Positions 1 through 43,622 of a stretch of 43,622 nucleotides of DNA are shown here, piece by piece. The notes below the pieces were generated by a model. That model searched no databases and was not told where the DNA came from. It saw nothing but the letters and a program-made list of their open reading frames with translations. The stretch comes from Gammaproteobacteria bacterium. Its GTDB lineage: Bacteria > Pseudomonadota > Gammaproteobacteria > S012-40. Numbering within the stretch: the stretch's first letter is position 1; every line of letters begins with the position of its first letter. Made by a program: the position numbers and the translations under genes. The stretch covers positions 850 to 44,471 of the forward strand of contig CAKKRP010000101.1 of the NCBI GenBank assembly GCA_919902765.1, in the 5' to 3' direction.

Positions 1-1144
1 CTTGATCCTTGCGCAAATTTAAACCACGCATATTCTCATGCGTAGGCGCAAACGGCATTTGAAAATCGTGATCGATGTTCAGCGCCCAGTTGAAATAATA
101 GGCGTCGCCACGTTGGGTGCGAAAATCCGCCACCGCCTGCACACCGGCGAGCGCCGCGCGCGCCACCGCCACCGGATCGTCGATGATGATTTGATAAAAT
201 TTGCGCACCGCCGGCCCCAGCGTGGCGGTCACAAAACGATCTATTTCGGCAAAATAATCCTGTGCCGCCGCCGGGCCGGTGAGGATCAATGGAAACGGGA
301 TACCCGCGTTGCCGGGGTGCAATAAAATGCCCAGCACATATAAAAATTCTTCGGCCGTGCCCGCGCCACCGGGAAACACCGCAAACGCATGCCCGGTGCG
401 CACAAACGCCTCCAGGCGCTTTTCGATATCCGGCATGATCACCAAGTCATTAACGATAGGATTCGGCGATTCCGCCGCGATGATGCCGGGCTCGGAAATG
501 CCCAGATATTGACCGCCGCGTATGCGTTGTTTGGCGTGCCCTATGGTCGCGCCCTTCATCGGCCCCTTCATCGCGCCGGGGCCGCAACCGGTGCAAATAT
601 CCAAACCGCGCAGGCCGAGTTGATAACCTACGAGTTTGGTATATTCATATTCATTGCGCGAAATAGAATGCCCGCCCCAACACACGACCATCTTGGGATC
701 GCTCAGCGGGTGCAGGATATTGGCGTTGCGTAAAATGTGAAAAACGGCGTTGGTAATGCCGTCGGAGGATTCGAGATCGATGTTCTGATTGCCTTTGACT
801 TCATCGCTGACATACACGACATCGCGCAACACCGCGAACAGATGTTCGCCTATACCCTTGATCATTTGCCCGTCAACAAAGGCCGTGGACGGCGCGCCCC
901 TGACTTCTAGTTGGATGCCGCGTTCTTCCGACACCACGCGTATGTCGAACGCACGATAACGCTCCAGCAATTCCTTGCCGTCGTCGAGCTCGTTGCCGCA
1001 ATTCAACACGGCCAGCGAGCAATTGCGAAACAACTCGTGCAGCCCGCCGCGACTGGTATCCAGCAGCTTGCCGACCTCCAGACGCGACAAAATCTCCATC
1101 CGGCCTTCCGGCGCCACGCGTGCATCTACGACGTTTAATTTCAT
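1..1144 (-). CDS. ppnN: Pyrimidine/purine nucleotide 5'-monophosphate nucleosidase PpnN (LOG family), 3' end cut by window edge
   Basis: The minus frame is open from an ATG at 1142-1144 to the window edge, giving about 381 codons; the family is usually about 450 residues, so the C-terminus lies outside. The frame carries the LOG-family signatures: a CTGCGPGAMKGPMKGA stretch near residue 185 and PGGAGTAEE near residue 258. Flanking segments such as VCWGGHSI and MPDIEKRLEAF match E. coli PpnN (YgdH) as I remember it. The enzyme cleaves the N-glycosidic bond of nucleoside 5'-monophosphates in the cytoplasm, releasing base and ribose 5-phosphate, and takes part in purine/pyrimidine salvage and the ppGpp response. 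There is no strong Shine-Dalgarno sequence; a 7-bp inverted repeat lies just upstream (1155-1177). It is a housekeeping gene with no obvious link to the exopolysaccharide genes next to it. Confidence 0.94.
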   Translation of the reverse strand, partial: MKLNVVDARVAPEGRMEILSRLEVGKLLDTSRGGLHELFRNCSLAVLNCGNELDDGKELLERYRAFDIRVVSEERGIQLEVRGAPSTAFVDGQMIKGIGEHLFAVLRDVVYVSDEVKGNQNIDLESSDGITNAVFHILRNANILHPLSDPKMVVCWGGHSISRNEYEYTKLVGYQLGLRGLDICTGCGPGAMKGPMKGATIGHAKQRIRGGQYLGISEPGIIAAESPNPIVNDLVIMPDIEKRLEAFVRTGHAFAVFPGGAGTAEEFLYVLGILLHPGNAGIPFPLILTGPAAAQDYFAEIDRFVTATLGPAVRKFYQIIIDDPVAVARAALAGVQAVADFRTQRGDAYYFNWALNIDHDFQMPFAPTHENMRGLNLRKDQ

Positions 1145-1154
1145 CAGTATAGTT

Positions 1155-1177
1155 TACCCGATTTTTTCGGTCGGGTA
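1155..1177. repeat. 7-bp perfect inverted repeat just upstream of ppnN
   Basis: The arms TACCCGA (1155-1161) and TCGGGTA (1171-1177) are separated by 9 bases. The left arm is 11 bases from the ppnN start codon, so a transcript from upstream would fold a hairpin close to the ribosome-binding region. It could be an operator or a 5' UTR hairpin; the sequence does not decide between them. Confidence 0.4.
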
Positions 1178-1339
1178 TACGCGAAAAAAACGCCATTGCC
1201 GCCCGCCACCGAGCGGCGCGGTGACACACACAGATATGTTGGGTGCGACATCCAATGCGCCCGCGACCATGCGTCCCTGGCCATGCTGGACCAACAGCCG
1301 AAAGACATCCAACCGCACACCGGCGGACCGCTTTATTAT

Positions 1340-1367
1340 ATTTCAATAGTACAACAATTATTGAAAT
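1340..1367. promoter_or_regulatory. Candidate operator: 28-bp palindrome upstream of the EpsA-like regulator
   Basis: ATTTCAAT (1340-1347) and ATTGAAAT (1360-1367) are perfect 8-bp inverted arms around a 12-bp centre containing TACAACAA. It lies 165 bp upstream of the LuxR-type regulator gene, in an AT-rich patch of an otherwise GC-richer spacer. A dimeric regulator, possibly EpsA itself, could bind here; this is inference from symmetry and position only. Confidence 0.35.
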
Positions 1368-1532
1368 TTTTACAAATCCTCCGGCTCACCCGAACAGTTT
1401 CGTTACCATTGTTTTATAACGCGGAATAAAACCCTCCCATACAGCCTGTTGTGTACTCTAAATCATCATGCGATTGTCACAGAACTAAGTTAGATTGACC
1501 ACCTTCCTTTCGAAAAAAATCTATGTATCATT

Positions 1533-2294
1533 ATGGATTCATCGGAATCTCCTTTTCTTACTCCAGAAGAACGTGACTTACTTGCCGAGTTTATTGAGAG
1601 CTCATTGCATGTCAAAAGACGCACCCAGTTTTTTTCTTGGACGCAAGGGGTCATACGCAACCTATTGCCGCATGAGCTGATGATATGCGGTATCGCTGAA
1701 GGTCGCAGTCTAGATATGAAAATGCACTTATTTTCAATGGATCCGGCGTACGACGAAGAATACCTTACCGCGTTGTGCCATCCACACAATGGATTGATCG
1801 CACATATGCTCGCCATTTGGAAAAAAAATACGGAACCCTGCTTGATATGCGCAGACTCCTGCGCAGACCAAGCACTGACGGCCAAACTGCGCCGCCAAGG
1901 CCTATCTTACAGCGCCGCCCACGGGTTATGCGACACCGACGGAAAGGTAACGGGGTTTTTTTGTCTATTTAAATTACCTAAAAAACCCACGCCGCACACT
2001 ACCTATTTGCTTGAGTTGCTCACACCCTATCTTTACGTCACTCTGACGCGCATGTTGGTAGAGGAGGCCAAAGGCAATACTAAGTTAAAATCACCCATTA
2101 TCACCAACCGCGAGGTGCAGATCCTTAGATTGGTAAAAGACGGAAAAACTACCGGCGACATTGCAATTTCACTTAAACTGAGCCCTTTTACGATAAAGAA
2201 TCACATGCGAAATATATTCAACAAACTTGCCGTTCGCAACAGAACTCACGCCGTCACGCGCGCCATCGGGCTTGGTCTGATTGCCCAGGAATAA
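1533..2294 (+). CDS. epsA: EpsA-like LuxR-family transcriptional regulator of exopolysaccharide synthesis
   Basis: This 253-residue protein has an N-terminal region of about 180 residues (LTPEERDLLAEFIESSL onward) and a C-terminal LuxR-type helix-turn-helix at about 185-250, with TNREVQILRLVKDGKTTGDIA followed by the recognition-helix segment SPFTIKNHMRNIF. The length and N-terminal region resemble EpsA, the LuxR-like regulator first named in the Methylobacillus 12S methanolan cluster and later associated with PEP-CTERM exopolysaccharide loci. There is no receiver domain with a phosphoacceptor Asp and no clear autoinducer-binding motif, so its signal is unknown. It sits at the edge of the polysaccharide locus, convergent with the PrsT-like gene 49 bp away, and probably controls some of the operons here. 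The ATG at 1533 is the first in frame, but it has no clear Shine-Dalgarno sequence. Confidence 0.85.
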   Translation: MDSSESPFLTPEERDLLAEFIESSLHVKRRTQFFSWTQGVIRNLLPHELMICGIAEGRSLDMKMHLFSMDPAYDEEYLTALCHPHNGLIAHMLAIWKKNTEPCLICADSCADQALTAKLRRQGLSYSAAHGLCDTDGKVTGFFCLFKLPKKPTPHTTYLLELLTPYLYVTLTRMLVEEAKGNTKLKSPIITNREVQILRLVKDGKTTGDIAISLKLSPFTIKNHMRNIFNKLAVRNRTHAVTRAIGLGLIAQE

Positions 2295-2343
2295 TCGTAG
2301 TATTCGCCGGCCACGTAGCGATTTATTTTAATCCGGCCAACGA

Positions 2344-4731
2344 TCAACCCCGCGCCAGAATCTCTTTAGCTTCCTGAATGCCAATGAATTCGCGCTTGGT
2401 ATCCAAGGCCTTTTTGAGGTGGATCTTGGCGGCGGCGACGTCACCTTTTTTATAGAGCGCCATACCCAAATGATAATTTAATACGGCAACCGTCGGCGCG
2501 GTTTTCGCCGCCTGTCTAAGCAACGGAATCGCCCTATCATATTGCCCTAATTTGTAATAAACCCAACCTGCGCTATCGGTGTACAACGGGTTCTGCGACG
2601 CCTCAAAGCGTTTTGTCAATGCCAAGGCCCGCTCCAGGCTAGGCGGATCCCCTTTTGTGTCGGTAAGTAAAGCGGCTAGATTATTCGCTGCAACGTCGTT
2701 ACCGGGTGACTTCTTCAAAATATCTTCGTATATCGCAATTGCCTTGTTATAATCGCTACGCGCTTGGTATATATTCGCCAACTCCAATGCCAAGTATTCA
2801 TCCTGCGGAAGGGCTTTTAAACCGTCTTCCAGCGCCTGTAACGCTGCCGGACCATCTCCATTTAAGGCGTGTACCTTCGATAAGTCGATGTAGGCCATGG
2901 CCAGTGTCGGCTGCATGCGAATGGCGACACCAAGCGCCCCAATCGCTTCACGATATTTTTTTTGCGAACTATATATTTCTCCTTGCATGAGATTCAGCAG
3001 CGCATTATCCGCCACTTGCGCGCGTACCCTCTGAACCCTTTCTAGCGCCTGATCCGCTTTACCCTGCGTCAACAATATCGTCACCAACGACGCCAACGGC
3101 TCTATAGAATTCGGACCTTTTTTAAGCGCCGCCTCGAATTGCGACTGCGCGCGATCTAACTTCCCTTGCGCCAAATACACCTGCCCTAATAAATAGTAAC
3201 CCCTAGGGTGGTCAGGCGCCTTGGCTTGGAGTTTCTCCATTGCCGATTCTGCGCTACGCCAATCTTTCTTGCGCGCCGCCAGCTCCCCCTTTTTCTCTAT
3301 CGCCTCCATACTGTCCGGCGCGAGCTGAATGGCCTTCGCGGTTTCTGTCAGCGCCGCATCGTGCTCTCCCACGGCAGCGTAATAATCCGCCATCGCTAGG
3401 TGCATCCGAGGATCATTCGGATATTGCGCTATTGCGTTAGCCGCCACCTCCTTGGCCAACGGCTGTTCCTTATTTTGCAAGTGTGCTTTGACTAACATTG
3501 CAATCAAAATAGCGGAATCCGGCTGATCTTTGAGTACTGCGCGCAAATCGGGTATCGCATTCACAGCGTTGCCCTTGGCGATCGACATCTTAGCTCTCAG
3601 CAACAACGCCTGGTTATCCCTAGGATTGGCCGCGAGCACTTCGACAATCAACTGTTCAGCCTCGCTCACGGCACCGGCATCTAGGCGTGCCTGAGCCAGA
3701 TAATCCCGCGCTTTGATGCCATCGGCACCATTTTTATCCAGCGCCACAATCGAACGAAAGGTTTTTTCCGCATCCGCTTTTCTGTCCAGCGCGGCATAAA
3801 GAAATGCAAGACCAAAGCGCAAAACATGCGCATTCGGTCTGTTTTGCAGGGCGGCAAGCAGCTCTTTCTCGGCTACTTCCCCCCCCTTTGTCCGCGCAAG
3901 AAATTCCGATAACAGCAAATATCGTTGATCATCCTCGACATCCGCCTTAATCGCGCCCCTCAACGTTTGCTCGGCTTTATCTAGTTCATTTTTACTCACA
4001 TAAAACGCCGCCAACGCGACTCGGCTGTCACGCTGCTTAGGCGCTATCTCAATAATCGCCTGATACTGCCGCTCAACGTGATCGTTATCTTTCATCTTTT
4101 GAGAAATCGCAATGTCCACTAAGCGTAACGAAATATTTTTCGGGTCAGCGGTGATGCCCTGCTCCAACACTTCGCGCGCCTTTTGATCTTCGTTGCGTTC
4201 ACTGTATAACCCGGCAAGCAATGTTATCGCATCGGTTTGATGCGGATCATGCGCCAATACATCGCGTGCTATTTTGAGCGCCTGCGCCTTATCACCCTTG
4301 CTGACCATCACCGCCGCACGCAGCGTTTTGGCCGCAGCGTCGGAGGGCGCGGTCGCCAATATTTCAGCGGCTAGCTTTTCGGCCTTGGCGCTGTCTCCCA
4401 TAAAAATATAGATGCGGCCCAATCTTACCTTAGCATCGTTGTAATTTGGATCCAGCTCCAACGCTTTGGAATAGTTGCTGAAGGCCTTTTCGTAATTTTT
4501 TAGTTTTTCTTCAATCAAGCCCGCGATATAATAGGCTTCAATATTTTTCGGTTCGATCTGCAATACATTGCGTATCTCTACACCGGCCTTCGCATAATCC
4601 GTCTGGGCTAAAAAGTCCTTACTTTTTTCTAAATGCGCTTGCTGACGTTGTTCCTTGCCGCCACATCCAGACACCCCTATCAGTGCTAGCGCCACTACTA
4701 AAACCGAATAACGCCTGTCGCCAAATCTCAT
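2344..4731 (-). CDS. prsT: PrsT-like TPR-repeat lipoprotein of the exosortase/EPS system
   Basis: The 795-residue protein begins with a lipoprotein signal peptide: basic start, hydrophobic stretch, and lipobox V-S-G-C with the acylated Cys at residue 23. The rest is an almost continuous array of tetratricopeptide repeats, with many A..Y...G and ALELDPN/ALKKGPN type helices up to the C-terminus. The family model 'PEP-CTERM system TPR-repeat lipoprotein' (PrsT) describes about 900 residues with the same layout; this one is somewhat shorter. Such proteins are thought to scaffold periplasmic or outer-membrane parts of the polysaccharide assembly machinery, comparable to AlgK or PelB. It is the last gene of a minus-strand series after xrtD and the WecA-like gene, but a 155-bp inverted-repeat element separates it from them. 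The ATG at 4729-4731 is preceded by AAGGATGGCGGT. Confidence 0.88.
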   Translation of the reverse strand: MRFGDRRYSVLVVALALIGVSGCGGKEQRQQAHLEKSKDFLAQTDYAKAGVEIRNVLQIEPKNIEAYYIAGLIEEKLKNYEKAFSNYSKALELDPNYNDAKVRLGRIYIFMGDSAKAEKLAAEILATAPSDAAAKTLRAAVMVSKGDKAQALKIARDVLAHDPHQTDAITLLAGLYSERNEDQKAREVLEQGITADPKNISLRLVDIAISQKMKDNDHVERQYQAIIEIAPKQRDSRVALAAFYVSKNELDKAEQTLRGAIKADVEDDQRYLLLSEFLARTKGGEVAEKELLAALQNRPNAHVLRFGLAFLYAALDRKADAEKTFRSIVALDKNGADGIKARDYLAQARLDAGAVSEAEQLIVEVLAANPRDNQALLLRAKMSIAKGNAVNAIPDLRAVLKDQPDSAILIAMLVKAHLQNKEQPLAKEVAANAIAQYPNDPRMHLAMADYYAAVGEHDAALTETAKAIQLAPDSMEAIEKKGELAARKKDWRSAESAMEKLQAKAPDHPRGYYLLGQVYLAQGKLDRAQSQFEAALKKGPNSIEPLASLVTILLTQGKADQALERVQRVRAQVADNALLNLMQGEIYSSQKKYREAIGALGVAIRMQPTLAMAYIDLSKVHALNGDGPAALQALEDGLKALPQDEYLALELANIYQARSDYNKAIAIYEDILKKSPGNDVAANNLAALLTDTKGDPPSLERALALTKRFEASQNPLYTDSAGWVYYKLGQYDRAIPLLRQAAKTAPTVAVLNYHLGMALYKKGDVAAAKIHLKKALDTKREFIGIQEAKEILARG

Positions 4732-4771
4732 ACCGCCATCCTTATATCGAATTTACGCATCAAATGTCTAC

Positions 4772-4926
4772 AGGGAACCTCAAAAAATTCACTGAAGCCG
4801 CGCTGGCTGCGTTGAAAAGTGGCTCAAATTGCGGGGCCGCGTAGCGGTAAACTGCGTGTAAACTGCGCATTTTCGCCACTTTTCGCCTTGCCATCATCGT
4901 CTTGATTGAATTTTTAGAGGTTCCCT
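4772..4926. mobile_element. MITE-like element with long imperfect terminal inverted repeats
   Basis: The ends AGGGAACCTCAAAAAATTCA (4772-4791) and TGAATTTTTAGAGGTTCCCT (4907-4926) are inverted copies with one or two mismatches. A second pair, AAAAGTGGC near 4815 and GCCACTTTT near 4875, continues the symmetry inwards, so the 155-bp unit could fold into one long imperfect hairpin. It contains no open frame, which fits a miniature inverted-repeat transposable element or a degenerate IS end pair. No clear target-site duplication can be read at its borders. The right-hand repeat supplies the last two bases of the stop codon (TAG) of the upstream phosphoglycosyltransferase gene. No second copy was noticed in this window. 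Confidence 0.72.
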
Positions 4927-6553
4927 ACATTAGCAACCGCTGCCCTACCAGGCCCAGCGCAGCCATCACCGAAAAACTCAGCACACCGCTCCATCTAACG
5001 CTTTCGCGGCTGAGAATCAATTCGCAACCGTAGAACAGTATCGCCACCTCTACGATCAGTCTACCTAGGTCGTATGCGTTCCAAACCCAGCGGGACAATA
5101 CGCTGGCGGCGACAATCATCACCACCATCAAGAAATCCATCGTAGTAGCTCTAAATTCCGTCTCGCCGGAAAATCGCATCACGAGCGCAATCGACACTAA
5201 TAACAACCCAAAATACGCTACGCCAAAGATAGCGGATAGCTGACCCGCCGGTCCGTAATAGTTTGACGACAAGTACACCCAAATCGCCGCTGCGGCATAG
5301 ATCGAAAATCGCAGCAAATAGCGATAAATTAGCGTATTTTTAGCTACAAATAACACCGCGAGCGTGCTGGCGATCACAAGTAAAATACCTATGAATCCTT
5401 GAGGAACCTCTTCAATCAGCATGCCGCCGAATATAAAATATATAGGTATTGAAATTTTGACGAATAATTTTGGAACGTTAACCAACCAGGCGGTACTGCG
5501 CAGACTATTCCGCACCGTAAGCAAGCCGGCGGTTCGCGCACTGCGCTCGATTCTCCAGCCGTTGCGTTCACCAAAAATTAACGCTGCAAATACCATCATG
5601 CAAACGCCAAGATAAATTCCGGCTACCAGCCAATCCGACTCATAACTTAAAAATATCGCGCTCAAAACGAGAAAACCGTGTACCGAATAGATAATCAGCA
5701 CCGCCTCGTGATGGTCAAAACCGCGATCTAATAAACGGTGGTGGATATGATTTTTCGTTGCCCGAAACCAATTCATTCCGCCATATATGCGCTGTATAAA
5801 TACCGCGATGATATCTATGATTGGCAATCCAAGAATCAGCATCGGCAACGCCATGCTCAGCCCTGGATTGACGCGCTGGGTCAACCAAATAACAAACACG
5901 CTTAAGGAGAAACCGAGAAACTGGCTCCCCGAATCACCCATAAAAACACGTGCAGGATGTGTATTAAAACGGAGAAAACCAAACACGCCACCGATAACCG
6001 CACATACCGTAATCACTAACGTTAAACTACCCGCCGTGGCCGCTAAATAGGCGATACATCCCAAACTCAACAACGACTCGCCGCCCGCTAAACCGTCTAA
6101 ACCGTCGGAATGATTGATCGCGTTAATCACCCCGACAATGGCGATAATAGTAAACGGTTTTCCAATATAGCCGGGCAACGGCTGACTCAAGAAAGGTGCG
6201 GCGCTCACCCACAGCTCGCCACCATAGACCACCGCGATAGCGGCAGCGAATTGGCCGATAAATTTGACGTAGTGCCCGAGCTCGTGACTATCATCCCACA
6301 CGCCAAAAATAAACAGTACGACAGCACCCGATAGATATGATAAGAGCACCTTGTCCATCGGCAGGAATATCAATAGCGCTATTATTGCACCTAGGAATAC
6401 CCCCACGCCTCCCACTCTAGGCACCGGCACCGCGTGTACCTTTCTGGCATCGGGTAAATCCACCATCCCCAGTCGCGGCGCGAATTTGATCATCACCGGG
6501 ATAATCGCCATGCTGACCATGAGCGCAGTGATTAAAACAAGTACGTTATCCAA
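4925..6553 (-). CDS. WecA/MraY-family polyprenyl-phosphate sugar-1-phosphate transferase (EPS-initiating enzyme)
   Basis: This 542-residue polytopic membrane protein belongs to the polyprenyl-phosphate N-acetylhexosamine-1-phosphate transferase family. Visible motifs are GVWDDSHELG (acidic pair, about residue 85), INHSDGLDGLAGG (about 145-157), FMGDSGSQFLG (about 205) and the NHIHHRLLDRG histidine motif (about 270). It should transfer a sugar phosphate from a UDP-sugar to undecaprenyl phosphate at the inner membrane, starting the lipid-linked repeat unit; the exact sugar cannot be read from the sequence. The family core ends near residue 330, and about 200 further residues with several extra membrane segments follow, an extension seen in some EPS-locus members. 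The gene starts 36 bp downstream of xrtD with GGGGGT before the ATG, and its stop codon overlaps the end of a MITE-like element. Confidence 0.9.
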   Translation of the reverse strand: MDNVLVLITALMVSMAIIPVMIKFAPRLGMVDLPDARKVHAVPVPRVGGVGVFLGAIIALLIFLPMDKVLLSYLSGAVVLFIFGVWDDSHELGHYVKFIGQFAAAIAVVYGGELWVSAAPFLSQPLPGYIGKPFTIIAIVGVINAINHSDGLDGLAGGESLLSLGCIAYLAATAGSLTLVITVCAVIGGVFGFLRFNTHPARVFMGDSGSQFLGFSLSVFVIWLTQRVNPGLSMALPMLILGLPIIDIIAVFIQRIYGGMNWFRATKNHIHHRLLDRGFDHHEAVLIIYSVHGFLVLSAIFLSYESDWLVAGIYLGVCMMVFAALIFGERNGWRIERSARTAGLLTVRNSLRSTAWLVNVPKLFVKISIPIYFIFGGMLIEEVPQGFIGILLVIASTLAVLFVAKNTLIYRYLLRFSIYAAAAIWVYLSSNYYGPAGQLSAIFGVAYFGLLLVSIALVMRFSGETEFRATTMDFLMVVMIVAASVLSRWVWNAYDLGRLIVEVAILFYGCELILSRESVRWSGVLSFSVMAALGLVGQRLLM

Positions 6554-6589
6554 AGTACCCCCGAATTTTTTGTTGATGCCTTGGTGCGA

Positions 6590-8170
6590 TCAATCGGGCA
6601 TATGTTTGATTAAATGTGGCCACGCCGCCCTTAAAAATTCTTGTAATAATTTATCCGTTGCTTCCAGATCACCCGTGCCGCGCATATTCGCTGTAAGACG
6701 CACTAAAGAGCCGTCGCTGCGATTCCGCGTAAGCGCGTCCCAAAAAATATACCATTTCACCAGATATTCGTTGGTGACGATACGTCCACGCTGTTGAAAC
6801 CAATAATACACGAGTTGCCTATTCTCACCCTGCTGTATGACAGAACGATTAATTTGCAGTGACGGAACATTTACAGCGATGTCTTTTAACTCGCGTTGTT
6901 CAAGATCGGTAATCGCCCAACCGCCGCCGGGAATGCAGGTGCGCGGAGAATGCGCGGACTCACCCTTTATTTGCGACGCATAATAGGCAACGTATAGGTT
7001 GACCGGTGCCCGCACGCCGTCGAAAAAATCCGCCATAATATAATCATCCAAGTGCAGCGCGTTTAGAGATACCTGCTGAAGTCGATCTTCCTTCCCCCGC
7101 CACACGCCGACTTCTAGGGGAAACGCCGAAAAATTCATACGTTCCGGGCGTATTAACTGCCGTTCCGGCAAGGCGATAGACGCCAATAGCGTCGCGAATA
7201 ATATCGCAGCGGCAACGACAAACGGCTTGGAAATGCCGCGCAATAAAACCGGCGCATCGGTTAGCGATGACAGGGGCATTTCTACATTAAAACGGCGGCT
7301 AAAAGGTACACCGCCGCGCCTGGATAATAGCCACATCTCGGCAACCATGACCGCGATGCAACTCATAAACATCGCCCAGCCCTCAAAATCGTGGAGTACG
7401 CCTTCAGCCATGGACTTACCCCAATACTCGACGGTGACGCCCACCGCCGCGATGCGCAAGCTGTTCATTAATACCGTCAGAGGGATCGCCGACAAAAAAA
7501 CCAATACGCGTTTCCAAAATTTATCACGGTAAAAATAGGCCATAATAAAACCGAGCGTCAGTAATGGGAACAGATAGCGTAAACCACTACATGCCTCTAC
7601 CACTTGTAACTGAAAATTACCCAGATCAATGACGTTTCCTTCGAGAAACACGCTTATTCCAAAAAGTTTCACCAACGCCACACCAAGCGTAGATGAGATT
7701 AGTTGCAGGCTCTGTGAAAGTTCACGAAAAAGAAATTGCGGCAAAGGAATCATAAAGGCGAGGAATAGCAAGGGCGGCCCGGCGATTTTAAACCCCCGCC
7801 ATCCCGCCAGGGCATACAGCAAACCCATCAACGCGATTAAAAAAGAATACTGTACAACTAAATATAACGTGCTTAGGTCTCCGACAACGCGCAATAATAC
7901 GGCAACAAAAACAATAAACGCACCCATCCAGGCACCGTTCATCGCGGCTTTTTCCCACGCATTTTTTTTTTGCCAAAGGAGGAACAATGCGATAAACGGC
8001 ACCGCATATCCATATCCATATTCCTCGCTTTCGCCCCACACCTCTACCATGCGCGTCAAACCCGAGTGAAACACGCCAAACAATAGGCCCACCGTCACGG
8101 CAAGGGTGGCCCACGCCATGGGCGTTTCCCGCCATACCGGTGCAGCGTGTCGCATTACAGGCTCATTCAT
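6590..8170 (-). CDS. xrtD: Exosortase XrtD fused to an EpsI domain (VPLPA-CTERM-specific transpeptidase)
   Basis: Starting at the ATG at 8168-8170, which has a good GGAGA ribosome-binding site eight bases upstream, the protein is 526 residues; the longer open frame to 8389 adds 73 implausible residues. The N-terminal half (about 15-285) is a polytopic exosortase with the catalytic triad candidates Cys194 (VEACSGLRYL), Arg239 (NSLRIA) and His260 (LHDFEGW). The C-terminal part (about 315-520) is an EpsI domain with HSPRTCIPGGGW at 408-419. An exosortase with a C-terminal EpsI domain of about this length is typical of XrtD, which cleaves and probably transfers proteins with VPLPA-CTERM tails. 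A matching tail is encoded at the right edge of this window. Codons 67-70 lie on a run of ten A (7962-7971), a possible slippage site. Confidence 0.88.
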   Translation of the reverse strand: MNEPVMRHAAPVWRETPMAWATLAVTVGLLFGVFHSGLTRMVEVWGESEEYGYGYAVPFIALFLLWQKKNAWEKAAMNGAWMGAFIVFVAVLLRVVGDLSTLYLVVQYSFLIALMGLLYALAGWRGFKIAGPPLLFLAFMIPLPQFLFRELSQSLQLISSTLGVALVKLFGISVFLEGNVIDLGNFQLQVVEACSGLRYLFPLLTLGFIMAYFYRDKFWKRVLVFLSAIPLTVLMNSLRIAAVGVTVEYWGKSMAEGVLHDFEGWAMFMSCIAVMVAEMWLLSRRGGVPFSRRFNVEMPLSSLTDAPVLLRGISKPFVVAAAILFATLLASIALPERQLIRPERMNFSAFPLEVGVWRGKEDRLQQVSLNALHLDDYIMADFFDGVRAPVNLYVAYYASQIKGESAHSPRTCIPGGGWAITDLEQRELKDIAVNVPSLQINRSVIQQGENRQLVYYWFQQRGRIVTNEYLVKWYIFWDALTRNRSDGSLVRLTANMRGTGDLEATDKLLQEFLRAAWPHLIKHMPD

Positions 8171-8365
8171 TAATATTCTCCAGAATTGCGATAACCGCGT
8201 ATTGAGCCCGGCACTATATCTCTCCGTTGTTACAATCATATTTAAGCCGCTTTGACACATGGATTTAATTTCATTGTCACTTGTTCGACATACAACAAAT
8301 CTATTATTACGTCGGAATATTTTCTCTTGTAGGCGAATAACATCCGGCTGCGCTGTTACATTATC
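8171..8365. promoter_or_regulatory. Divergent promoter region between xrtD and the acyltransferase operon
   Basis: This 195-bp spacer separates the start of the minus-strand xrtD series from the plus-strand acyltransferase operon, so it should drive both. It contains a TTGTT-N8-AACAA inverted repeat at 8281-8298 and a shorter TTGTTACAA at 8227-8235. The first includes TACAACAA, also present in the palindrome upstream of the EpsA-like gene. I could not assign -10/-35 boxes with confidence. Confidence 0.4.
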
Positions 8366-8998
8366 GTGAAAAATATCAATCCCGACCAACTATTCCTTCC
8401 CCCTGATGGCAACACTCAAGATCCTTGCAGTGTGGATACCTCACATTCCGCGTCAGGGGATCCTTACTTACAACCAAGCTTCAGTATTCGACATCGCCTG
8501 CTAAGGGCGCTATGGAATGGGACATATACACTCTTATTTAGATATTCGCCGCGCCCGCTGCACCGCTGGCGCAGCCTTTTGCTGCGTATATTTGGTGCGC
8601 GCCTTGGGAGAAATTGCCGCATTTATCCCAAGGCGAAAATTTGGGCTCCCTGGAATTTAATCTGCGGCGACACTGTGGCCATCGCCGATGACGCCATCAT
8701 CTACAACCCCGGTAAAATCACCCTGGGATCGCATACCACAGTATCGACACAAGCCTATTTGTGCGGTGCCACACACGACTACAATGATGCGGCCTTCCCC
8801 ATGTATTGGGCGCCCATACACGTGGGTGCTTATGCGTGGATTTGCGCGCGCGCAACGGTGCAATGGGGTACCGTTGTAGGCACCGGCGCGGTGCTGGCGT
8901 TGGGTGCTATCGCCACCAAAGATCTTGATCCATGGTCGGTGTACGCGGGAATACCCGCTCGTAAAATCAAGCAAAGGAATCACAATGGCCGGTGCTAA
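8366..8998 (+). CDS. WcaF-like hexapeptide-repeat acyltransferase, EPS modification
   Basis: This 210-residue protein has the hexapeptide-repeat pattern of left-handed beta-helix acyltransferases, for example IADDAIIYNPGKITLGSHTT, then WICARATVQWGTVVGTGAVL and the typical ending YAGIPARKI. The IYPKAKIWAPWNL entry and the CGATHDYNDAAFP active-site loop with its His resemble the colanic-acid acetyltransferase WcaF group. It would transfer an acetyl (or other acyl) group from CoA to a sugar of the repeat unit in the cytoplasm. The only start giving this length is GTG at 8366, without a recognisable Shine-Dalgarno sequence; the first 30 residues are unlike the family, so the true start could be a little further in. 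It is the first gene of a three-gene plus-strand operon and overlaps the next gene by 14 bp. Confidence 0.82.
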   Translation: MKNINPDQLFLPPDGNTQDPCSVDTSHSASGDPYLQPSFSIRHRLLRALWNGTYTLLFRYSPRPLHRWRSLLLRIFGARLGRNCRIYPKAKIWAPWNLICGDTVAIADDAIIYNPGKITLGSHTTVSTQAYLCGATHDYNDAAFPMYWAPIHVGAYAWICARATVQWGTVVGTGAVLALGAIATKDLDPWSVYAGIPARKIKQRNHNGRC

Positions 8999-9647
8999 AG
9001 CGAAAACGGATAGAGAAATGAGTATCGCCGCAAACGAATTTATTTGGGAAAAAGGCGGAGAAACCACGTCAAATAACCTGGTGAAGGAACCCATACTGCG
9101 CCTGCTAAGGCGATATACGCCCGTAAAATTACTTGATCTTGGTTGCGGCAACGGCGCGCTGACGACCGCTATTCATACCCATGGGTTCGATGTCGCCGGC
9201 TGCGATTACAGCACCTCAGGCATTGCGCTGGCGCAGCGCCAATATAGCAATCACAATATCAATTTTTTTCAGCATGACCTACAACACCCGTTAGCGAATG
9301 CGCATGTGAATCAATACGATACGGTAATTTCCTCTGAGGTGATTGAACATCTGCTATTGCCAAGGACGTTGATGTCAAACGCATACAGCGCACTAAAGCC
9401 TGGAGGAAAATTTATTTTAACGACGCCATATCACGGTTATTGTAAAAACCTGGCACTCGCGCTTAGCGGTCATTTTGATAAACATTGGCACCCGTTACGC
9501 GACTATGGACACATCAAATTCTTCTCAAAAAGTACGATAACTCAACTTTTTGAAGAACATTGTTTTGATGTCATTCATTTCGAGACGCTGGGACGATTCC
9601 CGGCGTTCGCCCGCTCTATGCTCGTGTGCGGTCAAAAACGCGCATGA
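8985..9647 (+). CDS. SAM-dependent class I methyltransferase in the EPS locus
   Basis: Starting at the ATG at 8985, which has AAGGA at 8974-8978, the protein is 220 residues. It has the Rossmann motif I of class I methyltransferases, LLDLGCGNGAL at about residues 45-55, the acidic end of beta-2 (VAGCDYS), motif SSEVIEHLL and LKPGGKFILTTPY after it. This is the UbiG/Methyltransf_11/23 type. Its substrate is not evident; within a glycosyltransferase operon it could methylate a sugar or lipid-linked glycan, or cap chain growth. The gene overlaps the acyltransferase by 14 bp, and its stop overlaps the start of the following GT2 gene as ATGA, indicating translational coupling. Confidence 0.85.
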   Translation: MAGAKAKTDREMSIAANEFIWEKGGETTSNNLVKEPILRLLRRYTPVKLLDLGCGNGALTTAIHTHGFDVAGCDYSTSGIALAQRQYSNHNINFFQHDLQHPLANAHVNQYDTVISSEVIEHLLLPRTLMSNAYSALKPGGKFILTTPYHGYCKNLALALSGHFDKHWHPLRDYGHIKFFSKSTITQLFEEHCFDVIHFETLGRFPAFARSMLVCGQKRA

Positions 9648-10456
9648 TCTCTGTCGTCATACTGACAAAAAATGAAGAACAGGATTTGCCCGCCTGCCTA
9701 GAGTCCGTCGCCTGGAGCGATGACATTCATGTCTTCGACTCGTTTAGCACAGACAACACGGTTGATTATGCCCTGCGCGCCGGGGCGCATGTCACACAAC
9801 GTAAATTTGACAACTATGCGGCACAACGCAATGCCTCATTACACGAGATACAATTCAAATATGCTTGGGTATTGATCCTCGATGCCGATGAAAGGGTGCC
9901 TGACAGGTTAAGGCTGGAAATGATGCGTTTTATAGTCAGTCCGCCGCCCGGCGTGAGCGCCTGTAGGTTACGCCGCCGCGATTATTTCAACAATACCTGG
10001 CTTAAACACGCGCAACTCTCGCCGTATTACATAAGGCTGGTGCAACCAAACCGCGTTTATTATGAACGGGAAGTCAATGAGGTACTAAAAGTCGAAGGCA
10101 ATATCGTCGAACTGTCCGAGCCTTTTGATCATCATCCATTCTCAAAAGGCATGCGACATTGGCTGGACAAACATAATAGCTATTCGAGCATGGAGGCAAC
10201 ACTGGTCTTGGCATCGCGTCGCGGCAGTGTGCCGTTTTCAGTCCGGCGGGCTTTTTTTTGCAGCGATTTTAACGTGCGTAGATTTCACCAAAAAGAATTA
10301 TTCTATCGTCTTCCGCTACGCCCGGCGATTAAATTCTGTATAATATATTTTCTCCGGCGCGGTTTTCTCGATGGACGAGCGGGCCTCACCTATGCATTAC
10401 TCCAATCATTTTACGAATATATGATCGTGTTAAAAACACGCGAATATTTTAAATGA
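9644..10456 (+). CDS. Family 2 glycosyltransferase, WaaE/KdtX-like
   Basis: The protein is 270 residues from the ATG at 9644, the ATGA overlap with the methyltransferase stop; an upstream GTG at 9626 would add six residues. It shows the GT-A fold pattern of the WaaE/KdtX branch of GT2: ISVVILTKNEEQDLPACLES at the N-terminus, IHVFDSFSTDNT, then WVLILDADERV with the metal-binding DxD at about residues 84-86. It would add one sugar from a nucleotide donor to the growing lipid-linked unit on the cytoplasmic face. It is the last gene of the plus-strand operon and ends 14 bp from the converging end of the GT4 gene, with no terminator seen between them. Confidence 0.88.
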   Translation: MISVVILTKNEEQDLPACLESVAWSDDIHVFDSFSTDNTVDYALRAGAHVTQRKFDNYAAQRNASLHEIQFKYAWVLILDADERVPDRLRLEMMRFIVSPPPGVSACRLRRRDYFNNTWLKHAQLSPYYIRLVQPNRVYYEREVNEVLKVEGNIVELSEPFDHHPFSKGMRHWLDKHNSYSSMEATLVLASRRGSVPFSVRRAFFCSDFNVRRFHQKELFYRLPLRPAIKFCIIYFLRRGFLDGRAGLTYALLQSFYEYMIVLKTREYFK

Positions 10457-10470
10457 GGAATCTCGACCTG

Positions 10471-11715
10471 TTAACCGCCTTCGCGCACCAGATCTTTCAT
10501 CGTACCCAGGAATTTCCCCAATATCGCGTTATACCCGAGGTGCCGCTCCACATAGCGCCTCCCGTTATAACCCATGGTTTTACGCTGTACCTCCGCACCG
10601 TATAACAGTTTTATGGCGTCCGCCATGGTGACGGGATCTTCCGGTTCCACCACTAATCCGCTCGCCGACTCCGTTACCAGCCTTGCAAATTCACTATCCT
10701 GCGGCGCAGCCGCGATTAACGGCCGTTGACTTGCCATTATGTTGCAAATTTTGGATGGAAGCACAATGTCGTGTACACCTTTTTTTTGCGGCACCACCGA
10801 GACGTCTGCCGTGGCGAGCAAATCCGGCAGCCGTTCAAACGGCTGCACGCCGACAAAACGCACATTTTTCAACCCAAGCCGCAGCGCTTGCGTAGTTAGA
10901 CGATATTTTTCGCCACCCTCACCAACGATCACAAAAAAAATATTCCGCAATCCGTCGAGCAAAGCGGCCGCCTCTAACAATGTCCCCAATCCTTGTTTAA
11001 CACCCATGTTTCCAGCGTAGAGCACAACAAACGCACTGTCTGCCAGGCCCCACTCTTTGCGATATGCGGTATTGCTATCCTTTGGAATTATTTGCTCAGC
11101 GTTTGCCCAATTGGGAAAAATAAATACCTTGTCTTCTTGCACACCTTTATACACAATTTTTTTTCGCATACCTTCGCTAATCGTCGATACCCGATCCGCC
11201 AACCTATAAGTCCACCGCTCTAAGGTAAACAGCATGTTGACCATCCATCCAGGTTTCAACATACCCAGATCCACCGCTGCGTCAGGTTGCAAATCTTGCA
11301 CATGGAATATAACGCGGCTTTTTTTCAACTTGGCAATCAAGGTGACGGGCAGGCCTAAAACCAACGGCGGCCCGACCACGACGGTGCAATCAGCGCGGGG
11401 GCCGCATAGATAAGCTATAGATACTGAAAACACGAAACTCAATTCATGTAGCATACGCTTCCATGCGCTGGGCCGAGACGGCACATAAATGTAACTGCGT
11501 CGCAAATCTACGCCATTTCGTTGCTCACGCCTGTACCATACGCCTTGGTCCGGACGTTGTTTTTTCCACTGCGGATAGTAAGAAAATCCCGTATACACCG
11601 TCACCGGCGCTTCACGCGCGAAATGCTCAGCCATACCTGTCGTATAGACGGCTATACCCGTGAGCTCCGGCGCATAATTAATGGATATCACAGCGATTTT
11701 CAACTCAGCGTTCAT
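10471..11715 (-). CDS. Family 4 glycosyltransferase, WcaI-like
   Basis: The 414-residue GT-B enzyme starts with KIAVISINYAPELTGIAVYT, the signature of the WcaI group from colanic acid synthesis, and has the donor-binding half VLYAGNMGVKQGL (about 225-240), VGEGGEK and VVPQKKGVHDIVLPSK, where the conserved acidic residue usually seen in this group is replaced by a VHDIVLPSK loop. It probably transfers a hexose or fucose-type sugar onto the lipid-linked unit in the cytoplasm; donor and linkage are not readable. It is the last gene of the six-gene minus-strand operon and overlaps the polymerase gene by 11 bp. Its start codon directly follows a run of nine A belonging to the end of the polymerase gene, and no Shine-Dalgarno sequence is evident, so translation is probably coupled. 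Confidence 0.88.
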   Translation of the reverse strand: MNAELKIAVISINYAPELTGIAVYTTGMAEHFAREAPVTVYTGFSYYPQWKKQRPDQGVWYRREQRNGVDLRRSYIYVPSRPSAWKRMLHELSFVFSVSIAYLCGPRADCTVVVGPPLVLGLPVTLIAKLKKSRVIFHVQDLQPDAAVDLGMLKPGWMVNMLFTLERWTYRLADRVSTISEGMRKKIVYKGVQEDKVFIFPNWANAEQIIPKDSNTAYRKEWGLADSAFVVLYAGNMGVKQGLGTLLEAAALLDGLRNIFFVIVGEGGEKYRLTTQALRLGLKNVRFVGVQPFERLPDLLATADVSVVPQKKGVHDIVLPSKICNIMASQRPLIAAAPQDSEFARLVTESASGLVVEPEDPVTMADAIKLLYGAEVQRKTMGYNGRRYVERHLGYNAILGKFLGTMKDLVREGG

Positions 11716-12865
11716 ATGTTTTTTTTTCCATTGCTATGATCGTCAATATCGCCGCCGCGACCGCGATGTACATACGATGTATGCCAGCAAAGGGACTCAT
11801 TAACAAATCCCAAATACCCATCAATAAAAAAAACAGAAACATCGACGTATAGCTGTCCAATTTTCTGGTCAATGCGACAAATTTAACCTCTCTAAATAGC
11901 ATAAATCCGTACACTATAAAGAACACAACGCCCAACGCACCCCCTTCCATCCATGCCTGCAACACTTGCGAGTGCGGCGAAAACCCCTTTACGCCGGCTG
12001 CTTCGCCGTGGTTTACGCCTGATTTTGTCATTTCCGCGCGATATAACTTACTTAATTCTTTATTGTCCGACCAGGAGCCATATCCTAGCAACGGCGACTC
12101 TGTGATCGCTGTCAGCCCGACTTTTATGCCTACAGTGCGCCCTACGTTAGATTGCTCTCGTCTACTCCGATAATCGTCTTGCGTCAACATCAAGCCGATA
12201 AGCAGCGCCGCGCCCAAGAAAAGCGCGGGTAACATAATATTCAGCAGGCCTGTGCCGCGTAGCGCCGCGCCTGGATTGCCCGCCCTGGCCCAAGAAATTG
12301 CGGCAACCATTAAACATATGGTACCCAGCATCCGAAAATCGAACCAAATATTAATGAATGCCAGAGCCACTAAAATAGCGCTGTTTAGCCGCGCTGAAAA
12401 GTAGCGTCCCACCGCAATCACACTTAACACGACGGGTATACCGTATCCGAGCTTCCATTCTCTGAGGGGGGTGTGCGCGTCGAGCAGAAAAATGATGGCG
12501 CCTAACCCGCTACCCAATACAAACCACCAAAATATCCGTCTTTCGTAGGCCACCAGTACCGCTAACGCAAAAAAATCGCTTATCAACAGCGCGACACGTC
12601 CCCAGCCGCGTAGATATTGTCCTTGCACACCGTCCCGCGCCAGATCCGAAATGATATACCCGGCGACCATCAATATTAATGAAAAAATCAAAATCAAAAA
12701 TATTTTTTCTTTGAAAAGCGCATCGATATTGCGGGAAAAAAGCGCAGCAACGGCCATAGGCAACAACATTATCTCAGCCGCGTAGACCTCTCCAATGACG
12801 TTGAATTTATACGCGCTCAAGGCCCCGCAAATGAATACGGCGATACCCATAGGGGCGACTTTCAT
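11705..12865 (-). CDS. Wzy-like O-antigen/exopolysaccharide polymerase
   Basis: This 386-residue protein is almost entirely hydrophobic, with about ten membrane segments, and has a large periplasmic loop (about 230-300) ending in FSPHSQVLQAWMEGGALG, the characteristic H..(H/Q)..L..W...G..G pattern of the O-antigen ligase/Wzy_C superfamily. Inside an operon with a flippase and glycosyltransferases, its most likely job is polymerising lipid-linked repeat units at the periplasmic face of the inner membrane. A lipid A-core ligase cannot be excluded from sequence, but the locus context argues for a polymerase. It overlaps the upstream GT4 gene by 4 bp and the downstream GT4 by 11 bp. A run of nine A lies in its last codons (11719-11727). 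Confidence 0.85.
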   Translation of the reverse strand: MKVAPMGIAVFICGALSAYKFNVIGEVYAAEIMLLPMAVAALFSRNIDALFKEKIFLILIFSLILMVAGYIISDLARDGVQGQYLRGWGRVALLISDFFALAVLVAYERRIFWWFVLGSGLGAIIFLLDAHTPLREWKLGYGIPVVLSVIAVGRYFSARLNSAILVALAFINIWFDFRMLGTICLMVAAISWARAGNPGAALRGTGLLNIMLPALFLGAALLIGLMLTQDDYRSRREQSNVGRTVGIKVGLTAITESPLLGYGSWSDNKELSKLYRAEMTKSGVNHGEAAGVKGFSPHSQVLQAWMEGGALGVVFFIVYGFMLFREVKFVALTRKLDSYTSMFLFFLLMGIWDLLMSPFAGIHRMYIAVAAAILTIIAMEKKTYER

Positions 12866-14037
12866 GTGACCCGCTCGCGCTGTTGACGAATATTTATAAG
12901 AATATTTATCAATCGCTCTGATGAACTATTAATGTGAAACCGCTTTTCAAAACTCGCTCTAGCGTATTTCCTCATCAGGTCTTTTTCTTTCTGAGGCAGG
13001 GTGATCCATTGTTTTAATAGAGAGATCGTGCCTGCCAAGTCATCATTCGCAATCAGTCCGGCACCATCTGCCTCAATCTCTTTCCATATATTCACTTTAT
13101 TCGAGACCAACACCGGCACGCCGCGCGCCATCGCCTCGACAACGGATATTCCGAAATTCTCGTGATGCGACGGCAGCACGAATGCGTCCGCCGCGCTTAG
13201 CGCCCCCCATTTCACGCTTCCTGAAATCATCCCTGTCCAGGTGATACGGTCTTTAACAAGGAAATTATCCGCGATTTTTTTTGTCAGCTCCATTTTTATA
13301 TTGGAGTTATCAGGACCCGCGATTACCAAGTGCAGCGCGCTATCCAGGTGCGCTACTCTGGAAAATGCTTCGACTAACATATCGCACCCTTTGATGGGAT
13401 GTACGCGCCCTAGAAATAACACTATTTTCTTTTCCCGCAGTTGCGGGTATATATTATACAACTCACTGATCTGCGCGGCTGAATCTCCTGGCGGCTCCGC
13501 TATGCCGTACCCTGGCACCGCTTCTTTGCACTTGTATAACCAGAATGATTTACGTGCTTGTACGCGTTCCTCTTCGCAGGTGAATAACACCGCCGACGCG
13601 TCACGCAATACGCGATATTCCACCCACGGCCAGTACATCCATTTTTTTAAATGTTTCAACGGAAAGTTTTGCTTAAACCAAGGCCCCAGCATGCCATGCG
13701 TGTATATCACGTAAGGGATGTGATTTTTTTTTAAAACCCGCCATACCGTTAAACTGTGGTATTGCCATAGACCTTGCACCACAACGCTATCATAGTGGTG
13801 AGCATTTTTTTTTAGCCAAGGCCTTAGGTTCGGAGTGTAGCGGTATTTTCCATAGCATGGCCCTAGTGCATGCACCTTACAACAATAATTAATCAACCAA
13901 GGCGCACTCGGGTCATCCAACGTAACGATTTCTACGGTGTTCGATTTAGCCTGCGCGGCCATGCAAAATTGTCTTAGACCTTCTTGCGGTCCACCCGCTA
14001 TAGGATTCAATGAACTAATGACGTGAAGTATGCGCAT
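12862..14037 (-). CDS. Family 4 glycosyltransferase
   Basis: The 391-residue GT-B protein opens with MRILHVISSLNPIAGGPQEG, a nucleotide-sugar GT4 start with the glycine-rich loop. The C-terminal donor domain has KIVLFLGRVHPIKGCDMLVEAF (about 205-226) and FVLPSHHENFGISVVEAMA (about 280-300) with the conserved E..FG...EA motif, followed by GVPVLVSNKV. It should act as a retaining glycosyltransferase in repeat-unit assembly; donor and acceptor are not known. Two separate runs of nine A on the coding strand (near 13724-13732 and 13805-13813) encode KKN triplets, making this one of several genes here with slippery tracts. It lies 28 bp after the GT2 gene and overlaps the polymerase gene by 4 bp. 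Confidence 0.88.
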   Translation of the reverse strand: MRILHVISSLNPIAGGPQEGLRQFCMAAQAKSNTVEIVTLDDPSAPWLINYCCKVHALGPCYGKYRYTPNLRPWLKKNAHHYDSVVVQGLWQYHSLTVWRVLKKNHIPYVIYTHGMLGPWFKQNFPLKHLKKWMYWPWVEYRVLRDASAVLFTCEEERVQARKSFWLYKCKEAVPGYGIAEPPGDSAAQISELYNIYPQLREKKIVLFLGRVHPIKGCDMLVEAFSRVAHLDSALHLVIAGPDNSNIKMELTKKIADNFLVKDRITWTGMISGSVKWGALSAADAFVLPSHHENFGISVVEAMARGVPVLVSNKVNIWKEIEADGAGLIANDDLAGTISLLKQWITLPQKEKDLMRKYARASFEKRFHINSSSERLINILINIRQQRERVT

Positions 14038-14065
14038 GGAAGATTATCTCACCCTAACGATATTG

Positions 14066-14860
14066 TTATCCTGAAATAAAATATCTGACATGCCTGGCAA
14101 TATTTGCTTTATATGCGACTCGCAAAATATTTTTTACCACAGGCGGATACAGCGCTATCCCATGTGTGGCGATTTTTTTGGCCACCCGCCGGTGTTCTTC
14201 AAGAAATCTTTTATTGAACTTATTAGACCCCGTGATTGATTCACTGTAAATTCTGAAGTCGCCCAATATGTTGGGCACCGTCGCGAAGCGCGCGCCGCTC
14301 AACGCCATATCAACCAATAATTCACCATCCCACGTAATGCGATTATTTTTATTGAACCCCCCCGCCCGCCGGTAAGCCGCGCTCCTAAAAAAGGTTGCTT
14401 GTTGCCCTACCACGCAGATGCCCGCCGCGTAGCGCGCAAGATCGAACCTGTCGGCCGTCCTCTTGCGCAGCGAAGAATTACCGTTTTTATCGATAATTCC
14501 GATGGTGCCGCACAACACATCGACATCGGGGTGGGTGTCGAAATAGTGCGATACGAATTCAAGCGCGCCCCGCGAAAGCCTATCATCCGCATTGATATAT
14601 CCATAGATAGAGCCTTTGGCCCGGGCGAACCCCTTGTTTAATCCATCGGCCGGCCCCTCATCCGGCTCGGCAATAACATGCTCAATGTGCTCGGCATGGG
14701 CGCCAATGATGTCTCGGCTGCCATCCGTTGAACCCGCATCGACGACGACATATTCACGATTTACATAGTTTTGACCGATGACGGAATTTAGGCATTCTTC
14801 CAGATAGGCTGCTTGATTATATGAAATTGTCACGATAGATATTTTTTGAGATGCGGTCAT
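14066..14860 (-). CDS. Family 2 glycosyltransferase
   Basis: The 264-residue GT-A protein has KISIVTISYNQAAYLEECL at the N-terminus, YVVVDAGSTDGS (about 36-47) and the DxD-type motif YINADDR (about 91-97), with DEGPADGLNKGF before it. This arrangement is common in EPS and O-antigen glycosyltransferases. It probably transfers one sugar to the lipid-linked intermediate in an inverting reaction. It is the third gene of the minus-strand operon, 46 bp after the acyltransferase gene and 28 bp before the GT4 gene. The ATG at 14858-14860 is preceded by GGCAGATAAAAT, a modest ribosome-binding site. Confidence 0.88.
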   Translation of the reverse strand: MTASQKISIVTISYNQAAYLEECLNSVIGQNYVNREYVVVDAGSTDGSRDIIGAHAEHIEHVIAEPDEGPADGLNKGFARAKGSIYGYINADDRLSRGALEFVSHYFDTHPDVDVLCGTIGIIDKNGNSSLRKRTADRFDLARYAAGICVVGQQATFFRSAAYRRAGGFNKNNRITWDGELLVDMALSGARFATVPNILGDFRIYSESITGSNKFNKRFLEEHRRVAKKIATHGIALYPPVVKNILRVAYKANIARHVRYFISG

Positions 14861-14906
14861 ATTTTATCTGCCTGCTTGAATTTGATGGCTATAAGCGATG
14901 TGAACC

Positions 14907-15620
14907 CTAGGCGTCGATGCGGTCGGCATTTTCCACCTCACCAATTACTTTACGCAGATCATCTACCGTCCATGTTTCTTGCCTGGAAAAATGGGGCGCG
15001 ATCCGCGATAGCGTGTCTGCGCTCAAATCCCACCACTTCCAATCTTGCAATATTTCTATCACGTCCGGTGCAAACCTGCTTCCTATGGGCTTTGCGGGCA
15101 CCCCAGCAACGATTGAATAGTCCTCTACATTTTTGGTGACGACTGCACCCGCCGCGATGATTGCACCATTACCGACAACCACACCATCCATCACCATGGC
15201 GCGACTGCCGATCCATGTGTCATGACCTATGCGACACCCTTCTGCGGATTCGTTGAGTTTATCCGCGTATACGAAGGTATGGCCACATTGCTTACGTGTG
15301 GAAAAAAAGGCCGGATGGGTGCTTAGCCAGCGCACCGGATGCCGATAAAATCCCCCTATAAGAACATCTACCCCGATACTGCAAAAGGATCCGATATCGC
15401 TGTTGATAATTTTCGCATCGCCAATATACGTAAATCGACCGACACGCGATTTAATTACGGTCGTACGCGCATATAGCGTATTATATTCGCCAAAAACACT
15501 GTGTTTATCCACAAACGTCATCCAATTTGCACTGAATCCTTTATACATTTCCGCATACTTTTTTCTGCGTCTAACTATCCATGACACACGCCTAAAAAAA
15601 TTACTGTTCACAAATCTCAA
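14907..15620 (-). CDS. CatB-related (xenobiotic-class) O-acyltransferase in the EPS operon
   Basis: This 237-residue hexapeptide-repeat protein matches the CatB/Vat-type acetyltransferase layout: repeats from about residue 40 (YNTLYARTTVIKSRVGRFTY), the loop HPVRWLSTHPAFF with the active-site His, then CRIGHDTWIGSRAMVMDGV and the ending IVAGVPAKPIG. In an EPS operon it would acylate a sugar residue in the cytoplasm; this is the second acyltransferase of the locus. The start codon is TTG at 15618-15620, supported by GAGGA at 15628-15632 seven bases upstream, which lies just before the end of the flippase gene. The C-terminal 45 residues after the repeats are helical and charged, as in other members. 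Confidence 0.85.
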   Translation of the reverse strand: MRFVNSNFFRRVSWIVRRRKKYAEMYKGFSANWMTFVDKHSVFGEYNTLYARTTVIKSRVGRFTYIGDAKIINSDIGSFCSIGVDVLIGGFYRHPVRWLSTHPAFFSTRKQCGHTFVYADKLNESAEGCRIGHDTWIGSRAMVMDGVVVGNGAIIAAGAVVTKNVEDYSIVAGVPAKPIGSRFAPDVIEILQDWKWWDLSADTLSRIAPHFSRQETWTVDDLRKVIGEVENADRIDA

Positions 15621-15633
15621 ATCGGTATCCTCA

Positions 15634-17001
15634 TCACGCCCGCAGGCCGGACATCGCCATTCTGATATTTGACCATTGCGAGAATCCCGCGTGTGTCCAC
15701 ATACCTGTTTTTCTCTTCACCCAATACAGCGTCATCATTGCGTGCGTTACAGCGGCGGCGGCAGTGACCGCAGCAACACCTGGCGCTCCATATTCCCCGA
15801 CGACCGCGATGCCGCCCGCCACCAATAAGATTCCACAGATCACGCTAATCACCATAATTGATCGCTGATGGTTCGTCATCATCAACACAATCGCCCCGGA
15901 CCCGGCAAAAATATTAATCGCCTGCCCAAAACTTACCAGTATCAAAACAATCGCGCCGCTTTGATAATAGTGTCCGTACACCAGATTCAATATCGGTTCC
16001 GCCGCGAACACAAAGATCAGCGAGGCCGCAAACGCCGGCACTGCGGAAAGCAATGCAGCGGTACGCACGATACGCTCTAACTGGCGGATTTTTCCCTGCG
16101 CATACAGAGCGGAAATAATTGGCGGTATTACGGCATTGACGATAAGCATAGGCATCACAACGAGCTGCACTAAGCGCGCGGCGGCGCCGTATACAGCCAC
16201 CTCATCGCTATTCCTGTATGCGCCGATAATCCACAGGTCGATTTGTGTCACAAAAAAAATCGCCAGGCTGGTTATCATCAGCGGCCATCCCAGGCCAAGC
16301 ACTTCAGCGACCCTAACCCGCGTATCGCCGGCCATGCGCGCAATATGCCGTCGCATCGCTGCTGCGGCGACCACTACCAGAAAAGCGCTCAGCACTACGC
16401 ATAGCCACAATACCGATGAGAGACTGCACTTGCCTTGAATAAAAAAAACCGTCCCCAGAAATCCTAAAAGCAAAATGCTATGCGCGGGTCCGCCAAAAAT
16501 CGTCGCCAACCGGTAATCTTGTAATCCACGAAACGTTTCTGCCATCAGATTAAGTAATGTCAGCGCGACTATCCATGCCGCACCATACCAAATGGCGTCC
16601 TGCAATTGCTGTGGCGCACCGAAATGTTGCGTAAGTACCCGGCCCCCGATAGACCCGACCGCAAGCGCAACGATGCAAGCACCGATAACGCCTATTTTTA
16701 GCACCGCAAACACCGCGCCACGCGCACGCCCGCCCAACCCTTGCCCTAAGGCCTCGGATACCAATCTGACAACCGCTATTTGCAATCCCCATTGAGCGAC
16801 CGCAACGGCGGCCAGCACCAAACTCACCATCAGAAAATAAACACCCACGTCATGCGGCGATAGCAGACGCGCAATCAATATATTTACTGCGAAACCTGCC
16901 GGTGCGCCTATAATGCGGCCGACGAAGACCCACGCACCTCCGGATAACAACCGATGCATGAGCCATTCGGCGCCTAAATTATTTTTTGACATAAAGAACA
17001 T
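15634..17001 (-). CDS. Wzx-like flippase (MATE/oligosaccharide flippase superfamily)
   Basis: The 455-residue integral membrane protein has about 12-14 hydrophobic segments, starting with GGAWVFVGRIIGAPAGFAVNILIARLLSP, the typical first two helices of polysaccharide-biosynthesis Wzx proteins, with the conserved Arg in the second. It should flip undecaprenyl-pyrophosphate-linked repeat units to the periplasm. It is the first gene of the six-gene minus-strand operon, 13 bp before the acyltransferase gene, so the promoter should lie in 17002-17135. The ATG at 17001 or the one nine bases further in (16992) could start it; neither has a strong Shine-Dalgarno sequence. Two runs of eight T on the coding strand (near 16252 and 16441) fall in Phe-Phe codons. 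Confidence 0.88.
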   Translation of the reverse strand: MFFMSKNNLGAEWLMHRLLSGGAWVFVGRIIGAPAGFAVNILIARLLSPHDVGVYFLMVSLVLAAVAVAQWGLQIAVVRLVSEALGQGLGGRARGAVFAVLKIGVIGACIVALAVGSIGGRVLTQHFGAPQQLQDAIWYGAAWIVALTLLNLMAETFRGLQDYRLATIFGGPAHSILLLGFLGTVFFIQGKCSLSSVLWLCVVLSAFLVVVAAAAMRRHIARMAGDTRVRVAEVLGLGWPLMITSLAIFFVTQIDLWIIGAYRNSDEVAVYGAAARLVQLVVMPMLIVNAVIPPIISALYAQGKIRQLERIVRTAALLSAVPAFAASLIFVFAAEPILNLVYGHYYQSGAIVLILVSFGQAINIFAGSGAIVLMMTNHQRSIMVISVICGILLVAGGIAVVGEYGAPGVAAVTAAAAVTHAMMTLYWVKRKTGMWTHAGFSQWSNIRMAMSGLRA

Positions 17002-17135
17002 TCAGCGATCATATCTAATGAATATGACAATTTCGGGACTAATCGCACCGCCATATCCCCGCGTTATTGTTACGTCACAAATATGCAACGCACCTGGCGT
17101 ATAGTCGTCGGTTTATATGGTTGTGCTGAGGTCTT
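17002..17135. promoter_or_regulatory. Divergent promoter region between the flippase operon and the exported hydrolase-like gene
   Basis: This 134-bp spacer should carry promoters for both directions. It contains a near-perfect 14-bp palindrome, TTGTTACGTCACAA at 17067-17080, with one mismatched pair out of seven. This resembles a half-site arrangement of CRP/FNR-type or other dimeric regulators, but no regulator can be named. The position between two EPS transcription units makes an operator plausible. Confidence 0.4.
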
Positions 17136-20100
17136 GTGCGAAATATAGGCTGTCTATCGGCGCGACACGCTACGTCTACGCATAGTGGAATTCGAACGCT
17201 ACCAAAACGTATTACCTTCGTTACTATTTTGTTCATATTCTCGAGTTATGCGCATGCGCAATCTACTCCTGCGTGGATTGGCGCGCGATCTGCAAACAGT
17301 TTTAATCGACACTTTATCACTACACCGCGCGATCTCGAAAAAATTATTAAATATGACTCCCTCGAACACGCCATCGGGTGGTTTGAATATGATATTGAGA
17401 TCCCGCAAACAGGTTGGTATGAATTGGAGACCTTGGGCTCAGGCGCAGGCGTTCAATACTATTTTGATATAGACAAAAACAATTCAACCTCTCCATGGCA
17501 TTATTACGGTAGCAACGGACTGTTAGCTGGTCACGACAAGATTGGAAATGTCTGGCTCACTACGGGGCCGCATCGTGTGCGCGTAGAACGCTATTATTGG
17601 ACTGGATTCCCGCCGATCTCCGGTTTAATTTTGAAGCGCAGTACCGAGGCACTAGAAAAAACAATTCATGTGGCGCTGCCGTCGTCTACGCGCACTTTTC
17701 GTTCTGGTGCGTGCCCTCAGATGGATATCTATGTGGGCCGGAGAAATCGCGCCACGACTATGACCGTCAAAATCGATAATTCCGCGACCCGCGCATTGCT
17801 AAGCACCATATCGATACCGATTGCGGTCAGCGATCATCTGACTAAACTACAGGCCTCATTGCCTTGCATTACCGAAGGTAGTTATCGCGTTACATTTTCT
17901 GAATTGCTCAGCGCAATGCCGCAACGTGATGTGCCTACCCTCACCTATGAAGTCATTGAAACAAATGCACCCGTTGCTGCGACCCGCGCACCTGATGCCG
18001 CGCTGGTGCAAGATATCGATTGTACGAGCGTGCCACCGGATTATTTCGATGGCGGCGCGACGCAGGTGATAAAAAAACAATTTGGTGCATATCGTGAATC
18101 CGGAGATATCGGGTGGACGCGTTTCCAACGCATGCCAGAGGTGCTGCGTAAAATCGCGCCCAATCCCAGTTGGTTTGCATATCGAATAAACGGTTTGGTG
18201 CCACAGCACGGATATCGAGTCGAAGTGGATTACCCTGACGATGCTTTGCGTACCTTCGCAATCGCGCTGCGTGAAGCAGAGCCGCTGTCGTACCCGGTTG
18301 CCGGAGGCGTCGATAGCGGTGGCGAATTTTCACTTACACATACCATGCAGACGCATACATTGTATTTTTGGCCAAGAACAAGCGATGTACGTATTGTATT
18401 TATGACCGCGCACAACCGCATGCGCGCCGCCGCGTCACGCGTACGTATATACCGCCTGGCGGGGGATTTACTCCCGCTCGCGCCGCCTGGTGGCCGCCAC
18501 TTTATCAATTGGTACGAGGAAGGCGACAATTATCAAAGCATGTACGGAGTACCTAACGCTGATACCGATGCAATGCGCGATGCAAATCGCATAGGCGTGG
18601 AACGTTGGGCAAAAGCGGCGGGTTATCGCGGTGTGAATGTGCTCTCACCGACTGTCTCTATTTATCATTTCAGTCTATATCCGTCCCGGTTCAACCTGAC
18701 ATTTACGTCTTCGCCTCATGACGATAGCTTGCAACGTATCTTGCTGATGAGTGAAAAATACGGTCTGAAAGTTCTGCCTGAAATACATCCTAGGGCGGAC
18801 GAACTGGCGTGGCCGAACACCGACACGAGTCACACAGCGGCGAATTTACTGGTCAACAAGAATGGAGAGACAAATTATTTTTCTACGGACAAAAAAAAAC
18901 GCAATTATCCCCCGTATTACAACCCCGTCTTCCCGGCAAATCAGGATTGGTACGTGGGCATGGTTGGGGAGTTGGCCGACCGTTTCAAAGATTCACCCGC
19001 TTTGCTGGGTATCAATCTGCGTCAAATGAACTGGGTTAACGCCTCGCTAAACAATTTTGTGTCCTTGGACTGGGGCTATGACGATTTTACTGTTGCGTTA
19101 TTTCAACAAGACACCGGCATTAAGTTACCGGCAACGATGTCATCGGATGCGCCTTTTCCGCTGGTAGTCAAGGCACGAGTGCGTTATAAATGGCTGATGT
19201 CGCATGCGCGCGAACAATGGATAGCCTGGCGCTGCAACAAAATCGCGCAGCTTTATGCGCGCATACGCGACCGCATCCAACTGGCGCGACCGGATTTAAA
19301 GCTATTTTCCTCCGTATTCGCCCGGACCGGCTCATCCTCCGGTCACGACGCGCTACGCGGTGCCGGTATCGACCCCCGCTTATTAACGCACATTAAAGGT
19401 GTAGTGTTGATCAATGCACTACACACCTATGGAAGGCGTGATACGCTTGAGGTTGCTAACCGGCAGGTGCGCGATCAACTTGTGGATGCCAACAATTTGC
19501 ATGCACTGTATACGCCGCCGGCGTCCGGTGCATTCCTGAATTCCGCCAACTATTTGGAGGCCACCGGTGTCGTAGCGACCAATGTCGCGTTGGGATTTCC
19601 AGCGTCCACCAAGACAACTTGGACCAGTGCCGCAGCCACCCCCGCTGGGCGGCATTTTTTGGAACGTTATGCCATCCAACTTGCAGAAACGGATGCCACC
19701 TGGTTGGGCGACGGAGGCAATGCCTATTCGCTGGGACAAGCGGAATTGGGAGACTTTATGCGCGAATATCGCGCCCTTCCCGATACCCCCTTTAGTCTGC
19801 GGGCCGATGCGCGCGATCCCATCGCCGTGTGGGAGTTACGGCGTGCCCACGACTATTTATTTTATGCGGTCAATCGAGAACGTTATCGCGTTAAGATACA
19901 AATACAGATTCAAGGTAGCGGCGCGATACGGCGATTATCCAACGGCGAATACGTTGCCCGCCCCAACGGCGTCTTGGAACTGGATTTGATGCCTTATCAA
20001 CTGCTCGCGTTTATAGCGCCCGAGACGGTCGCAATTTCCACGATAATTACTTTTGTTTCTCCTGAAATTAAAGACCTTATAAAAATACAAGTGCAGTGGC

Positions 20101-20318
20101 TAACATTATTACGCGCGGAAATTGAAGGCCAAGTGGCGTTTCCGTCGCTGAATAAACATCAACGTATGATTTTGAAAAAATATGCTACCGAGACGGGCAC
20201 AGCGTTACGCCATCGACAGTGGTGGCGGGCGCGCGCACTCCTAGAAAATCATGAGTTGCTTGATATTTATGACACACTGAATCGTCGCCCGCCAAAACTC
20301 CGCAACAATGACTCGTAA
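17136..20318 (+). CDS. Large exported protein with carbohydrate-binding-like and TIM-barrel glycoside-hydrolase-like regions
   Basis: The 1060-residue product has a signal peptide with an extended N-region, ending near FSSYAHAQS (about residue 42). About 45-170 look like a beta-sandwich carbohydrate-binding module (WYELETLGSG; TTGPHRVRVERYYW). A second beta region follows (about 300-445). From about 445 to 860 the pattern suggests a TIM barrel of the GH42/GH10-like clan: VERWAKAAGYRGVNVLSP, LMSEKYGLKVLPEIHPR, DSPALLGINLRQMNW and EQWIAWRCNKIAQLYARIRD. The end is helical and charged. I cannot assign catalytic acids or a family. Such periplasmic hydrolases in EPS loci (for example PslG) trim or release polymer, which is the likely role here. 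The start is GTG at 17136 with GAGG just upstream. The gene stands alone, divergent from the flippase operon and convergent with the kinase gene. Confidence 0.72.
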   Translation: MRNIGCLSARHATSTHSGIRTLPKRITFVTILFIFSSYAHAQSTPAWIGARSANSFNRHFITTPRDLEKIIKYDSLEHAIGWFEYDIEIPQTGWYELETLGSGAGVQYYFDIDKNNSTSPWHYYGSNGLLAGHDKIGNVWLTTGPHRVRVERYYWTGFPPISGLILKRSTEALEKTIHVALPSSTRTFRSGACPQMDIYVGRRNRATTMTVKIDNSATRALLSTISIPIAVSDHLTKLQASLPCITEGSYRVTFSELLSAMPQRDVPTLTYEVIETNAPVAATRAPDAALVQDIDCTSVPPDYFDGGATQVIKKQFGAYRESGDIGWTRFQRMPEVLRKIAPNPSWFAYRINGLVPQHGYRVEVDYPDDALRTFAIALREAEPLSYPVAGGVDSGGEFSLTHTMQTHTLYFWPRTSDVRIVFMTAHNRMRAAASRVRIYRLAGDLLPLAPPGGRHFINWYEEGDNYQSMYGVPNADTDAMRDANRIGVERWAKAAGYRGVNVLSPTVSIYHFSLYPSRFNLTFTSSPHDDSLQRILLMSEKYGLKVLPEIHPRADELAWPNTDTSHTAANLLVNKNGETNYFSTDKKKRNYPPYYNPVFPANQDWYVGMVGELADRFKDSPALLGINLRQMNWVNASLNNFVSLDWGYDDFTVALFQQDTGIKLPATMSSDAPFPLVVKARVRYKWLMSHAREQWIAWRCNKIAQLYARIRDRIQLARPDLKLFSSVFARTGSSSGHDALRGAGIDPRLLTHIKGVVLINALHTYGRRDTLEVANRQVRDQLVDANNLHALYTPPASGAFLNSANYLEATGVVATNVALGFPASTKTTWTSAAATPAGRHFLERYAIQLAETDATWLGDGGNAYSLGQAELGDFMREYRALPDTPFSLRADARDPIAVWELRRAHDYLFYAVNRERYRVKIQIQIQGSGAIRRLSNGEYVARPNGVLELDLMPYQLLAFIAPETVAISTIITFVSPEIKDLIKIQVQWLTLLRAEIEGQVAFPSLNKHQRMILKKYATETGTALRHRQWWRARALLENHELLDIYDTLNRRPPKLRNNDS

Positions 20319-20355
20319 TCAACGTTCCGCGCCGCAGCGAGTGGGCAGTTATATT

Positions 20356-21189
20356 TCACTTAAATCGCCGCATGAGACGTGAAACACGTCCGATTTTTCG
20401 TCCCGGAATTTCGTTAATAACGTCACCGTTTACCGTCACCACCTTGGGTCTAACGATGTCCCGATGCGCATTTGATGTATCTATATGCGCAGTGCTGCGC
20501 GACTTGTTCAATACCGTCCCTAGCAAATGTGTACCACCCAACATCTGCACCGCTCGTTCGATATCGTCGCCGACGGTCACACCCTCTTCAACCACGAGTA
20601 AGGCCGCATCGACAAAGGGCGAAAAAGCCAACGCGTCGGCCGTGGACAGCAATGGAGGCAGATCAAACACGACAAGCCGCTCGGGATAACGCATTTTTAG
20701 TTCCTGCACCAACTCCGACATACGGCGCGAACTCAGCATTTCCGCCGAATTTTGCAACGCCCGCCCGCCGGGCAATACCACGAATCCATTTACACCGGGA
20801 TTGATCAATATCTTTTCTAAGGCGACACCGTCGATCAGATATTCACTCAACCCCGGCCCGGGAGGCAAACTGAGATAATCGCGCACAGCGGGCGCTCGCA
20901 TATCCGCATCGACCAGGAGCACGGTCTGCTCAATCTCCGCCGCCATACTCATCGCCGTATTAATCGCAACCAGCGTTTTTCCTTCACCTGCGGAGGCGCT
21001 GGTGACCGCCAACGCATTCCAACGGTTGGCGCGCATTCTTTGTAAAACTTGAGTACGCAGCATCTTGAACGCCATGGTATACGCGTCATTTCCTGTGCCG
21101 TTGATGATGCGTTTTTCGCCCATCGCGTGCGGCAACAAACGACAGCTACGCGTCGATGAGTAGACGATTTTTTTTTCAGACTGAAACAT
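20356..21189 (-). CDS. epsG: CpsD/CapB-family tyrosine-kinase ATPase (EpsG-like)
   Basis: The 277-residue protein is a stand-alone BY-kinase-type P-loop ATPase: Walker A SASAGEGKTL (about 65-74), Walker A' VLLVDADMR (about 92-100) and Walker B VVFDLPPLL (about 173-181). It would act with the Wzc-like membrane protein encoded immediately upstream, which ends 2 bp before this gene starts, to control chain length and export by phosphorylation cycles. The C-terminal tail has no Tyr cluster, only basic residues (GRVSRLMRRFK), so autophosphorylation on a Tyr tail as in Wzc/CapB is not evident. A run of nine A at 21168-21176 lies within codons 5-8, where slippage would abolish almost the whole protein. 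Confidence 0.88.
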   Translation of the reverse strand: MFQSEKKIVYSSTRSCRLLPHAMGEKRIINGTGNDAYTMAFKMLRTQVLQRMRANRWNALAVTSASAGEGKTLVAINTAMSMAAEIEQTVLLVDADMRAPAVRDYLSLPPGPGLSEYLIDGVALEKILINPGVNGFVVLPGGRALQNSAEMLSSRRMSELVQELKMRYPERLVVFDLPPLLSTADALAFSPFVDAALLVVEEGVTVGDDIERAVQMLGGTHLLGTVLNKSRSTAHIDTSNAHRDIVRPKVVTVNGDVINEIPGRKIGRVSRLMRRFK

Positions 21190-21191
21190 TT

Positions 21192-22946
21192 CTATACCCA
21201 GGTTAGTTTACGGGCCAATACGTACCAAAGCACATCCAACGGCATAAAATAAATATGAATAATAATCGCTCCACCCACCAATATCGCCAACGATGCTGCG
21301 AGCCGTGCGCGCTTTTTTAATGTGTTACGCGCTTTTTCTCGAATATTTTCTGTGTAAGGTATAGTCGCCAAAACGGGTGCGGCGACCTTTGCCGACAACA
21401 TTTTCGCATCGCGTATCGTATCATCCAAGGATTCCTGTACGCTGGCAAAGCCTAGCGCACCGCCTAAGGCCAAGACAAAGCTTAATAGCAGGATGGCGAG
21501 GCGATTTGGACTATGGGGTTTCTCCGGGTATTCCGGCGGCTCGATCAACGAAAAACGCTCGCCCTTACGATCTTTCTCCAACTCTTGAGCGACCTGCGCC
21601 TCCAATTCCTTTTCCCGTATCTCTTTATACTTTACTAGCGCATTATCGTGCGCGCGCGCCAGATCCAGATATTCTCGTTCGACCTGCGGCGTTTCCAACA
21701 AACGCCTCTCATAGGACTCGAGTTTTTCGATTAAATTTTTGCGTAACTTATTTTGTCCTTCCAGTTCATTAGTGACCGAGTGTAATTGCGCCTGAAAGGT
21801 TAGATAAAGCGGATTGTCCGGTGCGCTGTCGGACGCCAGCGTTAATTTATCCTCATTTATAGCGTCTTTCCCGCTTTCTTCCAACGCCAGAATCGCCTTT
21901 TTCAACCTAACCACATCCGGATGACTACTGGAATATTTTTGTAAGGCTGCGGCTAAATCCGCCTGCAACTTGACCATCTGTGCGCCGATCTTACCGTCGC
22001 CGCTGCCATTTTTTCCTACGACTCTCTGCAAGCCTTCGATCTCCTGACGCATCCTCACCATATCGGGGTGATCAGGCGAATACACGCCGGATTGCGTTGC
22101 ATATCGCACCTTCAAAAATCGCAAACGTGCCACCGGGCCTAACGTCGGCTCGCCCGCAACGCCGCCACTGGCGCTATTTGGTTCGATTTTAGCCAATTCC
22201 GCTTGCAAATAAATTTTGCGCTCCTCCAAACTGACCAATTTCTGATCCAGAGCCATCAGTTCGGAATCGGTTCTATCCCTGAGCTGCATGTTAAGTTGTG
22301 ATAATTCAGGCAATCTGCCGATATTTTTTTCCTTGAATTCGGCAACCTTGGTTTCTATCGCCGCCAGGTCTTGACTCAATTTTATGGATGCGTCGGAAAG
22401 AAACGAAGAGGTCTCCGCCGCCTTATTGCGGCGGTTTTTTAGATTTTCATCGAGATAGAGCGATACCAATTCGCTAGCGACTTTTTGTGTCGCCGCTGGA
22501 TTCTCCCCGTCATACGATAGTGTAAACGCAATCGTCGCGCTGATACGCGATCCACTACGCCTATCCGTGACATCTGCGGTAACAGGATTCAATTTAATGT
22601 CTTTGCGCATGCGTTCCAGTATGTCTTCACTGGTCTCGTGCCGACGTTTTTTTGCATATAGACCGTATTTGTCTACCAAGCCCATCAGAATAGCGCGCGT
22701 CATGATTTGTTGGCTAATCACCTGCATACGTTCATCTGCAAAACTGGTAATTGTAGAGCGCACCATCTCAGGCGGGATTTCTTGTTCCTCGATCAGGATG
22801 GTGGCGGTGGAACGATACACCGCAGGCAGCAAAAACGCAACCGCCGCGCCTATAGCAAACAGCGTCCCGGCGACTAACAACATTGCCGTCTTGCGACGCC
22901 GGAGGATGCCAACATAGTCTAACGTATGATTAGGAGTTTCCTGCAT
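21192..22946 (-). CDS. epsF: Wzc/EpsF-like polysaccharide chain-length determinant protein
   Basis: The 584-residue polysaccharide co-polymerase has a first membrane segment at about 21-43 after LDYVGILRRRK, a Wzz domain (YRSTATILIEEQEIP), a long periplasmic coiled-coil region (about 150-460) and a closing PxxP-type segment PPEYPEKPHSPNRLAILLLSF leading into the second membrane segment. Here the C-terminus continues with further hydrophobic stretches (to WYVLARKLTWV) rather than a kinase, which is the separate downstream gene. Two SPDHPDMVRMRQEIEGL / SSHPDVVRLKKAILAL repeats near 290 and 340 are typical of the family. It sets chain length together with Wzy, kinase and the Wza-like protein. 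A 176-bp gap with a hairpin separates it from the upstream barrel gene. Confidence 0.9.
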   Translation of the reverse strand: MQETPNHTLDYVGILRRRKTAMLLVAGTLFAIGAAVAFLLPAVYRSTATILIEEQEIPPEMVRSTITSFADERMQVISQQIMTRAILMGLVDKYGLYAKKRRHETSEDILERMRKDIKLNPVTADVTDRRSGSRISATIAFTLSYDGENPAATQKVASELVSLYLDENLKNRRNKAAETSSFLSDASIKLSQDLAAIETKVAEFKEKNIGRLPELSQLNMQLRDRTDSELMALDQKLVSLEERKIYLQAELAKIEPNSASGGVAGEPTLGPVARLRFLKVRYATQSGVYSPDHPDMVRMRQEIEGLQRVVGKNGSGDGKIGAQMVKLQADLAAALQKYSSSHPDVVRLKKAILALEESGKDAINEDKLTLASDSAPDNPLYLTFQAQLHSVTNELEGQNKLRKNLIEKLESYERRLLETPQVEREYLDLARAHDNALVKYKEIREKELEAQVAQELEKDRKGERFSLIEPPEYPEKPHSPNRLAILLLSFVLALGGALGFASVQESLDDTIRDAKMLSAKVAAPVLATIPYTENIREKARNTLKKRARLAASLAILVGGAIIIHIYFMPLDVLWYVLARKLTWV

Positions 22947-23057
22947 CTTTTGATATCAATCTATAAGAGTGATCGGCAACCGCATAGCAGCGGAGAAGTT
23001 ACCCGGCCTCGCCAAACCGTGACCTAGGTGATACGCGCTACATCATATACCGCGATT

Positions 23058-23075
23058 CCGCAACAAAAGTTGCGG
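23058..23075. terminator. Candidate hairpin between the barrel gene and the chain-length gene
   Basis: CCGCAAC (23058-23064) and GTTGCGG (23069-23075) form a perfect 7-bp stem with an AAAA (or TTTT) loop in the 176-bp spacer 22947-23122. It is not followed by a clear T-run on either strand, so it may be a factor-dependent terminator, an RNA-processing or attenuation site, or an operator. It marks the only large gap inside the export gene series. Confidence 0.4.
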
Positions 23076-23122
23076 TTCTATTGCTATTTAGTGACAGTCC
23101 GCAGGTGCGCCAAGCGCGCCGT

Positions 23123-24364
23123 TCAATGTCGCCTAGACCCGAAGTTTTTGTGTCCGTCATAACGTAACCCGGCAAATATCGCGTTGGCGATTATCGTCGC
23201 GCCGCTGTCATAATGTAATCTCGCTCTCCGTACCCCTGATTCCAGACTCCACGCCTCTTTAAAATTCCATCTCAATAGCGGTGACACCGCATAATAGCGG
23301 CTGTTGTTTATAGTTTGGGTCCCCGCCGAATATTTCGAACGGTAAACAGACGCATCTAACGTTAAATCAAGCTTTGCAAACCACTGCGTAGAAATATAGA
23401 TCATCAACTTATCAGTTTGTGCAATGGCGCCGGCCCCGCTTGGACTAATACTGCGGTCGAATTTCGTCTGTATTTTTGTAGCGTCCGTGAGCTTGCCCTC
23501 TATCATCGCGCCACCTGAATATCCCCTAGCCGGAAACTGGCGCGTAACGGTGGTTTTTTCATATGCCATCAATCCAAAATAGCACTCGTAAATCCGCCCT
23601 GGACAATAGCTTATATCCTGATGCACCGTAGTTGACGTTCGATACTCGCCAACATTTAGCGTTCCCGCTAAACGTTCAGTAAATTTTTGTGAAAACCCGA
23701 TAAGGGCATTATAACCTTTTGAGGCGATTTCGGTGTGGCGGGTGCGGTATTGAAAGTAGTTTATACTTGCGTTGGCGGTGCCCATGGAAGAATATTGGTA
23801 ACCGACATCTGCATTCAGCGTTTTATTTTGATAATTAAACAATCCGTTATACATGCCCGCACCGTAACTGACATCGGTTAGACCATACCCGATATTGAGC
23901 GCGACACGCTCGGTAAGCGAGAATTGCCATGTGGGATTCATGCTCAGGCTATTACGTTCGGCATCTGCCAAAATAACACCCGCGCCGGTCTGCGCATTGG
24001 CAAGTGTAGAATCACGCACCGCTGCGATATCAATACCACCCCGATATCGTTCACCGGAATAAATTGCGATGACTGAAAACCGCGGATCTATGCGGTGATT
24101 TCGATTTTCACCCGCATAACTATTTGCAGCGGCGCCCCCGGTAGCCGCGATAGACCAACGATCCGCCTTATTGGCCACCGCTACCGAGGGATACAGTACG
24201 TTGACCCATTCCGCACGATGCGGCAGCGTCGAAAATCGATAGTTATCATTATATTCCGTGCGCGACGAGGCGGTAAATTGCGAGTACCATTCATTCGCGT
24301 GCGCAGCGGCTGCGGGAATTAAAAACGCCAGCGTCGCCACGTTAAATAACGGTATGTTGGCCAT
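23123..24364 (-). CDS. Outer-membrane beta-barrel protein of the EPS export operon (EpsL-like)
   Basis: The 413-residue protein has a signal peptide ending near AAAAHA (about residue 23) and then alternating aromatic/polar strands throughout, for example AIYSGERYRGGIDIAA, WQFSLTERVALNIGYGL and YYAVSPLLRWNFKEAW, as in porin-like barrels. Barrel proteins of this size next to the Wza-like gene are the EpsL or 'PEP-CTERM outer-membrane beta-barrel' group in methylotroph and related EPS loci. It may help export polysaccharide through the outer membrane; its role is unproven in that family. It begins 5 bp after the Wza-like gene with AAAAGG close to the ATG, so the two are surely co-transcribed. 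The C-terminus ends in basic residues rather than a terminal Phe. Confidence 0.78.
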   Translation of the reverse strand: MANIPLFNVATLAFLIPAAAAHANEWYSQFTASSRTEYNDNYRFSTLPHRAEWVNVLYPSVAVANKADRWSIAATGGAAANSYAGENRNHRIDPRFSVIAIYSGERYRGGIDIAAVRDSTLANAQTGAGVILADAERNSLSMNPTWQFSLTERVALNIGYGLTDVSYGAGMYNGLFNYQNKTLNADVGYQYSSMGTANASINYFQYRTRHTEIASKGYNALIGFSQKFTERLAGTLNVGEYRTSTTVHQDISYCPGRIYECYFGLMAYEKTTVTRQFPARGYSGGAMIEGKLTDATKIQTKFDRSISPSGAGAIAQTDKLMIYISTQWFAKLDLTLDASVYRSKYSAGTQTINNSRYYAVSPLLRWNFKEAWSLESGVRRARLHYDSGATIIANAIFAGLRYDGHKNFGSRRH

Positions 24365-24369
24365 GCCTT

Positions 24370-25023
24370 TTACGGCACGATCAATACATCGCCGCCCTTG
24401 AGCGGTATGTTTTGATCCAGGCTGTCGCCATTTTCCACTTGCGAATAGAAGAACGGGATCGCCAGTTCTCGATCACCGTTCCGGCGCAAAATTTTGATGG
24501 CGTTTTTTTCCGCAAAGGGCGTAAGCCCCCCGGCCATCGCCAACGCTTGCAGCACATCGACATATCGACCGGCGGAAAACTCGCCCGGGCGATTCACTTT
24601 GCCCAACACATACACTTTATTGCTCAGCACTTTGACCACCGCCACCGACACCACCGGATCCGGAATATATTTTTCCAGCGCCTTCGCAACTTCTTGCTCC
24701 AATATTTTAGGCGTTTTTCCGGCGGCTACCAGCGTTCCAACCAACGGAAAAGAAATTCCGCCGTCAGGCCTCACTACGATTTCTTTTTTTAGCCCCTCTT
24801 CCTTCCAAACGGTAATTTCCAGAATATCTTCCGCGCCAATCCGATATTCTCCCTGCACCGCCGGCAATTCCTTATGCACAGCCGCCAAGCGGCTGGACGC
24901 GGGAGGTACAGGCGGCCATGTACTCCATTCATCGCCTTCGTCCATCGTACCCCCCAACGCCAACAACGGGGGCGCGCAGGCCAGCCCCAATAATATTCGA
25001 TATAGCGCCCCGTTGATTGACAT
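24370..25023 (-). CDS. epsE: Wza/EpsE-like polysaccharide export protein (Poly_export and SLBB domains)
   Basis: Using the ATG at 25021-25023, which is preceded by TTGGAG, the protein is 217 residues; the open frame to 25059 adds 12 unlikely ones. After the signal peptide, the Poly_export domain (about 60-140) reads YRIGAEDILEITVWKEEGL and VRPDGGISFPLVGTLVAAGKTP, followed by the SLBB segment KVYVLGKVNRPGEF and LQALAMAGGLTPFA (about 155-185). It should form the periplasmic/outer-membrane export channel working with the Wzc-like protein. Its signal region contains LLGLACAPP, which is not a canonical lipobox (Gly at -3), so lipidation as in Wza is uncertain. It heads the export genes and is 74 bp downstream of the coiled-coil gene of the TPS/Ton block. 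Confidence 0.88.
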   Translation of the reverse strand: MSINGALYRILLGLACAPPLLALGGTMDEGDEWSTWPPVPPASSRLAAVHKELPAVQGEYRIGAEDILEITVWKEEGLKKEIVVRPDGGISFPLVGTLVAAGKTPKILEQEVAKALEKYIPDPVVSVAVVKVLSNKVYVLGKVNRPGEFSAGRYVDVLQALAMAGGLTPFAEKNAIKILRRNGDRELAIPFFYSQVENGDSLDQNIPLKGGDVLIVP

Positions 25024-25097
25024 ATACACTCCAAAATAAATTTTTACTACTGCAAACATTTCGTGCCCGTCATAAACGCCGCCATCAGCCTAAACCG

Positions 25098-25748
25098 TCA
25101 CTCCTTGGCAAGCTGATTTTCCAATTTTTCTTTGTACTCTTCGACTATGCCGTATTCCTTAACTTGCTGTATTTTCGTGATCGGCTCGGATAACAGCAAT
25201 ACTTCCAGCAACCCTTTATCTCGATATAATTTTAGGATTTCGTTGTTAATATTATAAAGCGCTACATTTTTCTTTTCACATTGATCTAGTGTTTTAGTAC
25301 GTTGCAGCACCAGCCCTTCCGACTGCTTGCGTCTATTCTCCACGTCCTCCAGTTGCGCGCGCAACTGGTCTAAATCCTTTAACATCCCTGACTGCTTAAT
25401 CTGCTCGCCATCCAGTTTTGTTTTTAATTCCTCGCTGGCGTGCCGCAATGCGTCCATTTGCGCGTTTAGCTCTGCTTTTTCCTTGCTGTTTTGCAGATCG
25501 GATTTTTTTTGTTTGTCCAACTGCGCCGTCAGGCGCGCGACGGTTTGTTCCAGGGCCGATTTTTCGGTCTCTAGCCGCAACTTTTCTTGCGCATTTTTCT
25601 GTTGCACCAATTGCATTCTGCGCAAGGCCTCACGCTCACGGGAACTTCCGTCTGCGGCATCCGCCGCAGAGGGTGTCAGCATCCATACCAACACAACGGG
25701 CAGGCATGCCATGAAAACGCTATATTTGCCGCCGATTTTTGTTCTCAT
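25098..25748 (-). CDS. Periplasmic coiled-coil protein of the TPS/Ton operon
   Basis: The 216-residue product has a signal peptide (hydrophobic core about 10-25, ending near SAADAA) and then one long heptad-rich coiled coil (about 38-160), rich in Glu, Lys, Gln and Leu, with repeated LRLETEKSALEQTVARL-like heptads. After a QCEKKN segment with the only mature-region Cys comes a conserved-looking globular tail: NINNEILKLYRDKGLLEVLLL and KIQQVKEYGIVEEYKEKL. I do not recognise a named family. The gene follows the porin gene by 17 bp and has an excellent AAAGGAG site, so it belongs to the same transcript. A periplasmic spacer linking the inner-membrane ExbBD/TonB complex to outer-membrane parts is a reasonable guess. 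Confidence 0.75.
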   Translation of the reverse strand: MRTKIGGKYSVFMACLPVVLVWMLTPSAADAADGSSREREALRRMQLVQQKNAQEKLRLETEKSALEQTVARLTAQLDKQKKSDLQNSKEKAELNAQMDALRHASEELKTKLDGEQIKQSGMLKDLDQLRAQLEDVENRRKQSEGLVLQRTKTLDQCEKKNVALYNINNEILKLYRDKGLLEVLLLSEPITKIQQVKEYGIVEEYKEKLENQLAKE

Positions 25749-25765
25749 CGCGATCTCCTTTCACC

Positions 25766-27250
25766 CTAAAATTTTGCACCGAGATCGATTTGTACCACAT
25801 CTATTGCCAATGGCGGGCCATCTATCTGGTCGGCCGTCAACCAGCGCACTGTCATCCAGGTATCGGTTGTGATGCCGTAATTTAAGCCCAATACCCAGCC
25901 CTTGGTATCAGTGCCGCCAAGATGCAGATCCGAATCCGTATAGGCGTCTACTACTGCGTCACGTTGCAGGTATTTATAGGTTCCTGACACTTGCCAATCG
26001 CCGCCCTTACGCATTTCTTGCTTACCGACGATCAGTTTGGCGAGATAACCTTTGGTGCGGGGCGGTACATCCACTTGACCGCTAGTACGCTGTGTTATTG
26101 CGTTGCGGTCATAGCCCACATTGTTGACATAGTCGCCGATTAATACCAAATGTGTAGGATCCAACAAGGCAATATCCAACGATCCGGTCATATTCAGTTC
26201 GGTATAATCCGCCGCCAGACCCAATAAACGCGTCGCTCCGGTTGGATCCAGATTAAACACGGTATTGCCGCGCTGCACGAATTTCGGCGTCATGCCCTTG
26301 TTGGCATTGTCTTGCAGGCTGTTCATGGCGCCCGCAATCTTTTTGTAGTCGTAATATCCGACACCGAATTTTATGCCAATGCGATGAGAAACCGGGGATT
26401 CCAACCCCATTTGCGCGCCGTATAACCACTTATCGTTAGCACACATCGTGTTCTGCGCGGCATTGGCGCAATCTTGTTTTTCCAGAGGAAAGGCGCCGAC
26501 AGTAACAAAGGGACGTGGCCAACCGTCGATTAAATTGGGGGACAACTTACTAAATGCGCCCTCAAATCCGAGGTCCGACGCCCACACCAAATCCGTGCCA
26601 AACCATGGATTGCCGGTGCGGCCGACCCCAAACTGCCACCATGTCCAAGGCTCCAGTTTTATCGCCGCCAAATCCAACGCGAGCCCATAACGATTAAATG
26701 AGTTCCCCATGGTCTGATTTGTGGATATCGGATTACTCGGGCTACCGCTGGCAATGCGTGTCTCGATGCGCGCCGCATCAGACAGCTTCGCCTGCATGCC
26801 GATGCGCGCGCGCAACCGATAGAGTTGATAATTCTCCGTCGTATTCTGCATTGTGTATCCGCCGCCGGCATTAGTGGCTAGAACATTTTCATAGGGCGCA
26901 TTACTTTTCGAAAAAATATTTTTTTGATACCGAATGCGCAAGTCGCCGCCCCACTTAATGCGCCCTATCCATTCCGGCAACGCGCCCGGTTCGCCCCAAT
27001 GCTCCCTGGCCGCTTGCGCCACAATTTCATTACGCAATTCATCTTTGATTGTATTGCGCACGGATTCCGCTAAATATGGTACACGTACTGCGCGTGTTTC
27101 CGTTGCCTCAGATATCTGTTTAGTCTGCGCCTCCGGCGGTTCCGCCGCCAGGCTGGTGCCGATAGTACACAATAAATACGCCATAGAAATTTGCGCTATT
27201 TTTTTTTGTTTAGTGTAAATATGCCTATAATTCTTTGCGAATGCGTTCAC
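25766..27250 (-). CDS. Putative outer-membrane porin linked to the TonB complex
   Basis: The 494-residue protein starts at GTG (27248-27250), with AAGGA ten bases upstream, and has a long basic N-region and hydrophobic signal core ending near TSLAAEPP. After a helical stretch (about 40-75), the remainder is a beta-barrel with many alternating strands such as GGDLRIRYQKNIF, YRLRARIGMQAKL, IKLEPWTWWQFGVGR and LGLNYGITTDTWMTVRW, ending in the terminal Phe of LGAKF that the BAM complex recognises. This is the 'putative porin' family often seen beside ExbB/ExbD/TonB genes. It has no plug domain or TonB box, so it is not a TonB-dependent receptor. It sits 16 bp after the TonB gene and 17 bp before the coiled-coil gene. 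Confidence 0.85.
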   Translation of the reverse strand: MNAFAKNYRHIYTKQKKIAQISMAYLLCTIGTSLAAEPPEAQTKQISEATETRAVRVPYLAESVRNTIKDELRNEIVAQAAREHWGEPGALPEWIGRIKWGGDLRIRYQKNIFSKSNAPYENVLATNAGGGYTMQNTTENYQLYRLRARIGMQAKLSDAARIETRIASGSPSNPISTNQTMGNSFNRYGLALDLAAIKLEPWTWWQFGVGRTGNPWFGTDLVWASDLGFEGAFSKLSPNLIDGWPRPFVTVGAFPLEKQDCANAAQNTMCANDKWLYGAQMGLESPVSHRIGIKFGVGYYDYKKIAGAMNSLQDNANKGMTPKFVQRGNTVFNLDPTGATRLLGLAADYTELNMTGSLDIALLDPTHLVLIGDYVNNVGYDRNAITQRTSGQVDVPPRTKGYLAKLIVGKQEMRKGGDWQVSGTYKYLQRDAVVDAYTDSDLHLGGTDTKGWVLGLNYGITTDTWMTVRWLTADQIDGPPLAIDVVQIDLGAKF

Positions 27251-27266
27251 GGATTGTCGTTCCTTG

Positions 27267-27929
27267 TTAAAAATGATTGGTTACTCTCAGCTTCACAGGC
27301 TGAGGCATATCGTTAGGCGGCAGATCTTTGAGTGGCGCGAGCTGCGCCAGAGCCACCTTAATCGCGTCGTCTGTCTGCGCCTTACCTGCCGTGCCGGCCA
27401 ATTCAAAACGCGCCAAACTGCCGTTGCTTTCAAACCAAAGTTTCAAGATCACTTTAAATTCCTCGCCGCGCAGCTTTTTATTTTTCACAAACGCCGCTTG
27501 AATCTGCTGCTGGACCATTGCGGTGTACCACGCAAATCTGCTACCGCCGCCACCGATGGTCGTGATATCGCGGCCGCCGGGTTTGCCGACTAAACCAAAG
27601 GCATCACCACCGGCGCCGCCCTGCGTATCGACGCCTAAATCCGGCCCGGCAGGCGGTTCGCCGGGCGGCGCTTGTTCGGGTTCCGGTTTATTCAATTCCT
27701 CTTTTATCTCTTCGGGTTTGGGCGTTTCAGGCTCCGGAGGTTGTTCTTCCGGTGGCGGTGGCAACGGCGGTTTAACTAACGAAATCTGCTGCACCCGTCG
27801 CGCTTTTGGCGATTCTGCGCCAACCATTAACCCACGAATCATCCACAGCGCGCCCACCACAAACAACACCAGAAATGCAGATCCCGCTAACATCGGGAGG
27901 CGTCGCCGTATACTCTTTTTTTCCGTCAT
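27267..27929 (-). CDS. tonB: TonB-like energy transducer
   Basis: The 220-residue protein has one N-terminal membrane anchor (about 12-32), a Pro/Glu-rich periplasmic spacer (PPLPPPPEEQPPEPETPKPEE, about 54-95), a Gly-rich hinge and a C-terminal TonB/TolA-type domain (about 130-220) with WYTAMVQQQIQAAF, KVILKLWFESNGSL and a final KLRVTNHF. It would transmit the proton-motive force harvested by ExbB/ExbD to an outer-membrane partner. That partner is not obvious, because no TonB-dependent receptor is encoded in the window; the candidates are the porin or the TpsB transporter nearby. GGAAGG precedes the ATG, and the gene lies 22 bp after exbD. Confidence 0.87.
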   Translation of the reverse strand: MTEKKSIRRRLPMLAGSAFLVLFVVGALWMIRGLMVGAESPKARRVQQISLVKPPLPPPPEEQPPEPETPKPEEIKEELNKPEPEQAPPGEPPAGPDLGVDTQGGAGGDAFGLVGKPGGRDITTIGGGGSRFAWYTAMVQQQIQAAFVKNKKLRGEEFKVILKLWFESNGSLARFELAGTAGKAQTDDAIKVALAQLAPLKDLPPNDMPQPVKLRVTNHF

Positions 27930-27951
27930 CGCGCGCGCCCTTCCGTACGAC

Positions 27952-28356
27952 CTATTTCACAAGTTTTTGCGTAACTAAACCCAAGTGCGTAATTTCCAAT
28001 TTTCCCATCAAATCCATAACGGCGATCACTTTCTCATACTGGATCTTCGCATCGCCCTTTATCACCACAGGGAGATCCGGCGTGATGGCTTTGTATTGGC
28101 GCAAACGCGTTTCCAATTCGGCCATGCTTACCGGATACGTATCAAGATACACTTGACCGGCCGCGTCTATCGTCACCGCCTTGGTCTTGGGCTGCGCCAA
28201 ATTCGGCGTGGCGCTGGCCTTGGGTAAGTTGACCACGATGCCTTGCACCGTCGCCGTGGTCATGATGATAAATATCACCAATAATACATACGCCAGATCC
28301 AACATCGGCGTGATATTGATATCATCATATGGCTCGTTATCGTCCTGAACTTTCAT
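27952..28356 (-). CDS. exbD: ExbD/TolR-family proton-channel subunit
   Basis: This 134-residue protein is the standard ExbD size. It has the single N-terminal membrane helix with the essential Asp (INITPMLDLAYVLLVIFII, Asp at about residue 20), followed by the periplasmic ExbD/TolR domain containing VTIDAAGQVYLDTYPV and the VVIKGDAKIQYEKVIAVMDL motif (about 95-115). With ExbB it forms the inner-membrane proton channel that energises TonB. The start overlaps the end of exbB by 20 bp, so translation is coupled. Confidence 0.93.
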   Translation of the reverse strand: MKVQDDNEPYDDINITPMLDLAYVLLVIFIIMTTATVQGIVVNLPKASATPNLAQPKTKAVTIDAAGQVYLDTYPVSMAELETRLRQYKAITPDLPVVIKGDAKIQYEKVIAVMDLMGKLEITHLGLVTQKLVK

Positions 28357-30130
28357 ACACGCTCGCTACTGGAGAATAATTTTCGGCGATTCTGGCGACG
28401 AATTCGTCGGCGAATACGCGCATGTCCGCCGACACGTTTTTGATTCTGCTGGCCAGGTAGTTGTAACCGAACAACGCAGGGATCGCGACCACCAAGCCTG
28501 CAACCGTGGCGACCAGCGCGGCAGCGATACCCGGCGCAATCGCGGCAACATTCACGTCACCGGTCGCCGCGATCGCCGCGAAGGTGATCATCACGCCGAC
28601 GACCGTGCCCAATAACCCGAGAAACGGCCCGCCACTGATCGCAATCGTCAGCAACACCATTAGACTATTAAGCTTTTGCCCCTCGCGCACCAATGACGCA
28701 TCCAGTGTGGCGCGTATCGCGTCTATTGATTGCGGTGATAAATTTTTTGGCATTTGCGCGTTGCCGTTGAAGCGATTTTTTATCTCCTGCACGCCCGCGT
28801 GATAAATGCTGTAGACCGGCGCGTGTTGATAATGATCATGGCGTCCAAACAACGTCATCAACACCGGAGAATCGTGAATATCCGCGTCGATGCTCTGGTC
28901 GTCGTCGGCATCGAGTTTTGCGGTGTCGGCGAGTTTTAAATGGTGAAACGCCTGCAAGAATTCTCGATTGCCTTGTTCCGATTTTTTTATCACCAGCGCC
29001 TTCGACACCATCACCATCCAACTGATCGCCGCCATCACCAACAACACCATGATGACCACCCACCCGTCTAAGGTCACCGAATGCAAAATTGTCCCGAAAT
29101 ATGAATTCCCGCCTGCCGCCTCGCCCGATTCTGCGGCACCCAACGTCACCAACGCGGCATCTGGGCTTTGACCTTTGGCAGCCAACGCGATCCAACTGGC
29201 GGAGCGCGCGGTACTGGCGATATTTACTTCATCCATATCGCCTTTAAATTTTTCGCCTATAATTACGCTGCCCTGCAATTGCGGCATGGTTATATCCGTT
29301 GCGCCGGCCTCTTTGCCATCCACAAACACAGTCAAACTACGATCTGCGGTAATCGCTATGTGATGCCAAACCGCCGGTGCCATTGCGCCGCCCAAGGCCC
29401 TGCCAGCACCCATCGCGGCGACTAATTTGGTGCCTTGCACCAACAACCACAACGGCTGCGCGCCATCTTGTAATTTAAACAACACTGCGTCCTTCTGCGG
29501 CGCATCGAATTTTATCCATGCGGAAAACGTAAACCCGCTGGCACTATCAAATTTAATCGCAGGCGCAGGATTAATAACAATCTTTTCCGCACCATTGAAT
29601 GCCATCCCCGCGCCGACCACCGCCGTCGCGGTGCGGTTAGCCGGAAATTGCTCGGCGCGCAACGTATTTGCGCTAACGTCTTGCGGCGCACCGGCCGGTT
29701 CCGCAAAGTGATACATCAAGACTTGCTTGGCGTCGTAAGTGCCTGCGGCCTCTGCACCTGCGGGTGCCTTGTCATTGCCGTAATAGACCCAGGCGGACGC
29801 GGCTTTTCCTGCCGCCAATGCAGGGAGTTGCACCCACACTAAGGCAAGCTCGTTCACTGCGTCGAATTTTTCGATGTGATATTTCAATAACGTTTTGTCG
29901 TCTGCCGCCACAAAACGCATATCGGCACCGTCTTCTCTGGCATCGAGAAAATTGAAATTTCCGGTATGCAGGCGCACCAACATCGGTATATCGGCCACCG
30001 CTTCGCCGGTGCCTTCCGCAGTTTTAAGCGTAATTTTCGCGCGGTGCGCCCAATCGCCGTTCCACCACGCCCAACTTGGCGCGGAAAAAAAAGCCGTACT
30101 CATCAACAATGCGCACACTATTTTTTTCAT
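28337..30130 (-). CDS. exbB: ExbB/MotA/TolQ proton-channel protein with N-terminal DUF2341 and LamG-like domains
   Basis: At 597 residues it is more than twice the usual ExbB length. A signal peptide (cut after PSWA, about residue 21) is followed by a DUF2341-type domain (about 22-125: WWNGDWAHRAKITLK, DMRFVAADDKTLLKYHIE, WVYYGNDKAP) and a concanavalin A/LamG-like fold (about 150-315: FTFSAWIKFD, WHHIAITADRSLTVFVDG). A membrane helix (about 350-375) leads into the cytoplasmic region and the MotA/TolQ/ExbB core (about 470-575: GGPFLGLLGTVVGVMITF; GIAAALVATVAGLVVAIPALFGY). The periplasmic part therefore carries two folds typical of glycan-binding proteins. This fusion is a known but little-studied architecture next to two-partner secretion genes. 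A T8 run lies in the signal region. Confidence 0.9.
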   Translation of the reverse strand: MKKIVCALLMSTAFFSAPSWAWWNGDWAHRAKITLKTAEGTGEAVADIPMLVRLHTGNFNFLDAREDGADMRFVAADDKTLLKYHIEKFDAVNELALVWVQLPALAAGKAASAWVYYGNDKAPAGAEAAGTYDAKQVLMYHFAEPAGAPQDVSANTLRAEQFPANRTATAVVGAGMAFNGAEKIVINPAPAIKFDSASGFTFSAWIKFDAPQKDAVLFKLQDGAQPLWLLVQGTKLVAAMGAGRALGGAMAPAVWHHIAITADRSLTVFVDGKEAGATDITMPQLQGSVIIGEKFKGDMDEVNIASTARSASWIALAAKGQSPDAALVTLGAAESGEAAGGNSYFGTILHSVTLDGWVVIMVLLVMAAISWMVMVSKALVIKKSEQGNREFLQAFHHLKLADTAKLDADDDQSIDADIHDSPVLMTLFGRHDHYQHAPVYSIYHAGVQEIKNRFNGNAQMPKNLSPQSIDAIRATLDASLVREGQKLNSLMVLLTIAISGGPFLGLLGTVVGVMITFAAIAATGDVNVAAIAPGIAAALVATVAGLVVAIPALFGYNYLASRIKNVSADMRVFADEFVARIAENYSPVASVYESSGR

Positions 30131-30231
30131 ATTCCAATCCAGCGTTCATCCACAAGAAAAAGCATCGTAAAATCTATTTATCGGTCCATTATAGTAAGCC
30201 AATGTTGCAAATATATGATGCATGCCTGCAT

Positions 30232-33200
30232 TCAATCCAGTCCTGCACCTTGCATAGTGTCGGGTTTGCCATCGTCGCCATTTTTCTTTTTGATTTCTAT
30301 GCCGCCATCCTCGCCCACGCCGATCACCTCTACCGTCAACAGCAAGTGCTTGGCAGGCGTTTGTCCCTGATTCGCCTGCGCGTTAGCGGTCATGGCCTTG
30401 GCCGTGGAACTCACGTCCCCCGCGCCCGCCGCCAAACTGCTCGCGCCGACCATACTGGCAGAGACCCCACCGGTATCCATCACGGGCACACCTGTGGCGG
30501 AACCGGAGAAGCTGATATTGGCGGCATTGGCCACGTGCAAAGCGGCGATGACCACATTACCCGCCGAACTGATACCCGCCTCACCCGCATCTATGGTGCC
30601 CCCAGGGGCAAACAGATAGACATTGCCCGGCGCAGGTGTCTGCAAGGGGCCGGGGCCGTCGGGGTCGGAGGTTGAGGTGCGTATACCGCTGCCGGAAACA
30701 TCGGCAGGGATTGAATAGTAGGAGGTGCCATCCTTGTTATTGGTGATCTTTTTCGGCGGCTGGGTCGCGCGCGAATCGCGCGCGCCGCGCCCGGCGTCTA
30801 TGCTGCCAAAGGCGCTGTAGAGCAGTATGTCACCGCCCAACAAGGTCACGATCTTGGATTGGTTGATATTAAAGTCGCCCGACAAATAGGCGCGGACAGG
30901 GCCTCCGGCGAAGGTCATAATGCCCGCCTGCCTGGCGGCGGATAAGGGTGCTGCCATTGTCAGCGGACCCGCATAAACACTCCCGTGCGGCACTAAGATA
31001 TCTATGCCGCTACCATGGGCAGTAGTGACCTTGGAGGCATTGGCGCCTGTATACATCGTGATATCCCCCGGCCCGATATTAGCCAAGTTGAACATCCCGG
31101 CGATAGCAGCAGTGCCTAGCGCAGCATCTTTGGCCTGGCCCGCTGCCGACAGTTGCTCGAACAGCGCGTCTATGCCACGCAACGGCACGTCGCCGCGCAC
31201 ACCCGCGATCACGGTGATGTGGGCGCTGTCCGATGCCGGCAGGCTGGGGTTGTAATCGTTGCCCACCGCCATGATGCCATAGCTGGCGCCCAGATCGATG
31301 TTGCGACCCGCTTGCACCAGCAATGCGCCGGGGCCGCCAAGTTGTATTTTCTCCGCAACCATACTGTCTTTAAGAATAATGTCTTTCCCAGCCTTAACCA
31401 CGCTAAGATCACTGACGCCCAGGTTTTGCAATGTGAATTGCACCGTGTCTGTAATATCCCGGCCGGCCTCTATCCAGGATTTTTGCGGCAAGGTTATCGT
31501 CACGTTGGCAATATCGCCGCCTGCGTCCACTTGATAGCGATAGCCAGAGTCTTCCGTGCTAACGATCCGATTGCCGTCTACGGGCAGCAACCTAGTTGGA
31601 GCAGGCTGCCCCCCACCAAAGGTTTGTAACGCAGCGAACTGCCAGCTCGCCGCCATGCGTGGCACCACGTCGCTTACCTTCATATTCAGGCTGAATATAT
31701 CGTTTCCGGCAATCAAGGACAATTCGCTGAGGGTTGAAGGAAATAGTTTCAAGAAGGGGATAACACCACCGGACGGCACCGCCTGAGCAATGCTTCCCTG
31801 AATTGCCGTCACGGATAATCGCGGCGCATAAACGAGCGGCGCGTCCGATGGCCGGGATGACAGGGAATCGCCCAGGGCGACGTTGCCCGTCAGCGAGAGC
31901 AACTCCACGCCACTGGCGGGCGCGTAGGTGAAAAAAGTCGCGCCCGCTTTATTATTGGGCGCTACGTTAAGGCTTGTAGGACGCGGCAGAAACAGCGCTG
32001 TGGGGTTGGCGACGCCCTGTAGGCTAATATCGCCTATTGATTGCACGCGAATATTCGCGCCCTCAAGCGCCCTATCATTGCTTACGCCCATCAGAAAGAG
32101 TGCGGCCTTGGCCGTAGACGTGCCAAAGGTACCGCCGGTGGTCATCACGCCCAGGCCACGCGCGACTAAAAATTCACCGCCGATCACATCGCGCCCCGCC
32201 AGCAGCGACAAATTGCCGCCGCCCTGCACATCGATTTGACTGGCCCCGGTTTCATCTTTATAGATGCGACCCGTCGTCGGCAACATCACGGATAGGCTAC
32301 GAATATCCTGCCCCGCGCTTACGCGCAGGTCACCGCCGGCCAGCGAGCCGACATTGTGCGTGAAGGCCGTGCGATCAACCCACCACTCTGCGGCTTGTCC
32401 GTCCAGCGCAACGCCGTTACCCGTGGTACGTCGATACCACTGGTTAAGCCATTGCTGTTGCGCCGCCGCGCCTACCACGTCGCGCTGCGCACTAATAACT
32501 ATGTTGCCACCCCCCACAGGAAATTGCCTGGCCTGCGTCCCTAACGCGGTATCCCGGTTTACGCCCGTCCGCACCGCCCCGCCCGGAACACCCGGCGATC
32601 CCGCAGTATAAATCACCGCCGCTGAGGAGGTGATGGCCGGGTTGGGCGGACCGGCGATTATCACATCGCGCCCCGCAGCGATCACGATGTCGCCAGTACC
32701 GGTACGCAACTTGCCTACGGCGGTGCTACCGTTGTTATTGAGTTTCACATCGCCGCCCGCGATGATCTGCGACAAGGGCAATACCGCCATGCTATCGGCG
32801 GCAGCTAAATCGGCACCACCGGTCAGGCGCAGTGTCCACGACGGCAGGGGCGATAAGTTGTCGTTGGGAAAGCCCAGATAACTGTTTATATTTACGGTGC
32901 CTGCGGCGCGCAGTGTCAACACACCAGGCTCGTTGCCTTGCAGCCAGGCGGGTTTGGTCAGATCCCAGCCTGCGACCAGCGCCATATCACCCGCGCTTTG
33001 CAATTCGAGGCCGGGGCGCACATGCACATTTTCTGGGGCGATGCCCTGTAGGCCGCCCAGCCCAGCCAACATCGCCGGGGCGTTGGACATAAAGGCCTGG
33101 GTATCCGCCCACACTGGGTTGCTGACGATGGCACCGGTCACGCCGCTGTTGATAGTGCTGATGCCTGAGTAACTGCGGTTGCCGACCACCACCACCTGAC

Positions 33201-36200
33201 CGGCCTTGCCACCCGCGCCCGCATTGGCACGCACTGTGCCCGCCAGGGTTGCAGCGACGCCATCCTGGGCCAGGGTACGTGGCGCGGTGAAACTCACCTG
33301 CCCGCCATTGCCCTTGGCACCGGCGGATACGTCGATCAAGGATTGGCGGTCAAACGCGAGCGCGCCCTGCACCGCCGATAAATCTACCTTGCCGCCATGC
33401 GCGTAAGCGTCACCAGCGCCGCTAGCGGCCGACGTGCCACTGACGTCGATGACGCTGCCCGCGACCAGGATCACGTCCTTGCCTGCGGTCATCGTCACCG
33501 CACCGCCGCCCGCGACGGCGGAGGCGTCTAACTTGCCCGCCAAGGTGATGCTGCCGCCATCCACGGCCAGGTTGACAGTGTGCGCGTTTACCGTGTCGGT
33601 GGCTGCAATGACAACATCACCATTGCGGACACGCATTTGCCTCGCCTCGGTGAAGCCTGCCTGGTTAAGCACCGTATTGAGGTCGGAAAAATTGACCATG
33701 CTGCCGACATCCAAGCTTGCCGTGCCTTGCTGGTAGCCAGGTTGTGCCGTGGCCTTGAGTGTGCCCGCCAGAATAGCGGTGTCGCGGGAACACACGCTTA
33801 AGCTGCCCGCATTGCCGCCTGCCGCAGCGCCGGAAAGATCGATCACTGCCCCGGCGCTCACCTGCACCTGGCCCGCCTCGGCATCGAGCGCCACCGCACC
33901 GGCAAGTGCGAAGACCACGCGGTGGCCGATGGTTTTTTGCACCCCGGCGGCGGCAATGCGCGCGCCGTCGCCGATCACCAAGTCGCCGCGAGTGGCGGTC
34001 AAGCTTATGCGCCCGGCGGGTAAATCAATATTGCCGGTATCGGTGAGCCCGGTGATACCCGTGATCTCCAGACGACCGCCCAAGCCAGTGAGTGCAGGCA
34101 ATCCGGTGCCCGTACCCAGGCGGGTGATAACCACTGAATCTGCCAACCACCGCTGATCGGAACCCGAGGCGGTGCTGATCCGCCCGGCGCTCAGTTTCAG
34201 CGCGCCCGATGCCGTCAAACTGCCGCTATCGCGGCCAGAGATATCCTGGCTCGCACTCACGGTCACGTTGCTAAAACCTTTGATTTGCTGATCGCCGCCG
34301 CTAATCACGATCTGGCGCGCGCTCATAACCAAGTCACCTGCGCCGTCGGGCGTACCCTGCCACACCGAACCATTATTGGCTAGGCTCACCGTATCGGCGC
34401 TGATAACGGCCGCATTGTGACCGTTTACTTGGTAGCCTGCGAGGCCTGCGGACTGTAAGTTCAACCGCTGGAGCTTGGCGCCACCCAATGCCACGTCACC
34501 GTACAAATCCATGCTGCCATAACTGCGTAGCGACAAACTGCCCAACCCTGTGAGCGAGGCCAATTGCGCATTGCTCAATACCAAACCATCACCGATACCG
34601 TCCACCACGCCCAAACTAACGCGCTTGGCGCCCAGGCTCAGGGCTCCGCCGGACGCAACCTTCAGATCACCTGCGAATTGGGTATTGCCGCTGGCATCCA
34701 GCATCAGTGAACCGCCCGCATCCAGCACAGCCCCGGACGCTACTGTCAGGTTGCCTGCTGTACCGTCGCTACCCGTGCGCGTCAGCGGCACCTCGGCACC
34801 CGCCGACACCCGCAACAAGGCTCCATTGCCGCTCACATAGAGCGCGTAGCCGTTACTGGAGGCCGTGCCCGTAGCGCGGATCGCACTGCCCGGACGCACC
34901 TTGAGATCATTCTTCGCCACCAGCATAAATTCGGGGCCTTGCAGCGCGTGTTGCGCGTCATTGGCGACCAACACTTGATCAGCGCTCACCGTGATTTGTT
35001 GACCTGGAGCGCGGTTGCTGCGCGTGCCGCCCAACAGAACACTCGCGTTCATCGCCGACAGGGTAGCGGCGTCTAGGCGCAAATAGCCGGCGGGCACCGC
35101 AGTGTTGGCATCGGCGACCACCGCGATTTGCGTGGCCGCGATATCAACCTGGGCCATCTCGCCACCCAGCGCGGCAGCGGTGAGCACTTGGCCTTGCATG
35201 GTCAACGATTGGCTGGCCTGAATCGACACGCGGCCCGCATCCTGAGGCAGGGGTATTACCGCGTTGTGCGCCATGGCCTGCTTGGCGAGGAAATCCGGAT
35301 GGTAAAAGGCATATTCCGATTGTGCATGCACCTGGGCGTTGCTGCTCAGGGCGTAGCCCGACCAGCGTGCCTCGTGAAGATCGCTGCCGCTCACAACGCC
35401 GTAACCCGCCACCACCTGGATACCGCCGGGCAGGGGGGTGATCACACCTCGCGGCATGTCGGCGAACTTAGCCCCGGCGGGTGTAATGCGATAAGCCCCC
35501 GGCAACAAAGCATAATATGCAGGCAATAACGGATATATCCCGGCCTCTAGGTCAGGCGTGCCGGATACATAAACGCCGTCATAGGTCGCGCCATCGACCA
35601 TGCCTTGCCCCTGCTGCTGCAAGTCGGTGTCTATGGGCGCAAATTGGCCCTTGGTGCCGGGTAGGATGGCAAAGGTACCAGGCTGGACGAGCACGTCCTT
35701 GGAACCACCCGGCCCTGGCACAAAGGCCACCGCCTGCACGTCGCCGCCGCCGGAGACATCGACTACCGCACCCGCCGCCTGGTGGATGCCGGCACCGTTA
35801 AGATTGATCGTCTTGTGCGGCAAACGGGTGATGGGGATGCCCGCGTAGCGCCACTCCTGGCCGTTAAGCACGCCGCCAAAGGGCACGCTCTGCACGCTGC
35901 CCGCCACCGAGGTACGGCTGTCCGGCAACAGGTTTAGGCGCTGGGCATTCAGGTTAATCTGACCCAACGGTACACGAATCACACCGCCTTGATCAATGGT
36001 GTCGGCATCCAATGTCAGCGTGCCGAAAGCGCTCCAGGGCTCGGCCGGGGCGTGGCCGGTGCTGGCGATCTGAATAGACCCGTCCACCAACGGCGAGCTG
36101 GTCGCAACACCATTGGGCACAGTGATGTTTTTAACCGCTAACGTGTAATCCGAGAAGGTGGTGGGATACAGTTGGTCGGCGGTCAAATAGAGGTTGGCCG

Positions 36201-39200
36201 TGGTGGTCAGCGAACCGCGCAAGTCGGTGCCGTTTAATAAGCCGGTGGCACGCATGTCACCGTTGCTAAACATATTGACCTGTTTAAAGCCGTTCAACAC
36301 CGTGTTGCCATACCAGTCCAACACACCCGGCGTGCGCGTGCCGTCGGGACGCAAAGCCCCAGCGAAAATATTGAGCTGCGCGTTCCCGGTAGCGGTCGCA
36401 ACAACGAGCGCGGTTGTTGATCCAAGCCTGACTTGAGGCGCGCGCAGATTGACGGTAGAGCCGCTGGTGGCGGCGATCTCCGGCGCATCCAACTTCAGGC
36501 CGCGATTCAGCGTCACATCCAGATCGCCATCGAACAGAAGCGTGTTCTGTGCGCTCAATGCGACCTTATCGAACCCGTGGTCGCGCAGCGCAGGCAGCGC
36601 AATCCGCACCTCCACGGCATCGCCTACCGGCGAGGTATTAATGGAATTCGTGTCCGACACTACGACGCGGCGCGACAGCAGCGAATTGGTTAGCGTCTCG
36701 CCAACCAAATCTTTTGGGTTATCCCATGGATTGGCCATAGACAGCGTGAATGCGCCGCCGACGCTACCCGCCTCGGCCTGCGCGCGCATGACCCCGTGCA
36801 AGCCTGCGGCAAGGGTCGCGCCCACACTCACGGATCCTGCGTCGCCCGCGATATGCCGCCGTTGCACCGGTGCCGCACTGGCTAGCTTACTGACGATGTC
36901 GAGATCGGCACTGACACCGCTGACATCGATTAACGATCCGGCGTCGGTGTTCAGTTCGGCCCGGTAGGCATTGAGTGAGACTGAACCGCCTGCCAATACG
37001 CGCCCCAACTGGAGGCTCTGCGCATTGGGCTGGCGCAACACATAGCCCGGGCTGAGCAACTGGGCGTTTGGCCCCAGGTGTAACGCATTGCCTAAATTAT
37101 TAATCTGTGAATTTCCTGCGTTCAAGCTAATGGCCCCGGCGGGTGCCTCTATCCGGCCATCCACCTCCATACTATTGGCTGCCGACAACGTGACGCTGGC
37201 CTGGGGGTCGGTGACGATGGAGGCCCCTGCGGCCATGACCAAATTGCCATTGCCTGCGCTCACGGTGAGGCTAGTCGCGGTACGCTGTTCCACCGGCAGC
37301 AGCTTGACGATGGCAACGTCCGCGAGACGCGCACCCGTGGCCTGCGTCGCCGCCCGCCCGCTATCGAGCTGCCAGTTTTGCGCGACCGGCGCAAGCAGCG
37401 CATCTGCGGCAATGTTCGCAGTCCCCGCCTCCGTGTTCACGCTGTACTTGGTAAACCCGCCCTGACGGAAGAAGTCTTCGCTCAACCACAGTTCATATGG
37501 ATTTTTGTTGGCGCCGGGGCCGGGACCGCCGATCGTGAGCCCACCAACCCCTCCGTTATTGCCCAATGCGTTCAGTGCAAGTGTGCCACCCTTACCCAAA
37601 CCAAAGGCGCTGAGCTGGCCGAGGGCAAAACCTTGCACGAAGGGCGTGCCGGTGACCGCCGCGAGCTTGAGCGCACCGCCGTTGCCCTTGGTCACCGCGC
37701 CGTTGACGGCCATCCGCCCGCCGCCATTGGCGCTAATGCGACTGGTGGGATCCAACGTCAGGACATGGGTGGAAATCGCCACCGTACCCCCATTGGCCAG
37801 CAGTGGCGGCGATCCAGCCGCCGTGCCCGCCAGGGCGTCGTTGATCCATAGACCATCAGTGGACACCTGGCTACCTGCGCCTAACACGACGGTTGGCAAA
37901 GAAGCGTGTTTACCGAAGGTGCTTGCCCCCATCAAGCTAACGCTGCCCGCCGGTGCTACGATATCGCCATTAACCTCAATCTTATTGGCGGCCAGGCTGA
38001 CGGTACCGCCTTCCGGCAGCGTGATGGTCTCGCCCTTGGGCACGGTGATGCTACCATTGGCGTAAAGCGCGACCGACCCGACGCCGTCGCGCACCCAGCT
38101 ACCCTCGGCGCTGCGATGCAACGTGCCAAAAACACCATAGGGCAATATCGCGTTACCCGCATAATCGCTCGACAGAGCGGAAGTCACACCGAAAGGCGTC
38201 ACCGCCAGCGGGTCGGCACCGTGGTAGAAGACCACGTCGCCGTTCTTGAAATTGTTTTCCTGCTTGGCATCATAAGCAGTGTTATCCCCAACGACCAACT
38301 TACCGCTGTCGGCCAGCGCCAGAAAATTCGCTGCGTCCTGCTGGTAACGCCCGGCGGTCACGTTGGCCTTGATGGACCCACCCAACACCAACCCCCCAGC
38401 GGCGCGCACCGTCAGCGAGCCCGCCGCCTTGCCTTCCGCATAACCGGACTCATAGATCGAAAAGGTCTTGGCCGGCCCCTGATAGTGCTCGGTGACGCCC
38501 CACTTGGCGTAGATCTTAGCGTAGCTGTCCAACATACCGTCGTAACGCACATCATTCGGGGCGTTACCGATGTCGTAGACCTTGCCCCCTGAAGTCAGCT
38601 TGGTAGTGGCATAATACCCCCCGGCATAACGATAACCGCCGCCCGATACATCCAATAATGCGCCGCCGCGCTGAATCACATCGCCCTGAGATTCCAGCGT
38701 GATATCGCCGCCAGTGGCCGCCTTTTCGGCGATGCCGCGCTTGACTGCGCCAAGGTAGCCGCTGATGTCGAATAAGGGCGTACCCTTACGCGCATCCACC
38801 GTCACCGTGGTACCTGGCAACAGACCGTCGCGTTGCAACGGACTGTCCTTGGTTTCGCTGCTGGTGATTTGGATGTTGAGCAGGTTTTTGCTCATCGCCA
38901 AATCCGCCCAACTACCAGCGGCGTTTATCGCGCTGCCGTCGTCGAGATAAACGCGCGTGCCCGCAGCATTTTGCGGATCATAGGCGTAGAGCGCTATCTT
39001 ACCGCCCGGCGAAGTAATACGCCCCTGGTGAGTGATGGTCTTGCCCTCGATGCCGATCAGCGAACGATATTTGTCGTAGCTCTGGTCCTCAGCCAAGGTC
39101 GTAGCGTCGGCGGTGTCCAAGGGCGTTTCAGTCACGCTGCCGGTACCTAGCAGCACCTGGCCGGTGCGCGCCGCTGTGCCGGTCTCCCCGCCCCTTTCCT

Positions 39201-40128
39201 TGGCCACCAGAAAAATAGAACCGTTTTGAAATACCGAGCTTTTCGCCGAGACCAAGTTCATCTGGTTGACGACTAAGCCGGCCAACGTGATGTTGCCGTG
39301 GTCAGCGTGGATTGCGCCGGTATTAGTGACTAGACTAGTGAGATTGAGATCGCCGTCACCGGCCTTGATCTCGACCAACATACCGCGCATTTGCGTATTG
39401 TCCGCCGAAGTATTTTTGGCAAAAGACGCCGTCGATCCATCCGATACGGTGCTGAGGTAAACCGTCTTCCCGGCCGCTAAAATCACCTGCCCGTCCGGCG
39501 CGGAAATCACCCCGCTGTGCTCCACCGTGGGGCCAAACAACATCACCGAGCCACCGGAGTCGGTCTTGATCTGACCCAGGGCCTTGATGCCACCTACACC
39601 ACCGCCCTCGAACGCCGGGTCATTGAAATATGGGCCAAACCCGGCGTCGAATACCTTGTCAGTAATATTAAGCGAAGAGGCCACTAAACCGCCGACATTC
39701 ACTTGGGAATCGCGGTCGAACAAGATGCCGTTTTGATTAATCAAATAGACTTGGCCGTTGGCCGTGAGCTTGCCTTGAATAAGGCTGGGGTCGTTACCAC
39801 CGATGCGGTTGAGCGCGGCGGCACCGGCATTCGGCTGATTGAAAAGCACTTCGCTGCCATTGGCGATGTTGAAGGTCTGCCAATTCAGTATCGCCTTTTG
39901 TGCCGTCTGGTCTATGGTCAACAATTTGCCGGTGGCGGTGGGGATGGCGTCGTTGATGGTCGCGCCGGAAACCGCCTTACCGCCTGTCGGCACGGTGCCG
40001 CTAGGCAACGGTGTTACCGCCGAGGCCGCCGACCACCCGGCACACGCGGCACACACCGCGAGGCTCAACAATCGGCGCGGAAACTGCGGCGATACCGCTG
40101 TGGATTTATACCTGCCCTTGGTCGCCAT
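30232..40128 (-). CDS. Giant filamentous-haemagglutinin-like exoprotein (TpsA of a two-partner secretion system)
   Basis: This single 3298-residue open frame has a signal peptide (about 19-37) and the N-terminal TPS/haemagglutination domain: NWQTFNIANGSEVLFNQPN (82-100) and YLINQNGILFDRDSQVNVGG (128-147), where the NQNG motif corresponds to NPNG in FHA. The rest is a repetitive beta-helix with many turns of the type GSVSLNA, AGNGNLVMAAGA and GKDVILVAGSVIDVSG, and almost no Cys. Near the C-terminus are LYSAFGSIDAGRGARDSRAT and VEVIGVGEDGGIEI, resembling the DUF3739-type C-terminal region of large exoproteins, with no toxin or sorting motif. It should be exported by the TpsB encoded 17 bp upstream and act as a surface adhesin or matrix protein. 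The ATG at 40126-40128 has GGGGA upstream. Confidence 0.93.
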   Translation of the reverse strand: MATKGRYKSTAVSPQFPRRLLSLAVCAACAGWSAASAVTPLPSGTVPTGGKAVSGATINDAIPTATGKLLTIDQTAQKAILNWQTFNIANGSEVLFNQPNAGAAALNRIGGNDPSLIQGKLTANGQVYLINQNGILFDRDSQVNVGGLVASSLNITDKVFDAGFGPYFNDPAFEGGGVGGIKALGQIKTDSGGSVMLFGPTVEHSGVISAPDGQVILAAGKTVYLSTVSDGSTASFAKNTSADNTQMRGMLVEIKAGDGDLNLTSLVTNTGAIHADHGNITLAGLVVNQMNLVSAKSSVFQNGSIFLVAKERGGETGTAARTGQVLLGTGSVTETPLDTADATTLAEDQSYDKYRSLIGIEGKTITHQGRITSPGGKIALYAYDPQNAAGTRVYLDDGSAINAAGSWADLAMSKNLLNIQITSSETKDSPLQRDGLLPGTTVTVDARKGTPLFDISGYLGAVKRGIAEKAATGGDITLESQGDVIQRGGALLDVSGGGYRYAGGYYATTKLTSGGKVYDIGNAPNDVRYDGMLDSYAKIYAKWGVTEHYQGPAKTFSIYESGYAEGKAAGSLTVRAAGGLVLGGSIKANVTAGRYQQDAANFLALADSGKLVVGDNTAYDAKQENNFKNGDVVFYHGADPLAVTPFGVTSALSSDYAGNAILPYGVFGTLHRSAEGSWVRDGVGSVALYANGSITVPKGETITLPEGGTVSLAANKIEVNGDIVAPAGSVSLMGASTFGKHASLPTVVLGAGSQVSTDGLWINDALAGTAAGSPPLLANGGTVAISTHVLTLDPTSRISANGGGRMAVNGAVTKGNGGALKLAAVTGTPFVQGFALGQLSAFGLGKGGTLALNALGNNGGVGGLTIGGPGPGANKNPYELWLSEDFFRQGGFTKYSVNTEAGTANIAADALLAPVAQNWQLDSGRAATQATGARLADVAIVKLLPVEQRTATSLTVSAGNGNLVMAAGASIVTDPQASVTLSAANSMEVDGRIEAPAGAISLNAGNSQINNLGNALHLGPNAQLLSPGYVLRQPNAQSLQLGRVLAGGSVSLNAYRAELNTDAGSLIDVSGVSADLDIVSKLASAAPVQRRHIAGDAGSVSVGATLAAGLHGVMRAQAEAGSVGGAFTLSMANPWDNPKDLVGETLTNSLLSRRVVVSDTNSINTSPVGDAVEVRIALPALRDHGFDKVALSAQNTLLFDGDLDVTLNRGLKLDAPEIAATSGSTVNLRAPQVRLGSTTALVVATATGNAQLNIFAGALRPDGTRTPGVLDWYGNTVLNGFKQVNMFSNGDMRATGLLNGTDLRGSLTTTANLYLTADQLYPTTFSDYTLAVKNITVPNGVATSSPLVDGSIQIASTGHAPAEPWSAFGTLTLDADTIDQGGVIRVPLGQINLNAQRLNLLPDSRTSVAGSVQSVPFGGVLNGQEWRYAGIPITRLPHKTINLNGAGIHQAAGAVVDVSGGGDVQAVAFVPGPGGSKDVLVQPGTFAILPGTKGQFAPIDTDLQQQGQGMVDGATYDGVYVSGTPDLEAGIYPLLPAYYALLPGAYRITPAGAKFADMPRGVITPLPGGIQVVAGYGVVSGSDLHEARWSGYALSSNAQVHAQSEYAFYHPDFLAKQAMAHNAVIPLPQDAGRVSIQASQSLTMQGQVLTAAALGGEMAQVDIAATQIAVVADANTAVPAGYLRLDAATLSAMNASVLLGGTRSNRAPGQQITVSADQVLVANDAQHALQGPEFMLVAKNDLKVRPGSAIRATGTASSNGYALYVSGNGALLRVSAGAEVPLTRTGSDGTAGNLTVASGAVLDAGGSLMLDASGNTQFAGDLKVASGGALSLGAKRVSLGVVDGIGDGLVLSNAQLASLTGLGSLSLRSYGSMDLYGDVALGGAKLQRLNLQSAGLAGYQVNGHNAAVISADTVSLANNGSVWQGTPDGAGDLVMSARQIVISGGDQQIKGFSNVTVSASQDISGRDSGSLTASGALKLSAGRISTASGSDQRWLADSVVITRLGTGTGLPALTGLGGRLEITGITGLTDTGNIDLPAGRISLTATRGDLVIGDGARIAAAGVQKTIGHRVVFALAGAVALDAEAGQVQVSAGAVIDLSGAAAGGNAGSLSVCSRDTAILAGTLKATAQPGYQQGTASLDVGSMVNFSDLNTVLNQAGFTEARQMRVRNGDVVIAATDTVNAHTVNLAVDGGSITLAGKLDASAVAGGGAVTMTAGKDVILVAGSVIDVSGTSAASGAGDAYAHGGKVDLSAVQGALAFDRQSLIDVSAGAKGNGGQVSFTAPRTLAQDGVAATLAGTVRANAGAGGKAGQVVVVGNRSYSGISTINSGVTGAIVSNPVWADTQAFMSNAPAMLAGLGGLQGIAPENVHVRPGLELQSAGDMALVAGWDLTKPAWLQGNEPGVLTLRAAGTVNINSYLGFPNDNLSPLPSWTLRLTGGADLAAADSMAVLPLSQIIAGGDVKLNNNGSTAVGKLRTGTGDIVIAAGRDVIIAGPPNPAITSSAAVIYTAGSPGVPGGAVRTGVNRDTALGTQARQFPVGGGNIVISAQRDVVGAAAQQQWLNQWYRRTTGNGVALDGQAAEWWVDRTAFTHNVGSLAGGDLRVSAGQDIRSLSVMLPTTGRIYKDETGASQIDVQGGGNLSLLAGRDVIGGEFLVARGLGVMTTGGTFGTSTAKAALFLMGVSNDRALEGANIRVQSIGDISLQGVANPTALFLPRPTSLNVAPNNKAGATFFTYAPASGVELLSLTGNVALGDSLSSRPSDAPLVYAPRLSVTAIQGSIAQAVPSGGVIPFLKLFPSTLSELSLIAGNDIFSLNMKVSDVVPRMAASWQFAALQTFGGGQPAPTRLLPVDGNRIVSTEDSGYRYQVDAGGDIANVTITLPQKSWIEAGRDITDTVQFTLQNLGVSDLSVVKAGKDIILKDSMVAEKIQLGGPGALLVQAGRNIDLGASYGIMAVGNDYNPSLPASDSAHITVIAGVRGDVPLRGIDALFEQLSAAGQAKDAALGTAAIAGMFNLANIGPGDITMYTGANASKVTTAHGSGIDILVPHGSVYAGPLTMAAPLSAARQAGIMTFAGGPVRAYLSGDFNINQSKIVTLLGGDILLYSAFGSIDAGRGARDSRATQPPKKITNNKDGTSYYSIPADVSGSGIRTSTSDPDGPGPLQTPAPGNVYLFAPGGTIDAGEAGISSAGNVVIAALHVANAANISFSGSATGVPVMDTGGVSASMVGASSLAAGAGDVSSTAKAMTANAQANQGQTPAKHLLLTVEVIGVGEDGGIEIKKKNGDDGKPDTMQGAGLD

Positions 40129-40145
40129 TTGAAATTCCCCTAATA

Positions 40146-41729
40146 CTAAAATTCGTAACTCGTTGCCGCATGGGCGTGTAGCTTCCCGCTGTGAGTATTG
40201 CGCGTGTCTTTAAAAGGCCATCCAGCATCTAGCGATAAATTCCATTGTTTCCAGGCCTTCACACGTATCCCTGCACCCGCGCTAGATAAACTAAAGCGAT
40301 CTTGCTGCTGCGGCAGCGGGTCGAGCAGTCGTACCTGCGCGGCCTCCCAAAAGAGATGGGCGCGCACATCCACCGGGGTGTTGGGAAACAGGCGATGCAC
40401 TGCCGGACCGCGTAATTCCAACGTGCCATGCAGCGCGAGATCGCCGATTTGCTCGGACTCCAGATAACCGCGCACACTGTCCGCGCCCCCAGCGGCATAT
40501 TGTTCGTTGCTGACCAAGGGCTGGTCGGCGAACTGACCATCGACACGCAACATCAGCGCGCTACCCACCGGTAAATCCTGCGTGCGCTGCATGTCCCAAC
40601 GCAAGACCAGATAATTGTTTTGCGCCTTAAAGCGTTTATTATCGAAATCCGCCTGCCGACTGCCGACATCGCGTAGCGCGATGTTAGCGCCCGCATTGAA
40701 TTGCGTGATACCGCCGTAGTGCCGCCCAAACGCCGCGTATTGCGCCATAAACGGCACATATTCGATAGGCGTTTCTATGGTCGGCGCCCCGGTCAGCGTG
40801 ACATTTTCCTGAAAATTTTTATAATCCACGCCCAGGGTCAACGAGTGCGACCACACCGCGCCGGCCGCCAGTGGAAAAATACCGCGCAACCCGACGATAT
40901 CACCACGCCCTAACACGGTGATGTCGCTCAAGGCCGCGACATTGCTGCGCGAAGTCACCGCATATACGGCTAATTGCGTACCGCCCTGCCCCACAGGCAG
41001 GACATAAGATGTGGACACCACGCGCACCTCGTGCATATCGCTGGGCGAAGTCTGAAATTGCAGCGCATAACTGTGTTCGCGCTGCCATAGATTGTCATAC
41101 CGCAACATGCCGTTCATGCGCGCGCGACTGGTGTTGGCGCTGTAGCGATTATTCATTTCCAAACTGGCATGCAAGGGCAGATGATCTTCGACATTCAAAT
41201 CCACTTCCAGCGTGCCCGCCGCCTTGCCCGGACGCATCACCGGCAGCACTCGCCGATCCGCAACGCGGCCTAACGCGCCCAAATCTTGCTGCACGGCGGG
41301 AAACCATGGCACGCCCCCCAGGGCCAACGACGGCACGCGGCGGAGGATTTGTTCTTGCGAAAAATAATTCGCGCCGGTGACGCGCACCCGCCCGACCTTG
41401 CCCTCGACTACGCGCAACACCACCACGCCGCTATCGACCTTTTGCTCGGGGATATCGACCAGCACCGAGGCATAACCGGCATCGCGATACGCGCCCTCCA
41501 AGGCCATGCGCGCCTGTTCCACTTCCGCCAAGGCCTTGGCTGGGCCGAGCAATGGCGTTACCGCCTGTTCGATGACCGTAGCGCCCAACACCGTATTGCC
41601 CTCGACACGATATTCCAGCACATCGAAACGCGGCCCGACGTGATCCGGCGCGGCGGTGTCTGCGCCATGCGCATAACCGCCAATGAGCGCCCAACACAAC
41701 ATAAAATGAAAACCATGTAATCGCTGCAT
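40146..41729 (-). CDS. FhaC/ShlB-family outer-membrane transporter (TpsB) for the giant exoprotein
   Basis: The 527-residue protein has a signal peptide (ending near GGYAHA, about residue 22), a ShlB-type POTRA region (about 35-115: FDVLEYRVEGNTVLG; YRDAGYASVLVDIPEQ; GVVVLRVVEGKVGRVRV) and a second POTRA up to about 190 (NYFSQEQILRRVPSLALGG). The 16-strand barrel follows, with the signature VRGYLESEQIGD (about 415, motif 3) and the C-terminal ATSYEF ending in Phe. It secretes its TpsA partner, encoded directly downstream, across the outer membrane. It is the first gene of the TPS/Ton operon, and its promoter should lie in 41730-41826, just after a terminator. No TonB box was recognised near its N-terminus. 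Confidence 0.93.
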   Translation of the reverse strand: MQRLHGFHFMLCWALIGGYAHGADTAAPDHVGPRFDVLEYRVEGNTVLGATVIEQAVTPLLGPAKALAEVEQARMALEGAYRDAGYASVLVDIPEQKVDSGVVVLRVVEGKVGRVRVTGANYFSQEQILRRVPSLALGGVPWFPAVQQDLGALGRVADRRVLPVMRPGKAAGTLEVDLNVEDHLPLHASLEMNNRYSANTSRARMNGMLRYDNLWQREHSYALQFQTSPSDMHEVRVVSTSYVLPVGQGGTQLAVYAVTSRSNVAALSDITVLGRGDIVGLRGIFPLAAGAVWSHSLTLGVDYKNFQENVTLTGAPTIETPIEYVPFMAQYAAFGRHYGGITQFNAGANIALRDVGSRQADFDNKRFKAQNNYLVLRWDMQRTQDLPVGSALMLRVDGQFADQPLVSNEQYAAGGADSVRGYLESEQIGDLALHGTLELRGPAVHRLFPNTPVDVRAHLFWEAAQVRLLDPLPQQQDRFSLSSAGAGIRVKAWKQWNLSLDAGWPFKDTRNTHSGKLHAHAATSYEF

Positions 41730-41826
41730 CGCCTATTTTTCGCAAAAAAATAACTTGTGCAGTGTGCAGCGAGAATGTTGCAGGCGTATTACCCGCACAT
41801 GACAATGGTGGCGATGCCGAGAAGAT
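41730..41826 (-). promoter_or_regulatory. Promoter region of the TPS/Ton operon, with a weak Pho-box-like pair
   Basis: This 97-bp spacer follows the terminator of the PstS-like gene and precedes tpsB, so it should contain the promoter of the seven-gene block. On the minus strand, a TTGTCAT (plus positions 41799-41805) and a GGGTAAT (41788-41794) stand 11 bases apart, like the two half-sites of a Pho box. The first matches the CTGTCAT consensus at six of seven bases, the second at four of seven, so this is only a weak candidate. Confidence 0.3.
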
Positions 41827-41861
41827 AAAAAAATGCCGACCCCCAGGGCGAGGGCCGACAT
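41827..41861 (-). terminator. Rho-independent terminator after the PstS-like gene
   Basis: On the minus strand, ATGTCGGCC and GGTCGGCAT (plus positions 41853-41861 and 41833-41841) form a 9-bp stem with two G-U pairs, followed directly by seven T. It lies 30 bp after the stop of the PstS-like gene at 41892 and separates that transcription unit from the tpsB operon. Confidence 0.85.
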
Positions 41862-41891
41862 TCCATTACGGATTACTGAGGTACTGCACGC

Positions 41892-43433
41892 TTACTGCTT
41901 TGTCACCACGGTGGGGCTGAACAACACTGGTGGATTGCAGTTGTTGGGCGAGCCGTTCGGCGAACGGGTGGTGGTGGTCACTGGGTTGCTCAACACCTGA
42001 GCCTTGGCGAGAACGAGGGCGGCAGGGGTGCTCTCGTCCATCGGCGCATTGGCGGCATAGTTCAGGCCCAGGGCCATCAAACCGGCATGGCCCCAGCTAT
42101 GGGCGAAGCCGCTGTCGATGGCGCTAACCACGGCGGGTTCGCCGATCTTCAGCGTCAAGGCGCTCCAGAAGGTCGATTTGTCACCGCTCAGCACGCCGCC
42201 CACCGTCCCATAGGTCGGGTTGGTGTAGGCAACGGCGCGCGACTGCATGGACTGCTCGGCCCAGAAGTCATAGCGGCTGTCTTGCACGTTCAGCAAGGTT
42301 GGGGCTTGACCACCGACCTTGATGAAGCGCCAGCCGTCCGAGGCGTTGTTGGCAACGACCTCGGTGGACAACAGGCCTACTGCCCAACGACCCGCAGCGT
42401 GGTGCGTATTCAGGCACGCTGCGACGTTGCCGCCACCCGAACCTTCGTACACTGTACCGGGTACGCCAGTAGCGCCGCATGAGGTGGTGTCATTACCGAC
42501 TTGCATGGGCGCCACATTCGCTGCGCAATTTTGGTTCAGGAAGTAGACCTCTGTGGCCTTTTCCGAACCTGATGTCGCCACACGACGCGCCAGGTAGACA
42601 TTCAGATCTACCGGTGCCGGCAGGGTCACGCCCAGCACGGAGGCAAACTGATCCCACGTCGTGACATAGCCGCTGTACAACGCGGCGATTTGGGTCTTGG
42701 TCAACGAAGGCATGCTGACCTCGTCTTCCCCGCCCACGCTCAGGCCTTGCGCCGCTTGTAAGGCATTACGCAAACCCAAGGTCACCGGCACGCCGAAGAT
42801 CACGGCGTTGGCGGACACGGGGCTCATCCGGGCGATCTGGGCGGGCGTGGCACCGAATAATGTCGGTTCGACATCGGAGAAGCCCGCGTCGGGCACAACG
42901 TCATACAGACCGGTGCTCGCGGCTGGCTGGGTAGGATAGGCATTGACCAGTCCCGACGTGGTGCAGGTACGCTTAGTGTAGGCCGGCAAGCCCAGGGTAT
43001 CCGGGGCAATAGGAGCCACCGCAGCCACCGCAGCACCCGTCGCCGGACACACCGCGCCCATCCGAGCGACGTTGAAGAACGGCAGCGGGACCGCATCCGA
43101 CACCGGCTGCACGCCCATGCCCGAGCCACCCACCGAGGTCTTGTACACGGCGATGTTGGGCTTAACCAAGCCGGCCACTTGCGCGGTGTTCACTTGGCAG
43201 AAGTACAAGGCCTGATTGGCGGCGGAACCCGCACCTGCATAAACATCTAAGGTGCCGGACGCGCACACGCGACGCATCATGGCCAACAAACCGCCATCTT
43301 GCGCCGAGGCGCCGGAGATATACATATCGGTGGTCGTGCCGGTGCTGTAATTCGCCAGCGGTAGCGCCAGCGCCTGACCCGCAAAGGCACCGCACAGCGC
43401 GCCTACGGCCAGGGAAATTTTGCTAAGTTTCAT
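41892..43433 (-). CDS. Secreted PstS/periplasmic-binding-protein-like protein
   Basis: The 513-residue protein has a clear signal peptide (ending GQALA, residue 23) and a mature region with scattered PBP type II features: MYISGASAQDGGL near the N-terminus, the segment SLTKTQIAALYSGYVTTWDQFASVLG (about 245-270) typical of PstS-like proteins where the 'T..Q...IF.G...W' motif occurs, and VYLARRVATSGSEKATEVYFLNQ, resembling the 'R..GSGT...F' loop. It is much longer than PstS (about 340) and has several Cys pairs. It may bind phosphate or another anion, or be a PstS-derived surface protein without transport function. No ABC-transporter genes are nearby. It starts 37 bp after the VPLPA-CTERM gene with AAAGGA upstream, and ends before a strong terminator. 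Confidence 0.7.
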   Translation of the reverse strand: MKLSKISLAVGALCGAFAGQALALPLANYSTGTTTDMYISGASAQDGGLLAMMRRVCASGTLDVYAGAGSAANQALYFCQVNTAQVAGLVKPNIAVYKTSVGGSGMGVQPVSDAVPLPFFNVARMGAVCPATGAAVAAVAPIAPDTLGLPAYTKRTCTTSGLVNAYPTQPAASTGLYDVVPDAGFSDVEPTLFGATPAQIARMSPVSANAVIFGVPVTLGLRNALQAAQGLSVGGEDEVSMPSLTKTQIAALYSGYVTTWDQFASVLGVTLPAPVDLNVYLARRVATSGSEKATEVYFLNQNCAANVAPMQVGNDTTSCGATGVPGTVYEGSGGGNVAACLNTHHAAGRWAVGLLSTEVVANNASDGWRFIKVGGQAPTLLNVQDSRYDFWAEQSMQSRAVAYTNPTYGTVGGVLSGDKSTFWSALTLKIGEPAVVSAIDSGFAHSWGHAGLMALGLNYAANAPMDESTPAALVLAKAQVLSNPVTTTTRSPNGSPNNCNPPVLFSPTVVTKQ

Positions 43434-43470
43434 AACGATTTCCTTTGGTTAAAGAGGACATTAATCAATG

Positions 43471-43622
43471 TTAAACAACTTCAGCCTTACGGCGACGGGC
43501 CACACCCACTAAGCCGATCAGACCGGAACCGAACAACCATGCAGCGGCGGGAATCGGCACGGCGGCCACGGCCGGGGCCAAGCTGTAAACCAACGAACCG
43601 TTGGAGGCCAGGGTCCACTTGG
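43471..43622 (-). CDS. C-terminal part of a VPLPA-CTERM surface protein (exosortase substrate), 5' end outside window
   Basis: The last 49 codons are visible before TAA at 43471-43473. They end in VPIPAAAWLFGSGLIGLVGV followed by ARRRKAEVV: the short V-P-I-P-A motif, a single hydrophobic helix with LFGSGL, and a basic cytoplasmic tail. This is the VPLPA-CTERM sorting signal, here with Ile for Leu, recognised by XrtD. Upstream of it are a Ser-rich stretch and SLAPAVAA, probably the end of the surface domain, which is not visible. The matching exosortase is encoded at 6590-8170. The protein would be exported, cleaved near the motif and displayed or released with the polysaccharide. The next gene, the PstS-like protein, begins 37 bp downstream. 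Confidence 0.85.
   Translation of the reverse strand, partial: KWTLASNGSLVYSLAPAVAAVPIPAAAWLFGSGLIGLVGVARRRKAEVV

Follow-up and report, generated by a model that had tools for sequence, protein, structure and literature searches.

The window, the whole 43,622-nucleotide stretch of DNA analyzed here, encodes in its exopolysaccharide locus an exported protein of 1060 residues (positions 17136–20318, + strand), for which homology to the GHL10 superfamily is shown at the sequence level. The protein and its three relatives form, as far as their alignments tell, a rare GHL10 subfamily of their own with an altered catalytic position. By analogy with known systems, it is on balance probably a dedicated periplasmic glycoside hydrolase (GH)-like enzyme with a rearranged active site, which processes the polymer of the adjacent Wzx/Wzy module. 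The reason why exopolysaccharide loci carry their own glycosidases is debated even for PslG, a glycosidase-type protein encoded within the locus of its polymer (PMC9075953); here, bacteria far apart from one another share a protein family that accompanies the repeat-unit genes of one polymer, and the export hardware varies between them.

Gene, product, and relatives

The open reading frame begins with a GTG codon with GAGG upstream, and homologues that align across most of its length show it to be a real gene. It is present as a single copy in the source genome, with a GC content (51%) similar to that of the neighboring genes. A signal peptide (residues 1–42; 17136–17261, +), KRITFVTILFIFSSYAHA, is evident on reading the sequence, with cleavage likely after AHA and before QS, and the homologues from Neorhizobium galegae and Burkholderiales also have hydrophobic N-terminal leaders; the exported protein of 1060 residues announced in the preliminary description was thus recovered as such. 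The same description named a carbohydrate-binding-like N-terminal domain, of which the predicted strands stood, at low confidence, and the name found no counterpart in any library; this β-rich domain (residues 45–180; 17268–17675, +), a possible carbohydrate-binding module, is 29–34% identical to the homologues. A second β-rich domain (residues 291–450; 18006–18485, +), delineated by predicted strands and homologue comparison, is the best-conserved region of the protein (45–50% identity), and is followed by the TIM-barrel-like domain (about residues 451–890; 18486–19805, +). The C-terminus (…NRRPPKLRNNDS) consists of predicted helices and has neither the VPLPA motif nor the membrane segment and basic tail of VPLPA-CTERM proteins; for want of such a sorting signal, an exosortase-sorted surface enzyme was rejected.

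The gene is the sole + strand gene between two minus-strand blocks (10471–17001 and 20356–30130), and indeed lies, as first described, on its own strand, with the assembly genes on one side and the export genes on the other. The first block contains the assembly genes for a WcaI-like GT4, Wzy, GT4, GT2, a CatB-like hexapeptide acetyltransferase, and the Wzx flippase (15634–17001, −). Among these, the repeat-unit genes for Wzy, GT4, GT2, and the CatB-like acetyltransferase (11705–15620, −) are common to the loci of the relatives and not to other XrtD loci, while the stretch of a WcaF-like acetyltransferase, a methyltransferase, and a GT2 (+), followed by the WcaI-like GT4 (−) (8366–11715), is common to the relatives and some XrtD loci. 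The exosortase XrtD is encoded at 6590–8389 (−; TIGR04152, 553 bits against a cut-off of 400), and the export genes for a tyrosine kinase, a chain-length determinant, an outer membrane protein, and a Wza-like export protein occupy 20356–25059 (−). In the 134-bp gap (17002–17135) separating the gene from the divergent wzx, no promoter-like match above chance was found, and the promoter and terminator scans in general gave matches at or below chance level.

Ordinary scans with the window sequence, which covered the genomes of 56 near relatives, 369 genomes of the class, and the collections of plasmids, genome contigs, and viral contigs, gave no homologue; the weak matches L002 and L003, being short and partial, were set aside as chance. 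Further scans of viral contigs were likewise negative. Three relatives emerged from a motif-steered scan (A3 of the alignments A1–A4), in which artificial rows only steer the choice of motifs, carry no evidence of conservation, and were used nowhere else: one in a Burkholderiales metagenome-assembled genome (MAG; L111, with the N-terminal half on a separate contig, L121), one in N. galegae DS1499 (L112), and one in Prosthecomicrobium hirschii (L113). All three stood up to a tblastn search with the genuine window sequence and to a comparison of the full proteins, and are 33–40% identical over the aligned parts and 42–48% in the barrel core. The P. hirschii homologue (L113, 9001–11425), from a draft genome, is split across two reading frames, and is therefore either broken (a pseudogene) or mis-sequenced. 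Since a profile of the four sequences gave no further convincing member in 398 genomes of the phylum, 160 + 160 of the orders, and 41 of the genus (partly overlapping sets), with a single weak partial match (G554; E-value, 8e-7), the family is rare, and is patchy even inside the genus of N. galegae; this distribution is compatible with horizontal transfer.

Barrel domain and active site

GHL10 (PF02638) was the sole Pfam match up to an E-value of 10 (E-value, 4.7e-9; residues 513–726; 36.2 bits against the curated cut-off of 27.9), and the same profile scored the homologues L112 and L113 at 25.4 and 26.4 bits, slightly under that cut-off. No NCBIfam match and no Pfam match to a deacetylase domain were obtained for the protein, and sequence searches of the PDB gave none or only chance matches. 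On the other side of the comparison, hhalign aligned the barrel of the family (A6) with five GHL10 proteins (A7) at a probability of 98.0 (E-value, 2.8e-13). The full-length AF2 model built from four sequences (pLDDT, 51.5; pTM, 0.37) is too weak for domain-level claims; the barrel-only AlphaFold model (pLDDT, 54.7; pTM, 0.63), also of low confidence, has its strands in the (βα)-barrel order. With this low-confidence model, Foldseek retrieved from the PDB members of GH14, GH35, GH42, GH5, and GH164, and Cwp19 (E-values, 4e-5 to 6e-4), the top matches being all glycosidase barrels, at TM-scores of 0.2–0.43 and large root-mean-squared deviations. A TIM-barrel-like fold of residues ~451–890, noted as a pattern in the preliminary description, is hence supported, short of proof, by the Pfam and hhalign matches and, at model level, by the strand order and fold matches. 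That description left the protein outside any defined GH family, where it also stays in our hands, as a divergent relative of its only Pfam match.

In the hhalign alignment, the invariant strand-4 Asp of GHL10 aligned with Arg629 (codon, 19020–19022, +), which is invariant in the family, and the hmmsearch alignment of L111 independently places an Arg at this position. Strand 4 reads GINLRQM, including Arg629, and lacks the acid that GH42 and other clan A families have at the strand end. The alignments show the family to have lost the strand-4 catalytic acid, and the protein is regarded as a divergent relative rather than a canonical member of GHL10 because of the pairing of this Asp with Arg629. 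The Asp in question is Asp196 of Cwp19, equated with Asp466 of Escherichia coli PgaB by Bradshaw and colleagues (PMC5765458); in Bordetella PgaB, Asp474 is the probable catalytic acid (PMC5933820).

A pair of acids at the ends of strands 4 and 7 had been anticipated, of which at most the strand-7 half was recovered: strand 4 bears the invariant Arg, and Glu808 (codon, 19557–19559, +), placed at the end of strand 7 by the low-confidence model, is present in three of the four sequences, the exception being the frame-split copy of P. hirschii, which has a Gly. Further conserved segments with acids are W(Y/N)EEG of strand 1 (Glu461 and Glu462), PE.HPR(A/S)DEL of strand 3 (Glu549, Asp555, and Glu556), the strand-4 loop (an acid at 645, and Asp649), and GDGGN of strand 8 (Asp859). 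In barrel enzymes, the active site is located on the loop face. When the boundaries of the loop side were set by hand from the strands of the model, 50 of 150 positions on the β–α loop side were invariant versus 44 of 268 elsewhere (Fisher p = 1.3e-4). This enrichment, within the accuracy of the model, argues for an active site retained rather than decayed.

Both Cwp19 of Clostridioides difficile (PMC5765458; PMC6016235) and DigH of E. coli (PMC12288456) are GHL10 proteins acting on peptidoglycan. The window protein resembles them in being exported and in having a barrel of the same superfamily, with Cwp19 among the fold matches of the low-confidence model, but differs in the invariant Arg replacing the strand-4 catalytic Asp, in having Glu rather than Gly close to the strand-7 end (three of four sequences), and in its large additional N-terminal domains and exopolysaccharide context. 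The nearest fold neighbor of the Cwp19 structure is PgaB (PMC5765458), the C-terminal domain of which (GH153) is likewise a barrel encoded in a polymer-export locus; in contrast to PgaB, the window protein has no equivalent of Asp474 (through the Cwp19–PgaB correspondence, PMC5765458), no deacetylase domain, and a Wzx/Wzy instead of a synthase pathway. With PslG (GH39) it shares the coding of a glycosidase-type protein in the locus of its own polymer, but a GH39 match or detectable homology is absent and size and layout are different, so that the likeness drawn earlier holds as a functional analogy between proteins of unrelated layout. The GH42, GH35, GH14, GH164, and GH5 enzymes, the top fold matches of the barrel model, have their strand-7 Glu at the strand end, where the low-confidence model puts Glu808 of the window protein; they differ from the window protein in that it has no sequence match to them and no strand-4 acid, at TM-scores of only 0.2–0.4.

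Comparable in context are two XrtD loci of other genomes. An exported canonical LamG plus GHL10 protein (L048, 3757–5550) adjoins Wzy (2354–3733) in G148, and an exported canonical GHL10 protein (L056, 8399–9511) adjoins Wzy (9546–10844) in G351. Both are, like the window protein, exported GHL10-superfamily proteins in an XrtD polysaccharide locus, but they retain the catalytic Asp within a DYxR motif and are smaller, and a direct comparison detected no relationship to the window protein. Judging from these two loci together with that of the window, GHL10-superfamily barrels have apparently come to lie near wzy on more than one occasion. The L056 locus also has a heparinase II/III-like gene. 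Some other matches to the GHL10 profile in genomes of the class were read as likely mimics, namely GH36-like α-galactosidases (L083, L087, and L092) and PgaB (L085). In L079 and L093, from other genomes of the class, a GHL10 domain was read after a polysaccharide-deacetylase-like stretch, in a PgaB-like layout.

Neighboring genes and proposed function

All four family members, the only cases behind the neighbor-gene association and each located through the protein itself, occur in polysaccharide loci that have repeat-unit genes in common. In direct comparison with the window proteins, the N. galegae locus scored 334 bits for GT4, 221 for WcaI, 212 for GT2, 201 for the CatB-like acetyltransferase, 122 for WcaF, and 115 for GT2b; the P. 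hirschii locus, 295 for GT4, 181 for GT2, 153 for WcaF, 141 for the methyltransferase, 119 for GT2b, and 53 for Wzy; and the Burkholderiales MAG locus, with RmlA/RmlB-like genes and Wzx nearby, 248 for the tyrosine kinase and 223 for Wzy. The N. galegae gene is located directly downstream of a wzx–acetyltransferase–wzy–GT2–acetyltransferase run, in the same direction, and overlaps its last open frame. No counterpart of the window XrtD was recognized in the flanks of the relatives. The 1060-residue protein was absent from 40 upstream flanks of other XrtD loci of the same class (several of them short, at contig ends), in which the tyrosine kinase, Wzc, and Wza are often common and WcaF, the methyltransferase, GT2b, and WcaI are found in some; these flanks contain no Wzy relative, and their best scores are at most ~42 bits for GT4, 100 for GT2, and 62 for the acetyltransferase. 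The recurrence of the repeat-unit genes beside the relatives and the 40 flanks devoid of the protein suggest that it is tied to the polymer, its apparent partners being the repeat-unit genes and not the exosortase or export part. The link to the locus polymer, made originally from the window, is firmer now, because relatives in other bacterial groups have the same repeat-unit genes. The same 40 flanks, and the failure to recognize an XrtD counterpart near the relatives, also led us to reject a role as part of the XrtD system. Partial repeat-unit modules without this type of protein also exist: Azospirillum TSH100 has related GT2 and Wzy without a relative of the protein, and a plasmid of N. 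galegae HAMBI 1141 has the acetyltransferase alone of the module. As the family follows the repeat-unit genes while export differs, its substrate should be predictable from the neighboring genes.

The export signal is visible in the protein, and we infer the periplasmic location, substrate, cleavage, and catalytic residues of the following scheme. The protein would be exported by Sec, mainly to the periplasm, and there meet the polymer after flipping by Wzx and polymerization by Wzy. Its N-terminal β-rich domains may bind the nascent or finished exopolysaccharide, and the barrel cleft would most likely cut or trim it, by analogy with PslG and PgaB, thereby limiting chain length or clearing stalled chains. 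Catalysis, if any, would depend on Glu808 of strand 7 and/or the acids of strands 1, 3, and 8 together with the long strand-4 loop. Counted in favor of such a processing enzyme are the Pfam and hhalign matches to GHL10, the polysaccharide loci around all four members, including the overlap with the wzx–wzy run in N. galegae, the enrichment of invariant residues on the loop face, the glycosidase fold matches, and the canonical GHL10 proteins beside wzy elsewhere; counted against it are the missing strand-4 acid, the Gly at position 808 in P. hirschii, the weak models, and the GT2 and Wzy of Azospirillum without the protein. We tentatively raise the possibility that the family is a new GH family specific to one Wzx/Wzy exopolysaccharide, in which catalysis has shifted off the strand-4 acid, and which spreads with the repeat-unit genes between distant bacteria.

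Because of Arg629, a non-hydrolytic guide stays a live alternative: a catalytically dead barrel could bind the polymer in the periplasm and, as a chaperone or scaffold, couple the output of Wzy to export through Wzc/Wza. The invariant Arg in place of the catalytic Asp, a strand-7 Glu that is not invariant, and a conservation peak in the β-rich domain of residues 291–450 rather than in the barrel would all suit this role, but the many invariant acids and aromatic residues on the catalytic face are unlike simple decay, and the export genes are not among the conserved partners; we consider it rather doubtful, though worth keeping in view. A transglycosylase-like activity, by which the polymer would be cut and joined to another glycan or a surface protein, would fit with the exosortase of the window locus, the substrates of exosortases being surface proteins, and transfer could perhaps be supported by the strand-7 Glu in a rearranged site; it is nevertheless improbable, with no counterpart of the window XrtD recognized in the flanks of the relatives. 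Most unlikely is a peptidoglycan hydrolase opening the cell wall for export, as suggested by Cwp19 and DigH, the best-studied GHL10 proteins, for its partners are particular repeat-unit genes, not the export part, and the catalytic Asp of GHL10 is lost. Between the preferred processing enzyme and a guide, the Asp-to-Arg exchange at the catalytic position offers a sharp test of whether the polymer is cut or merely guided; if cutting is true, the protein would be a candidate polymer-specific biofilm-dispersing enzyme.

Genes adjoining the export block

Adjoining the export genes, the stretch of 25769–40128 (−) encodes a Porin_5 protein, a TonB-like protein, a small ORF, an ExbB/TolQ-type channel protein with a DUF2341 and a lectin-like LamG domain, and a filamentous-haemagglutinin-type protein of 3298 residues. 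The gene for the last (30235–40128, −) has a GC content of 61% (70% at third positions), compared with about 47–54% for the polysaccharide genes, and adjoins a ShlB/FhaC-type two-partner secretion transporter gene (40146–41729, −). The porin, TonB, small ORF, and ExbB–LamG genes occur in identical order by an XrtD locus in G327 (L072), where the next frame spans at least 2801 residues, and the first three of them likewise by an XrtD locus in G130 (L061).
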